DNA of 64,000 nt from positions 1 through 64,000 of the forward strand of contig NZ_PQHW01000029.1 in the NCBI RefSeq assembly GCF_003385215.1, in the 5' to 3' direction. Below, in pieces: positions 1-64,000 of this stretch. The stretch is from Amycolatopsis thermalba (GTDB lineage: Bacteria; Actinomycetota; Actinomycetes; Mycobacteriales; Pseudonocardiaceae). The notes under the pieces are model-generated. The model was not told the DNA's origin. It saw only the letters and a list, made by a program, of their open reading frames with translations, and did not search any database. How positions within the stretch are numbered: position 1 is the first letter of the stretch; every line of letters begins with the position of its first letter. The position numbers and the translations under genes are program-made.

Positions 1-20
1 TCTCGGAGATGTGTATAAGG
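1..20. other. Residual sequencing adapter at contig edge
   Basis: Bases 2-19 read CTCGGAGATGTGTATAAG, which matches 18 consecutive bases of the Illumina Nextera read-2 adapter including most of the Tn5 mosaic end. The match breaks just before the adapter's last six bases. Nothing biological is needed to explain it. It implies that the window starts at an untrimmed contig end. Confidence 0.8.
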
Positions 21-29
21 GCCAGCGAT

Positions 30-134
30 CCCGCGCGCGAGTCCCAGGCTCCCGCGCGCGAGTTCCACGTTCCCGCGCGCGAGTTCCACGCTCCCGCGCG
101 CGAGTTCCACGTTCCCGCGCGCGAGTTCCACGTT
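30..134. repeat. Five 21-bp tandem repeats, forward orientation
   Basis: Five head-to-tail 21-bp units start at 30, 51, 72, 93 and 114. The consensus is CCCGCGCGCGAGTTCCACGTT with one to four changes in the first unit. No open frame with a plausible start or RBS uses them. The core GCGAGTTCCAC reappears in the opposite orientation at 158-220. Confidence 0.85.
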
Positions 135-157
135 CGCGGCGGTGTCGTGCTGCGGCC

Positions 158-220
158 GAATGTGGAACTCGCGGCCCTGAATGTGGGACTCGCGGTCCTG
201 AATGTGGGACTCGCGGGGTC
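158..220. repeat. Three 21-bp tandem repeats, inverted relative to 30-134
   Basis: Three 21-bp units begin at 158, 179 and 200, each starting GAATGTGG and containing ACTCGCGG. Their reverse complement, CCGCGAGTTCCACATTC, is almost the unit of the 30-134 array, so the two arrays face each other across a 23-bp gap. The last unit touches the stop codon of the SDR gene. The inverted arrangement could fold into a cruciform or act as a transcription end, which is inference. Confidence 0.8.
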
Positions 221-986
221 AGAAGCTGAGGTAGCCGCCGTCGACGGTGATCGTGTCGGCGGTGTGGAAGGCGCTGGCCGGGCTGGCCAGGTACACGGCG
301 AGCGCGCCGAAGTCGTCCGGCCTGCCCCAGCGCCCGACCGGCATCCGCGGCAGCACCCGGCGCTGGAACCCTTCCGAGTCCAGCGCCGGGGCCGCCAGCG
401 GCGTGTGCACCCAGCCGGGCAGGATCGCGTTGGCGCGGATGCCGTGCCGGGCCAGCTCGACCGCGATCGACTTGATCATCGCGGTCAGCCCGGCCTTGCT
501 CGCCGCGTACGCCTGCCCGCGCGGCTGGCCCTGCACCGCCGCCACGCTGGAGGTGCCGACCAGGCTGCCGCCGGTGCCCTGCGCCAGCATCACCCGCGCC
601 GCCGCCCGCAGGGTCAGGAACGCGCCGTCCAGGTCCACCCGGGTGACGCGGCGGAACTCCGCCAGCGACGTCTCGGTGAACCGGCTGCCCGCGCCGCCCA
701 CCCCGGCGTTGACGAAGCAGGAATCCAGGCGCCCCAGCGCTTCCACGCTGCGCGCCATCGCGGACTCGACTTCGTCCTCGTCGCCCACGTCGCAGCGAAC
801 GGCGAGCACCGTCGTGCCGTGCCGGGACAGCTCGGCGACGGCCGTGTCGTTGCGTTCGGGGTTGGTGCCCCAGATGGCGACGTCGGCGCCGGCGGCGGCG
901 AGCGCGCCGGCCATCGCGAGGCCGATCCCGGAATTGCCGCCGGTGACGACGGACGCGTGCCCGGTGAGGTCGAACGGGTTGGTCAT
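219..986 (-). CDS. SDR family NAD(P)-dependent oxidoreductase
   Basis: This 255-residue protein is a classical short-chain dehydrogenase. It has the cofactor-binding TGGNSGIG near residue 15, the NAG motif, the active-site Ser in GTSS, the YAASK catalytic pair, and a C-terminal VDGGY. The ATG at 986 is chosen because it places the glycine motif at the normal distance; a TTG further up would add an odd 12-residue leader. It is divergent from the acyl-CoA dehydrogenase at 1034 with 47 bp between them, so the two probably share a control region. In the Pseudomonas lva pathway an SDR (LvaD) reduces the 4-oxoacyl-CoA; a similar role here is inference from context. The substrate cannot be read from the sequence. 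Confidence 0.9.
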   Translation of the reverse strand: MTNPFDLTGHASVVTGGNSGIGLAMAGALAAAGADVAIWGTNPERNDTAVAELSRHGTTVLAVRCDVGDEDEVESAMARSVEALGRLDSCFVNAGVGGAGSRFTETSLAEFRRVTRVDLDGAFLTLRAAARVMLAQGTGGSLVGTSSVAAVQGQPRGQAYAASKAGLTAMIKSIAVELARHGIRANAILPGWVHTPLAAPALDSEGFQRRVLPRMPVGRWGRPDDFGALAVYLASPASAFHTADTITVDGGYLSF

Positions 987-1033
987 CCGCGGATAGTGCC
1001 CCACGTTTCTCCCGCCACGCAAGGAGTTGCCTG

Positions 1034-2287
1034 ATGGACTTCGAGTTGCCCGCGGCGCTGCGGCAGCTGCTCGCCGACCTCGACCGGTTCCTCGAGGACG
1101 AGATCTGGCCCCTGCAACGCCAGGACGACAACGAACGCTTCTTCGACCACCGCCGCGAGTACGCCCGCACCGATTTCGAAGCCGGCGGCACGCCCCGCCC
1201 GGAGTGGGAGGAGCTGCTGCGGGAGATGTTCCGGCGCGCCGACCGGGCGGGCTGGCTGCGGTACGGGCTGCCGAAGTCGGTCGGCGGCGGCGACGGCAGC
1301 AACCTCGACATGGCGGTGATCCGCGAGCACCTCGCGGCGAAGGGGCTCGGTCTGCACAACGACCTGCAGAACGAATCCTCGGTGGTGGGCAACTTCCCGC
1401 TCGTGCACATGTTCCTCGCCGCCGGCACGCCGGAGCAGCAGAGCGAGTTCGTCGAGGACATGATCACCGGCCGCAAACGGGTCGCGTTCGGACTGACCGA
1501 ACCGGACCACGGCAGCGACGCGACCTGGCTGGAGACCACCGCGGTGTGCGACGGCGACGACTGGATCCTCAACGGCGCCAAGCGGTTCAACTCCGGCCTG
1601 CACTCCGCCACCCACGACGTCATCTTCGCCCGCACCTCCGGCGCGGGCGGCGATCCACGCGGCATCACCGCGTTCATCGTGCCCACCGACACGCCCGGGT
1701 TCTCCGTGGACTTCCACTGGTGGACGTTCAACATGCCGACCGACCACGCCGAGGTGACGCTGACCGACGTCCGGGTGCCGTCGACGGCGGTGTTCGGCGA
1801 GGTCGGCGGCGGGCTGGCGCTGGCGCAGCACTTCGTGCACGAGAACCGCATCCGGCAGGCCGCCTCCGGGGTCGGGGCCGCGCAGTACTGCATCGACCGC
1901 AGCGTGGACTACGCGCGGGAACGCCGCACGTTCGGCCGCCCGCTGGCCGAGCGGCAGGCGATCCAGTGGCCGCTGGTCGAGCTGCAGACCGAGGCCGAGC
2001 TGGTGCGCACGCTCGTGCGCAAGACGGCGTGGGAACTCGACCGCACCGACCACCTGCTGATCAGCGACAAGGTGTCGATGTGCAACTACCGCGCCAACCG
2101 GCTGGTGTGCGAAGCCGCCGACCGCGCCATGCAGGTGCACGGCGGGCTCGGCTACACCCGGCACACCCCGTTCGAGCACATCTACCGGCACCACCGCCGC
2201 TACCGGATCACCGAGGGCGCCGAGGAGATCCAGATGCGCAAGATCGCCGGGTACCTGTTCGGGTTCGCGGGGCCGGGCAGGCGATGA
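1034..2287 (+). CDS. Acyl-CoA dehydrogenase, ACAD11/LvaC-like
   Basis: A 417-residue flavoprotein of the acyl-CoA dehydrogenase fold. Visible marks are GLTEPDHGSD in the middle beta domain, the RRTFGRPLAERQAIQ helix and the C-terminal MQVHGGLGYTR and RITEGAEEIQ segments. An AAGGAG lies 8 bases before the ATG. The gene overlaps the following kinase gene by four bases (ATGA). The pairing of an acyl-CoA dehydrogenase with an aminoglycoside-phosphotransferase-like kinase is known from animal ACAD10/ACAD11 and from bacterial LvaA/LvaC. There the kinase phosphorylates a 4-hydroxyacyl-CoA and the dehydrogenase homologue eliminates the phosphate. I infer the same chemistry here. A conventional fatty-acid dehydrogenase is the alternative. 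Confidence 0.9.
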   Translation: MDFELPAALRQLLADLDRFLEDEIWPLQRQDDNERFFDHRREYARTDFEAGGTPRPEWEELLREMFRRADRAGWLRYGLPKSVGGGDGSNLDMAVIREHLAAKGLGLHNDLQNESSVVGNFPLVHMFLAAGTPEQQSEFVEDMITGRKRVAFGLTEPDHGSDATWLETTAVCDGDDWILNGAKRFNSGLHSATHDVIFARTSGAGGDPRGITAFIVPTDTPGFSVDFHWWTFNMPTDHAEVTLTDVRVPSTAVFGEVGGGLALAQHFVHENRIRQAASGVGAAQYCIDRSVDYARERRTFGRPLAERQAIQWPLVELQTEAELVRTLVRKTAWELDRTDHLLISDKVSMCNYRANRLVCEAADRAMQVHGGLGYTRHTPFEHIYRHHRRYRITEGAEEIQMRKIAGYLFGFAGPGRR

Positions 2288-3579
2288 CCGGGCTGGCGGA
2301 GGCGCTGGGGCGGCGGCTGGGCGCGAAGATCACCGGGCTGCGGCGGCTCAGCGGTGGCGCGAGCCGGGAGACCTGGGCGTTCACGGCCGAGCCCGGCGGG
2401 CGGCTGGTGCTGCGGCGGGACCCGCCGGGGGAGTGCCGTCCGGAGGAGATGGCGCAGGAGGCCGCGTTGTTCCGGGCCGCGCGCGAGGCCGGTGTCCCGG
2501 TGCCGCGGCTGGTGGACCACGGCGCGGACGTGCTGGGCTCGCCGTACCTGATCACCGAGCACGTCGACGGCGAGACGATTCCCCGGCGGCTGCTGCGGGA
2601 ACCGGAGCTCGCGGACGTGCGGCCGAAGCTCGCCGCCGAGCTGGGCCGGGTGGCGGCGCGGATCCACGCGATGCCCGCCGTGCCCGGACTGTCCGAGGTG
2701 GATCCGCTGAACTCGCTGGTGGAGCTGTACGACTCGCTCGGCCAGCCGTTGCCGTCGCTGGAAATCGGGCTGCGGTGGCTGCGAGAACACCGGCCGGAAC
2801 CGGCGGGGGACACCGTCGTGCACGGCGACTTCCGCAACGGCAACCTGATCGTCGGCCCGGACGGGCTCGCCGCCGTGCTGGACTGGGAGCTGGCGCACCG
2901 CGGCGACCCGCTGGAGGACCTGGGCTGGTTGTGCGTCAAGGCGTGGCGGTTCGGCTCGCCGCTGCCCGTGGGCGGGTTCGGCAGCCGGGAGGAGCTGCTG
3001 GACGGCTACGCCGAGGTGGCCGGGTTCCGGCCCGATCCGGCGGCGGTGCACTGGTGGGAGGTGTTCGGGACGGTCCGGTGGGCGGTGTTGTGCCTGCGGC
3101 AGGCCGACCGGCATCTGAGCGGGCGCATCCGGTCGGTCGAGCTGGCGGCGGTCGGGCGGCGGGTGTGCGAGCACGAGCACGACCTGCTCACCGCGCTCGG
3201 GGTGCCGGTGGCTCCGGTCGACGCGGTGCCGGATCCGGTGCCCGATCTGCACGGCCGGCCTAGCGCGGCCGAGCTGGTCGAAGCGGTGGGGGAGTTCCTG
3301 CGCGCCGAGGTCATGCCGGGCACCGAGGGGCGGTTGTCGTTCCAGGCCCGGGTGGCGGCGAACGTGCTGGGCATCGTCTCGCGGGAGTTGCGTTGCGGTG
3401 CCGGGCAGGAGCGGCGGCACGGGGAACGGCTGGCGGCGCTGGGGTTCTCGTCGCGCGCGGAGCTGGCGCGGGCGTTGCGGTCGGGTGCCGTGGCGGTGGC
3501 GGAGGTCGTCGCGGCGGTGCGGACCGACGTGATCGACCGGGTGCTGGTGGCGAATCCGAAGTACCTGGAGCAGGAGTGA
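2284..3579 (+). CDS. APH-family phosphotransferase fused to DUF6285-like domain
   Basis: The protein has 431 residues. Residues about 10-310 form an aminoglycoside-phosphotransferase-type kinase with the Brenner motif VVHGDFRNGN (His180, Asp182) and the metal-binding Asp200 in VLDWELAHRGDP. Residues about 326-431 form an all-helical extension rich in Arg, Glu and Ala that matches the pattern of DUF6285. In Pseudomonas the kinase LvaA works with a small separate protein, LvaB; I think the extension is its fused counterpart, but that equivalence is inference. It starts within the stop of the dehydrogenase and ends within the GTGA start of the lactonase, so the three genes are translationally coupled. 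An antibiotic kinase is unlikely given these neighbours. Confidence 0.88.
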   Translation: MTGLAEALGRRLGAKITGLRRLSGGASRETWAFTAEPGGRLVLRRDPPGECRPEEMAQEAALFRAAREAGVPVPRLVDHGADVLGSPYLITEHVDGETIPRRLLREPELADVRPKLAAELGRVAARIHAMPAVPGLSEVDPLNSLVELYDSLGQPLPSLEIGLRWLREHRPEPAGDTVVHGDFRNGNLIVGPDGLAAVLDWELAHRGDPLEDLGWLCVKAWRFGSPLPVGGFGSREELLDGYAEVAGFRPDPAAVHWWEVFGTVRWAVLCLRQADRHLSGRIRSVELAAVGRRVCEHEHDLLTALGVPVAPVDAVPDPVPDLHGRPSAAELVEAVGEFLRAEVMPGTEGRLSFQARVAANVLGIVSRELRCGAGQERRHGERLAALGFSSRAELARALRSGAVAVAEVVAAVRTDVIDRVLVANPKYLEQE

Positions 3580-4514
3580 GGGAGATCGCGAGCGGGCTGC
3601 GGTTCCCGGAGGGGCCGGTCGCGCTGGACGACGGTTCGGTGCTGGTGGTGGAGATCGAGCGCGGCACGGTGTCGCGGGTGTGGCCGGACGGGTCGGTGAC
3701 CGTGGTGGCGGACTGCGGCGGCGGGCCGAACGGCGCGGCGATCGGCCCGGACGGGGCGGTCTACGTCTGCAACAACGGCGGGTTCGCCTGGCACCACCGC
3801 GGCGGGGTGACGCTGCCCGGGGACCAGCCGCCGGACTACCGGGGCGGGTGCGTCCAGCGGGTGTCGTGGGACGGCGCGGTGACGGAGCTGTACACGTCGG
3901 TGGACGGGCGGCCGTTGCGCGGGCCCAACGACCTGGTGTTCGACGCGCACGGCGGGTTCTACTTCACCGACCTGGGCAAACACCGGCCGCGGGAGAGCGA
4001 TCGCGGTGGGTTGTACTACGCGCGGGCGGACGGTTCGCGGGTCGCGGAGATCGCCTACGGGTTCACCGGGCTGAACGGGGTGGGCCTGTCCCCGGACGGT
4101 TCGCGGGTGTACGCGGCGGAGACGGTGACCGGGCGGGTGTGGTTCTGGAACGTGGACGGGCCGGGCCGGATTTCGCGCCCGCCGGGTGGGGTGCACGGCC
4201 CCGCGGGGGCGGCGTTGCTGCACGGTTTCGGCGGCTACCAGATGCTCGACTCGCTCGCGGTGGATTCGGCGGGCAACGTCTGCGTGGCGACGCTCATGAC
4301 GGGCGGGATCAGCGTGCTCAGCCCGGCGGGGGAGCTGCTGGAGGTGGTGCGGCCGCCGGAGCCGGACCGGTTCGTGACGAACATCTGCTTCGGCGGCCCC
4401 GGCCTGCGGACGGCGTACATCACGTCGTCGGGTGCCGGCAAGCTCTACGCGACGGAGTGGCCGCGCCCCGGCCTGCGGCTGAACTACGCGGATGCCGCGC
4501 CGACAGGCAGCTGA
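3576..4514 (+). CDS. SMP-30/gluconolactonase family lactonase
   Basis: A 312-residue six-bladed beta-propeller of the SMP-30/gluconolactonase family. The metal-site pattern is present: Glu in FPEGPVA, Asn in GPNDLVFD, Asn in GLNGVGLSPDG and Asp in MLDSLAVD. GTG at 3576 is taken as the start because it overlaps the preceding stop in GTGA, with GGAG a few bases upstream; earlier in-frame starts lie inside the kinase gene. Known family members hydrolyse sugar or other lactones. Its place at the end of a 4-hydroxyacyl-CoA-type operon suggests opening of a gamma-lactone to a 4-hydroxyacid. That substrate is inferred, not shown. Confidence 0.85.
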   Translation: MREIASGLRFPEGPVALDDGSVLVVEIERGTVSRVWPDGSVTVVADCGGGPNGAAIGPDGAVYVCNNGGFAWHHRGGVTLPGDQPPDYRGGCVQRVSWDGAVTELYTSVDGRPLRGPNDLVFDAHGGFYFTDLGKHRPRESDRGGLYYARADGSRVAEIAYGFTGLNGVGLSPDGSRVYAAETVTGRVWFWNVDGPGRISRPPGGVHGPAGAALLHGFGGYQMLDSLAVDSAGNVCVATLMTGGISVLSPAGELLEVVRPPEPDRFVTNICFGGPGLRTAYITSSGAGKLYATEWPRPGLRLNYADAAPTGS

Positions 4515-4783
4515 CGGGCGGAAATTCACCCGGACGGGGCCCGCGGGCTCAGGTGCCCTTCGTCCGCTTGTCCAGCCGCGCGTGCAGCGGTGCCACCTCT
4601 GCGAGGGTGCGTGAGCCACTCGCCCGGTCGTGCCGGGCCACCCGCTCGGGTTGCGGCTCAACTATGCGGGGGCACGGGCCGCGGTGACGGCCCGGGACGG
4701 TGCGCAAGTCACCTTCCGGGGTGGTCGTTTCCGGGCACCGGCGCGAGGCGGCCGTTCCGGAGCCAACCGCCCGGCCCGCGGGC
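4515..4783. repeat. Decayed duplicate of two convergent gene ends
   Basis: This stretch has no intact gene. On the minus strand 4549-4610 encodes a shortened copy of the end of the cysteine-rich protein next door (AEVAPLHARLDKRTKGT and stop, versus AEVALLHARLDELQ...LTKGS). On the plus strand around 4642-4680 lies GLRLNYAGA, a copy of GLRLNYADA at the end of the lactonase. The order of the two tails is the same in both blocks, so the segment covering the junction was duplicated in tandem and one copy then decayed. Confidence 0.7.
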
Positions 4784-5464
4784 TCAGCTGCCCTTCGTCA
4801 GCTTGTCCAGCTGCGTTTGCAGCTCGTCCAGCCGCGCGTGCAGCAGCGCCACCTCCGCCGACAGCAGCGGCACCAGCTCCGGCCCGCCGGTCGTGGCGCC
4901 CGTGGTGAACGCCACCGCCCGGTCGTCCCGGTGCACGGGCACCCCGGCCAGGCGGCTGAAGTGCTCCAGCGTCAGCGGTGGCCGGTTGCCCGCGCACGTC
5001 GAGCACACCGGCAGCAGCTTGCGCCATCCCACGACCCCGGTGCCGGTCGCCACGAACACCTGCGCCGGCCACCCGCACGCGCACAACCCGGCGTGCACGG
5101 CCGTCACCGTCTGCTTCGAGTACCGCACGCCCCGCTCGTACAGGAAGTACCGCCCCGCGGCGTCCACCTCCAGCAGCACGCTCTGCTGGTACTGCGGATC
5201 GCACGCCAGGGCGCGGGCGTCGGCGAGTTCGTGGAAGCAGTAGAACCCGCAGTCGCACAGGCGGGACGGGCTCTGGTGGCGGCTGCTCTGCGCGCACTTC
5301 GCCTCGGCGGTCACCCGGTAGGCGTGCGTGCGGCCGAGCGACACCCCGGTGAACCCGGCTTCGGTGCCGTCGGCGGAGAGCATCGGGTACGCGAGCTTGT
5401 AACCGCGCAGCGGGACGTCGCGCCGTTCCTGGGGCGTGCGGCGCAACGACAGCCAGCCCGCCAT
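4784..5464 (-). CDS. Cysteine-rich conserved hypothetical protein
   Basis: I do not recognise this 226-residue protein. It has nine cysteines, grouped as CDCGFYC (70-76), Cys88, CAC (128-130) and CSTC (154-157), a spacing that suggests one or two structural zinc sites. The last 30 residues are a short coiled coil (AEVALLHARLDELQTQLDKL). No signal peptide or membrane segment is seen. The ATG at 5464 is three bases after the stop of a 45-residue gene, so the two are probably co-transcribed. A degenerate copy of its 3' end lies just downstream at 4549-4610. It may be a DNA- or RNA-associated zinc protein, but nothing in the sequence proves that. Confidence 0.65.
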   Translation of the reverse strand: MAGWLSLRRTPQERRDVPLRGYKLAYPMLSADGTEAGFTGVSLGRTHAYRVTAEAKCAQSSRHQSPSRLCDCGFYCFHELADARALACDPQYQQSVLLEVDAAGRYFLYERGVRYSKQTVTAVHAGLCACGWPAQVFVATGTGVVGWRKLLPVCSTCAGNRPPLTLEHFSRLAGVPVHRDDRAVAFTTGATTGGPELVPLLSAEVALLHARLDELQTQLDKLTKGS

Positions 5465-5467
5465 GGC

Positions 5468-5605
5468 TCAGCGGTCGGCGGTGACGGGGGCGGGGCGCTC
5501 CGGTTGGGGGGTTTCGGCGGTCTCGCGTGGTTCCTCGACCGGGGTGACCTCTTCGGCCGTGGATTCCTCGACGACGCCGACGGCAAGTTTCCGGCCCAGT
5601 CTCAT
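5468..5605 (-). CDS. Small acidic hypothetical protein (45 aa)
   Basis: The open frame encodes MRLGRKLAVGVVEES followed by a low-complexity tail rich in Glu, Pro, Thr and Ala. A GAGGAGG lies five bases before the ATG at 5605, which is a good actinobacterial RBS, and the gene ends three bases before the cysteine-rich protein gene. The function is unknown. Its position suggests a small partner of, or a translational leader for, the downstream gene. Confidence 0.55.
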   Translation of the reverse strand: MRLGRKLAVGVVEESTAEEVTPVEEPRETAETPQPERPAPVTADR

Positions 5606-5672
5606 CGCAGCCTCCTCGCGGATCACGGATGCGTTTTTCCAGCGTGACCGGTCGGCGCGGCGATGTCCAGAG

Positions 5673-6293
5673 CTATTCGAAACGCGCGGTGTCCCCGGCA
5701 CCCGTTCGGACGATCTCCGGCTCCCCGCCGGAGAAGTCGATCACCGTCGTGGGCTCGGTGCCGCAGTCGCCGGAGTCGACCACCGCGTCGACCACGTGGT
5801 CCAGCTCGTCCTTGATCTCCCAGCCCTGGGTGAGCGGCTCCTCGTGGCTGGGCAGCAGCAGCGTGCTCGACACCAGCGGCTCGCCCAGCTCGGCGAGCCG
5901 CGCCTGCGCGACGACGTGGTCCGGGATCCGCACGCCGACCGTCTTCTTCTTCGGGTGCAGCAGCCGCCGCGGCACCTCCTTGGTGGCCGGCAGGATGAAC
6001 GTGTAGCTGCCCGGGGTGGCGGCCTTGATCGCGCGGAAGATGGTGTTGTCGACGTGCACGAACTGGCCGAGCTGGGCGAAGTCGCGGCAGACCAGGGTGA
6101 AGTGGTGCCGGTCGTCGAGGTGCCGGATGGCGCGGATGCGGTCCAGGCCGTCCCGGTTGCCGAGCTGGCAGCCCAGGGCGTAGGCGGAGTCGGTCGGGTA
6201 GACGATCAGGCCGTCGCGCCGCAGCAGGTCGACGATCTGACCGATCGACCGGCGCTGGGGGTTGTCCGGGTGCACGTCGAAGTACTTCGCCAT
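5673..6293 (-). CDS. yciO: YciO/Sua5-YrdC family protein
   Basis: The 206 residues match Escherichia coli YciO along the whole length and are almost exactly its size: HPDNPQ near the N-terminus, VYPTDSAYALGC, HHFTLVCRD, PGSYTFIL, KEVPRRLLHPKKKT, VGVRIPD and PTTVIDFSGGEPEIVRTGAGD. The YrdC fold binds ATP and tRNA-like substrates. True YrdC/Sua5 makes threonylcarbamoyl-AMP for tRNA t6A37, while YciO is a paralogue whose physiological role is not settled. The start at 6293 matches the YciO N-terminus. The gene stands alone. Confidence 0.92.
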   Translation of the reverse strand: MAKYFDVHPDNPQRRSIGQIVDLLRRDGLIVYPTDSAYALGCQLGNRDGLDRIRAIRHLDDRHHFTLVCRDFAQLGQFVHVDNTIFRAIKAATPGSYTFILPATKEVPRRLLHPKKKTVGVRIPDHVVAQARLAELGEPLVSSTLLLPSHEEPLTQGWEIKDELDHVVDAVVDSGDCGTEPTTVIDFSGGEPEIVRTGAGDTARFE

Positions 6294-6613
6294 TCCCCGA
6301 GCTTAGGGTCCGGCCGGCCGGCCCCGCCCACGGCCCGTCAGTTGCCGGTGAACGACCAGAGGGTGTCGTACGACTCGAGGCCCGGGTCCCGTTGACCGCT
6401 GCGGCACAGCGTACGGATCAGCCGACGGACGCTCGGCACTCGGGACCGTCGAGGAGATCCGCCGCAATCCGCACGGAGCGGAACCTGGGCCAAGTGCACG
6501 CGGAACTGGGCTTGCGCAGCCAGGACCCCGCGCTGTGCGGAACGGTGGGTGCACCACACCCTGGTTGCGGCGCGCGGTTCCGCGGAGAGTGGCCGGTGAG
6601 GAAAGGAGAACCC
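6294..6613. other. Intergenic stretch without a supported gene
   Basis: No open frame here has a convincing start, RBS and coding bias. A minus-strand frame ending at 6338 closes with DPGLESYDTLWSFTGN and a stop, which looks like the tail of a lost gene but continues upstream into the SDR reading frame without sense. An AAAGGAGAA at 6602-6610 is the RBS of the next gene. Confidence 0.4.
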
Positions 6614-7321
6614 ATGTCGGGCAAGATCGTTGTCATCACCGGCGCGAGCAGCGGGATCGGCCGGGCGACCGCGGAAGTGCTGGCCGAGGCCGGTCACCGG
6701 GTCGTGCTGGGCGCGCGCCGGGTCGAGCGGCTGGCGGAGCTGTCGGCGAAGATCGGTGGTGCGTCGTACCGCCGGCTGGACGTCACGGATTCCGCGGATG
6801 TTCAGTCCTTTGTGGACTGGGTGGTGGCCGGGCACGGCCGCGTCGACGTGATCGTGAACAACGCCGGCGTCATGCCGTTGTCCGCGCTGGAGCGGCTGAA
6901 GCTCGGCGAGTGGAACCGGATGATCGACGTGAACCTCCGCGGCGTGCTGCACGGGATCGCGGCGGGCCTGCCGGTGATGCAGCGCCAGGGTGGCGGGCAC
7001 TTCGTGAACGTGGCGTCGATCGGGGCGCACGAGGTGGTCCCGACGGCCGCGGTCTACTGCGCGACGAAGTACGCGGTGTGGGCGCTGTCGGAGGGGTTGC
7101 GCCAGGAGACCGGCCCGGACATCCGGGTCACCACCATTTCGCCGGGCGTGACGGAATCGGAGCTGGCGGACACCATCACCGACGCGGACGCGGCGGAAGG
7201 CATGCGCACCTACCGCGCGAACACGATCCCGGCCACGGCGATCGCCCGCGCCATCGCGTACGCGATCGAGCAGCCGGCGCAGGTGGACGTGAACGAGATC
7301 ATCGTCCGGCCCGCCGCGTAG
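6614..7321 (+). CDS. SDR family oxidoreductase
   Basis: A 235-residue classical SDR with TGASSGIG near residue 9, NNAGVMP near 80 and the YCATK catalytic pair. The C-terminus (VDVNEIIVRPAA) is typical of the YdfG-like branch that acts on 3-hydroxyacids or small alcohols. AAAGGAGAA stands five bases before the ATG. It ends one base before the stop of the convergent IclR gene. It is not in an obvious operon, so its substrate cannot be inferred from context. Confidence 0.88.
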   Translation: MSGKIVVITGASSGIGRATAEVLAEAGHRVVLGARRVERLAELSAKIGGASYRRLDVTDSADVQSFVDWVVAGHGRVDVIVNNAGVMPLSALERLKLGEWNRMIDVNLRGVLHGIAAGLPVMQRQGGGHFVNVASIGAHEVVPTAAVYCATKYAVWALSEGLRQETGPDIRVTTISPGVTESELADTITDADAAEGMRTYRANTIPATAIARAIAYAIEQPAQVDVNEIIVRPAA

Positions 7322-7322
7322 T

Positions 7323-7994
7323 TCACCGCAGCAGGGAACCGAGTCGCTGGGCCGCCTCCACCACCGTGCGGCCCAGCGATTCCTCGTCGGGGGCCGAAAA
7401 GAGCGACAGGCCGATGCTGACCTCCCGCCCGGGCACCATCGCCGAAATCCCGATCACCGACGGCGCGATTTCCCCGTAGGACACCGCGAAACCCCGCTCG
7501 CGGGCCAGCGACACCTCCTCCCGCTCGCCCGCCACCGGCGGCGCCGCGGCCAGCAGCGCCAGGCCCGCCGAGCCGCGGTCGATCGGGTCCACCTGGCCGG
7601 GCCGGAAGCTCACGTGCATCCGCGCCTGCCGCGGCTCCACGATCATCAGCATCCGCACCTCGTCGGCGTTCTCGCGCACCACCAGGTGCGCCGTGGCCTG
7701 CGTGAGGTCGGTCAGCTCCTCCAGCACGGGCCGCGCGAGCGTGCGCAGGTCCTGTTCCACCGGCTCGGCCAGCCGCACCAGGCCCGCGCCGAGCGAGATC
7801 CGCTTGAACCGGTCCCGCCGGCACAACCGGTGCGCCTCCAGCGTCCGCACGAGACGGTGCGCCACCGTCCGGTGCACGCCGACCCCCTCCGCGATCTCCG
7901 TCAGCGTCATCCCCTGCGGGTGCGCGACGAGCAGTTCCAGGATCTGCAGCCCGTTGTGCAGCGTTTTCGACATCCCCGAGTCGACTTCGGACAC
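7323..7994 (-). CDS. IclR family transcriptional regulator
   Basis: A 223-residue IclR protein with a winged helix-turn-helix at residues about 7-70 (TLTEIAEGVGVHRTVAHRLVRTLE) and a GAF-like effector domain after it (DRGSAGLALLAA, FAVSYGEIAPSVIGISAMVPG). I take GTG 7994 as the start because AAGGGGG precedes it by about seven bases; ATG 7973 is possible. It is divergent from the catabolic operon starting at 8108. A nested palindrome sits in the gap and is the likely operator. IclR proteins commonly sense an aromatic or organic-acid inducer, and the ligand here is unknown. Confidence 0.9.
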   Translation of the reverse strand: MSEVDSGMSKTLHNGLQILELLVAHPQGMTLTEIAEGVGVHRTVAHRLVRTLEAHRLCRRDRFKRISLGAGLVRLAEPVEQDLRTLARPVLEELTDLTQATAHLVVRENADEVRMLMIVEPRQARMHVSFRPGQVDPIDRGSAGLALLAAAPPVAGEREEVSLARERGFAVSYGEIAPSVIGISAMVPGREVSIGLSLFSAPDEESLGRTVVEAAQRLGSLLR

Positions 7995-8047
7995 GCGGGC
8001 ACCCCCTTGACGACGAACCGGACCGCGACCTACTGTTTCCGTAGTTC

Positions 8048-8087
8048 GCACGCTGCGTGCGATAATAGCACGCAGATCGCAGCGTGC
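8048..8087. promoter_or_regulatory. Nested palindrome, candidate IclR operator
   Basis: The outer arms GCACGCTGCG (8048-8057) and CGCAGCGTGC (8078-8087) are perfectly complementary. Inside them TGCGTGC (8054-8060) and GCACGCA (8068-8074) form a second perfect palindrome around a 7-base spacer. The block lies between the divergent IclR gene and the operon at 8108, 20 bases before the operon's GTG. Binding by the IclR protein is inference. Confidence 0.7.
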
Positions 8088-8107
8088 AAGCCCCGGAGGA
8101 GGTCAAC

Positions 8108-8515
8108 GTGGACGCGGACACGCTCGCGCTCGTGCACCAGCTGTACGGCGCGCAGAGCCACCACATCGACGAGGGCCGTGCCCACGAGTGGGCGGAGACC
8201 TTCACCCCGGACGGCGAGTTCTGCTCACCGAGCTACCCGGCGCCCGTCACCGGGACGGCGGCGCTGACGAAGTTCGCCGAGGACTTCGCCGGGCAGGACG
8301 GCGTCACGCGGCACGTCCTCACCAACCTGCACGTCACGCCCGCGGACGACGGCCTTGTCGTGCGCGCCTACCTGCAGATCGTGCGCACCCTGCCGGACAG
8401 CCCGCCCGAACTCCTGCGCCAGACCACGATCACCGACCACCTGGTCCGCCACGCGGGCACCTGGCGCATCCGCCACCGCACGGTGCGCCGCGACGACCTG
8501 AAGGAGAACCGATGA
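8108..8515 (+). CDS. NTF2-like (SnoaL-type) protein
   Basis: A 135-residue protein with the cone-shaped NTF2-like pattern: an N-terminal helix (ADTLALVHQLYGAQSHHIDEG), WAETFTPDGEF, and C-terminal strands ending in WRIRHRTVRRDDL. The family includes SnoaL cyclases, steroid isomerases and ring-hydroxylating dioxygenase beta subunits; no alpha subunit is present here. GTG at 8108 is chosen because GGAGGAGG ends five bases before it. It is the first gene of an operon with two SDRs and an FAD oxidoreductase, so a small isomerase or dehydratase step is a reasonable guess. Confidence 0.8.
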   Translation: MDADTLALVHQLYGAQSHHIDEGRAHEWAETFTPDGEFCSPSYPAPVTGTAALTKFAEDFAGQDGVTRHVLTNLHVTPADDGLVVRAYLQIVRTLPDSPPELLRQTTITDHLVRHAGTWRIRHRTVRRDDLKENR

Positions 8516-9318
8516 GCGACACACGCGCCCAGCACGAGCCGATGACGGCCGTCTACCCGGAATTCGCGGGCAAGGTCGCGGTCGACACCGGCGCCGCCCG
8601 CGGCATGGGCGCGCGCTTCACCGCCGCACTCGCCGCGCGCGGGGTGCACGTCGTCGGCGCCGACATCAACGAAGAGCAGATGCTGGCGACCGCGAACGAA
8701 CTCACCGCGGAACTCGCGAACAGCGACAAGCCGGGCCAGATCGTCGGCGCCCGCCTCGACGTGACCAAGCCCGCGGACCACGAAACCGTGGCACAGCTGG
8801 CGCTGGAGCGGTTCGGGCGCCTCGACTTCTGGGTCAACAACGCCGGCATCTTCCCGTTCGCGCCGGCCGAAGACATCACGCCGGAACAGATCACCGCGAC
8901 CCTGTCGGTCAACGTCGAGGGCGTCCTCTACGGCGCGCAGACCGCCGCGCGGCACCTGGAACCGGGCGGCGCGATCGTGAACATGTCGTCGGTGTCGGCC
9001 GTCCGCGTCCGTCGCGGCCGCGCCGCCTACTGCACCTCGAAGGCCGCCGTCGCGCACCTCACCGAGTCGCTCGCCGTCGAGTTCGGCGACCGCGGCATCC
9101 GGGTCAACGCGATCGCCCCCGGGTACATCGACACCGAGATGACCCGCTGGGTCAAGGAGGACCCGGAGGCGCTGCGGCACGCGCTGGACGTCGTGCCGCT
9201 GCACCGGCTCGGCTCGCCGGAGGAGGTCGTCGGCCCGCTGCTGTTCCTGCTCTCCGACAGCGCCCGGTACGTCACCGGGCACAGCATCGCCGTCGACGGC
9301 GGGTCCCGGCATGTCTGA
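8512..9318 (+). CDS. SDR family oxidoreductase
   Basis: This 268-residue SDR overlaps the preceding stop by four bases and has AAGGAG before its ATG. It shows [24 protein letters not shown] and YCTSK, with a VDGGSRHV end. One residue is odd: the strand before the glycine motif reads VAVDTGA, where nearly all relatives have a hydrophobic residue instead of Asp. The coenzyme is probably NAD(H) because no basic residue follows the second strand. It overlaps the next SDR gene by eight bases. It probably oxidises or reduces a hydroxyl or keto group in the pathway served by this operon. Confidence 0.88.
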
Positions 9319-10087
9319 GTACCCGGACACGGTGCTGATCACCGGCGCCGCCGCCGGTATGGGCGCCGGCCACGCCCGCGCGCTCGCCGAACACGGCACG
9401 CACGTGTGCCTCGCCGACATCGCCGACGCGACCCCGGTGGCCGAGGAGATCGCCGAGGACGGCGGCTCGGTCTCGGTGCACGAACTGGACGTCACCGACC
9501 CCGCCGCGTGGGCGCGCGTGGTCGAGGAGATTCGCGCCCAGCGCGGCCGCCTCACCGGCCTGGTCAACAACGCCGGCATCTCGCGTCGCCTGGAGTTCCT
9601 CGACACCACCGACGAGATCTGGGACCGGGTGCTGCGCGTCAACCTGTCCGGCCCGTTCTACGGCATGAAGGCCGTCGCCGGGCTGATGCGTGACTCCGGC
9701 GGCGGGTCGATCGTCAACATCTCCTCGATCTCCGGCCAGATCGGCTACTTCTCGCCCGCGTACAGCTCCAGCAAGTGGGGGCTGACCGGACTGTCCAAAT
9801 CGGCCGCCGGAAACTTCGCGAAGTGGGGGATCCGGGTCAACTCCGTCCACCCCGGACTCGTCGAGACCGCGTTGCTGGCCGGGTCCGGCAGCTTCGTCGC
9901 CTCGGCCGTGGCGAGCATCCCGGCCGGGCGCATGGCGACACCCGCGGAGATCACCGAGGCGGTGCTGTTCCTGCTGTCGAGCAGGTCCAGCTACATGACC
10001 GGCAGCGAGGTCACCGTGGACGGTGGCCTGGTGTCCAACGGCCTCTACCACCGCATCATCGCCGAGACCGGAGGGGATTTCGCGTGA
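9311..10087 (+). CDS. SDR family oxidoreductase
   Basis: A second, distinct SDR of 258 residues with TGAAAGMG, Asp after the second strand (LADIAD, an NAD preference), [14 protein letters not shown] and a catalytic Tyr in PAYSSSKWG (YxxxK). It starts at the ATG at 9311, inside the end of the previous gene. Two SDRs in a row followed by an FAD oxidoreductase fit sequential oxidation of a cyclic or alicyclic alcohol, but the substrate is unknown. Confidence 0.88.
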
Positions 10088-11490
10088 CCGACGAATGGGA
10101 CGTCGTGGTCGTCGGCGAAGCCGTCGTCGGGCTCGCCGCGGCCGTCTCCGCCGCCGAGCGGGGCGCTTCGGTGCTGCTGTTCGAATCCGAAACCGACCTC
10201 GGCGGCTCGACCCAGCTCTCCGCCGGCATGTTCACCGCCGCCGGCACGAGCGTGCAGGCCGCGCTGGGCGTCGAGGACTCCGCCGAGCGGTTCTTCCAGC
10301 ACTACATGGACCTCAACGCCTGGCAGCTCAACCCCGGGCTGATCGAGGCGTTCTGCCGCCACTCGGGCCCGACGCTGGAGTGGCTGATCGGCCTGGGCGT
10401 GGAGATCCCGGCGAAGGTGTCCGGCGACGCGCACACCCCGGGCCTGTGCCGGGCCGGGGTCGAGGACGTGTGGCGCGGGCACGTGCCCAAGGACCAGGGC
10501 TACGGCGTGGTGCAGGTGCTCGCCAAGGCCGCGCGCGCCCGGGGCGTCGAGGTCGTCTTCAACACCCGCGTCGAGCGGCTGATCGAGACAGGCGGCCGGG
10601 TCCGCGGCGTCGTCGCCGACGGCATCGAGGTGCGGGCGGGCGCGGTGGTGGTCGCGAGCGGCGGGTTCGCCCGGGACCCCGGCCTGCTGGCCCGTTACTA
10701 CCCGGCGGCGCTGCGGGCGGGCGAGGACCTGTTCGTCGTCGCCGCCGACGGCAGCCGCGGCGACCACCTGCGCTTCGGCGAGCAGGTCGGTGCCGGGGTC
10801 ACCGGCGCGGGCTGGGGCCTGATGCTGCCCACCGCGTACTTCCAGCGGCTGCACCACTGGCAGTCCGGGTTCCCGCCCAAGTCGCGGATCCACGTCGACG
10901 CGGCCGGCCGCCGGTTCATGGACGAAGACGCCTCCTACGCGGTGTCCAGCGACATCATCGAGGCCCACGGCGGCACCGCTTGGGTGATCTTCGACGAACG
11001 CGCCCGCCGCGGCCTGCCGCCCGGGTACGCGCACTGGGACGCCGGCCACGTGCTGGCCGAGGCCGAGGCCGGGCGCACGCTGCGCGCGGGCAGCCTCGAG
11101 GAGCTGGCCGGCAAGGCCGGGATCCCCGCGGACGCCCTGGTCGCCACCGTGCGCCGGTGGAACGAGCAGCTGCCGTCCGGTCACGACCCGGAGTTCCTGC
11201 GGCACCGCACGCTCGCCGCCAAGGGCGCGACCGGCCACCCGGACCCCATCGGCGAACCCCCGTTCTACGCGGCGCGCCTGCTGCCCGCGGAGCTGGTGTG
11301 CACGCACGCCGGGCTGGAGATCGACGCCCGCGCGGCGGTGCGCGACGAACGCGGCGAGGTCATCGCGGGCCTGTTCGCCGCGGGCGAGGCCGGGGCCGGC
11401 GTGCTCGGGCCGCGCTACGTCGGTGGCGGCAACGCGGTCGCCAACGCCCTGACCATGGGCCGCCTGGCCGGCGTCAACGCCGCGGCCTGA
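10084..11490 (+). CDS. FAD-dependent oxidoreductase, fumarate reductase/KstD type
   Basis: A 468-residue flavoprotein of the fumarate reductase/3-ketosteroid dehydrogenase superfamily. The N-terminal dinucleotide fold ([15 protein letters not shown]) is followed by an acidic residue (FESE) and [11 protein letters not shown] capping domain lies in the middle, and the C-terminal [27 protein letters not shown] closes the FAD site. The usual GxGxxG reads GEAVVG, so the second glycine is replaced by alanine. The GTG start overlaps the preceding stop (GTGA). Known members introduce or reduce a C=C bond next to a carbonyl. Steroid, terpenoid or cyclic ketone substrates are all possible. Confidence 0.85.
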
Positions 11491-11518
11491 CTTCGCGCGG
11501 CACTCAACGAGGAGAGAC

Positions 11519-12841
11519 ATGAGCGAAACCACCACCGCCGGGGATCCCGGCAGCCGCACGATCCGCAAGGTGAGCAAGAGAGTGCTGCCGCTGGTCGCGC
11601 TGCTCTACGTGTTCAACTACATGGACCGGTCCAACATCAGCTACGCCCAGCTGGGCATGCAGCACGAGCTGCTGATCACCACGGCCGTGTTCGGCACCGC
11701 GTCGGCGATCTTCTTCCTCGCCTACGTCGTGTTCGAGATCCCCAGCAACATGATCATGAAGAAGATCGGCGCGCGGATCTGGCTCGCCCGCATCGCGATC
11801 AGCTGGGGCATCGTCACCGCCGTCACCGGGTTCGTGCAGAACATCCCGCAGCTCTACCTCGCGCGGATCGTCCTCGGCATCGCCGAGGCCGGCCTCTACC
11901 CGGGCCTGCTGCTCTACCTGACGCTGTGGTTCCGGCCGAAGGAACGCGGCCGCGCCATCGCGACCCTGGCGATCGCGCAGCCGATCGCGATGATCCTCGG
12001 CAGCCTCACCGGCGGCCTGATCCTCGACCACGTCCACTGGTTCGGCATGTCCGGCTGGCGCTGGGTGTTCATCCTGCAGGGCCTGCCCGCGGTGCTGGTC
12101 GGCCTGATCGTGCTCGCGTACCTGCCGAACAAGCCCAGCCAGGCGCGGTTCCTCTCCCGCGCGGAGAGCGAATGGCTGGAAGCCGAGATCAACAAGGACT
12201 ACGCGCCGGAACAGCAGGAGACCTTCCTCGGCCAGCTGCGGGTGATGAAGGACCGCAAGGTGCTGTACCTGGCGTTCGCGAACCTGTTCGCCGCGTGCGG
12301 CCTGTACGGGTTCACCTTCTTCCTGCCGCAGATCGTCAAGCAGATGGACCCGTCGTACTCGGCGACCAACATCGGGTTCCTCGGCGTGATCCCGTGGATC
12401 GTCGGCGCCATCGGGATGCTGCTGGTGGCGCGCAACTCCGACCGCACCGGCGAACGGCGCGGGCACGTGGTGGCGATGATGCTGCTGGCCGCGATCGGCC
12501 TGTTCGGCACGATCCAGTTCCGGCACACCCCGGTGGCGGCGCTGATCTGCCTGTCGCTGGTCGCGATCGGCGTGCTCGGCTACCTCGCGCCGTACTGGGC
12601 GCTGGCCTCGCGCGTGCTGTCGAAGGAGCACACCGCGGTCGGGCTGGCCGCGATCAACTCGATCGCCGCGCTGGGCGGGTTCTTCGGGCCGTACGTGATC
12701 GGCAAGAACGCCACGGCCGACGACGTGTCGGTGGGCCTGTACTTCCCGATCGGCTGCCTGGTCCTCTGCGCGGTGATGCTGTCCTTCCTCAAGGTGACCA
12801 GGGAACGACGTGTCGCAGCTGCCGCCCATGAGGTAGTTTAG
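11519..12841 (+). CDS. MFS transporter, anion:cation symporter family
   Basis: This 440-residue membrane carrier has about 12 transmembrane helices. It has the family signatures YVFNYMDRSNISYAQ in helix 1, FEIPSNMIMKKIGAR between helices 2 and 3, and ARIVLGIAEAGLYPG. This pattern belongs to the ACS group, which takes up organic anions such as phthalate, 4-hydroxyphenylacetate and tartrate. GAGGAGAGAC precedes the ATG. It lies 28 bp after the FAD oxidoreductase gene, so it likely imports the substrate of that operon. Its stop codon lies inside the first MarR operator candidate. Confidence 0.9.
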   Translation: MSETTTAGDPGSRTIRKVSKRVLPLVALLYVFNYMDRSNISYAQLGMQHELLITTAVFGTASAIFFLAYVVFEIPSNMIMKKIGARIWLARIAISWGIVTAVTGFVQNIPQLYLARIVLGIAEAGLYPGLLLYLTLWFRPKERGRAIATLAIAQPIAMILGSLTGGLILDHVHWFGMSGWRWVFILQGLPAVLVGLIVLAYLPNKPSQARFLSRAESEWLEAEINKDYAPEQQETFLGQLRVMKDRKVLYLAFANLFAACGLYGFTFFLPQIVKQMDPSYSATNIGFLGVIPWIVGAIGMLLVARNSDRTGERRGHVVAMMLLAAIGLFGTIQFRHTPVAALICLSLVAIGVLGYLAPYWALASRVLSKEHTAVGLAAINSIAALGGFFGPYVIGKNATADDVSVGLYFPIGCLVLCAVMLSFLKVTRERRVAAAAHEVV

Positions 12842-12852
12842 ATATTAACTAC
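12833..12852. promoter_or_regulatory. Candidate MarR operator, site 1
   Basis: GTAGTT-N8-AACTAC, a 20-bp inverted repeat, lies 25 bases before the MarR gene start and spans the stop of the upstream transporter gene. The arms, spacer and length equal those of site 2 at 13421-13440. The two sites bracket the MarR gene, as expected for autoregulation. Protein binding is inference. Confidence 0.7.
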
Positions 12853-12877
12853 TTCTTCCGGCGATAGGGTTGCGGTC

Positions 12878-13402
12878 ATGGCTGAGGGCGAGCTCGACTT
12901 CTGGTCCTTCGTCGAGCTCGCCAACCGCCGGCTCGCCGGGGAGTTCGGCTTCCGGCACCAGCTCGCCACCGAGGTGCTGCTGACCCTGAACCGGGCCTCC
13001 AACATCGTCACCTACGACCTGGAGGCCAGCGTCCACCGGCCGCGCGGCCATTCCTGGTCGGCGTTCCGGCTGCTGTTCGTCACGTGGCTGGCCGGCCCCC
13101 TGGAGGCCAAGAAGGCCGCCGAGCTGACCGGCATGAGCCGCGCGGCGGTGTCCAACCTGGCGAAGACCCTGGTCGCGGACGGGCTGCTGGAGCGCGCGCC
13201 CGGCGAGCACGACGGCCGCTCGGTGCTGCTGTCGCTGTCCGAGCGCGGCCGGGCCGAGATGGTCGAGGTGTTCCGCGAGCACAACGAGCGCGAGCACGAG
13301 TGGACCAGCGTGCTCACCGAGGCCGAGCAGCGCATTCTCGTGATGCTGCTGGACAAGCTGATCACCAACCGCGACCAGTTCGACGTGCGCGGCCGCAACT
13401 GA
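12878..13402 (+). CDS. MarR family regulator of the homogentisate operon
   Basis: A 174-residue MarR-type winged-helix protein. The recognition region AAELTGMSRAAVSNLAKTLVADGLLERAPGEHDGRSVLLSLSERG is standard, and long helices at both ends give the dimer interface. It lies 63 bp upstream of hmgA on the same strand. Matching 20-bp palindromes precede both genes, so it most likely represses itself and the homogentisate operon, released by homogentisate or a related aromatic acid. The ligand is inference. No strong RBS is visible before the ATG. Confidence 0.9.
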   Translation: MAEGELDFWSFVELANRRLAGEFGFRHQLATEVLLTLNRASNIVTYDLEASVHRPRGHSWSAFRLLFVTWLAGPLEAKKAAELTGMSRAAVSNLAKTLVADGLLERAPGEHDGRSVLLSLSERGRAEMVEVFREHNEREHEWTSVLTEAEQRILVMLLDKLITNRDQFDVRGRN

Positions 13403-13420
13403 CCCTTGCGCGCCGGAGAA

Positions 13421-13440
13421 GTAGTACATACATTTACTAC
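13421..13440. promoter_or_regulatory. Candidate MarR operator, site 2
   Basis: GTAGTA-N8-TACTAC, a perfect 6-bp-arm inverted repeat of 20 bp, lies 25 bases before the hmgA start. It has the same geometry as site 1 at 12833-12852, giving a consensus GTAGTW-N8-WACTAC. Confidence 0.75.
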
Positions 13441-13465
13441 ATCGGACCGGCAAGGAGGCGAGGTC

Positions 13466-14656
13466 ATGGCGTACTACCGGCAGGTCGGTGCGGTTCCCCC
13501 CAAGCGGCACACGCAGCACCGCACGCCCGAGGGCGGCCTGTACTACGAGGAGCTGATGGGGGAGGAGGGCTTCTCCAGCGACTCCTCGCTGCTCTACCAC
13601 CGCAACATCCCGTCGGCGATCGTCGATTCGACCGTCTGGGAGCTCCCGGACCTGACCACCGAGGCCAACCACCCGCTCCGGCCGCGGCACCTCAAGCTGC
13701 ACGAGCTGTTCCCGGGCGAGGAGTGGAAGTCGCACGACGTCGTGACCGGGCGGCGGCTCGTGCTCGGCAACGGCGACGTGCGGATCTCCTACGTCGTCGC
13801 CGGGGAGGCGTCGCCGCTGTACCGCAACTCGATCGGCGACGAGTGTGTCTACATCGAGTCCGGTGAGGGTGTCGTCGAGACGGTGTTCGGCGTGCTGCCG
13901 TTCCGCCAGGGCGACTACGTGATCCTGCCGCGCGCCACGACGCACCGCTGGGTGCCGGACGGCCCGGTGCGCGCGTACGCGATCGAGGCGAACTCGCACA
14001 TCACGCCGCCGAAGCGGTACCTGTCGAAGTACGGCCAGCTGCTGGAGCACTCGCCGTACTGCGAGCGCGACCTGCACGGGCCCACCGAGCCGCTGCTGGT
14101 CGAGGGCACCGACGTCGAGGTGCTGATCAAGCACCGCGGCAGCACCGGGATTGTCGGCACCCGGTTCGTCTACCCGCAGCACCCGTTCGACGTCGTCGGC
14201 TGGGACGGCTGCCTGTACCCGTACACCTTCAACGTCAGCGACTTCGAGCCGATCACCGGCCGCGTGCACCAGCCGCCGCCGGTGCACCAGGTGTTCGAGG
14301 GCCACAACTTCGTCGTCTGCAACTTCGTGCCGCGCAAGGTGGACTACCACCCGCTGTCCATCCCGGTGCCGTACTACCACTCCAATGTGGACTCCGACGA
14401 GGTCATGTTCTACTGCGGCGGCGACTACGAGGCGCGCAAGGGTTCGGGCATCGGGCAGGGCTCGATCTCGCTGCACCCGGGCGGCCACTCGCACGGCCCG
14501 CAGCCGGGCGCCTACGAGCGCAGCATCGGCGTCGAGTACTTCGACGAGCTGGCGGTCATGGTCGACACGTTCCGGCCGCTGGAGCTGGGCGAGGGCGGCC
14601 GCGCGGCCGAAGACCCGGCGTACGCGTGGACCTGGGCCGGTCGGGGGCCCCGGTGA
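13466..14656 (+). CDS. hmgA: Homogentisate 1,2-dioxygenase
   Basis: The 396-residue cupin enzyme opens the aromatic ring of homogentisate with O2 to give maleylacetoacetate, the key step of tyrosine and phenylalanine breakdown. Recognisable parts are the N-terminal YYRQVG, GDECVYIESGEG, RATTHRWVPDG, and the C-terminal region with iron ligands around VDYHPLSIPVPYYHSNVDSDE and HPGGHSHGPQPG. AAGGAGG stands nine bases before the ATG. It is slightly shorter than the roughly 430-residue proteobacterial enzyme, as is usual for Gram-positive forms. It leads a three-gene coupled operon with fahA. Confidence 0.95.
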   Translation: MAYYRQVGAVPPKRHTQHRTPEGGLYYEELMGEEGFSSDSSLLYHRNIPSAIVDSTVWELPDLTTEANHPLRPRHLKLHELFPGEEWKSHDVVTGRRLVLGNGDVRISYVVAGEASPLYRNSIGDECVYIESGEGVVETVFGVLPFRQGDYVILPRATTHRWVPDGPVRAYAIEANSHITPPKRYLSKYGQLLEHSPYCERDLHGPTEPLLVEGTDVEVLIKHRGSTGIVGTRFVYPQHPFDVVGWDGCLYPYTFNVSDFEPITGRVHQPPPVHQVFEGHNFVVCNFVPRKVDYHPLSIPVPYYHSNVDSDEVMFYCGGDYEARKGSGIGQGSISLHPGGHSHGPQPGAYERSIGVEYFDELAVMVDTFRPLELGEGGRAAEDPAYAWTWAGRGPR

Positions 14657-15486
14657 ACACCGTGAGCCTGTTCCGCGGATTCCTCGACGACGCGGCGGTG
14701 TTCCCGCCCGGGCTGAAACCCCTGGCGCGGGCGGTGCCGGACCACGCCACGCACCTGCGTGCGGGCTACGGCGAGCTGGTCGGCCCGCTGGTCCTGGCGG
14801 CGCCCGCGCTCGCCGAGCGCGTCGCCGCCGTCTCCGAGCCGCTGGACCTGGCGGTGACCGCGCCGGGTGGCCCGGCCCAGCTGCCGGACGCTCTGGGCCG
14901 GGCCGCCGACCTGCCGGTGCTGCTGGCCGGGTTCGAGGTCGCGATGCCCGCCGAGTCGTCGGTGCCGGAGTTCTTCCGCGCGCTGGAGGTCGCCGGTGAC
15001 GTGCCGGTGTTCGTCGAGGTGCCGCGGGACTCCCGCCGCGCCGAGGTGATCGCGACCTGCGCGAAGACCGGGCATTCGGCGAAGTTCCGCACCGGCGGGG
15101 TGCAGGCTTCGCTGTATCCGGACGAGGCGGAGCTGGCCGCGGCGGTGCTCGCCGTGGTCCGCGCGGGTGTGCCGTTCAAGGCGACGGCCGGGCTGCACCG
15201 CGCGCTGCGCAACACCGACCCGTCGACCGGGTTCGAGCAGCACGGTTTCCTGAACCTGTTGCTGGCGACGGCGGCGGCCCGGTCCGGCTCGTCCGAGGAC
15301 GAGCTGGTCGCGTTGCTGGCGGAGCGGGACGGATCCCGGGTGGCCGAGCGGGTGTCCGAAGTGGACCCGGGTGCGCGGGAGTCGTTCCGCTCGTTCGGGA
15401 CCTGCAGCATCGACGAACCGGTGGCCGAGCTGGTGGACCTCGGACTGGCCCCGGCTTCGGCGCTGGATGGAGGAGTGACGGCGTGA
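14653..15486 (+). CDS. Conserved hypothetical protein in homogentisate operon
   Basis: I do not recognise a named family. The 277 residues alternate hydrophobic strands and helices like a TIM barrel. Patches that look conserved are FRGFLDDAAVFPPG at the start, AKFRTGG near 140, VPFKATAGLHRALR near 178 and EQHGFLNLLLA. The GTG overlaps the hmgA stop, and its own stop overlaps the fahA start, so it is made in step with the two pathway enzymes. The pathway needs a maleylacetoacetate isomerase between HmgA and FahA, and no glutathione-transferase-type isomerase is present in the window. A role in that step or in product channelling is possible but unproven. Confidence 0.7.
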   Translation: MNTVSLFRGFLDDAAVFPPGLKPLARAVPDHATHLRAGYGELVGPLVLAAPALAERVAAVSEPLDLAVTAPGGPAQLPDALGRAADLPVLLAGFEVAMPAESSVPEFFRALEVAGDVPVFVEVPRDSRRAEVIATCAKTGHSAKFRTGGVQASLYPDEAELAAAVLAVVRAGVPFKATAGLHRALRNTDPSTGFEQHGFLNLLLATAAARSGSSEDELVALLAERDGSRVAERVSEVDPGARESFRSFGTCSIDEPVAELVDLGLAPASALDGGVTA

Positions 15487-16664
15487 CCACGATCGACATC
15501 CCCGAGGGGTCGCTGTTCGGGCTGGACAACCTGCCCTACGGCGTGTTCTCCACGCGCGGGAGTGCACCGCGGGTCGGCGTGCGGGTCGGCGATTCGGTGG
15601 TCGACCTGGCGGTGGCCCTGGGCGACGAGGTGTTCGCGCGGCCGTCGCTGAACGCGTTCATGGCGCAGGGGTACGACCGGTGGGTCGAGGTGCGGTCGCG
15701 GATTTCTGCGCTGGTCGCCGGGGACGTGCCCGCGGAGGCGGTGTTCGGAGTGTCCGAAGTGGAGCTGCACCTGCCCGTCGAGGTCGCGGACTACGTGGAC
15801 TTCTACGCGTCCGAGCACCACGCGTCCAACCTGGGGCGGCTGTTCCGGCCGGACGCCGAGCCGCTGATGCCGAACTGGAAGCACCTGCCGGTGGGCTACC
15901 ACGGGCGGGCCGGGACGGTCGTGGTGTCGGGGACGGACATCGTGCGGCCGTGCGGGCAGCGGAAGGCGCCGGACGAGCCGTCGCCGACGTTCGGGGAGTG
16001 CCGCCGGCTGGACATCGAGGCCGAGCTGGGGTTCATCGTCGGCGTGCCGTCCGAGCTGGGGACCGCGGTGCCGACGGAGGACTTCGCGAAGCACGTGTTC
16101 GGCGCGGTGCTGGTGAACGACTGGTCGGCGCGGGACATCCAGGCCTGGGAGTACGTCCCGCTGGGCCCGTTCCTGGGCAAGAGCTTCGCCACGTCGATCT
16201 CGCCGTGGGTGGTGCCGCTGCTGGCGCTGGAGGCCGCGCGCGTGCCGACGCCGGAGCAGTCGCCGGTGCCGTTGCCGTACCTGCGGGAAAGCGAGCCGTG
16301 GGGGCTGGACGTCGCGTTGTCGGTGTCGTGGAACGGGCAGGAGGTCAGCCGCCCGCCGTACCGGGAGATGTACTGGTCACCGGCGCAGATGCTGGCGCAC
16401 CTGACGGTCAACGGCGCGTCGTCGCGCACGGGCGACCTGTACGCCTCGGGCACGATCTCCGGCCCGGCGAAGGACCAGCGGGGCGCGTTCATCGAGCTGA
16501 CCTGGGGCGGCAAGGAGCCGGTCACGGTCAACGGCGAGGAGCGGACGTTCCTCCTGGACGGCGACGAGGTGGTCATCTCGGCCACCGCCCCGGGCCAGGC
16601 GGGCCGCATCGGCTTCGGCGAGGTGCGGGGCCGGATCCGGCCGGCCACGGAGGCCAAGCGCTGA
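15483..16664 (+). CDS. fahA: Fumarylacetoacetase
   Basis: A 393-residue fumarylacetoacetase, which splits fumarylacetoacetate into fumarate and acetoacetate as the last step of tyrosine catabolism. It has the SH3-like N-terminal domain (LFGLDNLPYGVFSTRG) and the FAH catalytic core, with YVDFYASEHHASNLG (catalytic His), PVGYHGRAG, LDIEAELGFIVG (metal Glu residues), VNDWSARDIQAWEYVPLGPFLGKSFATSISPWVV and SSRTGDLYASGTISG. The GTG start overlaps the preceding stop. A GC-rich hairpin follows six bases after the stop. Confidence 0.95.
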   Translation: MTTIDIPEGSLFGLDNLPYGVFSTRGSAPRVGVRVGDSVVDLAVALGDEVFARPSLNAFMAQGYDRWVEVRSRISALVAGDVPAEAVFGVSEVELHLPVEVADYVDFYASEHHASNLGRLFRPDAEPLMPNWKHLPVGYHGRAGTVVVSGTDIVRPCGQRKAPDEPSPTFGECRRLDIEAELGFIVGVPSELGTAVPTEDFAKHVFGAVLVNDWSARDIQAWEYVPLGPFLGKSFATSISPWVVPLLALEAARVPTPEQSPVPLPYLRESEPWGLDVALSVSWNGQEVSRPPYREMYWSPAQMLAHLTVNGASSRTGDLYASGTISGPAKDQRGAFIELTWGGKEPVTVNGEERTFLLDGDEVVISATAPGQAGRIGFGEVRGRIRPATEAKR

Positions 16665-16669
16665 GGCGA

Positions 16670-16697
16670 GGGCACCCCGGCTCGCGCTGGGGTGCCT
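16670..16697 (+). terminator. Hairpin terminator after fahA
   Basis: GGCACCCC (16671-16678) pairs with GGGGTGCC (16689-16696) around a 10-base loop, extended by one G-U pair. There is no T-run, as is common in high-G+C actinobacteria. Confidence 0.6.
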
Positions 16698-16852
16698 CCC
16701 GGCGGTGACCGCTCGATTCACCCGGATCAACGGAAACGGTTGAGCTCCCAGGCGTCCGGCAGCGGCCGGCCGGTGCTCGTGACGGCGGTCACAGTCACCA
16801 CCGATCCGGGCGAATTCGGCGCGGCACCAATACTCGCGGGCCTCCGTGGCGA

Positions 16853-18433
16853 ATGCCGAGTATGGCTGAGACCGGAACACCGCCGCAGGCACCGTCCGCT
16901 CCACCCGAACGGGTGCGGCTGAGAGCGTGGGTGGCCGCGCTGTGCGGCGTGCTGGCGCTGGTCGCGGCGCTGGCGGCCGGGCACCTCGTCGCCGGGTTGA
17001 TCGCGGTGAACGCCTCGCCGTACCTGGCGGTGGGCAACGGCGCGATCGATCTGACGCCGGTGGAGCTGAAGGACTTCGCCGTGCGCACGTTCGGCACCTA
17101 CGACAAGCTGGTGCTCCTGGCCGGCATGGCGCTGGTGCTGGTCGTGGTGTCCGCGCTGGCGGGGCTGGCCTCGCGCCGTTCGGTGTGGCCGGGCGCGGTG
17201 GTGATCACCTTGTTCGGTGTCGTCGGCATCGTCGCGGTCGCCGCCCGGCCCGACCTCGGCGCGGCGGCTCTGCTGGCACCGCTGGTGAGCCTGATAGCCG
17301 GCGCCGCGGTGTTCGTGGCGCTGCACCGCGCCGCCCGTCCCCGGGCGGTTTCCGCCGCTACGGGCACGTCGCGGCGGGCGTTCCTGACCACCGGGGCCGG
17401 CGTGGTGGTGGGCTCGGCTCTGGCCGGGGTGGGCGGTCAGGCACTGGCCGGCTCGAAGAACGCGGCGGCGTCGCGGGCGGCGGTCGGCCCGCTCGTCCCC
17501 GCGCGGACGGCACCGGCCATCCCGGCCGGCGCCGATTTCGCCGGGCTCGGCACCCCGTCGTTCCTGACGCCGAACCCCGAGTTCTACCGGGTGGACACGG
17601 CGCTGACCGTGCCGCAGGTGCGCGCCGAGGACTGGTCGCTGCGGGTGCACGGCATGGTCGGGCGCGAGCGGCGGTACAGCTACCAGGACATCCGCGACCG
17701 CCCCCTGGTCGAACGCACGATCACGATGACGTGCGTGTCCAATGAGGTCGGTGGTCCCTACGTGTCGACCGCGAACTTCATCGGCATCGACCTGGCCGAT
17801 CTGCTCGAGGAGGCCGGTGTCCAGCCGGGCGCGGAGCAGTTGTTCGCCACCAGTGTGGACGGCTGGACCTCCGGTACACCCGTGCCGGCGGCCCTGGACC
17901 GCGAGCGCGGCGGGATGCTCGCGCTGGGCATGAACGGCGAGCCGCTGCCCCTGGAGCACGGGTTTCCGGCGCGCCTGGTCATTCCCGGCTTGTACGGGTA
18001 CGTGTCGGCCACCAAGTGGGTCGTCGATCTGGAGGTCACCACCTGGCGGGCGCGGCGGGCGTACTGGCTCAACCGCGGCTGGGGCGAGCAGGCGCCGATC
18101 AAGACCCAGTCGCGCATCGACTTCCCCAAGGGTTTCGCCACCCTTCCGGCCGGAACGGTGCGCATCTCCGGGGTGGCGTGGGCGCAGCACACCGGCGTCG
18201 CCCGCGTCGAGGTGCGCGTGAACAACGGACCCTGGCAGGACGCGACGCTGTCCCGTGAGGTCAATGTGGACACCTGGCGGATGTGGTACGCCGAGATCAC
18301 GGTTCCCGCGGGCACCCATCAGGTGAGCTGCCGGGCAACCGACCGATCGGGCTACACGCAGACGCAGGAGCGCGCCGGCACCGTTCCCGACGGCGCGACC
18401 GGCTGGCACACGATCTCCTTCACCGCCAAATAA
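16853..18433 (+). CDS. Membrane-anchored molybdopterin-dependent oxidoreductase
   Basis: A 526-residue protein in three parts. Residues about 24-165 contain four membrane helices. Residues about 172-205 look like a Tat-type segment (TSRRAFLTTGAGVVVG). Residues about 235-526 form a sulfite-oxidase-like molybdenum-cofactor domain with the metal-ligand Cys294 in TMTCVSNEVGG, GYVSATKWV and a C-terminal Ig-like dimerisation domain. The catalytic part should be outside the membrane. ATG 16853 or 16862 could be the start; neither has a clear RBS. It precedes a fasciclin lipoprotein gene, the same pairing seen in SigK regulons of related bacteria. The natural substrate is unknown; oxidised methionine or sulfite are candidates by family. 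Confidence 0.85.
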   Translation: MPSMAETGTPPQAPSAPPERVRLRAWVAALCGVLALVAALAAGHLVAGLIAVNASPYLAVGNGAIDLTPVELKDFAVRTFGTYDKLVLLAGMALVLVVVSALAGLASRRSVWPGAVVITLFGVVGIVAVAARPDLGAAALLAPLVSLIAGAAVFVALHRAARPRAVSAATGTSRRAFLTTGAGVVVGSALAGVGGQALAGSKNAAASRAAVGPLVPARTAPAIPAGADFAGLGTPSFLTPNPEFYRVDTALTVPQVRAEDWSLRVHGMVGRERRYSYQDIRDRPLVERTITMTCVSNEVGGPYVSTANFIGIDLADLLEEAGVQPGAEQLFATSVDGWTSGTPVPAALDRERGGMLALGMNGEPLPLEHGFPARLVIPGLYGYVSATKWVVDLEVTTWRARRAYWLNRGWGEQAPIKTQSRIDFPKGFATLPAGTVRISGVAWAQHTGVARVEVRVNNGPWQDATLSREVNVDTWRMWYAEITVPAGTHQVSCRATDRSGYTQTQERAGTVPDGATGWHTISFTAK

Positions 18434-18453
18434 AAAAAAGATCGAACCCGGTC

Positions 18454-18480
18454 CAATCCGGAACCCGGGCACCGCCGAAT
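18454..18480 (+). promoter_or_regulatory. SigK-like promoter candidate before fasciclin gene
   Basis: CAATCC (18454-18459) and CCGAAT (18475-18480) lie 15 bases apart, 68 bases before the fasciclin start. The mycobacterial SigK promoter is described as CCATCC and CCGAAT; the -10 matches fully and the -35 in five of six, with a spacer one or two bases short. SigK regulates fasciclin genes in mycobacteria. Recognition here is inference. Confidence 0.4.
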
Positions 18481-18547
18481 ACCCGATGACAGCAGGGCGC
18501 GCATCCACTCGCGTGGCCCCGCCAATCCCGAAATGGAGTGATTCCTC

Positions 18548-19216
18548 GTGAAGACTGCCCGCTACGCCGGAGCCGGCCTCGCCGCCGCCGCGATGTTCTC
18601 CCTCGCCGCCTGCGGCAGCAGCGGTGACGACTCCGCCTCCAGCCCGAGCAGCCCCACCACGGCGCCCTCGGGCTCGATGTCCGCGCCGATGACCAGCGGC
18701 GCGGCCACCGGTGTGACCACCAACGCCGACGTGTTCGGTCCGGCCTGTGGCCAGCTGCCGCAGGGCAACGCGCCGGGCTCGCTGGACTCGATGGGCCCGC
18801 AGCCGGTGGCCAGCGCGGCCTCCACCAACCCGCTGCTGACCAAACTGGTCGCCGCGGTCAAGGCGACCAACCTGGTCGACACCCTCAACAGCCAGGAAGC
18901 CATCACGGTGTTCGCCCCGGCGGACAGCGCCTTCCAGGCCCTGGGTGACGCGAAGTTCAACGAGCTGGCCCAGAACCCGTCCCAGCTCGCCCCGATCCTG
19001 CAGTACCACGTGCTGCCGCAGCGCTACGACGCCAAGGGCCTGCAGGACGCCGCCACGGCCCAGACGCTCAACACCGACGGCGGCTCCGTCAAGATCGCCG
19101 GCAGCGGCGAGAACATGACCGTCAACGGCGCCAAGGTGCTGTGCGGCAACATCCCCACCAAGAACGCGACGGTCTTCGTCATCGACACCGTCCTCACCCC
19201 GGGCACGAACAAGTAA
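18548..19216 (+). CDS. Fasciclin domain lipoprotein (MPT83-like)
   Basis: The 222-residue protein begins with a lipoprotein signal ending in LAAC at residue about 22, followed by a flexible Ser/Thr/Pro linker. Residues about 85-220 form one fasciclin (FAS1) domain: NPLLTKLVAAVKATNLVDTLNSQEAITVFAPADSAF with TVFAP as hallmark, LQYHVLPQRY, and VLCGNIPTKNATVFVIDTVLTP at the end. It resembles mycobacterial MPT70/MPT83 and should be displayed on the cell surface. The GTG is preceded by a weak GGAG. A strong hairpin ends the transcript. Confidence 0.92.
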   Translation: MKTARYAGAGLAAAAMFSLAACGSSGDDSASSPSSPTTAPSGSMSAPMTSGAATGVTTNADVFGPACGQLPQGNAPGSLDSMGPQPVASAASTNPLLTKLVAAVKATNLVDTLNSQEAITVFAPADSAFQALGDAKFNELAQNPSQLAPILQYHVLPQRYDAKGLQDAATAQTLNTDGGSVKIAGSGENMTVNGAKVLCGNIPTKNATVFVIDTVLTPGTNK

Positions 19217-19236
19217 GAACCGGCAGTACCACTCCG

Positions 19237-19267
19237 AGCCCGGACCGCCCTCACGGCGGTCCGGGCT
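19237..19267 (+). terminator. Strong hairpin terminator after fasciclin gene
   Basis: AGCCCGGACCGCC (19237-19249) pairs perfectly with GGCGGTCCGGGCT (19255-19267) over a five-base loop, 20 bases after the fasciclin stop. It also faces the end of the convergent EACC1 gene. Confidence 0.85.
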
Positions 19268-19345
19268 TCGGTCATGTCCGGGACCAGCGTCTGGCACCGC
19301 TTCCCGGCGAACCGCCGATGCCCCTCCGAGCGCGGCCGTTGCTGA

Positions 19346-19735
19346 TCAGTTCTGGCGGTCCTGCCGAACTGCGGTCATGAACGCGTCCACCAGTTGCTGT
19401 TGCTGCGCGGGTTCGGCGTCGGACAGTTCCAGGACGTGGTCATCGATGGTGATGCTCACCCGGCGGCCCCGCCCCCGAGTGATCCACCCTCTCACGATCT
19501 GGGTGAGCCCCGTCAGCGCGGCGCTCAGCACCGCCGAGTCGGCGAGGGCGACCACCAGGCCGCCGACGCTGTCCACGCTTCCTTTGGCGCCAGCGGGGGC
19601 ATGTCCGTCGCGCGCATATTCGACGTCGTCGACGTCGGCAGCCAGGAGTTCGCTGCGGAGCAATCGGGTCAAACGTTCTCGTTCTTCGAGATCGCCGTCC
19701 TCGGCCTCGACCTGCACCACCGCACGCACCAGCAC
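19346..19735 (-). CDS. Effector-associated constant component EACC1-like protein
   Basis: A 129-residue alpha/beta protein matching the EACC1 pattern. An N-terminal strand-helix unit is followed by APAGAKGSVDSVGGLVVALADSAVL, a membrane-like or buried helix, WITRGRGRRVSITIDDHVLELS, and a C-terminal helix with QQQQLVDAF. EACC1 proteins were described by comparative genomics as the constant part of actinobacterial conflict systems, coupled to caspase- or trypsin-type effectors. The GTG at 19735 has AAAGGA just upstream. It faces away from the caspase gene at 19842 with about 106 bp between them, so both probably share one control region. Confidence 0.75.
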   Translation of the reverse strand: MLVRAVVQVEAEDGDLEERERLTRLLRSELLAADVDDVEYARDGHAPAGAKGSVDSVGGLVVALADSAVLSAALTGLTQIVRGWITRGRGRRVSITIDDHVLELSDAEPAQQQQLVDAFMTAVRQDRQN

Positions 19736-19841
19736 GTCCTTTCATCCGGAACGACCCCAGGATGCCACAACCGGCAACGAGCTGATCACGGAACTTGTAC
19801 GATCGTCGGCGTTGACTGCTCGGAAGCGGAGGTTCGGCGCG

Positions 19842-21581
19842 GTGGGGGAGCGGAGGATCGGGCTGGTCATCACGACCGACACCTACGCCGACGAAACGTT
19901 CCGCCAGCTCGACGCGCCGAAGGCAGACGCTGAAGCGCTCCAGGCCGTCCTGGCGGACCCGCGCATCGGGAGGTACGACGTCACTCTGCTGCACAACGCA
20001 GCCGAGCATGAGGTCCGTATCGCGATCGACGACCTGTTCTCCGAAGCCCGGCCCGACGATCTGGTGCTGCTCTACGTCTCGGGGCACGGCGTGAAGGGCG
20101 ATGACGGCCGGCTGTATTTCGTCATGCGGAACTCGAACTCGCGGCGGCTTCAGTCTACCGCCATCGACGGGGACTGGGTGCGCGAGCAGATGGAGCGCAG
20201 CCGTTCCCGCCGCATCGTGGTGCTGCTGGACTGCTGCTACGCGGGTGCGTTCCTCGTGAATTCACGGCACAGGACGGGCGAGCGTGTCGACGTGGTGCCC
20301 CAGTTGCGCGGACGGGGCCGGGCGGTGATCACCTCGTCGTCCGCAGTGCAGTATTCGTATGAGGTCACCGCCGGTGCGACCCCGACCGTGACCGGGTCCG
20401 CGACACCGTCGATCTTCACCGGGGTGTTGGTCGAGGGCCTGCGCACCGGTGATGCCGACAAGGACAACGACGGCCTCGTTGATGTTGAGGAGTTGTACGA
20501 CTACGTCTACGACCACGTTCGACAGTCCGGTTCCCCCCAGCGACCGCAGGCCGAGTTCGGCATCGAGGGCACCCTGTACATCGCAGCTTCCCCGGTGCCG
20601 GGGACCAGCGGTTCTCATCCGGCCGACGTCGTCGACCTGGTCGCCGGCAATTCGAACCTGAAGCTGGCGCTGCTGGAGGGAATCGAGCTGCGTGGAGGGG
20701 CGGGCGAAGGTGACGAGGAGGTGCTCGCGCGCCTGGCCGGTGACCCCGAGCCGGCAGTGGCCGCGCGTGCTCGAGCATTGCTGACCGGGCCCTTGTGGGC
20801 GGGTGCCGATCCGCTGCCGGGAACCGAGGGCCACCCGATGCCGGGGCAATCAGGGCTGGTCGAGTGGGCGAGGACGACGGCTACGTCCTTGACGACGGGC
20901 GGTGCATCCGCGACGGCCGGCAGCAGAACGGCGGGAGATGAACTGGGTGCTGCGGCGGCATGCGCTGTCTTCGCCATCGGTGTGGTGGTCTGGTTCTTCA
21001 GCGTGCTCGCCCCGTTCGTGCTGGGAAGCGCGTTCGGTCGGATAACCGACCTCACGGGGCTCGGAATCGGCAACATCGCCGCGCTGGTCGTGAGCGTGTT
21101 CGTGGTCGGCCTTTCCTTGTCCGGTGTCGCGTCGTTCTGGTGGACCCAGGGGGACTTGGACATCTACCCCTCGCAACGACTACTTCCCGGCCTCCTCGTC
21201 GCTGGTTCCGCCTCGGCGGGTGTGATGGGCACCGGTTGGCTCGGCGCCGGTACAGTCACTCTGCTCGGGCTCGCGCTGGCGGGAGCGGTGTTCGCCGATT
21301 CCGAGGACGTCTTGGCGCCGGTTCCCGCGATTGCCCTGGCGCTCTTCACCGGGTTGTGTCTCGCCGTGTTCCCGTTGCCGGTTCCCCTGTGGGCGATCGT
21401 GCTGGGCATCGCGGCTGTCGCGGGTACCACCGCTGCCACGGTCGAGTTCGCTAGAATGTACTGGACGCTCTGCTTCATCATCTGCGGACTGATGGCGTAC
21501 CTGCATGTGCAGCAACCGCACTGGCGGTGGCTGGATGAGCTGGGCCGAACCGTGATGAACTGGTTGGTCTGGCGATTCTGA
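19842..21581 (+). CDS. Caspase-like protease with C-terminal membrane domain
   Basis: A 579-residue protein. Residues about 5-255 are a caspase-fold peptidase with the catalytic His82 in YVSGHGVKGDDG and the Cys pair in LLDCCYAGAF (Cys132 aligns with the nucleophile), followed by a calcium-loop-like DADKDNDGLVDVEEL. A short alpha-helical stretch (280-340) leads to about seven hydrophobic helices from residue 370 to the end. GTG 19842 is preferred because GGAGG lies nine bases upstream; a TTG 30 bases earlier is possible. With the adjacent EACC1 gene this fits a regulated-death or defence module whose protease is held at the membrane. No sensor or nucleotide switch is seen beside it. Confidence 0.82.
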   Translation: MGERRIGLVITTDTYADETFRQLDAPKADAEALQAVLADPRIGRYDVTLLHNAAEHEVRIAIDDLFSEARPDDLVLLYVSGHGVKGDDGRLYFVMRNSNSRRLQSTAIDGDWVREQMERSRSRRIVVLLDCCYAGAFLVNSRHRTGERVDVVPQLRGRGRAVITSSSAVQYSYEVTAGATPTVTGSATPSIFTGVLVEGLRTGDADKDNDGLVDVEELYDYVYDHVRQSGSPQRPQAEFGIEGTLYIAASPVPGTSGSHPADVVDLVAGNSNLKLALLEGIELRGGAGEGDEEVLARLAGDPEPAVAARARALLTGPLWAGADPLPGTEGHPMPGQSGLVEWARTTATSLTTGGASATAGSRTAGDELGAAAACAVFAIGVVVWFFSVLAPFVLGSAFGRITDLTGLGIGNIAALVVSVFVVGLSLSGVASFWWTQGDLDIYPSQRLLPGLLVAGSASAGVMGTGWLGAGTVTLLGLALAGAVFADSEDVLAPVPAIALALFTGLCLAVFPLPVPLWAIVLGIAAVAGTTAATVEFARMYWTLCFIICGLMAYLHVQQPHWRWLDELGRTVMNWLVWRF

Positions 21582-21620
21582 TGTCGTGCACCTTGGTGTT
21601 GGTCCACTGTCTCATCTCCG

Positions 21621-22013
21621 GACCTCGCTACGGAGGCGACGCTGGCCCTGATGCCGGATCTGGCGAAATACGCTTGGTCAGCTCTGCCGCGGAACGAAGA
21701 CGTCCACTTCGAACAGGTGCACCTGCTCGCCCGAGCGGTCCGCTACCTGGCCATGTCGGTGCGGTGACTGGATGCCACGAGTGACGACGAAGCCGACCAG
21801 CCTGCGCGGATCCGCTGCGCCCCGTCGCTCGAATCTGCATTCGACAGCGCCGCGCAGAGCATGCTCGACGCCGCATCCCGTCTCGAACGCGCCCGGGATC
21901 TGCTGCTGGGACAGGAGCCACCGGTCGACGGCGAGGACGAGCAGACCGAGCCAGTGGACTCGCTCGGTGCCGGCAACGAGGAGTCGGCCGCAACCAAGCG
22001 GACCTGGCGGTGA
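21621..22013 (+). pseudogene. Remnant gene with internal stop
   Basis: One frame reads as real protein from 21621 (DLATEATLALMPDLAKYAWSALP, HLLARAVRYLAMSVR). It meets a TGA at 21765 and continues in the same frame as an acidic helical tail (ESAFDSAAQSMLDAASRLERARDLLLG) to a stop at 22011. No start or RBS is present at the 5' end. Family unknown. Readthrough is conceivable, but neighbouring remnants are also broken. Confidence 0.5.
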
Positions 22014-22346
22014 CCGACGCTTCCGCTGCGTTCACCACCCTCGGCGTGGCGCTGATGCCCAGTGGAGCCCTCGTGCAGGTGATGAAGGCGATGCAGCCGC
22101 AACCCGACCATCGCCGAGGTGTTCAACGGCCGAGCGGAGGAGGCGATCCCCTTGGCCTGGGTGCACGAGCACTGGGCGAAGACCTGCCCCATGGCTGCCC
22201 GCCTGCCGACGACCGAATTCGCCGAGCTGTTGAGGCTGCACGGCGTACTTCCCGAATGGACAAGGAGCGGTCGGAACATGTCCGCGGCTGCCTCAGCCCC
22301 GGACACCGCCCCGCTCTACCTGGGTTACGGCAACGCCTGCCTGTGA
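22010..22346 (+). pseudogene. Frameshifted remnant gene
   Basis: A GTG at 22010 overlaps the preceding stop and opens VTDASAAFTTLGVALMPSG...KAMQP. Near 22100 the sense jumps by one frame to IAEVFNGRAEEAIPLAWVHEHW, FAELLRLHGVLPEW and a stop at 22346. The overlap with the previous remnant suggests a former operon. I cannot name the family. Confidence 0.5.
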
Positions 22347-22600
22347 TTACGCCCGGAATAGGGGCTTCTACGGCTGGTACGCACGTGGGCGCTCAGGTGG
22401 CTTGTGAAGTAGCGCGAAGCGGCGGAACTTGGCCGGAGGTCGCGGATCCAGGCAGCAGTGCTCCGGAAACGGTGTGCGTACGAAGAGCTGAGGCATGCTG
22501 CAGCAGGAGTCCGGTCGCACGTCCCCGTCGATTTGCCCAGAAGCGCTTGGGCCGCCGGGCATTTGGCAGGCGCGGGGACCTCGGCGGCGGTTCTGACCAT

Positions 22601-22836
22601 GGCAACTACGTGCAGCGACGTGACCAACTCATCGAAGCGCATCGGCAGCGGGTGCTCGAGCTGTCGGTGCCGTTACTCGCCGCCGTGGACCGCATACGTT
22701 GGTCATCGACGCGATCGGTGCCGGCGAAGTCGACGCTGAGGTCTCGCGGCATTGGGCGTCCGGCGGGGCTCATGGCGTCGTCAGCTACGCCACCGTGGCG
22801 ACCGAGCTCGGCGCCGTTCTGGGCATGGCGTTCTGA
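22601..22836 (+). pseudogene. Frameshifted C-terminal gene remnant
   Basis: GNYVQRRDQLIEAHRQRVLE and LSVPLLAAVDR are read from 22601 to about 22696. The sense then shifts frame to TLVIDAIGAGEVDAEVSRHW, VVSYATVATELGAVLG and a stop at 22836. The fragment looks like the end of a regulator or ATPase-type protein, but the family is not recognisable. Confidence 0.45.
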
Positions 22837-23245
22837 AGAACTGCAGTTGCCCAGGACGTGGCGTCTCGACCAGCTGGCGAGGTCCCGTCGGGCCTGCTGT
22901 CGCTGGCGTCGGCAGGCGTGGCCGTCAAGAGTTGATCGCACGCGGTTCCGATCGGCCTGTCGACACCGGCGGCTGGCCGCTTTGGCTTCCCGGACGTACT
23001 AGGGATCGACCCTGTTGTGCGTCGTCGCATGCGGTCACGCCGACCAACCGTCCCCGAGTTGTTCCGGGCCACTCACCGGACCAGCCCGGGGCAAGCCGGC
23101 GGGGGGTGGGTGGCGAATCACCTGTAGGCCGCTACGAACCGGGTGTCCACCGTTCGGCACCGCGGTAGCGACTCCAGCCCCTCAGCGGAACCGCCATGTC
23201 CATCGTCATCCAGCCGTGTCCCCCGTCCGCTCGGTACTACTCCGA

Positions 23246-23431
23246 GGTACTGGCCTGCCGGTCCTCGCCGATCCCCTGACCGGCGAGGTCAACCACCAGC
23301 TCGTCCGCTCGATGCTCGTCGCGCCCATCGTCGCCCTGCCCGGGCAGTGGCTGGTCCCGCCGCCGGCCGGGCGGTGCCTGCCGCCGTGGGCCGCCGTCGT
23401 CGGGGCCGTGCGCCGGACCGGGTCCTGGTGA
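23246..23431 (+). pseudogene. Short gene-tail remnant; rest of 22837-23458 empty
   Basis: A frame with good codon bias reads GTGLPVLADPLTGEVNHQLV, APIVALPGQWLVPP and stops at 23431. It lacks a start. The rest of 22837-23458 shows no supportable gene, and its base use is less GC-biased by codon position than the flanks. Confidence 0.4.
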
Positions 23432-23458
23432 CACACCGGACGATCGCCGGCCAACCGC

Positions 23459-24175
23459 TCAGCCGAGGAACACCATCGCGGCCGCGGGATTGGTGGGCTG
23501 CACGGAGCCCGGCGCGGGTTCGGCGGTGATGGCGACGCGGTTGGTGTCCGGGGGCAGCGCGACGAGCAGCGGCTGCCACTGGTGGGGGGTCTCGGCGGTG
23601 AGCACACCGGCCGACCGCGCGCCGGACGGCCCCAGGAGCCAGACCTGGTAGGTGCGAGCCGGATCGAGGGGCGGCAAGCCCGCCAGCACCACCGCCTTGC
23701 CGTGGAGGCGGGACGCCACGACCCGGGCCCGGTCCGTGTGGCCGGAGTCGTACCGCGTGGCCGCGTCCGGGGCGCCGAGCACCGTGTTGACCTCGCTCAG
23801 GTGCTGCTGCGCGGCGGCGAACTCGTCGCGTTGCTGGCCGGCCGTCTGGATGCCGAGCCCCACGGCCACCATCGCCGCCGCGGCGGTGGCCAGGACCGCG
23901 GCGCGGGCCATCCGGCGAGCCGTGCGCCGGGACGGCCACGACCGCGGCGCGGACTGGCGCACCCGGGCGACGCTGCGGAGAACCAGCCCCTTCATGCCAG
24001 GGGGTGGGGTTCGGGCGGCCGCGGCGGCCAGCCGGGCGGCGGTCGTGCGGAACCCGGCGACCTCGGCCTGGCACGCGGGGCAGCCGACGAGGTGTTCCTC
24101 GAAGCGCGCGAGCTCTTCGGGAGGGAGCGCATCCAGGGCGTAGGCGCCGGAAAGCGCGTGCAGGTGGCCGGTCAC
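23459..24175 (-). CDS. rskA: RskA-type anti-sigma factor (orphan)
   Basis: The 238-residue protein is a membrane anti-sigma factor of the RskA family. Residues 1-50 hold the zinc-type sigma-binding domain with LSGAYALDALPPEELARFEEHL and CPAC. One membrane helix lies near residues 95-118. The rest is the extracytoplasmic RskA domain (VVLAGLPPLDPARTYQVWLLGPSGARSAGVL). GAAAGGA stands six bases before the GTG. In mycobacteria and relatives rskA sits directly beside sigK. Here the next gene is a truncated cyclopropane synthase and no sigma factor is found within several kilobases, so its partner must be elsewhere or lost. Confidence 0.88.
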   Translation of the reverse strand: MTGHLHALSGAYALDALPPEELARFEEHLVGCPACQAEVAGFRTTAARLAAAAARTPPPGMKGLVLRSVARVRQSAPRSWPSRRTARRMARAAVLATAAAAMVAVGLGIQTAGQQRDEFAAAQQHLSEVNTVLGAPDAATRYDSGHTDRARVVASRLHGKAVVLAGLPPLDPARTYQVWLLGPSGARSAGVLTAETPHQWQPLLVALPPDTNRVAITAEPAPGSVQPTNPAAAMVFLG

Positions 24176-24300
24176 GTCGGTCCTTTCGCGTCGGTCTGCC
24201 ACGGCAGCAGGGAGACCACCACCGGTTTTCGCGATTCGGTGCCGCGGCCGCCCCGGATTGCCGGTGTTCCCCGCTCGCCCTCCCCGGTGTCGCGCGCGGT

Positions 24301-25290
24301 TCAGGGCTTGCCGAGGCCGAACTGGACGACGTCGAGGTACCGGCCGCGGAACCCGGCTTCGGAGTAGGCGAGGTAGAACTCCCACATCCGGCGGAAGGTG
24401 TCGTCGAAGCCGAGTTCGGTGATGCGGGGCCAGGCGTCGAGGAACCGCTGCCGCCACAGGCGGAGCGTGCGCGCGTAGGAATCGCCGAGGCTGCGCCGGG
24501 TGCCGATGCGCAGCCCGGTGTGGTGGCCGACGGCGTCGGTGATCGCTTCCCGGGACAGCAGCTGCCCGCCGGGGAAGATGTACTTGTGGATCCACGTGTA
24601 GGAGTGGCGGGTGGCGAGCATGCGGTCGTGCGGCATGGTGATGGCCTGCAGCCCGATCCGGCCACCGGGAGCCAGGAGCCGGTCGAGCGTGGCGAAGTAG
24701 GCGGGCCAGTGCTCTTCGCCGACCGCTTCGATCATCTCGACGCTGGCCATGGCGTCGTAGCTGCCGTGGGCCTCGCGGTAGTCGGACAGGACGACCTCCA
24801 CCCGGTCCGCGACGCCGGCCTCGGCGAGGCGTTTGCGCGCCAGCGTCTGCTGCTCGGCCGAGATGGTGAGGGTGGTGACCTGCGCGCCGCGCTGCGCGGC
24901 GCGCAGGGCCAGTTCGCCCCAGCCGGTGCCGATCTCCAGCAGCCGGGTGCCGTCGCGGACTCCGGCCAGGTCCGGAATGCCGTCGATCTTGCGCCGCTGC
25001 GCGGTCGCGAGGTCGTCGGTGTCGCCGGCGAACCAGGCTGAGGAATAGGTCATGGTCTCGTCGAGGAACTCGGCGAACAGCTCGTTGGACAGGTCGTAGT
25101 GCCGCGAGATGTTGGCCTGCGCCCCCGAGATGGTGTTGCGTTCGCCGGCCGGTTTGCGGGCGTCGGCGAACCGGCGCAGCGCCTGGAGGGGTTCGGGCAC
25201 CAGGGTCGCCATGCGCGCGGCGAACGGGGTGCGGACGTCGGCCAGGTCGTCGCCGGGCAGCGGCAGGCGCATCCCGTACCGGCCGTGCAC
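24301..25290 (-). CDS. N-terminally truncated cyclopropane-fatty-acid synthase
   Basis: The encoded 329 residues contain the complete SAM-dependent catalytic domain: QANISRHYDLSNELF, MTYSSAWF, LLEIGTGWGELALRAA, ASVEMIEAVGEEHW, WIHKYIFPGG and the C-terminal WEFYLAYSEAGFRGRYLDVVQF. Relatives such as UfaA1 are about 420 residues. The missing part is the N-terminal helical domain. In its place the frame runs upstream into KKFSVSPFLPVHGRYGMRL, which is the pattern of a DUF1365 protein, so a deletion seems to have joined two neighbouring genes. GTG 25290 has no RBS. The enzyme would add a methylene bridge to unsaturated phospholipid chains; whether this form works is doubtful. Confidence 0.75.
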   Translation of the reverse strand: MHGRYGMRLPLPGDDLADVRTPFAARMATLVPEPLQALRRFADARKPAGERNTISGAQANISRHYDLSNELFAEFLDETMTYSSAWFAGDTDDLATAQRRKIDGIPDLAGVRDGTRLLEIGTGWGELALRAAQRGAQVTTLTISAEQQTLARKRLAEAGVADRVEVVLSDYREAHGSYDAMASVEMIEAVGEEHWPAYFATLDRLLAPGGRIGLQAITMPHDRMLATRHSYTWIHKYIFPGGQLLSREAITDAVGHHTGLRIGTRRSLGDSYARTLRLWRQRFLDAWPRITELGFDDTFRRMWEFYLAYSEAGFRGRYLDVVQFGLGKP

Positions 25291-25326
25291 GGGCAGGAAC
25301 GGCGAGACGGAGAACTTCTTGTCGAT
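25291..25326 (-). pseudogene. DUF1365 gene fragment fused in frame
   Basis: The codons just upstream of the truncated synthase read KIDKKFSVSPFLPV in the same frame. K-F-x-V-S-P-F is the hallmark of DUF1365 proteins, whose gene normally lies directly upstream of the cyclopropane synthase gene in sigK-type loci. Both flanks of the fragment are missing. Confidence 0.5.
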
Positions 25327-25350
25327 TTTTGTATGATAATCGGACCTTAG
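25327..25350. promoter_or_regulatory. GntR-type operator candidate, copy 1
   Basis: TTTTGTATGATAATCGGACC-TTAG matches the copy at 26185-26208 (CTTTGTACGATGATAGGACG-TTAG) at 19 of 24 positions. It lies between the end of the GntR gene and the truncated synthase gene, directly before the latter. The gene it once controlled may have been lost. Confidence 0.55.
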
Positions 25351-25384
25351 GGTGGGAGTCGCGTGTCGCGCAAGAGGGCGGGGG

Positions 25385-26104
25385 TCAGGTGCGGGCCGGG
25401 ACCGCCTGGTTCTCCGCCAGCAGGCGGTCCCGGTGCCGCATGACGCGGCGCAGGTGGTTCTCGGTGGCGAAGCGGGCGCGTGACGGGTCGCCGGCGGCGA
25501 TGGCCTCGGCGATCTGGACGTGCTCTTCCAGGGTGTTGGCCGCTTCGGACGGGTATCCGGGCCCGGTGCGGTAGGTGTCGCGCAGGAACCCGTTGAGCGG
25601 GCGGATCACCAGGGAGAAGAACGGGTTGCCGCTCGCCTGCGCCACGATTTCGTGGAACCGCAGGTCGGCGTCCAGGAATTCGTCGCGGGCCTCGGGCCGG
25701 CCGAGCGCGTCGGCCAGCCGGCGGTTGGCGTCTTCGAGGTCGGCGAGGTGCTGCTCGGTCCGCCGCGCCGCGGCCAGTTGCGCCATCTCGACCTCGAGCA
25801 CCAGGCGCAGTTCGAGGAGCTGGGCGAACGAGCCCTCGCTGCGGCGCATCAGCAGGCCGTACTGCTCGGCGATGAGCCGTCCGTCCAGCTCCGCGACGGC
25901 CATGCCGCGACCGGGCTTCACGGTGACCAGCCCGCGCTGGATCAGCAGCCGGGCCGTTTCCCGCACCACGGTGCGCGACACGTCGAAGCGGCGGGCGAGT
26001 TCGGCTTCCGTCGGGAGCCGCTCGCCGGGTGCCAGCCGCACGATCTCGTCCTGCAGCTTGTCCGCGAGGGTTTCCGACAGGCGCTTGTGGAGTGCTTCGG
26101 CCAT
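25385..26104 (-). CDS. GntR family (FCD/FadR-type) regulator
   Basis: A 239-residue FadR-type regulator. Residues about 8-72 form the winged helix (LPTEAELARRFDVSRTVVRETARLL, GLVTVKPGRGMAV), and residues about 90-225 form the all-helical FCD ligand domain with the usual metal-site pattern (Asp and His residues in DADLRFHEIVAQASGNPF and LEEHVQIAEAIAAGD). ATG at 26104 is chosen because a TTG 18 bases earlier lacks an RBS. It is divergent from the sugar-acid operon at 26251, and related operator-like sequences flank it. It probably represses that operon until a sugar-acid intermediate appears. Confidence 0.9.
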   Translation of the reverse strand: MAEALHKRLSETLADKLQDEIVRLAPGERLPTEAELARRFDVSRTVVRETARLLIQRGLVTVKPGRGMAVAELDGRLIAEQYGLLMRRSEGSFAQLLELRLVLEVEMAQLAAARRTEQHLADLEDANRRLADALGRPEARDEFLDADLRFHEIVAQASGNPFFSLVIRPLNGFLRDTYRTGPGYPSEAANTLEEHVQIAEAIAAGDPSRARFATENHLRRVMRHRDRLLAENQAVPART

Positions 26105-26108
26105 TCGG

Positions 26109-26123
26109 CGATCGTACGACAAA
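26109..26123. promoter_or_regulatory. GntR-type operator candidate at the regulator's own start
   Basis: Read on the minus strand, TTTGTCGTACGATCG lies five bases before the regulator's ATG and resembles the TTTGTAYGATRAT core of the other two sites, with a CGTACG palindrome at its centre. It suggests autoregulation. Confidence 0.45.
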
Positions 26124-26184
26124 CCGCGCTGCGTGGTTCCTCCCGTGCGCCTCGGTGGCGGAGAATCGGCCGGATTGACGGCAT

Positions 26185-26208
26185 CTTTGTACGATGATAG
26201 GACGTTAG
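26185..26208. promoter_or_regulatory. GntR-type operator candidate, copy 2
   Basis: CTTTGTACGATGATAGGACG-TTAG lies 43 bases before the ATG of the sugar-acid operon and repeats the motif of 25327-25350. It is the expected place for a repressor site of the divergent GntR gene. Confidence 0.6.
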
Positions 26209-26250
26209 CGGCGCCCGGATGTGGCGCGTGACGAGGAGGGCTGCCGATCC

Positions 26251-27444
26251 ATGAACCTGCACGCCTACGCCGGGGCCGTGCTCCCCGCCGACGCCGCGCG
26301 GGCCACCCTGGTGGCCCGCGTGTTCGATCCCGCGGTCGGCGGGCCGTGCGTGGCGGCGGTCCGGGGCGACCGCGCCGTCGACCTGACCCACGTCGCCCCG
26401 ACGGTCTCCGAACTGCTGCGCAGGCCCGACGCGGTCTCGCTCGTCCGCGGGCACGAGGGCGGCGGGCACTGGGAGCTGTCCGCGCTGATCGAGGCCACGC
26501 TGCGGCGCGACCGGAGCGTTCCCCACCTGCTCGCCCCGGTCGACCTGCAGGTCCTCAAGGCGGCGGGGGTGACGTTCGTCCGCAGCATGCTCGAGCGCGT
26601 GATCGAAGAGCGCGCGAAGGGGGATCCGGGCCGGGCCGAGGAGATCAGGTCCCGGATCGCCGAGGTCGTCCGCGGCCGGATCGCCCAGCTGCGCCCCGGG
26701 TCGCCGGAGGCGGCCCGCGTCAAGGACGTGCTGGTCGAGGAGGGCTTGTGGTCCCAGTACCTCGAGGTCGGCATCGGGCCCGATCCGGAGATCTTCACCA
26801 AGGCGCCCGTCCTGTCCGCCGTGGGCACCGGTGCCGAGATCGGCGTGCTGGCCCGCTCGACCTGGAACAACCCGGAGCCCGAGCTGGTGCTCGCGGTCAG
26901 TTCGTCCGGCACGCCGGTCGCCGCCACCCTGGGCAACGACGTGAACCTCCGTGACTTCGAGGGACGCAGCGCGCTCCTGCTCACCGAGGCGAAGGACAAC
27001 AACGCCTCCTGCGCGATCGGCCCGTTCCTGCGGCTGTTCGACGACGGCTTCACGCTGGACGACGCGCGAGCCACCGAGGTCGCGCTGGACATCACCGGCA
27101 GCGACGGGTTCACGCTGCACGGCGTCAACCCGGTGAGCGAGATCAGCCGGGACCTCACCGACCTGATCCGGCACGCGCACGGAGCCCACCACAGCTACCC
27201 CGACGGGTTCGTCCTGTTCACCGGCACGATGTTCGCGCCGACCGAGGACCGCGGCGAACCGGGGCAGGGCTTCACCCACCGGCGGGGCGATGTCGTCGCG
27301 ATCAGCTCGCCCGCCCTCGGCACCCTGGTCAACGTCGTCACCACCGCGGAAGCGGCCGCGGACTGGACCTTCGGCATCCGGGCGCTGATGGCGAACCTCG
27401 CCGGGCGCGGCCTGTTGCGCGGCGCGGTGGAGGTGGGCTCGTGA
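26251..27444 (+). CDS. FAH family protein, likely 2-keto-3-deoxy sugar-acid dehydratase
   Basis: A 397-residue member of the fumarylacetoacetate hydrolase superfamily with an N-terminal extension and the catalytic metal site in WNNPEPELVL, with DVNLRDFEGRS and KDNNASCAIGPFLRLFDD further on. This long form resembles the AraD1-type proteins of non-phosphorylative pentose degradation, which dehydrate 2-keto-3-deoxy-pentonates to ketoglutarate semialdehyde. The aldehyde dehydrogenase two genes downstream is of the type that oxidises that product, which supports the assignment. AGGAGGG lies about 11 bases before the chosen ATG. Which sugar acid is used is not visible. Confidence 0.8.
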   Translation: MNLHAYAGAVLPADAARATLVARVFDPAVGGPCVAAVRGDRAVDLTHVAPTVSELLRRPDAVSLVRGHEGGGHWELSALIEATLRRDRSVPHLLAPVDLQVLKAAGVTFVRSMLERVIEERAKGDPGRAEEIRSRIAEVVRGRIAQLRPGSPEAARVKDVLVEEGLWSQYLEVGIGPDPEIFTKAPVLSAVGTGAEIGVLARSTWNNPEPELVLAVSSSGTPVAATLGNDVNLRDFEGRSALLLTEAKDNNASCAIGPFLRLFDDGFTLDDARATEVALDITGSDGFTLHGVNPVSEISRDLTDLIRHAHGAHHSYPDGFVLFTGTMFAPTEDRGEPGQGFTHRRGDVVAISSPALGTLVNVVTTAEAAADWTFGIRALMANLAGRGLLRGAVEVGS

Positions 27445-28397
27445 CCCGGGTGGTCGTCACCGATCACGCCTTCGGCGGGGTGGCGGACGAGGCCGCGGTC
27501 GCCGAGCGCTTCGGCGCGGAGTTCTCGGTGCACGCCTGCCGCAGCGAGGACGAGACGATCCGGGCCGTGGACGGCGCCGACGTGGCGTTCGTGAACTTCG
27601 CCCCGGTGACGGACGCGGTGCTCGCGGCGATGGCGCCCGGCGCGACGGTGATCCGCTACGGCATCGGCTACGACAACGTGGACGTCGCCGCGGCACGGGC
27701 GCGCGGGATCTCGGTGGCCACGGTGCCGGACTACGGCAGCGACACCGTCGCCGACCACACCGTCGCCCTGCTGCTGACGCTGCTGCGCAGGATCCCCGCA
27801 TACGACCGCCGCATCCGCGAGACCGGCTGGTGCGCCCCGCGCGATCTCGGCTCGATCCCCGGCTTCGCCGACACCACGGTCGGACTGGTCGGCCTGGGCC
27901 GGATCGGGCTCGCGGTGCACCGCAGGCTCGCCGCGTTCGGTTTCCGCGTGATCGCGCACGATCCCTACGCCGAGCCCGCCGACGGGATCACCCTCACCTA
28001 CTTGGACACGCTGCTGCGCGAGTCGCACGCGGTCTCGCTGCACGCACCGCTGACCCAGCGGACGCGGCATCTGCTCGGTGCCACGGCGTTCTCCCGGATA
28101 CGCGAAGGGGCGGTCCTGGTCAACACCTCGCGTGGCGGGCTGGTCGACCACGACGCGCTCGCCGGGGCGGTGCGGACGGGCCGGGTGGCCGCGGCCGCGC
28201 TGGACGTCTTCGACCCCGAGCCGCTCGCCGCGGACTCGCCGCTGCGCGATCTGCCGCAGATCCTGTTCACCCCGCACGCGGCGTGCTATTCGGACAGTTC
28301 GCTGGCCGCGCTGCAACGGCTGGCCGCCGAAGAGGCCGAACGCGCGCTGGCCGGGAAACCGTTGCGCTGCCCCGTGACCGGAGGAGGTGGCCGATGA
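27441..28397 (+). CDS. D-isomer-specific 2-hydroxyacid dehydrogenase
   Basis: A 318-residue NAD-dependent 2-hydroxyacid dehydrogenase. It has the NAD fold glycine motif in VGLVGLGRIG, the catalytic Arg in NTSRGGLVD, the Glu in VFDPEPL and the His in FTPHAACYS, all in the right order. The family reduces 2-keto acids or glyoxylate, or oxidises D-2-hydroxyacids. The GTG start overlaps the stop of the FAH gene, so it belongs to the same sugar-acid pathway, perhaps oxidising a sugar acid or recycling a 2-keto intermediate. Confidence 0.9.
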   Translation: MTRVVVTDHAFGGVADEAAVAERFGAEFSVHACRSEDETIRAVDGADVAFVNFAPVTDAVLAAMAPGATVIRYGIGYDNVDVAAARARGISVATVPDYGSDTVADHTVALLLTLLRRIPAYDRRIRETGWCAPRDLGSIPGFADTTVGLVGLGRIGLAVHRRLAAFGFRVIAHDPYAEPADGITLTYLDTLLRESHAVSLHAPLTQRTRHLLGATAFSRIREGAVLVNTSRGGLVDHDALAGAVRTGRVAAAALDVFDPEPLAADSPLRDLPQILFTPHAACYSDSSLAALQRLAAEEAERALAGKPLRCPVTGGGGR

Positions 28398-29923
28398 GCC
28401 GCGCGATCGATCCCCGCACCGGAGCCGCGATCGGCCCGGAGATCGCCGACACCACACCGGATCGGATCCGCGACGTGTGTTCGCGCGCGGCGCGCGCCGC
28501 GCCGTGGCTGGGCGGGCTCGCCTTCCCGGAGCGCGCCGCGCTGCTCGCGGCTCTCGGCCAGGCGCTGCGCGACCACTCCGACGAGCTCGTGGCACTGGCC
28601 GATGCCGAGACCGCGCTCGGCCGGCCGCGCCTCACCGGCGAGCTCGCCCGCACCGCCGCGCAGTTCGACCTGTTCGCGGAGGTCCTCCGGGACGGCGCGT
28701 TCTGCGAGGCCACGCTGGACGGTCCCGACCCGGAGGCGGTGCCCCCGCACACCGATCTGCGCCGCATGCTCGTCCCGCTGGGCCCGGTGGCGGTCTTCGC
28801 CGCGTCCAACTTCCCGTTCGCCTTCTCGGTGGCCGGTGGCGACACCGCGAGCGCCCTCGCCGCCGGCTGCCCGGTCGTCGTCAAGGCGCACCCCGGGCAT
28901 CCGGGGTTTTCGGTGCGCACCGCGGAGATCCTGACCGCCGTCCTGACCGACGCCGGTGCCGCCGAGGGTGTGCTGACCCTGGTGCACGGCGAGGCGGCGG
29001 GCCGGGCCCTGGTGGCGGATCCGGCGGTCACCGCCGTCGCGTTCACCGGCTTGCCCGGCGGTGGCCGCGCCCTGTTCGACATCGCCGTGGCGCGGCCCGA
29101 TCCGATCCCGTTCTACGGCGAGCTGGGCAGCATCAACCCGGTCGTCGTCACGGCCGCCGCGGGAGCGGCCCGGCCGGACGAGATCGCGGACGGCCTGGCG
29201 GGCAGCGCGATGCTCGGCAGCGGGCAGTTCTGCACCAAACCCGGGCTGGTGTTCGTGCCCGAGGCGGCCGGCCTGCCCGGCCGGGTCGCGGAGCGGGTCG
29301 CCGCGGCGGAGGTCGCCCCGCTGCTCACCGCGCGGATCGAAGCCGGATTCCGCGAGGGCCTGCGACGACTGCTGAACGTCCCGGGAGTGCGCGCCCTGCT
29401 GGACGGGCGGGAGCCGGCCGGCGGCGGGCACCGGGTGGCCCCGCAGGTGGTGACCGCCGATGCCCGGACGTTCCTGGCCAACGCCGCCGTCCTGACGGAG
29501 GAGTGCTTCGGCCCGGTGACGGTTCTCGTCACCTACTCCACCGAGGAGGAACTCGCGGCCGCGCTCGCCCGCGTCCCGGGGTCGCTGACGGGCACGGTGC
29601 ACGCCGAGCCGGACGACCCCGGCGCCGCCTCCGCCGTGGCGGCGCTCGGCGCCAGGGTCGGGCGTCTCGTCCACAACGGCTGGCCCACGGGCGTGGCGGT
29701 GACCTGGTCGCAACACCACGGCGGCCCGTGGCCCGCGACGACGGCCGTCCTGCACACGTCGGTGGGCGCCACGGCGATCCGGCGGTTCCTGCGTCCCATC
29801 ACCTACCAGGACGTGCCCCAGCCGCTGCTGCCCGCCGCGCTCCGCGACGGCAACCCGCTCGGCATCCCGCGCCGGGTCGACGGCGTGCTGACCACGGGCG
29901 GGAATGCCGGGCGGACAGGCTGA
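28394..29923 (+). CDS. Aldehyde dehydrogenase (NADP+), ketoglutarate-semialdehyde type
   Basis: A 509-residue aldehyde dehydrogenase of the NADP-dependent branch that includes alpha-ketoglutarate semialdehyde dehydrogenase. Key parts are FAASNFPFAFSVAGGDTASALAAGCPVVVKAHPGHP, FTGLPGGGRALFD, the general-base Glu in FYGELGSINPV and the catalytic Cys in GSGQFCTKPG. GAGGAGGTGGCC precedes the ATG, which overlaps the previous stop. With the upstream dehydratase it would complete a non-phosphorylative pentose or hexarate route to 2-oxoglutarate. Confidence 0.9.
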   Translation: MSRAIDPRTGAAIGPEIADTTPDRIRDVCSRAARAAPWLGGLAFPERAALLAALGQALRDHSDELVALADAETALGRPRLTGELARTAAQFDLFAEVLRDGAFCEATLDGPDPEAVPPHTDLRRMLVPLGPVAVFAASNFPFAFSVAGGDTASALAAGCPVVVKAHPGHPGFSVRTAEILTAVLTDAGAAEGVLTLVHGEAAGRALVADPAVTAVAFTGLPGGGRALFDIAVARPDPIPFYGELGSINPVVVTAAAGAARPDEIADGLAGSAMLGSGQFCTKPGLVFVPEAAGLPGRVAERVAAAEVAPLLTARIEAGFREGLRRLLNVPGVRALLDGREPAGGGHRVAPQVVTADARTFLANAAVLTEECFGPVTVLVTYSTEEELAAALARVPGSLTGTVHAEPDDPGAASAVAALGARVGRLVHNGWPTGVAVTWSQHHGGPWPATTAVLHTSVGATAIRRFLRPITYQDVPQPLLPAALRDGNPLGIPRRVDGVLTTGGNAGRTG

Positions 29924-29953
29924 TCCGGCCGCGAACCGCTGCTGCCCGTCCGG

Positions 29954-31120
29954 TCAGGCGCACGGCTGCAGGGCCGGCGCGGGTGCCGGGCGGCGCAGCA
30001 GTTCGGGCAGCACGGTCAGCAGGCCGAGGGCCGCGAGCCCGGCGCCCAGCCACAGCGGCGCACGCAACCCGGAGGTCTCGATCACCAGCCCGCCGAGCGA
30101 GGACCCGAGGATGACGCCGAGCGTGATGAACGACGAGTGCACCGTGTTGACCAGCGGGCGGGCGTTGCCGGCGCGCTGCACGCGGGTCACCATCGCCGGG
30201 TTCATCGTGACGCCGACCAGCCCGATGCCGAGCATCGCCACCACCGCCGGCGCGGGCAGGTCCGCGAGCAGGGCGAACGCGGCGAGGAAGACGAGGTTCA
30301 GCGCGAGCCCGGTCACCAGGACGGGCACCGTGTGCCGGTCGGCGAGCCGCCCGACGACCAGGTTGCCGACCACGGTGGCCGCGCCGTAGGCGACCAGCAG
30401 CAGCGGCACGGTGCTGCCGGCGAACCCGGTGACCTCGGTGAGGATCGGCGTGAAGTAGCTGAACGCGGAGAACGTGGCGCCGATGACGAGCGTGCTGGTG
30501 GACAGCGCCAGCCACAGCCGCGGGGTGCGGAACACGCCCAGCTCCTCGCGGAAGGTGCCACCGTCGGCGGACGGCGCGAGCGCGGGCACCCCGGCGAGCG
30601 TGGCCAGCGCGGCGGCCGCGGCGAGTGCGCCGATCGCCCAGAACGCGGCGCGCCAGCCGAAGTGCTCGCCGACGACGGTCGCCAGCGGCAGGCCGAGCAG
30701 GGTACCGAGCATCAGGCCGTTCATCACCACGGCGATCGCGCGGCCGCGCACCTCGGGGCGGGTGAGCTGCGCGGTCAACGAGACGGCGATGCCGAAGAAC
30801 GCCTGCGCGGCGACGCCGGTGACGATGCGGGCGGCCAGCATCGTGCCGTAGTCGCTCGCGGTGGCGGCCAGGACGTTGCCGGCCAGGAAGATCGCGAACA
30901 ACACCATCAGCGCGGTCTTCGGGTTCTGCCGCATCAGGGCGACGGTGAGGACCGGGCCGCCCGCGGCCATCGCGACCGCGAAGGCGGTGATGAGGTAGCC
31001 GATCTGCGGAACCGTGACGCCCAGCCCGCCGGCGAGCTGGGGCATCAGGCCGGCCACGACGAATTCGCTGGTGACCATCGCGAACACGCCGAGGCTCAGC
31101 AGGTAGATCGCGCGCGGCAT
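29954..31120 (-). CDS. MFS efflux transporter (DHA1, AraJ-like)
   Basis: A 388-residue carrier with 12 predicted membrane helices and the drug:H+ antiporter style N-terminus (SLGVFAMVTSEFVVAGLMPQLAG) plus RIVTGVAAQAFFG. This branch exports drugs, sugars or arabinose-like compounds. GGAAGGAG sits five bases before the ATG at 31120. It follows the TetR gene in the same direction with 58 bp between, and near-identical operator-like words lie before both genes. Confidence 0.88.
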   Translation of the reverse strand: MPRAIYLLSLGVFAMVTSEFVVAGLMPQLAGGLGVTVPQIGYLITAFAVAMAAGGPVLTVALMRQNPKTALMVLFAIFLAGNVLAATASDYGTMLAARIVTGVAAQAFFGIAVSLTAQLTRPEVRGRAIAVVMNGLMLGTLLGLPLATVVGEHFGWRAAFWAIGALAAAAALATLAGVPALAPSADGGTFREELGVFRTPRLWLALSTSTLVIGATFSAFSYFTPILTEVTGFAGSTVPLLLVAYGAATVVGNLVVGRLADRHTVPVLVTGLALNLVFLAAFALLADLPAPAVVAMLGIGLVGVTMNPAMVTRVQRAGNARPLVNTVHSSFITLGVILGSSLGGLVIETSGLRAPLWLGAGLAALGLLTVLPELLRRPAPAPALQPCA

Positions 31121-31137
31121 GCGCACTCCTTCCATAG

Positions 31138-31157
31138 ACAACTGTTCGTTCCAAAAA
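31138..31157. promoter_or_regulatory. TetR operator candidate before the MFS gene
   Basis: ACAACTGTTCGTTCCAAAAA shares the core CAAC-N-G/A-TCGTTCCA with the site at 31779-31798, 17 bases before the transporter start. The pair suggests that the TetR protein controls both genes. Confidence 0.5.
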
Positions 31158-31178
31158 GCGGCCCAGCCACAAGGGCTG

Positions 31179-31757
31179 TCAGGAGAGCAGGGACAACGCC
31201 TGGTCCACGGCTTCGTCGAGGCGGCGGGCGTCGTCGGTCTTGCCCACGACGCGGATGCCCTGGACGAACGTGACCAGGAAGCGGGCCAGCGCGCGCGGAT
31301 CCTTGTCCGCGGCGAGGCCGCCCTCGTGCTGGGCGCGGGTGAGGGTGCCGGCCAGCGCCGCCTCCAGTTCCCCGAAGGCGATGTCCACGCGGCGCGCCGC
31401 CTTCGCGTCGCGGGGCAGCAGTTCGGTCGCGGTGTTGGTGACCAGGCAGCCCTTGCGGTCGGTGTCTTCGTGGCACTCGGCGGCGTAGCCGCGGACGAAG
31501 TCGCGGACCGCGTCCAGCGCCGGGCCGGGCCGGTTGAGCGCGGTCATCGTCTGGACGCCGCGCATCTCGCAGTACCGGTCCAGGGCGCGCAGGTAGAGGT
31601 CGTGCTTGCTGTCGTAGGTGGCGTACAGGCTGGCGCGGTTGACGCCCAGGTGGCCGACCAGGTCCTGCATCGAGGTGGCCTCGTAGCCCTGGCGCCAGAA
31701 CAGCTCCAGCGCGGCGTGCAACGCGGCGTCGGGGTCGAACTCCTTGGTCCTCGCCAT
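31179..31757 (-). CDS. TetR family regulator
   Basis: A 192-residue TetR regulator with an N-terminal helix-turn-helix (ATSMQDLVGHLGVNRASLYATYDSKHDLYLRAL) and a ligand domain of the YxaF/LmrA-like type (GCLVTNTATELLP with a conserved Cys). These regulators often sense quinone-like or reactive compounds. It lies upstream of an efflux pump gene in the same direction and is probably its repressor. Confidence 0.9.
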   Translation of the reverse strand: MARTKEFDPDAALHAALELFWRQGYEATSMQDLVGHLGVNRASLYATYDSKHDLYLRALDRYCEMRGVQTMTALNRPGPALDAVRDFVRGYAAECHEDTDRKGCLVTNTATELLPRDAKAARRVDIAFGELEAALAGTLTRAQHEGGLAADKDPRALARFLVTFVQGIRVVGKTDDARRLDEAVDQALSLLS

Positions 31758-31778
31758 GACCGGGAGCCTAGCGTATTG

Positions 31779-31798
31779 CCAACCGATCGTTCCAGTAA
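31779..31798. promoter_or_regulatory. TetR operator candidate before tetR
   Basis: CCAACCGATCGTTCCAGTAA lies 21 bases before the TetR start and matches the site before the transporter. AACCGATCGTT is close to a palindrome, as expected for a TetR dimer. Confidence 0.5.
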
Positions 31799-31930
31799 CC
31801 CTCGTCCGGACGAGTCACGCCGGCCGGTGATCGAGTTGATCGGCAACCGCGCGCGGCCGTGATGTTGCACAATCGAATGATGGATCCGCCGGTGCGGCGG
31901 TGACCGGAAGTCATCGGGAGGCGTGAACTG

Positions 31931-32812
31931 ATGAGCCGCACGGGGCAGGCCGCGCGCGAAGCGGTACCGCCCGAAGCGGTGCTGACCCCCGCCGCGGTGG
32001 CGAGCCGGCTCGGTGTCGCGGTGGCGACCCTGCGGAGCTGGGACCGCAGGCACGGGCTGGGGCCGAGCTCCCGCGAACCGGGTCGGCACCGCCGGTACAC
32101 GGTCGGCGACCTGCGGCGCCTGGAGCGCGTGGTGCACCTGGTGCGTCAGGGCGTGCCGGTGGCGAGCGCGGCCGCGACGGTGAGCGCGGGCGCCACCCTG
32201 CCGATCGCCTCGCCCGCCCAGGTCCCCGATCGGGTGGCGAGCCGGCGGCGGCGGTCACTGCGCGGAGCCGCCGAGAAGCTCGACCCGGACGCGTTCCGCC
32301 GCATCGTGGTCGGCTTCCTCGACCGGCACGGCACCGTGGACACGTGGCAGAAGCTGCTCGTGCCGTTCCTGCAGGAGCTGGGTGAGCGGTGCGCGGAGCC
32401 CGGGGGACCGGTCGAGGTCGAGCACCTCGCGACCGACGGGATCATCGCCGCACTGCACGCCGTCCCGCCGGGACAGACCGGATCGGCGTCGGTGCTGCTC
32501 GCGTGCGCGCCCGACGAGCAGCACTCGCTGCCGCTGGAGGTGCTGCGGCACGCCCTCGCCGAACGCGGCCGCGGCACGATCTCACTGGGCGCGCGGGTGC
32601 CGCCCCGGTCGCTGCTGACGACGGTCACGATCCGCAAACCCCCGGCGACGGTGGTGTGGGCGCACTCGGCGGAGCTGGCGCGCCAGGTACCCACCGGAGA
32701 GCTGACCGGCACGCGCCTGTTCGTGGCGGGCCCCGGCTGGGACGCGGTGCCGCTACCGGACGGGACGCGGCAGTTGCGCACCCTGGCCGAAGCGGTGGAG
32801 GCGCTGGCCTGA
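31931..32812 (+). CDS. MerR-type regulator with B12-binding-like domain
   Basis: A 293-residue protein. Residues about 18-75 form a MerR winged helix (TPAAVASRLGVAVATLRSWDRRHGL, GRHRRYTVGDLRRL). Residues about 115-190 look like a helical cap, and 195-290 like a Rossmann-type cobalamin-binding domain with CAPDEQHSLPLEVLRHALAERG. In light- or B12-sensing regulators (LitR, CarH) the corresponding segment carries the cobalt-ligand His in DxHxxG. Here it reads DEQHSLP, so cobalamin binding is possible but not certain. GGGAGG precedes the ATG. No photolyase or carotenoid gene is next to it. Confidence 0.82.
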   Translation: MSRTGQAAREAVPPEAVLTPAAVASRLGVAVATLRSWDRRHGLGPSSREPGRHRRYTVGDLRRLERVVHLVRQGVPVASAAATVSAGATLPIASPAQVPDRVASRRRRSLRGAAEKLDPDAFRRIVVGFLDRHGTVDTWQKLLVPFLQELGERCAEPGGPVEVEHLATDGIIAALHAVPPGQTGSASVLLACAPDEQHSLPLEVLRHALAERGRGTISLGARVPPRSLLTTVTIRKPPATVVWAHSAELARQVPTGELTGTRLFVAGPGWDAVPLPDGTRQLRTLAEAVEALA

Positions 32813-32872
32813 CCGGTGCCCGGCGACGCCGGGCTGAGTGACAAGGCGGCGACCGTGTGACAGCGTGACCGC

Positions 32873-33643
32873 ATGATCGAACCTGCCGTCCGGGTCGAGC
32901 GCGCCGGCCCGGTGCACACCGTGATCCTGTCGCGTCCGCACGCGCGCAACGCCGTCGACGGGCCGACCGCCCAGGCCCTGCTGGAGGCGTTCGAGGCGAT
33001 CGACGCCGACCCGTCCGCCGCGGTCGCCGTGCTGTGGGGCGAAGGGGGCACGTTCTGCGCCGGCGCCGACCTCAAGGCGGTGGGCACCGAGCGCGGCAAC
33101 CGCCTGGGCGAGGACGGTCCCGGGCCGATGGGGCCGACGCGGCTGCGGATGGGCAAACCGGTGATCGCCGCGGTCGCCGGGCACGCCGTGGCCGGCGGGC
33201 TGGAGCTGGCGCTGTGGTGCGACCTGCGGGTGGCCGCCGAGGACGCGGTGTTCGGGGTGTTCTGCCGCCGCTGGGGCGTGCCGCTGATCGACGGCGGCAC
33301 GGTGCGCCTGCCCCGGCTGATCGGCGCGAGCCAGGCGATGGACCTGGTGCTGACCGGCCGCCCGGTGCCCGCGGACGAGGCGCTGCGGATGGGGCTGGCG
33401 AACCGGGTTGTGCCCGCGGGCACCGAGCGGGCCGCGGCGGAGGAACTGGCGGCGGCGATCGCGAAGTTCCCGCAGACGTGCCTGCGCGAGGACCGGTTGT
33501 CGCTGCTGGAGCAGGACGGGCTGGACGAACGGGCCGCGATGGCGAACGAATGGCGGCACGGCATGGTCTCCCTGGCCGCCGACGCGACGAGCGGAGCGCA
33601 ACGCTTCGCGGCGGGCGAGGGCCGGGGCGGATCGTTCGGCTAG
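32873..33643 (+). CDS. Enoyl-CoA hydratase/isomerase family protein
   Basis: A 256-residue crotonase-fold protein. The oxyanion-hole segments are GTFCAGADLKAVG and AVAGHAVAGGLELALWCDLRVAAEDAVFG. The second acidic catalytic position found in true hydratases reads differently here (GVPLIDGGTVRLPRL), so the reaction may be a hydratase, isomerase or hydrolase type. It stands alone, 60 bp after the MerR gene. Its stop overlaps the convergent GAF-ANTAR gene by four bases. Confidence 0.88.
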   Translation: MIEPAVRVERAGPVHTVILSRPHARNAVDGPTAQALLEAFEAIDADPSAAVAVLWGEGGTFCAGADLKAVGTERGNRLGEDGPGPMGPTRLRMGKPVIAAVAGHAVAGGLELALWCDLRVAAEDAVFGVFCRRWGVPLIDGGTVRLPRLIGASQAMDLVLTGRPVPADEALRMGLANRVVPAGTERAAAEELAAAIAKFPQTCLREDRLSLLEQDGLDERAAMANEWRHGMVSLAADATSGAQRFAAGEGRGGSFG

Positions 33644-34371
33644 TTGCCGTCGTTGATCGCGTTGTTGGTGCCGGTCACCAGCCAGCGGGCGACCTCGTGC
33701 AGTTTGCGGTTGGTGTTCTGCGAGGCGCGGACCAGCAGGTCGAAGGCCTGGTCGTCGGTCACCCGGTGGCGTTCCATCAGGATGCCCTTGGCCATCGAGA
33801 TGACGTCGCGGGATTCCAGGGCGTTGCGCAGCTGCGCCTGGGCACGCGACCCGGCCAGCGCGACGGCGGCGTGCGCGGCGAACAGGCCGCAGACGTGCTC
33901 GGCGGACTCGTCGAACGCCTCCCGCGCCGAGGAGAACAGGTTGAGCGCGCCGAGCAGGGTCTTCCCGGTGAACAGGCGGACGGCGAGCATCGAGTTGACG
34001 CCCAGCGCGGCGGCGGCGTCGCCGAACTTCGGCCAGCGCACGTCCGCCGCGATGTCGCCGGTGCGGTAGGTGATGTCGGCGAACACCGCGTCCACGCACG
34101 GCCCCTCGCCGAGCTCGTGCTGAAGCTCGTCGAGGCGGGCCACCCGGTCACTCGACGGGGCGACGGTCGTCAGGTTCCCCGCTTCGAGCAGGGAGATGCC
34201 CGCGTCCTCGGTGCCCGGCACGGTCGTCGCCACCGCGTTGACGATGGTCGCGACCGTCCGCTCGACGTCCGGCTCCGGTTCGAGCGTGCGCACGACGGCG
34301 CTGAGCGCGTCCGCGAGCTCGAGGTCGGCGGGCTTGATGAGTTCGTCGGTCACCTGGACAGTCTTATGCAT
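33640..34371 (-). CDS. GAF and ANTAR domain protein
   Basis: A 243-residue regulator. Residues about 20-165 form a GAF sensor domain (ELGEGPCVDAVFADITYRTGD is typical of this actinobacterial class). Residues about 175-235 form an ANTAR RNA-binding domain (ISMAKGILMERHRVTDDQAFDLLVRASQNTNRKLHEVARWLV). ANTAR proteins stop transcription termination by binding paired hexaloop RNA hairpins. No receiver domain is present, so the input is probably a ligand or a partner. The ATG lacks a strong RBS, and a GTG 18 bases in is an alternative. Confidence 0.92.
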   Translation of the reverse strand: MHKTVQVTDELIKPADLELADALSAVVRTLEPEPDVERTVATIVNAVATTVPGTEDAGISLLEAGNLTTVAPSSDRVARLDELQHELGEGPCVDAVFADITYRTGDIAADVRWPKFGDAAAALGVNSMLAVRLFTGKTLLGALNLFSSAREAFDESAEHVCGLFAAHAAVALAGSRAQAQLRNALESRDVISMAKGILMERHRVTDDQAFDLLVRASQNTNRKLHEVARWLVTGTNNAINDGN

Positions 34372-34561
34372 GCGCGCGGGCGGCGACAGAGGCTGCCCCG
34401 TCTTTCATCCCAGGGCCCCGCCACGACCCCGGCGAAGGTGGTGAGCCGCCTTGATCCACGCCGCCTCGCGACCGCGTCCTCGTCGTACGCTGACGCCCGT
34501 CCGCCGGGCCAGCTCGCCGATCCTCATTCCACCTACGACGAACCGGACAGCCCGGGCATTC

Positions 34562-35569
34562 CTACTCGCAGTACTTCAGCAGCGGCAGGATCGCCCGCTC
34601 GGTCAGCGCCGCGGGGTCCGGCTCCGCGCACGCCGCCAGCCGCGCCAGCAGGTCGTCCTCGTCGAGGCCGGTCCCGATCAGCACCAGCCGCGTCGCCGGC
34701 GCCTCCGCACCCCACGGCGACCGGTGGAACCGCAGGTACGGGCCGACGGTCTGGAGCAGGAACCGGTCCTGGTGACCGGGCACGCCGAAGTGCACCGGCC
34801 CCTTCATGCGGTACAGCCCGGCCGGCCGCTCGGTCAGAAAAGCCAGCAGCCGCCGCGGGTGGATCGGCGTGTCACTCGAAAACTCCACACTGCGGTAGGC
34901 GTCGTGCAGGTGCACGTGATCGTCGCCGTCGGAGTGCCGCAGGTCGTCGAACGACAACTGCCGCGCCACCGGCTCCCGCACCCGCGCGTCGAACAACAGG
35001 CCCGGGTCGATCGCGCCGAAGGAGGCACGCACCACCGGCCGCCCGTCGCTGACCTTGCGGACCAGCTCCAGGACCCCGGGATCGTCGCACCGGTCGATCT
35101 TGTTCAGCACCACCAGATCGGCGAACCGCAGGTGCTCGTCCAGCTCGGGGTGGCGCACCCGGTTGGCCGCGAACTCGGCCGCGTCCACGACCTCGACCAG
35201 TCCGCCGTAGGCGATCCGCGGGTTCTCGCTGGCCAGCAGCATCCGGACCAGGTCGCGCGGCTCGGCGAGACCGCTGGCCTCGATGACGATCGCGTCGATG
35301 CCCAGCTCCGGCTCGGCCAGCCGCGCCAGCATCCGGTCCAGGCCCGCGGTGTCGACCGCGCAGCACAGGCAGCCGTTGCCCATCGGCAGCATCGCGTCGA
35401 CCTGCCCGGCCACCGCCAGCGCGTCCACGTTGATGCGGCCGAAGTCGTTGACGATCACGCCGATGCGGTGGTCGCGGGCGTGCGTCAGCAGGTGGTTGAC
35501 CAGTGTCGTCTTGCCCGAGCCCAGGTAACCGGCGACCAGGACCACGGGAATCGCCTCGGAAGTGCTCAC
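34562..35569 (-). CDS. CobW/ZNG family metallochaperone GTPase
   Basis: A 335-residue G3E GTPase with Walker A GYLGSGKTTL, the metal-binding CxCC in NGCLCCAVDT, EASGLAEP, NKIDRCDDPG as the guanine motif and a C-terminal CobW domain (RRLLAFLTERPAGLYRMKGPVHF). A His/Asp-rich loop (DGDDHVHLHD) may also bind metal. These proteins hand zinc or other metals to client enzymes. The GTG at 35569 gives the standard N-terminus. It lies 11 bp downstream of a broken dehydrogenase gene in the same direction. No Zur box was recognised. Confidence 0.9.
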   Translation of the reverse strand: MSTSEAIPVVLVAGYLGSGKTTLVNHLLTHARDHRIGVIVNDFGRINVDALAVAGQVDAMLPMGNGCLCCAVDTAGLDRMLARLAEPELGIDAIVIEASGLAEPRDLVRMLLASENPRIAYGGLVEVVDAAEFAANRVRHPELDEHLRFADLVVLNKIDRCDDPGVLELVRKVSDGRPVVRASFGAIDPGLLFDARVREPVARQLSFDDLRHSDGDDHVHLHDAYRSVEFSSDTPIHPRRLLAFLTERPAGLYRMKGPVHFGVPGHQDRFLLQTVGPYLRFHRSPWGAEAPATRLVLIGTGLDEDDLLARLAACAEPDPAALTERAILPLLKYCE

Positions 35570-35580
35570 CGCGCAACACC

Positions 35581-36290
35581 CTAGGGCACCACGACGAGCT
35601 TCCCGGTGGCCCGGTCGTCCTCCATGCAGCGGTGCGCGGCGACGACGTCGTCCAGCCCGAACACGCGATGCAGGTTCGGCCGGCAGCGGCCCGCCTCGAC
35701 CTCGTCCACGATCCGCTGCAACACCGCCGCGCTGCCCTGCACGGTGCGGCTGTGGAAGGCCGTGAGCCGGGTTCCGGTCGGGATCATCGCGATCGGTTCC
35801 AGCTCCGGGATCACCCGCCCGCTGAGCGAGCCCGCCACGCACACCGTCCCGCCGCGTCGCGCCACCTGCAGCGAATCCACCGCCGTGCCCGCCCCGACCA
35901 GGTCCAGCACGTGGTCCGGGCCGCAGGGCCAGATCGCGTGCACGGCCTCGGCCGGCGACCCACCGGAGTCGAAGTGCAACCGCTCGCCTGGCACCACCCC
36001 ACGCGCGCCCCGCGCGGTCAGGTACGTCCCGGGCAGCGCGGCCAGGACGTCCCAGGCAGCGTCGTCCTGATCGGCGGCCAGCACCCGCGGGAACACCACG
36101 CCCGGGGAATGCCCCTGCCGGGTCCGCAGCTCCGACCGGTGCAGCCCCGCACCCGCACCCGCACCCGCACCCGCACCCGCGCCCGCACCCGCACCCGCAC
36201 CAGGCTCCAGCCCTCCCGCACCGCGGGCACCGGCAGTTCCCGGATCTCCAGCACCTCCGGGCCACCCGTCCGGCAACAGACCGCACGCAT
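35581..36290 (-). pseudogene. Broken medium-chain zinc-type alcohol dehydrogenase/quinone reductase
   Basis: The start is good: GAGGAGGACG then ATG at 36290, MRAVCCRTGGPEVLEIRELPVP, typical of medium-chain dehydrogenases. Codons then run into a GTGCGG repeat (36145-36201), after which the family sequence resumes in another frame (LHRSELRTRQGHSPGVVFPRVL). A large part of the catalytic and nucleotide-binding region is missing before DHVLDLVGAGTAVDSLQ, and the C-terminus is intact (NLHRVFGLDDVVAAHRCMEDDRATGKLVVVP). Frame change and internal deletions make it a pseudogene. A repeat-mediated slip is the likely first lesion. Confidence 0.75.
36145..36201. repeat. Hexanucleotide repeat, about 9.5 units of CCGCAC
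   Basis: A run of CCGCAC units with one CCGCGC variant fills 57 bases in the broken dehydrogenase gene. It encodes alternating Val-Arg in one frame and Gly-Ala in another. Such a run is prone to slippage and to assembly error. Confidence 0.85.
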
Positions 36291-36329
36291 CGTCCTCCTC
36301 GCCGACGAGCACGACACGCTCTCCGACGC

Positions 36330-37004
36330 TCAGCCGCGCCAGTGGTACTGCCGCTCCGGGCGGCCCGTCCCGCCGTAGCGCAGCCGCACCTCGGCCCGTC
36401 CGGCGGCGACGAAGTGCTCCAGGTACCGCCGGGCGCTGGGCCGCGACAGGTCCGTCAGGCCCGCGCACTCGCTGGCCGACAGCCCGTCCGGGTGCGCTTG
36501 CAACGCCTGCCGCACCAGCTCGGCCGTCTGCTCGGTCAGCCCCTTCGGCAGCGCTTTCGGCGTGCGGGCGCCGAAGACGGCGTCCACGTCCTCCTGCCCG
36601 GCGGTGCTGCGCTGCGCCAGCCGGTGCAGTTTCCGCCGCAGCGTGGCGAACTCCGCCAGCTGCGCCTGCAACGCCGACGACGAGAACGGCTTGATCAGGT
36701 AGTGCAGCGCGCCGCCGCGCAGCGCGCCCCGCACGGTCTCCACGTCCCGCGCGGCCGTGATGATCAGGACGTCGATGTCCTGCGTCGCCGGGTCGGCCCG
36801 CAGCTGCCGCAGCACCGACAGCCCGTCCACATCGGGCAGGTAGATGTCCAGCAGCACCAGGTCCGGGTGCAGCTCGCGGGCCGCGCGCAACGCCTCGGCG
36901 CCGGTGTGCGCGACCCCGGCCACGGTGAACCCGGGCGTGCGCGCCACGTATCCACTGTGGACCTTCGCGACCATGAAGTCGTCGTCCACCACCAGGACCC
37001 GCAT
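36330..37004 (-). CDS. CitB/DcuR-type response regulator
   Basis: A 224-residue two-component regulator. The receiver domain has DDD at 7-9, phospho-acceptor Asp53 in LLDIYLPD, Thr in IITAARD and Lys in LIKPF. A linker leads to a C-terminal winged helix (ECAGLTDLSRPSARRYLEHFVAAGRAEVRLRYGGTGRPERQYHW), typical of the CitB/DcuR class that answers to external citrate or C4-dicarboxylates. It overlaps the end of the sensor kinase gene by one base. The facing tctCBA transporter operon is the probable target. Confidence 0.92.
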   Translation of the reverse strand: MRVLVVDDDFMVAKVHSGYVARTPGFTVAGVAHTGAEALRAARELHPDLVLLDIYLPDVDGLSVLRQLRADPATQDIDVLIITAARDVETVRGALRGGALHYLIKPFSSSALQAQLAEFATLRRKLHRLAQRSTAGQEDVDAVFGARTPKALPKGLTEQTAELVRQALQAHPDGLSASECAGLTDLSRPSARRYLEHFVAAGRAEVRLRYGGTGRPERQYHWRG

Positions 37005-38572
37005 CACCGCGGCACCTCCGCCCGCGTCGGCAGGACCGCGGTGAACACCGCGCCGTCGGCGTTGTGCACCGCCACCGAACCGCCGCGCCGCAGGCAGGTC
37101 TGCCGGGTCAGCGCCAGCCCGAGCCCGCGCTGGCCGCCGTGCTCGGCGGCCTTCGTGGTGAACCCGTGCGTGAACACCTCGGTCGCGATCTCCGGCGCCA
37201 CCCCGGGCCCGGAGTCCCGCACCACCACCGACACCGCCCCGGCGTCCTGCCGGATCTCCACCTCGATCCAGTCGCCGTCCCGCCCGGCCAGCGCGTCCAG
37301 CGCGTTGTCGACGAGGTTGCCGACCACCGTCACCAGGTCCGCCGACAGCTGGTCGTCCACATCGTCCAGCCGCGTGCCCGGCGCCAGCCGCAGGCCCACG
37401 CCCCGCTCGGCGGCCAGGCTGGCCTTCGCGATGAGCAGCGCCGCGACCGCCGAGTCGGCGATGTGCGCGGTGACCTCCTCGTGCCACTTCGTCTGGGCTT
37501 CGCTGACCAGGTCGACGTAGTGCCGCACCTCGTCGTACTCGCCCAGCTCGATGAGCCCGGCGATGGTGTGCAGGCGGTTGCTGAACTCGTGCGCCTGCGC
37601 GCGCAGCGTGTCCGTGGCCCGCGAGGTCGCCTCCAGCTCCTCGCGCAGCGCGGCCAGCTCGGTGCGGTCCCGCAGCGTCACCACGGCGCCGCGCGCGATC
37701 GGCATCCGGTTGAGCGCCAGCACCCGCCCCGCCCGCAGCCCGATCTGGTCGACGCCGTGCGCCCGGCCGGTGAGCACGTCGGTGAGCCGCTCGTTGAGCC
37801 CCAGCTCCTCGACCGGCCGTCCCACGCAGTCCGCGGGCAGCGCCAGCAGGTCGCGGGCCTGGTCGTTGACGAGCGTGACGCGGTGCTGGTCGTCCAGGCC
37901 GAGCACGCCCTCCTTGATGCCGTGCAGCAGCGCTTCCCGGTGCTCGGCCAGCGCGGTGATCTCCCGCGGCTCCATGCCCAGCGTCTGCCGTTTCACCCGC
38001 CAGGTGAGCAGCAGCGACCCGGCGACCCCGACGACCGTGGCGATGCCCAGCATCGTCAGCGCGGCGCTGGGCGAGTTCGCCACACCCTCGAAGAAGCCGG
38101 GCGTCTCGGTGCCGGCCGCGACGATCCCGACGATCTGCCCGGCGTCCCCGATCACCGGCACGTGCGCCACGAGCTGCCCGGAGATCTCGCCGACCCACGC
38201 GCGGCCCTGCAGCACCGTGCTCGCGCCCAGCGGCAGCCGGGTGCGCAGCTGGTTCGGGTCGGGGGAGGTGAGGACGATCCGGTCGGGCGCGGCGATGATC
38301 ACCGAATCCGCGCCGGACAGGGTGCGTGCGCTCTCGGCGAAGGCCGGCAGCGCGTCCCGCCGGATCGGATCGGCCAGGCTGGCCCGCACCCCGGCGGTCG
38401 CGGCGACCTGTTCGGCGACCGCGAGCAGCTTGCGGCCCTGCGTGTCGGTGAACGTGCGGTCGGACTGCACGGCCGAGTAGCCGAACACGCACGCGAGCAG
38501 GGCGAACACGATGATCAGCTGCCAGCCCAGCAGCTGGCGGGCCAGCGATCCTTGCGCACCCACGCCCCTCAC
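37004..38572 (-). CDS. CitA/DcuS-type sensor histidine kinase
   Basis: A 522-residue sensor. One membrane helix near residues 12-32 is followed by a periplasmic Cache-type domain (about 35-170), a second membrane helix near 175-198, a PAS domain (about 215-315), the phospho-acceptor His328 in QAHEFSNRLHTIAGLIELG, and an HATPase domain (GNLVDNALDAL, DSGPGVAP, GQRGLGLALTRQ). This is the layout of citrate and dicarboxylate sensors. The start is uncertain: GTG 38572 or GTG 38563, neither with an ideal RBS. The gene faces tctC across 131 bp. Confidence 0.92.
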   Translation of the reverse strand: MRGVGAQGSLARQLLGWQLIIVFALLACVFGYSAVQSDRTFTDTQGRKLLAVAEQVAATAGVRASLADPIRRDALPAFAESARTLSGADSVIIAAPDRIVLTSPDPNQLRTRLPLGASTVLQGRAWVGEISGQLVAHVPVIGDAGQIVGIVAAGTETPGFFEGVANSPSAALTMLGIATVVGVAGSLLLTWRVKRQTLGMEPREITALAEHREALLHGIKEGVLGLDDQHRVTLVNDQARDLLALPADCVGRPVEELGLNERLTDVLTGRAHGVDQIGLRAGRVLALNRMPIARGAVVTLRDRTELAALREELEATSRATDTLRAQAHEFSNRLHTIAGLIELGEYDEVRHYVDLVSEAQTKWHEEVTAHIADSAVAALLIAKASLAAERGVGLRLAPGTRLDDVDDQLSADLVTVVGNLVDNALDALAGRDGDWIEVEIRQDAGAVSVVVRDSGPGVAPEIATEVFTHGFTTKAAEHGGQRGLGLALTRQTCLRRGGSVAVHNADGAVFTAVLPTRAEVPR

Positions 38573-38601
38573 TATCGCATCCGCGCCGCCCGATCGTGCC
38601 G

Positions 38602-38619
38602 TGACCACAATGACCACAA
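38602..38619. promoter_or_regulatory. Direct repeat, candidate CitB-type operator
   Basis: TGACCACAA occurs twice head to tail at 38602-38610 and 38611-38619, between the sensor kinase and tctC. CitB-type regulators bind tandem repeats in the promoters of transport genes. The role is inferred from position. Confidence 0.5.
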
Positions 38620-38703
38620 CGATCGATAGGTGCCTAACGGGTGACAGCGGCCCGGCCCCGGTGCACGATGCCGGGCAACCAAGCTCCACAACGAGGTGCG
38701 CTG

Positions 38704-39690
38704 ATGAAGAATCGCAAGGCCTGGCTCGCCGTTCTCGGCGCGGCCGTGGCGCTCCTCCTCGTCCCCCCGCTGGTGTCGGCGGGCGGCGAGGAGACCGGGC
38801 CCCAGATCCGGGGCCTGCGGATGATGGTCCCCAACTCACCCGGCGGCGGCTACGACATCACGGCCCGCACGGCCGTGAAGGCGATCGAGGACGCCGGCCT
38901 CAACGGCAACGTCGAGGTGTTCAACCTGCCCGGCGCGGGCGGCACGGTCGGCCTCGGCCGCCTGGTGAACGAGCGCGGCAACGGCAAGCTCGCCATGTCC
39001 ATGGGGCTCGGCGTGGTCGGCTCGGTCTACACGAACAAGTCGCCGTCGTCGCTGCAGGACACCACCGCGATCGCGAAGCTGACCGAAGAGGCCGACATCG
39101 TCGTGGTGAGCAAGGACTCGCCGTACCAGACGATCCAGCAGCTGGTCGAGGCGTGGCGGGCCGATCCGGGCAGCGTGCCGGTCGGCGGCGGCTCGGCCCC
39201 CGGCGGGCCGGATCACCTGGCGCCGATGCTGATGGCGCAGGCCGCCGGGATCCCGCCGTCGCGGGTCAACTACATCCCGTTCGACGGCGGCGGCGAGCTG
39301 ATGGCGTCCGTGCTCGGCGGCAAGGTCGGCTTCGGTGTTTCCGGCATCGGCGAGACCCGCGACCAGATCGCCTCCGGTGCGCTGCGGGCGCTCGCGGTGA
39401 CCAGCCCGCAACGGGTGCCGGGCATCGACGCGCCCACGCTGAAGGAGTCCGGTGTGGACGTCTCGTTCACCAACTGGCGCGGCATCGTCGCACCGCCGGG
39501 ACTGTCCGACAGCGACAAGGATCGTCTCATCGGGTTGTTCACGCGCCTGCAGGACACCCCGCAGTGGCGGGACGCCTTGCAGCGCAACGGGTGGACGCCC
39601 GCGTTCCAGCCCGGTGACGACTTCGCCGCGTTCCTGAAGGCCGAGAACGACCGGGTGGCCGCGGTGCTGAAGGAGCTGGGGCTGGCATGA
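38704..39690 (+). CDS. tctC: Tripartite tricarboxylate transporter substrate-binding protein
   Basis: A 328-residue extracytoplasmic solute-binding protein of the TTT family. A signal peptide (KNRKAWLAVLGAAVALLLVPPLVSA) is followed by the Bug/TctC core with MVPNSPGGGYDITAR, NLPGAGGTVGLGRL, the proline-rich VPVGGGSAPGGPDH and FTNWRGIVAPPGLSD. It should capture citrate or another carboxylate and deliver it to TctBA. It starts an operon with tctB (4-base overlap) and tctA and faces its probable regulators. Confidence 0.93.
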   Translation: MKNRKAWLAVLGAAVALLLVPPLVSAGGEETGPQIRGLRMMVPNSPGGGYDITARTAVKAIEDAGLNGNVEVFNLPGAGGTVGLGRLVNERGNGKLAMSMGLGVVGSVYTNKSPSSLQDTTAIAKLTEEADIVVVSKDSPYQTIQQLVEAWRADPGSVPVGGGSAPGGPDHLAPMLMAQAAGIPPSRVNYIPFDGGGELMASVLGGKVGFGVSGIGETRDQIASGALRALAVTSPQRVPGIDAPTLKESGVDVSFTNWRGIVAPPGLSDSDKDRLIGLFTRLQDTPQWRDALQRNGWTPAFQPGDDFAAFLKAENDRVAAVLKELGLA

Positions 39691-40214
39691 GCGTGATCGA
39701 GAAGGAGACGCCCGCCACGCCGAAGTCCTGGTGGCGCGCGCACTCCGAGCTGGGTGTCTGCGTGTTCCTGTTCGCCGTCGGGGTGCTGGTGCTCGTCGAC
39801 GCGCTCAGCATCCCGACCGATTTCACGCAGCGCGGGCCGGTCGGCCCGAAGGCGGTGCCGATCCTCGTCGGCTCGCTGCTGCTGCTCGTGTCGCTGCTGC
39901 TGGCGCGGGACGTGCTGCGCGGCGGCCGCGGCGAGGCCGAGGCGGGGGAGGACGTCGACCTCGACGCCCCCGCCGACTGGCGCACGGTGCTGCTGCTGTC
40001 GGGAGCGTTCCTGGCCAACGCGGCGCTGATCGACACGCTCGGGTTCCCGCTGTCGTCGGCGATCATGTTCTGGGGCGCGGCCTACGCCCTGGGCAGCCGC
40101 CACCTGGTGCGGGATCCGCTGATCGCGGCCGGCGTCTCGCTGGTCACCTGGTTCGTGTTCACGGTGCTGCTGGGCGTTCCGCTGCCCGGCGGCCCGCTGA
40201 TGGGGGTGCTGTAG
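39687..40214 (+). CDS. tctB: Tripartite tricarboxylate transporter small membrane subunit
   Basis: A 175-residue protein with four predicted membrane helices (for example VCVFLFAVGVLVLVDAL, VPILVGSLLLLVSLLLA, and two near the C-terminus). It is the small poorly conserved TctB subunit, identified mainly by size, topology and position between tctC and tctA. An acidic loop lies between helices 2 and 3. Confidence 0.9.
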   Translation: MSVIEKETPATPKSWWRAHSELGVCVFLFAVGVLVLVDALSIPTDFTQRGPVGPKAVPILVGSLLLLVSLLLARDVLRGGRGEAEAGEDVDLDAPADWRTVLLLSGAFLANAALIDTLGFPLSSAIMFWGAAYALGSRHLVRDPLIAAGVSLVTWFVFTVLLGVPLPGGPLMGVL

Positions 40215-40217
40215 CTG

Positions 40218-41711
40218 ATGGACCTGTCCAACCTGTGGGCGGGCTTCGGCACCGCGCTGACCCCGTCGCACCTGATGTTCGCCGCGATCGGTGTCCTGCT
40301 GGGCACCGCGATCGGCGTGCTGCCGGGCATCGGACCGGCGATGGCGGTGGCCCTGCTGCTGCCGGTGACCTACGGCCTCGACCCGACCGCGGCGTTCATC
40401 ATGTTCGCCGGCATCTACTACGGCGGCATGTTCGGCGGCTCGACCACGTCGATCCTGCTGAACACGCCGGGGGAGAGCGCGGCGGTGGTCACCGCGATCG
40501 AGGGCAATCCCATGGCGCGCAAGGGCCGCGGCCCGCAGGCGCTGGCCGCGGCGGCGATCGGGCACTTCACCGGCGGCATCCTCGGCACGATCGCGCTGGT
40601 GCTGCTCGCACCGCTGATCGCCGGCCTGGCCGTGGACATCGGCGCGCCGGACTACTTCGCGATCATGGTGTTGTCGTTCGTCGCGGTCACCTCGGTGCTG
40701 GGCAAGTCCCGGGTCCGCGGGTACGCGTCGCTGCTCATCGGGTTGACGATCGGCCTGGTCGGGCTCGACGAGATGACCGGGCAGTCGCGGCTGACGTTCG
40801 GTGCGCTGCACCTGGCGGACGGCATCGACGTGGTGATCGTCGCGGTCGGACTGTTCGCCGTCGGCGAGTCGCTGTGGGTCGCGGCGCACCTGCGCCACAA
40901 CCAGTCCGAGGCGATCCCGGTCGGGCGGCCCTGGCTGTCCCGGTCGGACCTGCGGCGGACGTGGAAGCCGTGGCTGCGCGGGCCGGTGATCGGGTTCCCG
41001 TTCGGCGCGATCCCGGCCGGTGGCGCGGAAATCCCGACGTTCCTGTCGTACGTGACCGAGAAGCGCCTGTCGCGCCGGCCGGAGGAGTTCGGCAAGGGTG
41101 CGATCGAGGGCGTCGCCGGCCCGGAGTCGACGGCGAGCGCGTCGGCGGCGGGCACGCTGGTGTCGATGCTGACGCTGGGCCTGCCGACCACGGCGGTCGC
41201 CGCGGTGATGCTGGCGGCGTTCCAGCAGTACGGCATCCAGCCCGGGCCGCTGCTGTTCCAGCGCGAGTCCGCGCTGGTGTGGGCGCTGATCGCGAGCCTG
41301 TTCATCGGGCTGGTGCTGTTGCTGCTGATCAACCTGCCGATGGCGCCGGTGTGGGCGAAGCTGCTGCGGATCCCGCGGCCGTACCTGTACGCCGGGATCC
41401 TGTTCTTCGCCAGCGTCGGGGCCTACGCGGTCAGCGGGTCGGTGATCGACCTGATCCTGCTGTACGTGATCGGCGTGATCGGGTTCGCCATGCGGCGCTT
41501 CGGGTTGCCGGTGCTGCCCGCGATCATCGGGGTCATCCTCGGCCCGGCGGCGGAGCAGCAGATGCGGCGGGCGCTGCAGATCAGCGACGGCGACCTGACC
41601 GGGCTGGTGAACTCGCCGCTGGCGATCGCGGTGTACGTGCTGGTGGCGGTGCTGCTGGCGTGGCCGCTGGCGCGCAAGCTGGTGCGGCGCAAGGAACCGG
41701 CGAAGGTGTGA
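40218..41711 (+). CDS. tctA: Tripartite tricarboxylate transporter large membrane subunit
   Basis: A 497-residue membrane protein with about 12 helices and the family signatures [72 protein letters not shown] and [27 protein letters not shown]. TctA is the translocating subunit of the sodium- or proton-driven tricarboxylate carrier. It starts three bases after tctB, and a strong hairpin follows it. Confidence 0.95.
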
Positions 41712-41715
41712 GTGC

Positions 41716-41753
41716 GAAGAGGGCGGCCGCGGGTGGATGCGGCCGCCCTCTTC
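41716..41753. terminator. Bidirectional hairpin terminator after tctA
   Basis: GAAGAGGGCGGCCGC (41716-41730) is perfectly complementary to GCGGCCGCCCTCTTC (41739-41753) over an 8-base loop, followed by CTTTGT. It separates tctA from the convergent remnant gene. Confidence 0.9.
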
Positions 41754-41758
41754 CTTTG

Positions 41759-42048
41759 TCAGCTGTGGTTCTGCCCCGGCGGTGCACCGGGGATCGGCTT
41801 GACGATGAGCGCGTCGTCGGGGACGCGCTCGCCGGACGGGTTCGGCGTGAAGACGGCTTCGGCCACTTCCGCGCGACCCGCTCGGCGGCGGTGAAGCAGG
41901 GTGCGTCCCGCCACGACGCCACGGCGGTGATGGTGGTGTCCGGGAGTGCCCCGGTGCGGATGGCTGCTGCACGTGGCGCCGATCGCACCCACCTCGGGGA
42001 CGAAGCGGGCGGGCCGGGCAGGAGCGAGCGGAGTGCGGTCGTGGTCAT
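41759..42048 (-). pseudogene. Broken carboxymuconolactone decarboxylase-like gene
   Basis: GGGAAGGG and ATG at 42048 open MTTTALRSLLPG. Further on VASWRDAPCFTAAERVAR matches the carboxymuconolactone decarboxylase/AhpD family, but the catalytic CxxC segment before it is missing. After it the sense moves by one frame to AEAVFTPNPSGERVPDDALIV and a stop at 41759. An internal deletion and a frameshift make the product non-functional. It is divergent from a TetR/NmrA pair that may once have regulated it. Confidence 0.6.
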
Positions 42049-42195
42049 CGGTTCCCTTCCCGAGGGTTGTGAAAAGTCGACGACGTGGCGGGCCGAGATG
42101 TGAGGTGCCAGACTTTGTGGCCACCGCCAGGTCATTCTGGGGCACTCATGACCCATAACGGCTAACATGTCATCTGTTTTGGTGCGTCAGACTGC

Positions 42196-42208
42196 TATAC
42201 TGAGTCGG
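42196..42208 (+). promoter_or_regulatory. Leaderless-type promoter of the TetR gene
   Basis: TATACT at 42196-42201 is a good -10 box, and the GTG start codon begins six bases after it, where the transcript would start. No RBS is present, so the mRNA is probably leaderless. The -35 is weak. Confidence 0.5.
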
Positions 42209-42810
42209 TGACGAGCGTAACTGGAGTCCGTGGCCGTACGCGGCGTGCGATCCTCGCCGCCGCCGCGTCCGTGCTGTCGCGTCGGCGTGATGCCTCCCTC
42301 GCGGACATCGCAGCGGCGGCGGACGTCGGTCGCAGTACCGTTCAGCGGTACTTCCCGGACCGCGACACGCTGGTGTCCGAGGTCATCGCGGACTGCCTGC
42401 GGCTGCTCGATGAAGCGCTGAAGGACGCGCGGATCGAGCAAGGGCCGGCTCGGGATGCGTTGCGCCGGCTGGTGACCGCCATGCTCGACGTCGGGGATCA
42501 GGTGTTGTTCCTGTACGGCGACGCGCGGATCCGCGAGGTGATCGCGGTCCAGGACGAACCGGATCCGGCGGCCGAGGAAGTCGATCGCCTGATCAGGCGT
42601 GGCCAGGCCGAGGGCATTTTGGACGCCGAGGTGAGCTGTGACTGGATCGAACACGTGCTGTGGGCTCATGTGGCTGCGGGGTGCACGGCGATCAGCGAGG
42701 GGAAGCTGCCGCGCCACGGCGCTTCCGAGTGGGTTATCCGCACGCTGGAGAACGGCATCGGGGCTCGACACGCGGCCCCGGCCGATGTTTCGAAGGGTGA
42801 TGATTCATGA
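42208..42810 (+). CDS. TetR family regulator
   Basis: A 200-residue TetR protein with helix-turn-helix ASLADIAAAADVGRSTVQRYFPDRDTLVSEV. It begins with a GTG directly after a -10 box. Its stop overlaps the start of the NmrA-like gene, so both form one unit. The probable targets are that gene and the broken decarboxylase-like gene on the other side. Confidence 0.9.
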   Translation: MTSVTGVRGRTRRAILAAAASVLSRRRDASLADIAAAADVGRSTVQRYFPDRDTLVSEVIADCLRLLDEALKDARIEQGPARDALRRLVTAMLDVGDQVLFLYGDARIREVIAVQDEPDPAAEEVDRLIRRGQAEGILDAEVSCDWIEHVLWAHVAAGCTAISEGKLPRHGASEWVIRTLENGIGARHAAPADVSKGDDS

Positions 42811-43673
42811 CCATTCTGGTGACCGGAGCGACCGGCAACGTCGGGCGGAACGTCGTCCGGCAGCTCGCCGACCGGGGGCACGATGTGCGAGCCCTGACCC
42901 GCAGCCCGCGGCCGGGGATGTTCCCCGCGGGGATCCAGGTCTGCGAAGGCGATCTCACCCGCCCGGAGACCATGCGGGAGGCGCTGACGGACGTCACGGC
43001 GCTCTTTCTCTTTCCCGTGGCGGCGACCGCCGAGGAGGTGGTCGGCATGGCGAAGACGGCGGGAGTGCAGCGCATCGTGGTGCTGTCGTCGGGTGCGGTC
43101 ACGACGGGCTTCGACACCGACTTCCACCTGCCGGTGGAGCGGGCTGCCGAAGCCTCCGGGCTGGAGTGGACGCATGTGCGGCCAGGTGAGTTCGCGATGA
43201 ACAAGCTGGCTCTGTGGGGCCCGTCCATCCGCGCGGAGCGGGTGGTGCGCGACCCGCTCCCGGACGCCGCGTGGTTCCCGGTACATGAGCAGGACATCGC
43301 GGACGTGGCTGTCCTCGCGCTGACCGAGGACGGCCATGCCGGCCAGGCGTACACGCTCAACGGCCCCGAGCTGCTCACCCGCCGGCGCCAGGTGGAACTC
43401 ATCGCCCAGGCGTTGGGGGAGGAGATCCGCTTCGAAGTGGTGACTCCACAGCAGGCCCGCGAGCTCTACCTCGCGCAAGGCGGTTTCGCGGCGGAGAACG
43501 CCGACTTCCTGCTCGGTTTCGAGGACTACGGAGGCGACGAGTCGGACCCCGCGGAGATCGAGGCGTTCGATCCCTCGTCCCTCGGCCCCATGCCCACGGC
43601 CGAGGCCGTCACGGGAAGACCTGCCCGCACGTTCGCGCAGTGGGCCGGCGACCACGCCGCCGATTTCCGCTGA
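42807..43673 (+). CDS. NmrA-like NAD(P)-binding protein
   Basis: A 288-residue atypical SDR with GATGNVGRNVVRQLADRG at the N-terminus, LTRSPRPG and a substrate domain (WTHVRPGEFAMNKLALWG, YTLNGPELLTRRRQVELIAQAL). The classical YxxxK is absent, as in NmrA, QorB and related sensors. It may act as a redox sensor or quinone reductase. It is translationally coupled to the upstream TetR gene. Confidence 0.88.
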   Translation: MTILVTGATGNVGRNVVRQLADRGHDVRALTRSPRPGMFPAGIQVCEGDLTRPETMREALTDVTALFLFPVAATAEEVVGMAKTAGVQRIVVLSSGAVTTGFDTDFHLPVERAAEASGLEWTHVRPGEFAMNKLALWGPSIRAERVVRDPLPDAAWFPVHEQDIADVAVLALTEDGHAGQAYTLNGPELLTRRRQVELIAQALGEEIRFEVVTPQQARELYLAQGGFAAENADFLLGFEDYGGDESDPAEIEAFDPSSLGPMPTAEAVTGRPARTFAQWAGDHAADFR

Positions 43674-43815
43674 CGTTGCCAACGGCAAGGTCGAACGTTT
43701 CCCCCTGCTCGACCGGGCGTGCACCTCGGAAAGCAACGACCCCAGCAGTTCCGTGCGATACCGCGTACCGCGGCCTCGTCGACCCGGCCACCCAGCCCAT
43801 CTGGCTTTGAGCGCG

Positions 43816-44670
43816 CTAGGGGCGTAGCCGGGCGACCTTGCCGATTTCGAGCGCGACGTGCACCTCGCCGTCGGGTGTGCGGGTCAGGCCGTGGGGTTCG
43901 GAGCCCGGGGTGGGCAGCGGGTGGTGCTCGAACTCGCCGTCGGCGGTCACGTGGCCGATCCGGCCCGCGCCCCATTCGGTGAACCAGCAACCGCTTTCCC
44001 CGTCCGGGACGATCGCGTGCGGGCGGGCTTCGCGATCCGGCAGCGGGAATTCGGTGATCTCGCCGTCCGGGGTGAGGCGGCCGATCTGGCCGGCGCCGAT
44101 CTCGACGAACCACACCGCGTGATCGTCGGCGGTGATGCCGACCGGCGCGGCCTTCTCGGTGGGCAGGGCGAAGTGAGTGACCCCGCCGTCGGTGGTGAGA
44201 CGCGTGATGGTGTCGGCCTGGTTGAGGGTCACCCACAGGGCGCCGTCGGGGCCGGTGACGATCGCGGACGGGTAGGAACCGCTCGTGCCCAGGGGGAATT
44301 CGGTGAGTTCGCCGTCGTCGAGGCGGCCGATGCGGTCGGTGTTCATCTCGGTGAACCACAGCGCGCCGTCCGGGCCGGCGGTGATCCCGTACGGCCCGCA
44401 GTCCGCGGGGAGCTCGACGGAGGTCGCGGTGCCGTCGGTGGTGATCCGGCCGATGCGGTGGTCGCGCAAGCGGCTGAACCACAGCGCGCCGTCCGGGCCG
44501 GGGGTGATGACGGCCGGGCCGCATCCGGGGTCGAGGTCGAAAAGCGTGGTGTCGTCGGCGATCCGCGCGATGTGACCACTGTGGACCAGCGTGACCCACA
44601 GGGCGCCGTCCGGGCCGGCGGTGATCTCGTAGGGGCCCTTGCCCGGGACGCGGTGTTCCTCGATCTGCAC
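43816..44670 (-). CDS. vgb: Virginiamycin B lyase-like protein
   Basis: A 284-residue seven-bladed propeller. Each blade carries the repeat GITAGPDGALWFTE or a variant of it, as in Vgb, which opens streptogramin B antibiotics by an elimination that needs magnesium. The GTG at 44670 has a perfect AAGGAGG seven bases upstream. A divergent TetR gene starts 44 bp away and a palindrome lies between them. Length and blade motifs fit Vgb (about 295 residues). Many actinobacterial homologues have not been tested, so resistance is an inference from family. Confidence 0.85.
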   Translation of the reverse strand: MQIEEHRVPGKGPYEITAGPDGALWVTLVHSGHIARIADDTTLFDLDPGCGPAVITPGPDGALWFSRLRDHRIGRITTDGTATSVELPADCGPYGITAGPDGALWFTEMNTDRIGRLDDGELTEFPLGTSGSYPSAIVTGPDGALWVTLNQADTITRLTTDGGVTHFALPTEKAAPVGITADDHAVWFVEIGAGQIGRLTPDGEITEFPLPDREARPHAIVPDGESGCWFTEWGAGRIGHVTADGEFEHHPLPTPGSEPHGLTRTPDGEVHVALEIGKVARLRP

Positions 44671-44681
44671 GCGTTGCCTCC

Positions 44682-44705
44682 TTAACGCGACGGTTGTCGC
44701 GCTAA
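44682..44705. promoter_or_regulatory. TetR operator candidate between vgb and tetR
   Basis: TTAACGCGAC (44682-44691) and GTCGCGCTAA (44696-44705) form an inverted repeat with one mismatch around a 4-base centre. It lies midway between the divergent genes, so one repressor dimer pair could shut off both. Confidence 0.7.
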
Positions 44706-44714
44706 GATGCTGGC

Positions 44715-45344
44715 ATGACCGACTCGGCATCCGCAAGTGGTTTGCGCCGGCCCGGTGGCCGCACCGCCCGCACTCGTGCGCGGGTGCTCGACGCCGTGAC
44801 GTCCCTGCTGGTCGAGGCGGGGTTCGACGGGCTGAGCATCGACGCGGTGGCGGAGCGGTCGGGGGTGCACCGGGCCACGGTGTACCGGCGGTGGCGGGAC
44901 GTGGGCGGGCTGCTGGCGGACGTGTTCGACGCGGCCGCGGGGGACGACTGGGCGCCGGCCGACACGGGTTCGCTGGTCGGTGACCTGGTGGCGCTGAACC
45001 GGGAGGTCTTCGCGTCGTTGCGGGAGTCGTCGTCGGTGACGCGGGCGTTGATCGCGGCGTCGTTCCGGTCCGCGCCGGCCGCGGCGGCGTTGCAGGCGTT
45101 CTGGCGGGACCGGTACCGGCGGTGCGAAGTGGTGGTCTCGCGCGCGCGGGCGCGTGGCGAGATCGCGGGCCCGGTGGACGCCCAGCGGCTGCTGGTGGCC
45201 GCGACGGCGCCGCTTTACCACCGGCTCGTCCTGATGGGTGAATCGCCGCGGGAGGAATTGGCCGAACAGGCCGCGCGGGACGCGGCCTGCTCGGTCTCAC
45301 CGTTTTTGACGGCCTCCGGTCACCAGGCTCGTCCGACGGTGTAG
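44715..45344 (+). CDS. TetR family regulator of vgb
   Basis: A 209-residue TetR protein with helix-turn-helix GLSIDAVAERSGVHRATVYRRWRDVGGLLADV and a TetR_C-type ligand domain of the class with DRYRRCEVVVSRARARGEI. It is divergent from vgb and very likely its repressor. Its 3' end overlaps the end of the convergent NlpC/P60 gene by 25 bases. Confidence 0.9.
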   Translation: MTDSASASGLRRPGGRTARTRARVLDAVTSLLVEAGFDGLSIDAVAERSGVHRATVYRRWRDVGGLLADVFDAAAGDDWAPADTGSLVGDLVALNREVFASLRESSSVTRALIAASFRSAPAAAALQAFWRDRYRRCEVVVSRARARGEIAGPVDAQRLLVAATAPLYHRLVLMGESPREELAEQAARDAACSVSPFLTASGHQARPTV

Positions 45345-45772
45345 GAGCTGGTCCAGATGTTCTGCAGGCGGACCACGTCGCCGGATTCGGGGGCGGCCCA
45401 GATCTTGTTGTTCCCGGCGTAGATCCCCACGTGGTAGACCTTGCCGCGGCTGGCGAAGAACACCAGGTCACCGGGTCGCATGTCCGATTTGGACACGCTG
45501 CGCACGGCGGCCCGCTGGGCGCGGGAGGTGCGGGGCAGATCGATTCCGACCTGCTTGTGGGCGTACTGCGTCAGTCCCGAGCAGTCGAACCCGCCCGGAG
45601 CCTCGCCGCCCGTCCGATAAGGACTCCCGGCCTGCCGCGCGGCAGCCTGCACGATGCGATCACCGGTGGAGAGCTGGGCCGCGCCGGCGGGCGCGGTGAG
45701 CCCCAGCAGGGCCGCGGTCGCGACGGCGCAGGTGATCGGGAAAGTGATCATCCTGCGTATTCGAGTGGGCAC
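45320..45772 (-). CDS. Secreted NlpC/P60 peptidase-like protein
   Basis: A 150-residue protein. A signal peptide (residues 1-32, ending APAGA/A) is followed by an NlpC/P60 domain with the nucleophile Cys64 in GGFDCSGLTQY and His114 in KVYHVGIYAG. The third catalytic position, usually His in the IHAP motif, is Ala126 (IWAAPESGD). The fold would cut cell-wall stem peptides outside the membrane; activity may be altered by that change. GGAGGGG stands eight bases before the GTG. No cell-wall binding domain is present. Confidence 0.9.
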   Translation of the reverse strand: MPTRIRRMITFPITCAVATAALLGLTAPAGAAQLSTGDRIVQAAARQAGSPYRTGGEAPGGFDCSGLTQYAHKQVGIDLPRTSRAQRAAVRSVSKSDMRPGDLVFFASRGKVYHVGIYAGNNKIWAAPESGDVVRLQNIWTSSYTVGRAW

Positions 45773-46027
45773 GGTATGAACCCCTCCTTCAGTCCTTGAA
45801 GGCATTTCGGTTCTGCTCTGGAACTGACTCACCGGCCGGGGCCAGAACCAGCAGCCGATTTCCCAGGGGCCCGATCACGAAACGATATACGCCCGAAGTG
45901 GTGAATTAAAACACCATCCACTTGCGGGGTGGCTTGGTTCTGTTTCTCGGATTTGGGTTCGGTTGCTTTCCGTGGCGGGCTTGTCACGGTCGGCTTGGGG
46001 TGGGCGGCTGATGGAGCACTCACAGCC
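45773..46027. other. Left part of a 714-bp region without genes (45773-46486)
   Basis: No supported gene lies between the NlpC/P60 gene and pxpC. The left part (45773-46027) is less GC-rich than the flanks and contains an AT-rich hairpin-like segment (AAGTGG at 45896 and CCACTT at 45918). The 23-bp array follows, then about 270 bases of looser repeats with the same gagtgg/ttcgtg words. Confidence 0.5.
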
Positions 46028-46212
46028 GCGCGAGTGGACAGTTGGTGGCCGCGTGAGTGGCCCGGTGGTGGCTGTGCGAGTGGCCCGTTGGTGCTCCGCG
46101 CGAGTGGTCCGCTGGCGGCTGTGCGAGTGGACCGGTGGTGGCCGCGCGAGTGGGCCGGTGGTGGCCGTGTGGATGGGCGGGTCGTGATCGTGTGAGTGGG
46201 CCGGTCGTGGCC
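46028..46212. repeat. Eight 23-bp tandem repeats
   Basis: Units start at 46028, 46051, 46074, 46098, 46121, 46144, 46167 and 46190; the third has one extra base. The consensus is GYGCGAGTGGNCCGGTGGTGGCC. Copies differ at three to six positions. It has no start codon with an RBS. The GCGAGT core resembles that of the arrays at 30-220. Confidence 0.85.
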
Positions 46213-46486
46213 ATGTGAAACGGCCACCCGTGGCCCCCACGAGCGGACCGTTCGTGCCGAAACGTGAAGGCGAGTGCGCACCTCGTGGCCCCCGAGGGGA
46301 TCGTTCGTCCCCCACGAGTGGACGCCTCGTGAGGTGATCAGTGGCCCTCTCGTCGGCAAAACGCGACGACTGGACCAGTGGTGACAGCACGACTGGACCA
46401 TCCATGCACCGATCGCCAGGCGGTCACCACCAGGCGCAGGCCCATCGCCACGAACAGCCCGCCTCCCCGGACAGCAACCAAACCCC

Positions 46487-47353
46487 TCAAACCCGCGCCG
46501 GTTCGAAGCGCACCAGTAGTCCGGGTCGTGCCTGGGCCGCTTTGTCGACATCCTCCGTCACCACCACCGCGATCACCGGGTAGCCGCCCGTCACCGGGTG
46601 GTCGGCGAGGAACAGCGTCGGCTTGCCGGACGGCGGTACCTGCACCGCCCCGGTGACCATCCCCTCGCTCACCAGCTCGCCGTGTCGCGCGCGCGGCAGC
46701 ACCGGGCCCTCCAACCGAATGCCGATCCGGTTGCTCTCCGACGTCACCGCGTACGGCTGTGCCAGCAGCGTCCGCAACGCCGACTCCGTGAACCAATCGT
46801 CCCGCGGGCCGGGCAGGATTCGCAGCGCCAGTTCGTCCGACGGGGGCGCCGCCACGGGCGTGAAGCGCGGCGGCGCCGGCGACGCGACAGCCGCACCCAG
46901 TGGCAGCACCATCCCCCGCCGCAAGGGATCCGGGCCCAGGCCGGACAACAGATCAGTCGCCCGGGAGCCGAGTACCGGCTCCACCGCGATGCCGCCCCGC
47001 ACCGCCACGTAACTGCGCATCCCGGTCGCCGGCCAGCCCAGCCGGAACTCGGCCCCGGCGGGCACCCGCAGCGCCGCGTTCATCGGCGCGCCCATCCGGT
47101 CGATCGTGATCGGGCACGGCGCGCCGGTCACCGCGATCGTCACCTCGGCGGTGGCCCGCGCCGCGAACCCGCCGAAGGTCACCTCGATCGCGGCCGCACC
47201 CTCACCGTTGCCCGCCAAGCGGTTCGCCAACCGCAGCGAGGCCCGGTCGGCGGCGCCGGACTCCGTCACGCCGATGTCGGCGTACCCGGGCCGGCCCAGG
47301 TCCTGCACGGTCGACAACGGACCGCTGTCGACGACCTCGAGCACGGCGGCCAT
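46487..47353 (-). CDS. pxpC: 5-oxoprolinase subunit C family protein (biotin-dependent carboxyltransferase)
   Basis: A 288-residue protein of the PxpC/KipA (AHS2) family: VVDSGPLSTVQDLGRPGYADIGVTESGAADRASLRLANRLAGN at the N-terminus is the family signature, and GEGMVTGAVQVPPSGKPTLFLADHPVTGGYPVIAVV-type motifs lie at the end (here SEGMVTGAVQVPPSG). With PxpA and PxpB it hydrolyses 5-oxoproline. Those genes normally sit directly beside it but are not found in the window. The ATG at 47353 gives the standard N-terminus. Confidence 0.9.
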   Translation of the reverse strand: MAAVLEVVDSGPLSTVQDLGRPGYADIGVTESGAADRASLRLANRLAGNGEGAAAIEVTFGGFAARATAEVTIAVTGAPCPITIDRMGAPMNAALRVPAGAEFRLGWPATGMRSYVAVRGGIAVEPVLGSRATDLLSGLGPDPLRRGMVLPLGAAVASPAPPRFTPVAAPPSDELALRILPGPRDDWFTESALRTLLAQPYAVTSESNRIGIRLEGPVLPRARHGELVSEGMVTGAVQVPPSGKPTLFLADHPVTGGYPVIAVVVTEDVDKAAQARPGLLVRFEPARV

Positions 47354-47441
47354 GACAACTCCGATTCGTTTCGGGTGCCGTGACCGTACTGATTGTTGAA
47401 CGATCCTGCAAGAGGAATCTGTGACAGAACAGCCCGAAATG

Positions 47442-47603
47442 TCAAAAACCGAACGGGTCGTCCTGTCTCCGCGAAGCCGGACGGCACCGCGGGCACGGCG
47501 CCTCCCGCGAGGTGATCAGCCCGGTCGCCGGATCGACGTCGGTCTCCAGGATCCAGCCGCCCGAGTCCCCGCACGTCCGGCAGAGGGTGCTCGTCTCAGC
47601 CAT
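47442..47603 (-). CDS. Small zinc-ribbon protein (53 aa)
   Basis: The frame encodes a protein with CRTC near the N-terminus and CPRC near the C-terminus, separated by 28 residues (GWILETDVDPATGLITSREAP), the layout of a single zinc ribbon. A weak AGG precedes the ATG. Such small ribbons accompany many actinobacterial regulatory genes. The partner is not known. Confidence 0.55.
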   Translation of the reverse strand: MAETSTLCRTCGDSGGWILETDVDPATGLITSREAPCPRCRPASRRQDDPFGF

Positions 47604-47770
47604 GTCAGCCTGCCCGTCTTCCCCCTCGATGGTCGTTGCCCCACCCGAGTGTGCGCCGTCGCACTGGCGGATCGGCGGCACCAGTCTGACCGTCCCGCGA
47701 GATCGAATCCGCAGGTCAGCGGGCCCGGTACGGCGGCACCACTGCGGTGCTGCGGAAGTCCACAACGGAC

Positions 47771-48691
47771 TCAGGAGACGTAGGCCTGCAGCCGCGCGGT
47801 GCGGGACTCCTCGCGCAGCTTGCCCAGCGTGCGCCGCTCGATCTGGCGGATCCGCTCCCGCGTGACGCCCAGCTCGCGGCCGACCTCCTCGAGCGTGCGC
47901 TGGCGGCCGTCGTCCAGACCGCAGCGCAGCCGGATCACCTGCTGCTCCCGCGGTTTCAGCGTGGACAGCAGCTCGTCGATCTCCCGCCGCAACACGTGGT
48001 ACGACGCGGGCACCCCGGGCCGCCCCGGGTGGCACAGCAGATCCGCGAGCACGCTGCTGCCGTCCGTGCCGACGGTCTGGTCCAGGCTGATCGGCTCCTC
48101 GTTGTAGGAGAGCAGCTCGATCACCTGGAACGGCGTCAGGCTCAGCTCCGCGGCGATGTCCGCGTGCCCCGGCTCCCGGCCCAGCCGCGTGGCCAGCTCA
48201 CGCCGCGCGGCCAGGACCCGGTTGACCTGCTCGGCCAGGTGCACCGGGATGCGGATGGTGCGGGACTGGTCGGCCAGCGCGCGGCTGATCGCCTGCCGGA
48301 TCCACCACGTGGCGTAGGTGGAGAACTTGAACCCGGGCGTGTAGTCGTACTTCTCCACGGCCCGGATCAGCCCGAGGTTGCCCTCCTGGATCAGGTCCAG
48401 CAGCGACATGCCGCGGCCGGTGTAGCGCTTGGCGATGCTCACCACCAGCCGCAGGTTCGCCTCCAGCAGGCGGTTCTTGGCCTCCCGGCCCTCCTCGGCG
48501 ATCGTGCGCAGGTCGGCGTGCCGTTGCGGGTCGAGCACCCGCGTGGTCGCGAGCACGTGCTGGGCGTAGAGCCCGGCCTCGATCCGCTTGGCGAGCGTGA
48601 CCTCCTCCTCGAGGGTCAGGAGGTCGGTCCGGCTGATGCCGTTGAGGTACGCCCGGACCGGATCGGCCGGCTCGAAGAGCGGTGGGGTCAC
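47771..48691 (-). CDS. RNA polymerase sigma factor, principal-like (group 2)
   Basis: A 306-residue sigma-70 protein with region 1.2 ([29 protein letters not shown]), region 2 ([45 protein letters not shown] and [31 protein letters not shown]), region 3 and region 4.2 ([20 protein letters not shown]). The long acidic N-terminus of the housekeeping factor is missing, so it is a non-essential HrdD/SigB-like group 2 factor. GGAGG lies nine bases before the GTG. It is divergent from the ESX locus. Confidence 0.93.
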
Positions 48692-48758
48692 CTGCCGTTG
48701 CCTCCGACGAGCCAGGGGAGTCTGGTACGCCTAACAGAGTGGCCGACCGCCCTGGCAC

Positions 48759-48785
48759 GGAACCGACAGCCCGGCGAGGTGCGTC
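48759..48785 (+). promoter_or_regulatory. ECF-type promoter candidate before eccE
   Basis: GGAAC (48759-48763) and CGTC (48782-48785) are separated by 18 bases in the region between the divergent sigma factor and eccE. This resembles extracytoplasmic-function sigma promoters, although the distance to the eccE start (about 150 bp) is long. Weak support. Confidence 0.25.
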
Positions 48786-48939
48786 GAAGGGAAAAAGGCC
48801 AGGTCATGGGAAACCCGGCCGCGCGCGAGTGCGGTACGGTGCGGGTCGGCTACGGGTCCGCCGTGAGCGCCGCGGATTTTCGTGCGGTGATCATGGCCGG
48901 GTCCGGCGATATCGTTGGCTGGTGGAAGGGGCTCCGCAG

Positions 48940-50121
48940 GTGATCACGACTGGCCAGCAGCCGCAGGCCGCCGCGCAGTTCGACGCGCGCGGCGGCGGCT
49001 CCGCCGAGCTGCGCGCCCAGGCCAGGGGCCAGGCGTGGTTCCGGCCTGTGCGTGGCCGCGGGCGGCTCGGCGTGGTGAGCCTGGCCCGGCTGCTGGCGTT
49101 CGAGATCGTGCTCGTGGTCGTCGCCGCGGTCGGCGTGCAGGAACTGTGGGCGCTGATCGCCGCGGGCGTCATCGGGCTCGCGGTGATCGTCGGCATGTTC
49201 GGCCGCTCGAAGGGCCGCTGGTGGACCGAGAGCCTGATGCTGTGGATGGGTTTCCGGTCGCGCCGCGGCACCTCGGGCGAGATGCGGGACGACCCGCGGC
49301 TGACCGCGCTGTGCGAGCTGGCGCCGGACCTGGTCGTCGAGGACATCGACGGGCCGGGCGAGGGCAAGCTGGGCATGGGCAGCGACGAGGCGGGCTGGTT
49401 CGCCGTGCTGGAGGTGACCGGGGGCGCGGACGTGGCGACCCCGCCGGTGCCGCTGGCCGCGCTGGCCCGCACCGCCGCCGAGGCCGAGCAGGCCGGCGTG
49501 GTGATGCAGGTCGTGACGCACTCGGTGCCCGGACGCGAGCCGGGCACCCGGGACCGCGCCCTGTGGGTCGCGGTGCGGCTGGACGCCCGGGCCGTGGCCG
49601 AGTCGATGATCGACTCGCCGGGCGGGCGCCTGGACGTGCCCGCCGTGCTGGCCGAGATCACCCGCCGCGCCGAGCGGGTGCTGCGGCGGCGCGGGCTGCG
49701 GGCGCGGATGCTGACCGCGGACGAGGTCGTCGACGCGCTCGCCCGCTCCTGCGACCTGCTCCCCGGCGGCGGTCCGGCGCGCGTGCACGAGGCCTGGGAG
49801 TCGTGGCACTCCGCGCGCCTGACGCACGGGTGCTTCTGGATCCAGTCGTGGCCCGAGCCCGACCGCGGCACCAACCTGCTCGCCGCGCTGGCCGAGCTGC
49901 CCGCGGACCTGGTCAGCATCGCGCTGCTGCTGGAGCCCTCCTTCGACGGGACCACCCTGCGCTGCCTGGTCCGGGTGGCGGCCACGGCGCAGCGGTATCC
50001 GCAGGTGTGCGACCTGGTGCAGACGCTGGCCGGGCGCAACGGCGCGCGGGTGTCCCGTTTGGACGGTCAGCACGGCCCGGCCGTGTATGCTTCGGCACCG
50101 AGCGGGGGAGGTGCACGATGA
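48940..50121 (+). CDS. eccE: Type VII secretion protein EccE
   Basis: A 393-residue ESX membrane component. Two adjacent membrane helices lie near residues 45-85 (LARLLAFEIVLVVVAAVGVQELWALIAAGVIGLAVIVGMF) and are followed by a cytosolic domain with the EccE pattern WLGFR-like (LMLWMGFRSRRG), DGPGEGKLGMGSDEAGWFAVLEV, ALWVAVRLDAR and GGGPARVHEAWESWHSARLTHGCFWIQSWPE. EccE sits at the rim of the secretion channel and supports its stability. GTG 48940 is chosen over GTG 48922 because GGAAGGGG precedes it. The next gene overlaps by four bases. Confidence 0.88.
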   Translation: MITTGQQPQAAAQFDARGGGSAELRAQARGQAWFRPVRGRGRLGVVSLARLLAFEIVLVVVAAVGVQELWALIAAGVIGLAVIVGMFGRSKGRWWTESLMLWMGFRSRRGTSGEMRDDPRLTALCELAPDLVVEDIDGPGEGKLGMGSDEAGWFAVLEVTGGADVATPPVPLAALARTAAEAEQAGVVMQVVTHSVPGREPGTRDRALWVAVRLDARAVAESMIDSPGGRLDVPAVLAEITRRAERVLRRRGLRARMLTADEVVDALARSCDLLPGGGPARVHEAWESWHSARLTHGCFWIQSWPEPDRGTNLLAALAELPADLVSIALLLEPSFDGTTLRCLVRVAATAQRYPQVCDLVQTLAGRNGARVSRLDGQHGPAVYASAPSGGGAR

Positions 50122-51170
50122 ACGCCGGACAGTACCCGCCGTCGCGGCCTCAGCCGCCCGCGCAGGCGATGCCGCGGCCCATGATGCCGCCGGCGCAGGC
50201 CCAGCCCGGACCGCCGCCGGTGCAGCAGCAGCACGCGCCGATGCCGCCCGGACAGGCCGTGCTCGGCGCGCCGGCCGTGCCGCAGGCGCCCGCCGTGGTC
50301 AACGTGCCCGCCCCGGCGCAGACGCAGCAGCAGGGTTCCGCCGAAGCCGCGGCCGCCGCGACGACGGTCGAGGTCGCGCGGCCCGCGCTGGCGGTCGGCG
50401 TGCCCACGCCGATGCCGCCCCAGCCGCCCGGCCCCGGCCCCGCCGGTCCCGCGGCCGGCGCCGCGCGCGAGCACCGCGACTGGCGCACGCGACGGCACCG
50501 CTCGATCCCGCGGCTGCGGATCGGCGCGCACCACGCCTCCGACGCGGCGCTGGAGTTGCTGCAGGTGTCCGCGTCGTCGGTCGGGCTGCCGCTGGGGCGG
50601 GACCAGAACGGGTTCCCGGTGGCGCTGACGTTGTTCCGGCCGGAGCCGGTGTCGGTGAGCCTGATCGGCGGCGCCTGGGCGGCGCGGCTGATGGCGTTCC
50701 GCGCGCTGCGGGCCGGGGCGCGGCTGCTGGTGTTCTCGCAGCACCCGGCGGACTGGGTCCAGCTGGGACAGTCGGCGACCGGGCGGACCGACCGGGTCGC
50801 GGTGCTGGCGCCGGGTTCGCCGCCCGCGGTCACCGCCAGTGCCGACGCGCCCGTGCTGTGCCTGCACGACGCACCCCAGTCGCAGAGCGAGCCGGAGGCG
50901 TGGCAGACGAGGGTGCTGCTGCACCGGCGGCTCACGCCCGAGCGGGTGGGCGCCGTGCCGGGCTCGGACCTGGTGCTGATGCAGCGGCTCACGCCCAACG
51001 AGGCCTCACTGCTCGCCCCGGCGCTCCGGCTGACCCAGCGGACGTCGCAGCAGTTGCAGATGCTGCGGGACGACATGCTGGCCGTGCTCGCGGGGGAGAC
51101 CAACCACTACGTGTGGGTGGACCCGGCGCCGGCCGAGCGGGCACGCCTGGGACGGCCCGGGCGGTTCTGA
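50118..51170 (+). CDS. Proline-rich ESX-associated hypothetical protein
   Basis: A 350-residue protein. Residues 1-120 are low-complexity Pro/Gln/Ala, probably disordered. Residues about 130-350 form an alpha/beta domain (RIGAHHASDAALELLQVSASSVGLPLGRDQNGFPVALTLFRPEPVSVSLIGGAWAARLMAFRALRAGARLLVFSQ) that looks like a degenerate nucleotide-binding or EccE-like fold. No membrane segment is seen. GGGGGAGG precedes the ATG, which overlaps the eccE stop, so it is made with EccE and probably contacts it on the cytosolic face. The family is not one I can name. Confidence 0.75.
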   Translation: MNAGQYPPSRPQPPAQAMPRPMMPPAQAQPGPPPVQQQHAPMPPGQAVLGAPAVPQAPAVVNVPAPAQTQQQGSAEAAAAATTVEVARPALAVGVPTPMPPQPPGPGPAGPAAGAAREHRDWRTRRHRSIPRLRIGAHHASDAALELLQVSASSVGLPLGRDQNGFPVALTLFRPEPVSVSLIGGAWAARLMAFRALRAGARLLVFSQHPADWVQLGQSATGRTDRVAVLAPGSPPAVTASADAPVLCLHDAPQSQSEPEAWQTRVLLHRRLTPERVGAVPGSDLVLMQRLTPNEASLLAPALRLTQRTSQQLQMLRDDMLAVLAGETNHYVWVDPAPAERARLGRPGRF

Positions 51171-51178
51171 CTCCGGGC

Positions 51179-51212
51179 GCGGGAAGGCCGAACCGCCTGC
51201 CGGTCTTCCCGC
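51179..51212 (+). terminator. Hairpin terminator after the eccE operon
   Basis: GCGGGAAGGCCG (51179-51190) pairs with CGGTCTTCCCGC (51201-51212) with one G-U pair and a 10-base loop, nine bases after the stop at 51170. Confidence 0.65.
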
Positions 51213-51355
51213 ACCCGGTCCGCCCGCCGCGTGCGTTCGCGGCCGGATGTTCCGGTTCTCGGGCAGTGCAGTGCGGCCGCACTCCACCCCCAGGAGAGTG
51301 CGACCGCGCAGCTCCCCGGAAGGGTGATCGCCGCCTGAAGGGGCGCAACTCGTCG

Positions 51356-51393
51356 TCCGGTGCGCCGGTCCGCAATGGATCCGGCGCACCGGA
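51356..51393 (-). terminator. Hairpin terminator after the large substrate gene
   Basis: TCCGGTGCGCCGG (51356-51368) is perfectly complementary to CCGGCGCACCGGA (51381-51393) with a 12-base loop, eight bases beyond the stop of the minus-strand gene ending at 51401. Confidence 0.75.
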
Positions 51394-51400
51394 CAGCGGT

Positions 51401-53533
51401 TCAGTTCCGTCCGTCCAGAGCGGACGGTTCCGCGGGCCGGTACCGCCTCTCCCGCTCCCCGGTCGCGACGACGGGGCCACCCGGCGTCGCGACCTCGAAG
51501 ACGGCCTCGTCGGTGACCGGCGCCTTCTCGTCCTTCCGGACGACACGCTGGGCGCGATCGGCGTGCACGACCGGCCTGGCGTGCCGGTCCGGAGCCGTGA
51601 CCACCGGCACCGGCGCCTGCAGGAAGTCCGGGATCTCCCCGGCGGAACCGGCGACGTACTCCTGCGCCGAGTACCGCCCGTCGAACACCGGCGTCGTGCT
51701 CACCGGCAGGTTCGCGACGAACTCCGACTGCTTGCGGTCGCCCTGCGTCTTCCGGCGCTTGCGTTCGGCCTGCCACTCGCTGAACGTCTTGGCCGGCGCC
51801 TTGCGGTGCGGGTTGGACAGCACCGGCGGCGCGCCCACGCCCGGCGGCAAGCCTTCGCGGGTCCCGCTGGGTGCTTCCTTCGCGCTGCCACCGCGCTTGC
51901 TGTCGTTGTTGAGCACCGGCGCGGTCGACGGTGGCGGCTGGAAGGCCGGCGGCCGCTCGGACAGGTCGCTCATCAGCGGTGCGCCGGGCCGCCGACCCGC
52001 CTGGACGTCGCGGCCGTTCGGTGCCTGGCCGCCCGGCGGAAGCGGCGGGGCCGAGCCCGCGTTCGGGCCCATCGCCGACTCCGCGCCCGGCGGTACGGGC
52101 GGCGCCGACTGCACGGCCTGCCGGAACTCCGAGCTGGCTGCCAGGCTCAGGTGCTCGTCGAAGGGCAGCGCGGTGTCGAACGTGGGCGCGCCGGGCTGGT
52201 TGCCGCCCGGCTCCTTGCTCTGCGGTTGCTGCGGCACCTGACCGCCCGGCGGCGGGGTGATCGTGCCCGGCGGGTACGGGCTGCTGTTCTGGCCGAACGA
52301 CGGCGGGGCGCCCGGAGCGGTCCCCGGGGTGGGGGTCGACGTGGTGTTCAGGCCGAGCGTCGACGGGACGTTGTTCGGGGCCTTGCCGGAGAACAGGTTG
52401 GGAGTGGCGCCGTTGTTGCCGAACGAGGGCGCGGCCGGCGCCTTGCCGCCGCCGAACCCGTTCGTGAACATCGGGGCCGCGCCGGCGAGGCCGAGCAGAG
52501 CCGGATTGATGCCGGGCGCGTTCCCGGGCGGCGGCGTGCTCGTGAACCCGTCCGGCGGTGTCGGCGCGGTCGGCGCCGGACCGGGCGGCGTCGGCGCGAC
52601 CGGTGCCGGGCCGGGGGGCGCTGTCGGCGCCTGGTTGCCGTTGAAAGCCGGGTTGTCCGTGGGCGCGTTGTTCCCGTTGAAGGCGGGCGAGTCGCCCGGG
52701 GCCTTCGGCGCGTCACCGGGTGCGTTGGGCGCGTTCCCGGGCACATCGGGGGCACCGCCCGGAGGGGCGCTCGGCGCGCCACCCGGCGGTGTGCCGGGCG
52801 CGCCGGGCGCGCCGATCGTCGGCGGACGCGGCGCGCCGGTCGCCTCCGGGTGCAGGATCGCGTTGAGGAGCTCGATTTTCGGCGCGTGCGCGGACTGCAG
52901 CTTGTAGATGTAGGGCGCGTACTGGCCCGCGATCGTCTCGGCGAGTTCGCGCGCGTCCTTGTCGTACTTCTCGGTGACCTTGTTGCCCGCTTCGAGCTTG
53001 TCCTGCGCGTTGCCGGGCTTGGTGCCGACCTTCGCCTCGTAGAACGCGCCCATGTCGTGGGTCGCGTTCTCCATCGCGTCCTTCTTCTCGGCCTTGTAGT
53101 CGTCGTACAGGGCCTGCATCTTGGCCTGTGCCTCGTACATCGTGTTCGACAGGCCGTACAACGCGGTGCTGTTCCGCAGCGCGGCGTCCTGCCACTCGCG
53201 CAGGTGCGCCAGCACCATGCCGACCTTGGCGAGGAAGACCTGTTTGGCGGCGGGGGACTTCCAGTGGTCGGCCAGCGTCTGGGTCTGCTCGCGCAGGTTG
53301 TCGGCGACGGTTTGGAGCGCCAGCTGGACGTTGCCCCACTGCCGGGCGCGGTCGGCGGTGGTGCCCGGCTGCTCGCCCTTGACGATGGCGAGGTAGAGCG
53401 ACTCGATGCCCTCCGTGGAGAAGTCGTAGTTCTTGCAGACCGCGGGAGGCGAATCCTTACCGATGTCGTAGTAGCCCCCACCGACACCGGTGCCGATCTT
53501 GCTCAGGTCGTAACCGAAGTACTCGTCGCCCAT
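51401..53533 (-). CDS. Large PPE-like ESX substrate candidate
   Basis: A 710-residue protein. Residues about 30-240 form a helical bundle with a WxxxA-like turn (ADHWKSPAAKQVFLAKVG) and long amphipathic helices, as in PPE or long WXG proteins. Residues about 250-560 are a Pro/Gly/Asn/Ala linker with imperfect APTPPGPAP and PAFNGN repeats. The C-terminus contains a basic stretch (WQAERKRRKTQGDRKQSE) and a short conserved-looking tail. There is no signal peptide, as expected for type VII substrates. ATG 53533 or GTG 53542 may be the start. It follows the 357-residue gene with at most an 8-base gap and is downstream of eccC on the same strand. Confidence 0.75.
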   Translation of the reverse strand: MGDEYFGYDLSKIGTGVGGGYYDIGKDSPPAVCKNYDFSTEGIESLYLAIVKGEQPGTTADRARQWGNVQLALQTVADNLREQTQTLADHWKSPAAKQVFLAKVGMVLAHLREWQDAALRNSTALYGLSNTMYEAQAKMQALYDDYKAEKKDAMENATHDMGAFYEAKVGTKPGNAQDKLEAGNKVTEKYDKDARELAETIAGQYAPYIYKLQSAHAPKIELLNAILHPEATGAPRPPTIGAPGAPGTPPGGAPSAPPGGAPDVPGNAPNAPGDAPKAPGDSPAFNGNNAPTDNPAFNGNQAPTAPPGPAPVAPTPPGPAPTAPTPPDGFTSTPPPGNAPGINPALLGLAGAAPMFTNGFGGGKAPAAPSFGNNGATPNLFSGKAPNNVPSTLGLNTTSTPTPGTAPGAPPSFGQNSSPYPPGTITPPPGGQVPQQPQSKEPGGNQPGAPTFDTALPFDEHLSLAASSEFRQAVQSAPPVPPGAESAMGPNAGSAPPLPPGGQAPNGRDVQAGRRPGAPLMSDLSERPPAFQPPPSTAPVLNNDSKRGGSAKEAPSGTREGLPPGVGAPPVLSNPHRKAPAKTFSEWQAERKRRKTQGDRKQSEFVANLPVSTTPVFDGRYSAQEYVAGSAGEIPDFLQAPVPVVTAPDRHARPVVHADRAQRVVRKDEKAPVTDEAVFEVATPGGPVVATGERERRYRPAEPSALDGRN

Positions 53534-53541
53534 GCTCGTCA

Positions 53542-54615
53542 CTACCCCCCTGGTATCGAGCGTCGTGCCTGGTCGAGTTCGGGATGGCCCTGCCGCACAT
53601 CGGCGCCGGTGGGCAGGTCGTGCTGGGCGCCGACCGTCCGCTGGTCGGTTTTCGTGGGGACCTTCTCGTCCCTGTTGCCGTCCCGGTCGACGTCGTTGAC
53701 GTCCTTCTGCATCGACTCGCTGTAGTACTGGCGGGAGTGCGTGCCGTCCTGGTGGTTGTACGTGACCACGTGCTGGCTCTTGGCGGGGGCGTCGGACTTG
53801 ACGGGCTTGCCGTCCTTGTCGTAGCTCTGCGACGTCGTGACCTGGTGGACGACGTTGGGGTCCGAGTCCGTGTCGTGCTTCGTCGTGCGGCGTGTCTCCC
53901 CGGCCGGCGCACCGTTGTAATAGGCGGTGGTGACCGTCGTGGTCTCGTGGTCGCCCTTGGTCGAGGTGATCATGTACTGACGGTTGCCGTTCTTGTCGTC
54001 CAGGTACTCGGTGGTCACGTTGCCGTTGGTCTGGACGGTGCGGATGCCGCCATCGGGAGTCCGGAACGTGGTGATCGTCATGTTGCCGACGACGATCTGG
54101 TTGAGCTGCTCGTCCTTCCCGGTCTGTGTCACCCCGGTGCCGGCCGGTGGCGTCAGGTACTCCGCGACGGTCTTCTTCTCGTCCAGCCAGGACGGGACGC
54201 CTTCCGGCTTCTTGGCGCCGTCCATCCGGAAGGCCCACTGGAGGACTTCGAGCATCGCGGAGTTGCCGCCGTCCATGTTCTCGAAGAAGTCGCCGAAGAT
54301 GTAGCCGACGGACTCGAGGACCTTGACGTCCTGGTGCGCGTCGGGCATGAACATCCCGAGTTCCTGCGCGTTGCGGTCGGCGAAGGCCTGCATGTCCTGG
54401 CCCGGCTCGAACATCGTGGACATCAGCATGTCCTTGCCGCCGGGGCCCTGCAGCGCCGACTGGGCCGACATCATGTCGCTGTTCAGGTCGGCGGCGATCA
54501 GGCCGAGGTTCTTGGCGTAGTTGCGGAAGTTCGTCGGATCCAGCTCGAGCTCGGCACCTTTGGCAGCCCACTCGGCGGATGGGACGGTGCCCGGTTCGTC
54601 CGGTATCGGTGCCAC
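53542..54615 (-). CDS. ESX-associated protein with helical N-terminus and beta-rich tail
   Basis: A 357-residue protein of unknown family. Residues about 10-150 are helical (DPTNFRNYAKNLGLIAADLN, DMQAFADRNAQELGMFMPDAHQDVKVLESVGYIFGDFFENMDGG) and could pair with the N-terminal bundle of the 710-residue neighbour, like a PE with a PPE. Residues about 165-300 are beta-rich, with Thr-rich strands reading TTEYLDDKNGNRQYMITS and TTTVTTAYYNG, similar in style to toxin-delivery repeats. GGGAGGG stands six bases before the GTG. It lies between eccC and the 710-residue gene on one strand. A secreted role is inference. Confidence 0.72.
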   Translation of the reverse strand: MAPIPDEPGTVPSAEWAAKGAELELDPTNFRNYAKNLGLIAADLNSDMMSAQSALQGPGGKDMLMSTMFEPGQDMQAFADRNAQELGMFMPDAHQDVKVLESVGYIFGDFFENMDGGNSAMLEVLQWAFRMDGAKKPEGVPSWLDEKKTVAEYLTPPAGTGVTQTGKDEQLNQIVVGNMTITTFRTPDGGIRTVQTNGNVTTEYLDDKNGNRQYMITSTKGDHETTTVTTAYYNGAPAGETRRTTKHDTDSDPNVVHQVTTSQSYDKDGKPVKSDAPAKSQHVVTYNHQDGTHSRQYYSESMQKDVNDVDRDGNRDEKVPTKTDQRTVGAQHDLPTGADVRQGHPELDQARRSIPGG

Positions 54616-54736
54616 GATGTCCCTCCCAAACGTCGTGAAGCCCAGCTCGGGTGGCGGGGGCCCGCCGGGGGTAGGGGTCGGCGGCCCCCCGCTTCCCTAG
54701 CTAACCACCTCGAGTCAACTCCGGTGGATCACTGTC

Positions 54737-57700
54737 TCAGGCCTGTGGAGGCAGCTCGGCGAGCTGCACCAGCCGCGCACCCCCGCTGCGGGTGATCAGC
54801 CAGCCACGTCCCGGCGGCAGCTTCTGCGGCCGGATGTTGCCCAGCAGCGGACCCTCCTCGCGGTTGCCCGACATCAGGATCCCCGGCGAGGCCAGGTCCC
54901 GGATCCGGGCGATGACCGGGTCGAACATCGCCCGCGCGGCGCCACCGCTGCGACGGGTGACCACCAGGTGGAGGCCGATGTCGCGGCCCTGCGTCATGTA
55001 CTCCAGCAGCGGTGCGAGCGGGTTGTCGTGCGGGTTCGGGGCGACCAGGTCGTAGTCGTCGACCAGGATGAACAGTTCCGGGCCGCTCCACCAGCTGCGG
55101 GAACGGAGCTGTTCCGGCGTGATGTCACCTCCCGGCAGTCGCTTCTGCATCGCGTCGATGGTCAGACGCACCATTTCCTGAACGGTTCCGCTCGCGGTCG
55201 CATAACCGATCAAGTACTCGTCCGGGATCAGGCCGAGCAGGCTCCGCCGGAAGTCGATGAGGGCGATCTGGGCCTGGTCGGGCGTGTACCGGGCCATGAT
55301 GCTCGTGGCCAGCGCCCGCAGGAACGTGCTCTTGCCGGATTCGACGTCGCCGAACAGCACCAGGTGCGGTTCGGCGGTGAAGTCCAGGCCCACCGGCTGC
55401 AGGTCGGCCTCGGAGATCCCGATCGGGATGCCGTTCTCGTCCGGCGCGGGCAGCGCCGAGTAGGGCAGCATCGGCGGGAGCAGCCGGACCCGCGGCGCGG
55501 GGGCGCCGGGCCAGGCGGCGTTCACCGACGCGACGAAGTGCTGGACGCCGTCGGCGAGGTCCTCCGCGGTCTCCTTGCCGTCCACCCGCGGGACGGCCGA
55601 CAGGAAGTGCGCGCCGTCCGGCGACAGACCACGCCCGGGCGCCTGTTCCGGGACACCCGCGGCCTGCCGCCGCCCGATCACCGAGTCCACCGGGTCGCCC
55701 AGGCGCAGCTCGAGCCTGCTGCCGAACATGTCGCGCAGGTTCATCCGCAGGTCCATCCAGCGGTTGGCGGTCGCGATCACGTGCACGCCGAACGCGAGGC
55801 CGCGGTTGACCACCTCGGCGATGTCGGCCTCCAGGTCCTCGAACTCCGCGCGCAGGGTGCCCCAGCCGTCCACCACGAGGAACAGGTCGCCGAACCGGTC
55901 CTCCGGGAACCGGCCCTCGCGGCGCAGCTTGCGGTAGGTCGCCATGCTGTCGATGCCCTGCTCGGCGAACCGCTGCTCCCGCTCGGCGATCAGGGTGCGG
56001 GCCTCCGCGACGCTGCGCCGCACGCGGTCGACCTCGCGCCGGGTCGCGACCCCGCCGACGTGCGCCAGGTCGCGCAACGCGGTCAGACCGCCACCGCCGA
56101 AGTCGAGGCAGAAGAACTGCACCTCGGACGGGGTGTGGGTGAGGGCGAGGCTCGCGATCACCGCGCGGACCGCGGTGCTCTTGCCGCTGTGCGGGCCACC
56201 CACGATCGCGAGGTTGCCGCCCGCGCCCGACAGGTCCAGCCAGCACACGTCGCGGCGCTGGTCGGCGGGCCGGTCGATGATGCCGGCCGCCGCCCGCAGC
56301 GCGCCGCGGTGCTCCCGGATCCCGGTGGTCAGGCCGCGCTCGGGATCGGTGACCAGCGGTTCCAGCAGCTTGTCCAGCGTCGGCGGCTCGTTCAGCGGCG
56401 GCAGCCACACCTGGTGCGCCGGCACGCCCTGCCCCTCCAGCCGCTCGACCAGCACGTCCATCAGCGTCTCGCCCAGGTCGTCGGCCTCGGCGGGCTTCGG
56501 CTGCTCCACCGGTTTCTCCGCCAGCCGCGGACGCAGGTAGGCGGTCGAGTAGTCCTGCACCGGGTCGATCTGGCGGCCCTCGTCGTCGGTGCGCTGGATC
56601 GTGCCGCGCCGGTGCACCCCGGACACGTACGCCGCCTTGAAGCGGGTCAGCTCGTCCACTCCGGTCTTGAGGAAGCCGTTGCCGGGGGAGCGGGGCAGCT
56701 GGAACGCGTCCGGCGTGCCGAGCACGACCCGGCTCTCCATCGCGGAGAACGTCCGCAGCGCGATGCGGTAGGACAGGTGCGAGTCCAGCCCGCGCAGCCG
56801 GCCCTCCTCCAGCCGCTGCGAGGCGAGCAGCAGGTGAACACCGAGCGAACGGCCGACGCGTCCAATCTGGACGAACATGTCGATGAAGTCCGGCCGCGCG
56901 GTCAGCAGTTCGGAGAACTCGTCCACCACGATCAGCAGCGCGGGCAGCGGGTCGAGCGGCGCGCCCGCGGTGCGGGCCTTCTCGTAGTCGCGCTGCGAAC
57001 CGTAGTTGCCCGCCTTGCGCAGCAGCTCCTGCCGCCGCACCAGCTCGCCGCCGATCGCGTCCAGCATGCGGTCCACCAGGTGCAGCTCGTCGGCCAGGTT
57101 GGTGATCACCGCGCTGGTGTGCGGCAACCGGTCCAGCTTGGTGAAGGTGGCGCCACCCTTGAAGTCCACCAGCACGAAGTTGAGGATCTCCGAATCGTGG
57201 GTGACGGCCAGCGCCAGCACCAGCGTCCGCAGCAGCTCGGACTTGCCGGAGCCGGTGGCGCCGACCAGCAGGCCGTGCGGGCCCATGCCGTCCTGCGCCG
57301 ACTCCTTGAGGTCCAGCTCCATCGGGCGGCCGTCGGCGGTGATGCCGATCGGCACCCGCAGCCGGTCCCGGTTGGACCGGGTCTCCCAGCTCTTCGCCAG
57401 CTCGAACTCGTACGGGTCGCCGAGTCCGAGCAGGTCGGTCAGCTCCAGCGACCCGGACAGCGGCTGCTCGCTGGCGGTCAGCGCGGACAGCCGCAGCGGC
57501 GCGAGCGTGCGCACCAGGCCGCGCATCTCCTCGATGCCCAGCCCGTCGGCGGTGCCGATGTTGCCGGCGCCGTCCATGGTGCGGCTGGTCAGGTTGCCGT
57601 CCGGGGAGATGTCCAGCACCAGCGTGGCCGCGTCGAGCAGGCGCGGCGGCTCGCCGGAGAGGTCGATGACGGTGACGCCCTCGACGCCGCCCTCGATCAT

Positions 57701-58693
57701 CAGGTGCTCGGACCCGCCGACGTCGCCGCCGTCGACGAACACCACCACGTGCGTCGAGCCCTCGATCGGCTGCGTGCCCGGGTTGAACCGCGGCCGGTTG
57801 GCCACCACGTCGTCGAGCATCGCCTCCAGCGCCGTCACGCTCGGCGCCACCAGCCGGATCTGGCCGACCGCGTCCGTCTTGGACGGGTGCAGCGCGTGCG
57901 GCAGCCACTTGGCCCAGTCCCACAGCTCGCGCTCGCGCACGCAGAACGCGGTCAGCACGTCGCCCGGCGCGTGGAACGTGCCCAGCTGCGCCACCAGCGC
58001 CCGCGCCATCGCGCGCTTGCGGTCGTCGTCACCGGTCAGGTAGATCCGCGAGAACCCGCGCAGCGCGACCGCGACCGGCAGGTCCGGCACGGTCGAATAG
58101 GTGGTCACGAACTTGCGCAGCGCCATCGCGCACAGCGGTTCCAGCTCGTCGATCGGCTTGGTCTCCGGCGGCACCAGCGGCGTCGCCAGCTCCTGCGAGC
58201 CCAGCCCGATCCGGATGACGGTGAAGTCCCAGTCGCCGGGGCGGCGCTCCCACAGCCGCGCGCTCTGCGCGGTCGACCACAGCCGCGCCGGATCCGGGTG
58301 GCGGTAGAACATCGCCGTGCGCTGCTGGTCGATCGTGTCCCGCACCTGCGCGCGCAGCTGCGACAGCCGGCGCATGTACCGGCGGCGGTTCGCGATCATC
58401 TCCTGCTTGCTCGCGCCCTGCCCGTTCTGGCTGATGATCTGGAACAGGATCATGCCGAGCACCGCGACGCCGTACAGACCGCCGGCGACGTACATCAGCG
58501 GACCGGACCGCCCGGCGCCGATCAGCAGCGCCATGCCGCCGGTGCCGGCGAGCATCGGCAGGATCATCAGCACCCGCGACCAGCTCTTGCCCGCGGGCGG
58601 CGGGTTCTCGGGTGGGGGATCGAGCACCACGTCGCCCGACGGCAGGTCAGGCGCGGGCCGCCGGAGTGGCCGCTTGACTATGATCGTTCCCAA
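54737..58693 (-). CDS. eccC: Type VII secretion ATPase EccC (EccCa-EccCb in one chain)
   Basis: A 1318-residue FtsK/SpoIIIE-type motor. Two membrane helices lie near residues 40-85. Three ATPase domains follow: Walker A Lys484 in GATGSGKS with Asp591-Glu592 in VVDEF; Lys838 in GGPHSGKS with Asp942-Gly943; and Lys1121 in GDVESGKS with Asp1212-Asp1213. Only domain 1 keeps the catalytic Glu, which fits the known picture that domains 2 and 3 bind ATP and substrate signals without fast turnover. The start is an unusual TTG at 58693 with GGGAGG nine bases upstream, giving MGTIIVKRP. It is divergent from eccD. Confidence 0.95.
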   Translation of the reverse strand: MGTIIVKRPLRRPAPDLPSGDVVLDPPPENPPPAGKSWSRVLMILPMLAGTGGMALLIGAGRSGPLMYVAGGLYGVAVLGMILFQIISQNGQGASKQEMIANRRRYMRRLSQLRAQVRDTIDQQRTAMFYRHPDPARLWSTAQSARLWERRPGDWDFTVIRIGLGSQELATPLVPPETKPIDELEPLCAMALRKFVTTYSTVPDLPVAVALRGFSRIYLTGDDDRKRAMARALVAQLGTFHAPGDVLTAFCVRERELWDWAKWLPHALHPSKTDAVGQIRLVAPSVTALEAMLDDVVANRPRFNPGTQPIEGSTHVVVFVDGGDVGGSEHLMIEGGVEGVTVIDLSGEPPRLLDAATLVLDISPDGNLTSRTMDGAGNIGTADGLGIEEMRGLVRTLAPLRLSALTASEQPLSGSLELTDLLGLGDPYEFELAKSWETRSNRDRLRVPIGITADGRPMELDLKESAQDGMGPHGLLVGATGSGKSELLRTLVLALAVTHDSEILNFVLVDFKGGATFTKLDRLPHTSAVITNLADELHLVDRMLDAIGGELVRRQELLRKAGNYGSQRDYEKARTAGAPLDPLPALLIVVDEFSELLTARPDFIDMFVQIGRVGRSLGVHLLLASQRLEEGRLRGLDSHLSYRIALRTFSAMESRVVLGTPDAFQLPRSPGNGFLKTGVDELTRFKAAYVSGVHRRGTIQRTDDEGRQIDPVQDYSTAYLRPRLAEKPVEQPKPAEADDLGETLMDVLVERLEGQGVPAHQVWLPPLNEPPTLDKLLEPLVTDPERGLTTGIREHRGALRAAAGIIDRPADQRRDVCWLDLSGAGGNLAIVGGPHSGKSTAVRAVIASLALTHTPSEVQFFCLDFGGGGLTALRDLAHVGGVATRREVDRVRRSVAEARTLIAEREQRFAEQGIDSMATYRKLRREGRFPEDRFGDLFLVVDGWGTLRAEFEDLEADIAEVVNRGLAFGVHVIATANRWMDLRMNLRDMFGSRLELRLGDPVDSVIGRRQAAGVPEQAPGRGLSPDGAHFLSAVPRVDGKETAEDLADGVQHFVASVNAAWPGAPAPRVRLLPPMLPYSALPAPDENGIPIGISEADLQPVGLDFTAEPHLVLFGDVESGKSTFLRALATSIMARYTPDQAQIALIDFRRSLLGLIPDEYLIGYATASGTVQEMVRLTIDAMQKRLPGGDITPEQLRSRSWWSGPELFILVDDYDLVAPNPHDNPLAPLLEYMTQGRDIGLHLVVTRRSGGAARAMFDPVIARIRDLASPGILMSGNREEGPLLGNIRPQKLPPGRGWLITRSGGARLVQLAELPPQA

Positions 58694-58813
58694 GACCGAA
58701 AACCTCCCGAGCGCCCGGGTGCGCCAGCATAGAGCTTTCCGCCAGCCTAGTGTCGCGCTTTAATGGATACTCTCCCAGCCGGGCTCGGGGTCCAATTTGG
58801 AGGTAGGGGCAGC

Positions 58814-60214
58814 ATGACGTCGGCGATGGGCACGACCCTCGCGAAGGTGAGCATCACCACGCCCAAGCGCGGGATCGACGTCGCGCTCCCGGAGAACGTG
58901 CCGGTCGCGGAACTGCTCCCGTACATCCTGCGCCACGCGGGCGAGGACGCGCCGGACACCGGCGAGCAGCACGGCGGCTGGTCGCTGCGGCGGCCCACCG
59001 GCGAACGCCTCGACGGGCAGCAGACGCTCGCCGCGCAGCAGGTGCGCGACGGCGAGATCCTGCACCTGGTCCCGGGTCCGGTGGACTGGCCGGAGATCGA
59101 GTACGACGACCTGGTCGAGGCGATCGCCAGCGGCGCCCGGCGCTACGGCCGCAGCTGGGGCCGCGCCGCCACCCGGCGGGCAGGGCTCGTCATCGCGGCG
59201 GTGCTGCTGTGCGGGGGCAGCCTGGTGTCCCTGTTGTTCGAACCACCGTGGCTCGACGCCGGCCTGATCACGCTGGCCGCCGCGGTGGTCCTGACCGCGC
59301 TGGGCATCGTCGTCGCGCGCGCGGTGCCGGACGCTTACGCGGGCGCGGTGTTCGCCGGATCGGCGCTGCCGTACGCCTTCCTCGGCGGGTACCTGCCGAC
59401 CGCGCCGGACCACCTGGGGCTGTTCTCCTTCGGCTCCGCGCAGCTGCTGCTGGGCGCCATCTCGCTGCTGGTGTTCGGCATCGTCGGCTACCTCGGCGTC
59501 GGCGCGACGAGCCGGGTGTTCGTCGCCGCCATCACCACCGGTTTCCTCGGCGCGCTGGGGGCGTTGTTCGGCGGCTGGATGGACCCGGACGCGGCCGGCG
59601 CGCTGGTCCTGACCATCGCGATCGGTCTGCTGCCCGGATATCCGTGGCTCGCGCTGCGGCTGGGCCGGGTGCCGCTGCCCGCGCTGCCGCAGCGGTCGGC
59701 CGACCTGCTCAACGACGAACCGCACCCGGCCACCCCGGCGGTGTTCGACGCGGCCGCCCGCGCCGACGAGCTGCTCACCGGTTTCCTCACCGGCGCCGCG
59801 CTGATCAGCGCGTGCGCGGCGATCCCGCTCGCCGCGCACGCCGGCGGGTCGCGGCTGATCATGCTGATCCTGGCGTGCGCGGCGCTGCTGCTGCGCGCCC
59901 GGCTGTTCCCGGTGCCGCGCCAGCGGATCCCGTTGCTGGTCGCCGGGCTGTGGGTGTTCGCGCTGCTGGCCGCCTGGTGCTTCGGCACCGCGTCGGGCAA
60001 CGGCGGGCTCGGGCTGTTCCTGCTGGCGCTGGTGGTGCTCGCGCTGCTGGTCGCGGCCGCCGGGCTGGTCTACTCCCGCAAGAACCCCTCGCCGTGGTTC
60101 GGCCGCATCGCCGACATCGTGGACGTCATGGCTATCGTGGCCCTCATCCCGTTCGCGGGGTTCATCACCGGATTCTTCACCTACGTCCAGGGCCTCATGG
60201 CCTCGATCGGCTGA
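58814..60214 (+). CDS. eccD: Type VII secretion integral membrane protein EccD
   Basis: A 466-residue membrane protein. Residues about 8-95 form a ubiquitin-like (YukD-type) domain (KVSITTPKRGIDVALPENVPVAELLPYILRHAG, RDGEILHLVPG). Eleven membrane helices then follow. EccD lines the membrane pore of the ESX complex as a dimer. GGAGGTAGGGGC precedes the ATG at 58814; the in-frame ATG at 58763 has no RBS. It is divergent from eccC across 120 bp and is followed by eccB nine bases later. Confidence 0.93.
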   Translation: MTSAMGTTLAKVSITTPKRGIDVALPENVPVAELLPYILRHAGEDAPDTGEQHGGWSLRRPTGERLDGQQTLAAQQVRDGEILHLVPGPVDWPEIEYDDLVEAIASGARRYGRSWGRAATRRAGLVIAAVLLCGGSLVSLLFEPPWLDAGLITLAAAVVLTALGIVVARAVPDAYAGAVFAGSALPYAFLGGYLPTAPDHLGLFSFGSAQLLLGAISLLVFGIVGYLGVGATSRVFVAAITTGFLGALGALFGGWMDPDAAGALVLTIAIGLLPGYPWLALRLGRVPLPALPQRSADLLNDEPHPATPAVFDAAARADELLTGFLTGAALISACAAIPLAAHAGGSRLIMLILACAALLLRARLFPVPRQRIPLLVAGLWVFALLAAWCFGTASGNGGLGLFLLALVVLALLVAAAGLVYSRKNPSPWFGRIADIVDVMAIVALIPFAGFITGFFTYVQGLMASIG

Positions 60215-60223
60215 GGGATAGGC

Positions 60224-61624
60224 GTGCCCACTCGTCGCGACCAGCTGCAGGCCTACCAGTTCATGATGCAGCGGGTCACCTCCGCGCTCATCGTGCACGA
60301 GACCGATCCGGAGCTGACCCCGCTGCGGCGCGGAGTGGGCGCGGTGTTCGCCGGGGTCATGATCGCGGTGCTCATCGCCGCGGGCTTCGGCGTGTACGGC
60401 GTGTTCACCGGAGTCGGCGGCACGTCCTGGAAAACGGACGGCGCGGTGATCATCGAGCGGGAGACCGGCGCGACCTTCGTGTACCAGTCCGGGGAGCTGC
60501 AGCCGACCCTGAACTACGCCTCGGCGCGGCTGCTGACCAGCGCGGACAAGGCCGGGCCGCACCGCGTGGCCGGCAAGAACCTGGCCGGCCTGCCGCGCAG
60601 GCCCGCGGTGGGCATTCCCGGTGCGCCGGACTCGCTGCCGCCCGCCAGCCCGGCGACCGCGACGCCGTGGACGATGTGCTCGGTGCTGGGCCAGAACCTG
60701 GCCGGCGCTCCGCTGACCACGACCACGCTGATGGTCGGGCAGTCCATGCCGGGCGGGGTGCCGCTGGGCCAGCGCGCGATCCTGGCCAGCGACTCCACCG
60801 ACGGCACCGTCTACCTGGTGTGGAACAACCACCGCTACCGGATCACCGACGGCGCGGTGATCCGCTCGGTGTTCGGCGCGCAGGCCGGTCCGGTGGACGC
60901 GGGCACGGCCTGGCTGAACGGCCTGCCGGTGGGGCAGGACATCGGCCGGATCGACGTGCCCGGCCAGGGTTCGCCGTCCGCCGTGCTCAGCGGGTTCGCC
61001 GTCGGTGACGTGGTCTACTACCCGCTGTCCCGCGGCGTGCAGTACTACCTGGTGCGGCAGGAGGGGCTGGCGCCGCTGACCGAGCTGCAGGTGCGGATCA
61101 TCTCCGGCCAGTACTCGGTGCGGCCCAAGGAGATCACCGCCGCGGCCGCGACCGCCGCGCCCACCAGCAACGCGCTGGTGCCCGCCGAGGGCGAGGCGGC
61201 GCCGCCGGCGCTGCCCCCGGACCTGGTCACCGTGCCCGCCGAGGGCCGCGCCGCGCTGTGCTCGGAAACCCACGACGCCCGCACCGACCCGGTGATCTCG
61301 ATCGGCGGCGACACGAGCGTCCTGGACCCGGCCATCGACACCACCGCGGAGAGCGGCACCGGCACGAAGCTGGCCGACCGGGTGCTGGTCCCGCCGGGCG
61401 GCGTCGCCGTGGTGCGGGTGCTGCCCTCGGCCACCGCGACCACGGGGGCGTACACGCTGGTCACCGACGCCGGCCTGCGCTACCCGGTGCCCGACGACAA
61501 GGTGCTGGGTCAGCTGGGGTACTCCGCGTCGTCGGCGGTCGACATCCCCGCCGCGCTCGTGCAGCGCATCCCGGAGGGCCCGACGCTGAACCCGTCGGCG
61601 GCGATGCTGTCGGCGGTCCCGTAG
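60224..61624 (+). CDS. eccB: Type VII secretion protein EccB
   Basis: A 466-residue protein with the EccB N-terminus PTRRDQLQAYQFMMQRVTSALI, one membrane helix near residues 44-65, and a large external domain with repeats forming a propeller-like structure (SARLLTSADKAGPHRV, WTMCSVLGQN, LASDSTDGTVYLVWNNHRYRI, SALCSETHD-like). Two cysteines (near 148 and 346) may form the conserved disulfide. The GTG has GAGGGATAGG just upstream. EccB crowns the channel on the outer face of the membrane. Confidence 0.94.
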   Translation: MPTRRDQLQAYQFMMQRVTSALIVHETDPELTPLRRGVGAVFAGVMIAVLIAAGFGVYGVFTGVGGTSWKTDGAVIIERETGATFVYQSGELQPTLNYASARLLTSADKAGPHRVAGKNLAGLPRRPAVGIPGAPDSLPPASPATATPWTMCSVLGQNLAGAPLTTTTLMVGQSMPGGVPLGQRAILASDSTDGTVYLVWNNHRYRITDGAVIRSVFGAQAGPVDAGTAWLNGLPVGQDIGRIDVPGQGSPSAVLSGFAVGDVVYYPLSRGVQYYLVRQEGLAPLTELQVRIISGQYSVRPKEITAAAATAAPTSNALVPAEGEAAPPALPPDLVTVPAEGRAALCSETHDARTDPVISIGGDTSVLDPAIDTTAESGTGTKLADRVLVPPGGVAVVRVLPSATATTGAYTLVTDAGLRYPVPDDKVLGQLGYSASSAVDIPAALVQRIPEGPTLNPSAAMLSAVP

Positions 61625-61648
61625 TCCACCCGCACCAGGAGCCGGTGA

Positions 61649-61664
61649 ACTTCTGACGAGAAGT
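61649..61664. promoter_or_regulatory. Inverted repeat upstream of the WXG100 pair
   Basis: ACTTCT (61649-61654) and AGAAGT (61659-61664) flank a 4-base spacer, 110 bp before the first WXG100 gene, followed at once by TTGACC. It could be an operator overlapping a -35 box, although no matching -10 is clear. Confidence 0.35.
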
Positions 61665-61773
61665 CTTGACCAGCGGTTTTGTCCCGTGTCAGGGTGGTAC
61701 GGGGCGACGGGGGGTTGTCAGCCGCCGCGCCTACTCTGCTGGTAAATGTCCCGCGACATGGGGGGTGACAGGC

Positions 61774-62097
61774 GTGGCCCTGAATCTCGTACATGATCAA
61801 GTCACCAGGCTGAACCAGCTCCTCGCCGATGCCAAGACACGCGGCGAGGAGATCTGCAAGAGCATGCACGGCGACCTCGAGAACGTCGTCGGGTCGGAAT
61901 GGGCCGGCAAGGCCTCGTCGACCGGTCAGCTCTCGTCGTCCGACCTGCTGGCCTTCTGGCACAGCAACCTCGCCCCGATCCTCGACAGGCTGATGAACGG
62001 GATCACGGGCACCCAGAACATCCTGACCAACCAGGACGACGACGACTCCAGCGCCATCAGCGCCGCCGCTTCGGGCATGAACTTCGGCCGCCTGTAG
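61774..62097 (+). CDS. WXG100 family protein
   Basis: A 107-residue helical hairpin protein with the turn motif SEWAGKASS (W-A-G) in the middle and long helices on either side (LVHDQVTRLNQLLADAKTRGEEI; LLAFWHSNLAPILDRLMNG). This is the EsxA/EsxB class, exported as heterodimers. GTG 61774 is chosen because GGGGGGTG lies about seven bases upstream. The next WXG100 gene follows 35 bp later, and together they form the usual esx pair. Confidence 0.88.
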   Translation: MALNLVHDQVTRLNQLLADAKTRGEEICKSMHGDLENVVGSEWAGKASSTGQLSSSDLLAFWHSNLAPILDRLMNGITGTQNILTNQDDDDSSAISAAASGMNFGRL

Positions 62098-62132
62098 GCC
62101 GTCGCCCGACCTCACCGAAAGGGGACCGAGAC

Positions 62133-62426
62133 ATGGATGGACGTCTCAAGTACACGAGCATGGTGGGGGACGCCGGTTCGTCCAACATCAAGAAGTCGAC
62201 CGACCTGGAAGACCTCTTCGACGACTTCATGGCGCAGGCCAAGGGCATCCTCGGTGCGGACTGGGAAGGTGCCGCCGCGAGCGCGTTCGAGCAGGCGCAC
62301 GTGGAGTGGAACAAGCAGCTGGTCCAGTACGCCTCGACCCGCGCGCAGTTCGGCCAGGCCGTCATCAAGGCGATGGAGAACGCGTTCAACGCGGACCAGC
62401 AGGCGAGCAGGGCCTTCCAAGCCTGA
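62133..62426 (+). CDS. WXG100 family type VII secretion target
   Basis: A 97-residue WXG100 protein with ADWEGAAASAF (W-E-G) at the turn and an amphipathic second helix ending in AFNADQQASRAFQA. AAAGGGG precedes the ATG. It is the partner of the 107-residue protein upstream. No clear YxxxD/E export signal is visible at the C-terminus of either member. A strong terminator follows. Confidence 0.92.
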   Translation: MDGRLKYTSMVGDAGSSNIKKSTDLEDLFDDFMAQAKGILGADWEGAAASAFEQAHVEWNKQLVQYASTRAQFGQAVIKAMENAFNADQQASRAFQA

Positions 62427-62442
62427 GATCTCATCACCACCG

Positions 62443-62480
62443 CCGGTCCCGGAGCGTGTCCGCGCTCCGGGACCGGTTTG
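62443..62480. terminator. Strong terminator after the WXG100 pair
   Basis: CCGGTCCCGGAGCG (62443-62456) and CGCTCCGGGACCGG (62463-62476) are perfectly complementary over a 6-base loop and are followed by TTTG. It also serves the convergent mycosin gene's side. Confidence 0.88.
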
Positions 62481-62529
62481 TCTCACGCTCGGGAACGCAG
62501 GGGAGGAATCGTTGTGCCAGGGAAGGACG

Positions 62530-63807
62530 TCACGACCGCTTGGGGCGGTCGCTGAACAGTTCCACCGGCGGCTCGGGACGCTCGTCCTCGGGCCGGTCCT
62601 GCGGAACGGGAGCCAGCCCGGCACGCCAGCGGCGGCGACGGCCGAGCGGTCCGAACACGACGATCGCGCTCACCAGCACCACGAGGGCGAAGCCGCCCGC
62701 GGCGAGGCCGAAGGCCCAGTCGTCGCTGCGGTCCTCAGCGGCTTGCCGGGCGGCGACGTCCGGCGGGATGGTCGGCGGGACCAGGGGCGGGAGCGCCACC
62801 GGGTTTCCCGCGGCCACCTGGTCGGACACCGCCTGGTACGGGTTCACCACGCCGTAGCCGTAGGAGGCGCTTCCGGTGCCTTCCGGGGCCGGTGCCGCCG
62901 TGGCGTACAGCCGTTTCGCGACGTCCTGATTGGACAGCTGGGGCAGGTGGGAGCGGACCAGCGCGACCGTGCCGGCCACGTACGCGGTGGCGAACTCGGT
63001 GCCGGCCACCGCGCCCAGTCCGGTGTTCGGGAACGTCGTGACGACGTTGGCGCCCGGGGCGACCAGGTCGACCGCCGTGGCACGCGAATCCTGGGTGACC
63101 AGCCCGCTCTCGGCGAGGGACCCCACTCCGATCACGCCGTCGTAGCCGGCCGGGTAGGGCACCAGGCCCGGTGCTTCGTTCGACTGCCGCTCGCCGACGG
63201 CGGCCACCACCACGATGTTGCGCGACAGCGCCCGCTGCACCGCGCCGCGCAGGGCACCGTTGTCCTCGTAGGTGATCGTCGGGACGGCGATGACGCTCGC
63301 GTTGCGGTCGACCGCCCAGTTGATCGCGGCGGCCAGGACCTGGGGCGCCACGCTCTCCCGCGGTTCGCGGCCCGTCGGGTACGAGTCGCCGACGACCTTC
63401 GCGGACAGGATCTGCGCACCCGGGGCCATGCCGTGGAACCCCACCACGGACGTGGGCTGCGCGGCGATGATGCCGCTCACCCCGGTGCCGGTGCCGAGAC
63501 AGTCCGGGCTGCCGCTGGACTCTCCGATGTCCGCCGGCGCGAAGTTCGCCCGCTCGGCCAGATGCCCGGCGAGCTGCGGATTGTCCGCCGCACCGGTGCT
63601 GACCACGGCGACGCGCTGGCCGGCCCCGGTGGTCAGCGGCCACACCCGATCGGGTGCCAGCAATTGTTGCGACCACGGAACGGGAACCACGAGCGTCCCG
63701 GAAACGACACAGTTCTGCTGGGCCCGCGCGGCCGGCGGGGCCACCGCCACGACGGCGAGCCCGACGGCCGCGGTGACCAGTGCCGCACGGAGGCGCTTGG
63801 AGTTCAC
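62530..63807 (-). CDS. mycP: Catalytically inactive mycosin-like subtilase (MycP homologue)
   Basis: A 425-residue type-VII-linked S8 protease homologue: signal peptide (KRLRAALVTAAVGLAVVAVAPPAARA), subtilisin fold, a proline-rich linker and one C-terminal membrane helix (FGLAAGGFALVVLVSAIVVF). The overall fold signatures are present, but the triad is not. The Asp of VAVIDTG is Ser70 (VAVVSTG), the His of GHGT is Thr106 (LGTGTG), and the Ser of GTSxAxP is Glu271 (GTEFATAYVAG). Mycosins also hold the ESX membrane complex together independent of proteolysis, so a structural role fits. GTG 63807 fits the signal peptide; ATG 63840 is possible. It is divergent from the gene at 63879. Confidence 0.88.
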   Translation of the reverse strand: MNSKRLRAALVTAAVGLAVVAVAPPAARAQQNCVVSGTLVVPVPWSQQLLAPDRVWPLTTGAGQRVAVVSTGAADNPQLAGHLAERANFAPADIGESSGSPDCLGTGTGVSGIIAAQPTSVVGFHGMAPGAQILSAKVVGDSYPTGREPRESVAPQVLAAAINWAVDRNASVIAVPTITYEDNGALRGAVQRALSRNIVVVAAVGERQSNEAPGLVPYPAGYDGVIGVGSLAESGLVTQDSRATAVDLVAPGANVVTTFPNTGLGAVAGTEFATAYVAGTVALVRSHLPQLSNQDVAKRLYATAAPAPEGTGSASYGYGVVNPYQAVSDQVAAGNPVALPPLVPPTIPPDVAARQAAEDRSDDWAFGLAAGGFALVVLVSAIVVFGPLGRRRRWRAGLAPVPQDRPEDERPEPPVELFSDRPKRS

Positions 63808-63878
63808 GGCGGCGATGCTAGCGGAGTGACCGGTGATCATGGCAATGTCGCCACTGTGCCGGATGGACGGAGGTAGTC

Positions 63879-64000
63879 ATGAGTTCCCCTTCGGGGCGCG
63901 TGAATCCCGCGCTGATCGGCATGCTCGAGCAGATCAAGAAAGCCACCGAGGAGCTGCCGAAGGCCAGTCAGCGGATGATGCAGCTCACCGGGGTGGGCTG
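63879..64000 (+). CDS. Partial gene running off the window, helical protein
   Basis: GGAGG five bases before the ATG opens MSSPSGRVNPALIGMLEQIK followed by KATEELPKASQRMMQLTG, and the frame is open to the window end. The 40 visible residues are amphipathic helix. It is divergent from the mycosin gene and so probably part of the ESX locus, perhaps an ESX-associated regulator or substrate. It is too short to identify. Confidence 0.55.
   Translation, partial: MSSPSGRVNPALIGMLEQIKKATEELPKASQRMMQLTGVG

Follow-up and report, generated by a model that had tools for sequence, protein, structure and literature searches.

A mycosin without its catalytic residues is fixed in one type of ESX locus in the family Pseudonocardiaceae. 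The gene was noticed in a stretch of 64,000 nucleotides from Amycolatopsis thermalba (the window, meaning this whole stretch), and the finding is wider than the preliminary description of that DNA had stated. We consider it probable, at roughly three chances in four, that the protein is the dedicated mycosin of this ESX type, has lost its peptidase activity and has been retained as a structural, complex-stabilizing subunit. The earlier proposal of a maintained pseudoprotease is supported by an open frame, low dN/dS, a domain conserved to the same degree as in intact sister proteins, linkage to a single ESX type and a clade of 31 aligned sequences (rows).

The pseudo-mycosin and its locus

The gene had been placed in an otherwise complete ESX locus, which is borne out by the presence of EccB, EccC, EccD and EccE together with two small esx-like genes (Table 1). 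Some of the related loci have a gene similar to the Esx-like one at 61666..62097 in the equivalent position. A 350-aa protein with a proline-rich N-terminus, which gave no Pfam or NCBIfam match, is encoded after eccE (50118-51170, + strand), and a YbaB/EbfC-like gene (window positions 63879-64000, + strand; L102:3880-4302) lies just upstream of the mycosin gene and divergent from it. Past window position 64000, and following the YbaB-like gene and a 125-aa gene, L102:4710-6353 encodes a protein of at least 548 aa with an N-terminal WXG100_2 domain, which runs off the contig end and is a possible ESX substrate.

Table 1 Features of the ESX locus and the pseudo-mycosin, in window coordinates unless residues are given
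Feature	Position	Strand	Evidence or remark
eccE	48682..50121	+	Pfam EccE 67.9 bits, over cut-off; NCBIfam 86.4 bits versus cut-off of 108
710-aa proline-rich protein, possible substrate	51401..53533	-	weak PPE-like N-terminus (E 0.0066, 16.9 bits, cut-off 26)
357-aa protein, possible substrate	53542..54615	-	no family match beyond chance level
eccC, single polypeptide with EccCa and EccCb domains	54737..58693	-	profile match
eccD	58763..60214	+	Pfam/NCBIfam profile match
eccB	60224..61624	+	Pfam/NCBIfam profile match
Esx-like small protein	61666..62097	+	true start inside the ORF; PF06013 13.5 bits, below cut-off (61756-62097 scanned)
WXG100 (Esx) protein, 97 aa	62133..62426	+	PF06013 31.4 bits, cut-off 27.3
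Pseudo-mycosin ORF	62530..63840	-	436 aa from ATG at 63840; 425 aa from in-frame GTG at 63807
Pseudo-mycosin layout	S8 domain, residues ~61-342		putative signal peptide, N-terminal extension, S8 domain, putative membrane helix inside the predicted helix 360-396 and a short tail
Codon 81, Ser replacing catalytic Asp	63598..63600	-	
Codon 117, Thr replacing catalytic His	63490..63492	-	
Codon 217, Glu replacing oxyanion-hole Asn	63190..63192	-	loss missed in the preliminary description
Codon 282, Glu replacing catalytic Ser	62995..62997	-	

As claimed earlier, the reading frame of the pseudo-mycosin is open, and the frame is also kept across the clade of its close relatives. The residue numbers first given (S70, T106 and E271) hold when counted from the GTG, which is a plausible start since several orthologues begin near it; counted from the ATG, as is done here, the same residues become S81, T117 and E282 (an offset of 11). 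The NCBIfam mycosin profile (T7SS_mycosin, TIGR03921) matches the window protein over positions 2-352 of 353 (1e-70) at 238.7 bits, below the curated cut-off of 278.75, which all 31 genes of the clade miss. The Pfam Peptidase_S8 profile (PF00082) matches it over its cut-off at 92.7 bits, and the label of S8 serine peptidase from automatic annotation would mislead for genes of this clade.

An AlphaFold2 model based on 18 aligned sequences had a mean pLDDT of 72.4, with values >80 in 22 of the 28 ten-residue blocks between residues 61 and 340 and weak N-terminal, linker and tail regions. Its best matches in Foldseek were subtilisins, followed by MycP3 (4kg7), MycP1 (4j94 and 4hvl) and MycP5 in ESX-5 (7np7) with E values of 5.6e-21 to 2.2e-20. 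Taken with the Pfam match, this predicted subtilisin- and MycP-like fold supports the earlier view that the fold is probably intact. Hydrophobic segments occur at both ends, where helices 9-32 and 360-396 are predicted at low-to-medium pLDDT, and the protein is presumably anchored in the membrane.

The motifs VAVVSTG, LGTGTG and GTEFAT are present in the ORF as first described, and S81, T117 and E282 fall in the columns of the catalytic Asp, His and Ser. These columns were placed by pairwise alignment to solved subtilisins and by alignments to intact mycosins, and the profile of one alignment (A2; 18 rows, mostly intact enzymes) reads MycP1 and MycP3 in the same register as the window protein. 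Besides the oxyanion-hole Asn, the preliminary description had missed a Ser that is invariant in intact mycosins and is replaced by proline in the window protein (P187); we take this to be the Ser of the substrate-side strand. An alternative triad elsewhere in the protein finds no support, as the D, H and S columns are unambiguous and the clade has no invariant Ser, His, Glu or Lys. A sequencing fault can be rejected because D, H and N are replaced in every row of the clade, including those from the single-contig genomes G130, G113 and G175. Judged by these residues, the window protein probably has no peptidase activity.

The dead clade and its ESX type

We searched 297 genomes of the family and took as dead-clade genes those with ≥52% identity to the window protein, the next group reaching ≤46%. 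The clade so defined comprises 31 genes from 29 genomes and eight genera (window counted), and a gene of this clade is present in 12 of the 19 genomes sampled from the genus to which the window belongs. What had been seen in one protein holds among its orthologues: the catalytic Asp is replaced by S, G or A and the catalytic His by T, I, L, V, S or N in 31/31 rows; the oxyanion Asn, also lost throughout, reads E, D, Q, H, R or T (E, Q or D in 26 of them); and the catalytic Ser has become E, A, G or Q in 28, being retained in three rows of one genus (G034, G068 and G096). In quick trees of 84 and of 144 rows (no bootstrap, root not inferred), these dead rows formed one clade with SH-aLRT support of 100 in each and shared a larger branch with intact mycosins (support 98 and 90, respectively). 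Because the four catalytic columns were masked in both trees, we can rule out that the clade is an artefact of shared loss.

A scan of named genomes, which was seeded with dead-clade patterns and hence is no census, retained 80 loci and among them at least five named dead members (Amycolatopsis deserti, A. marina, Saccharopolyspora soli, S. indica and Prauserella endophytica). Class-wide, 52 of 394 genomes matched at E 1e-50, and the 30 loci listed from that scan consist of the window, one intact locus of the same family (L213) and 28 loci from outside the family, all of them intact. Eight rows outside the dead clade depart from the D, H, N, S pattern (L163, L167, L191, L192, L196, L201 and the second matches in L159 and L164). 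Being remote or poorly aligned, these rows are not put forward as dead mycosins. L163 and L167 stayed in the trees and add to the counts of changes reported below.

The dead mycosin is tied to one ESX type. With the N-terminal 500 aa of the EccC in the window as query, we found 29 loci at ≥72% identity in 28 of the 297 genomes, with other listed matches at ≤58%, and all 28 of these genomes carry a dead mycosin; the 29th dead-mycosin genome is G096, in which the neighbouring EccC is cut by the contig end. The order eccC, eccD, eccB, mycP was seen in 26 of the 28 neighbourhoods examined, some of which also have an esx match. It was not seen in G263, which has its mycosin and EccC on separate contigs, or in the second locus of G014 (L062), which has the mycosin gene placed between eccC and eccB. 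A mycosin profile built for this analysis matched once in the 64-kb window and once per neighbourhood in 27 of 28 clade neighbourhoods, the remaining one being that of G018, and no further match was found beside the dead ones in these stretches (6.4-19.9 kb, with short flanks only for G279 and G174, plus the whole window). G018 holds two dead copies in tandem (L063:7765-8724 and 8884-10206), the first reaching only to about query residue 321, short of the linker and the membrane anchor. A single loss in the ancestor of the window's ESX type would be the simplest origin of the clade.

Purifying selection on the dead form, which had been left as a check, is evident from pairwise dN/dS of about 0.10-0.43 (0.096-0.430) in 55/55 pairs (Nei-Gojobori, 11 genomes of the genus); together with the open frames, these values rule out a pseudogene. 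In the window genome (G000), G187 and G146, the dead mycosin gave 0.18-0.27 compared to 0.23-0.25 for the close intact paralogue of the type found on contig C50, and three pairs with G198, for which the paralogue is more distant, gave 0.48-0.51 against 0.34-0.43 and are little informative. Mean domain entropy over 294 columns was 1.14 bits in the dead clade versus 1.10 bits in 25 chosen intact sisters. In contrast, the four catalytic columns went from 0 bits in the intact sisters to 1.06, 2.10, 1.81 and 1.97 bits in the dead clade, which places them between the 49th and 83rd percentiles of the domain, and in 29 of the 31 clade rows the Ser at position 187, invariant in the intact sisters, is replaced by P, A or T. 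A domain entropy like that of the sisters combined with drifting catalytic columns indicates that the fold is under constraint and the active site is not. The C-terminal tail, in which a proline-rich stretch precedes a hydrophobic-Phe or Phe-Leu pair, is shared with many intact sisters of the family and so does not set the dead clade apart.

Intact and further altered mycosins in the family

A second copy elsewhere in the genome had been suggested, and two are present. The window genome (98.5% complete; 7.2 Mb in 222 contigs) gave 12 mycosin-profile matches. Three of them, that of the window and those on contigs C43 and C50, are strong full-length matches with 239.6-351.5 bits; the next scores 142.1. 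All three are mycosins, but D, H, N and S are present in the two paralogues (G000:C43 and G000:C50) only, and as sequences these appear intact. Each is the sole mycosin-profile match on its own contig and lies beside ESX genes, the three full-length EccC matches of the genome are on C145 (the window's contig), C43 and C50, and a Pfam S8 search of the genome returned one match on the window's contig. Because the C43 and C50 copies belong to two other ESX loci and the window holds no second match, the dead mycosin is the only one of the window's ESX locus. A mycosin over the NCBI cut-off was found in 29/29 dead-clade genomes, and the listed loci from the 28 others (L232-L260) have D, H, N and S in 29/29, so intact mycosins of other loci may help the window-type ESX in trans.

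Sixty further mycosins of the family were read, of which 50 were intact and 10 were not. In the larger tree, six rows with Asp replaced by Gly and His by Arg form a second dead clade (support 100), a clade of three has lost Asn and replaced Ser by Glu with Asp and His kept (support 100), a pair reads DRIG/GRVG (support 93) and the single rows L073, L076 and L081 also have altered catalytic residues. The second dead clade consists of L098, L261, L262, L269, L273 and L277 (from G161, G174, G186, G277, G019 and G158); Ser is lost in five of these six as aligned, and L098 lies near EccB and EccC. In L270, L276 and L278, in L263 and L264 and in the three single rows, part or all of the catalytic residues are gone, apparently through separate losses.

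Parsimony gave seven changes in each tree, of which well-supported branches force at least three with 144 rows (over all rows, with L163 and L167 from outside the family counted) and five with 84 rows; these counts are approximate, as some dead rows outside the main clade sit on long branches. The dead mycosins outside the main clade apparently represent separate losses within the family. We put forward tentatively, at somewhat under even odds, that switching off proteolysis in the chamber is a recurrent, selected route, and that the resulting class of ESX machines does no processing, its mycosin acting purely as a ring that provides structure or gating and perhaps has its pocket re-used. If true, one whole ESX type in at least eight genera and several mycosin lineages of the family run with dead mycosins.

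Function and comparison with known systems

According to two studies of mycobacterial mycosins (PMC5082899, PMC5156307), active-site mutants of MycP1 and MycP5 still support secretion, as does MycP1 N239Y, which is mutated at the oxyanion Asn, and dead MycP1 even raised secretion. When MycP1 or MycP5 is absent, secretion fails and the stability of the complex is compromised, and these sources demonstrate the stabilizer role only for mycobacterial ESX-1 and ESX-5. In ESX-5, the EccB5-dimer chamber is described as being capped by a MycP5 trimer with its sites facing the cavity (PMC8131196). In the cited literature it is an open question how type VII secretion can require mycosins but not their cleavage.

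By analogy, the pseudo-mycosin would most likely be exported, anchored by its C-terminal helix and seated on EccB in the periplasm-side chamber, where it would keep EccB, EccC, EccD and EccE assembled, like MycP5 in ESX-5. We infer both this position and the stabilizing role from the mycobacterial systems, and a scaffold as the remaining function is consistent with the published dead mutants of MycP1 and MycP5. Given the dead site, substrates of the window-type ESX would be exported without being cut by its mycosin. With fold and locus kept and the cleavage residues gone, the protein would be a structural cap, in an ESX machine whose cargo is not processed by its own mycosin.

Other readings have to be weighed against this one. 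The dead site may have been re-used, so that the groove or the changed residues bind a peptide, a substrate or an envelope ligand and gate the chamber, comparable to the sensors CspC and CspA. We regard this as rather unlikely: the catalytic columns and the substrate-strand Ser vary within the clade as expected of freed sites, even though 18 positions are near-fixed in the clade and different in intact sisters (including Q75, A147, V150, D152, W175, V186 and P271), the oxyanion position is E, Q or D in most rows and CspC/CspA offer a precedent (PMC6636752, PMC12880746). It is hardly credible that the protein still cleaves with unusual residues, such as a Glu in the manner of Ser-Glu-Asp enzymes, or Asp/Thr. 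E282 and E217 do sit in active-site columns, and a Ser-Glu-Asp triad is reported in serine-carboxyl proteinases (PMC11593635); however, none of the 60 positions that are strictly invariant across the 31 rows is a Ser, His, Glu or Lys, and residues vary both at position 282 (E, A, G, S or Q) and at position 117 (T, I, L, V, S or N). D113, T119, D152, D193, D258, C44 and C114 are invariant in the clade, but D113, C114 and T119 mark no new site, as they are equally invariant among the mostly intact enzymes of A2.

Decay of the gene, with the ESX type working without a mycosin or borrowing the intact one of another locus, is to our mind quite improbable. Open frames, low dN/dS, a domain conserved like that of intact sisters and linkage over eight genera all argue against it, and each mycosin is stated to work within its own ESX system (PMC5082899), although intact mycosins are at hand in all 29 genomes and one tandem copy in G018 ends before its anchor. 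We therefore favour a retained structural subunit.

In the open-access literature, no report of a naturally dead mycosin was found by title or start of abstract among the matches listed, and no paper was found for "mycosin" with "pseudoprotease". A dead mycosin kept over genus-level divergence would be natural evidence that the non-catalytic role can suffice in the long term, and in this soil actinobacterium and the relatives that kept the dead version, evolution seems to have repeated the laboratory finding that a mycosin can count as a structural part and not as an enzyme. The dead clade also offers a system outside pathogenic mycobacteria in which to study the non-catalytic role without residual activity.

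The window protein resembles MycP1, MycP3 and MycP5 in its predicted fold, its N-terminal hydrophobic segment and extension, its C-terminal hydrophobic helix and its EccB/C/D/E locus, but lacks their Asp/His/Ser triad, oxyanion Asn and presumed substrate-strand Ser. The laboratory mutants MycP1 S354A and N239Y and MycP5 S461A are mycosins without activity, as the dead-clade proteins probably are, and are reported to keep secretion (PMC5156307, PMC5082899); unlike them, the dead clade is natural, spans eight genera, has lost all catalytic sites in most members and belongs to one ESX type. CspC and CspA of Clostridioides spore germination are natural S8 pseudoproteases too, but they are soluble regulators outside any secretion complex.
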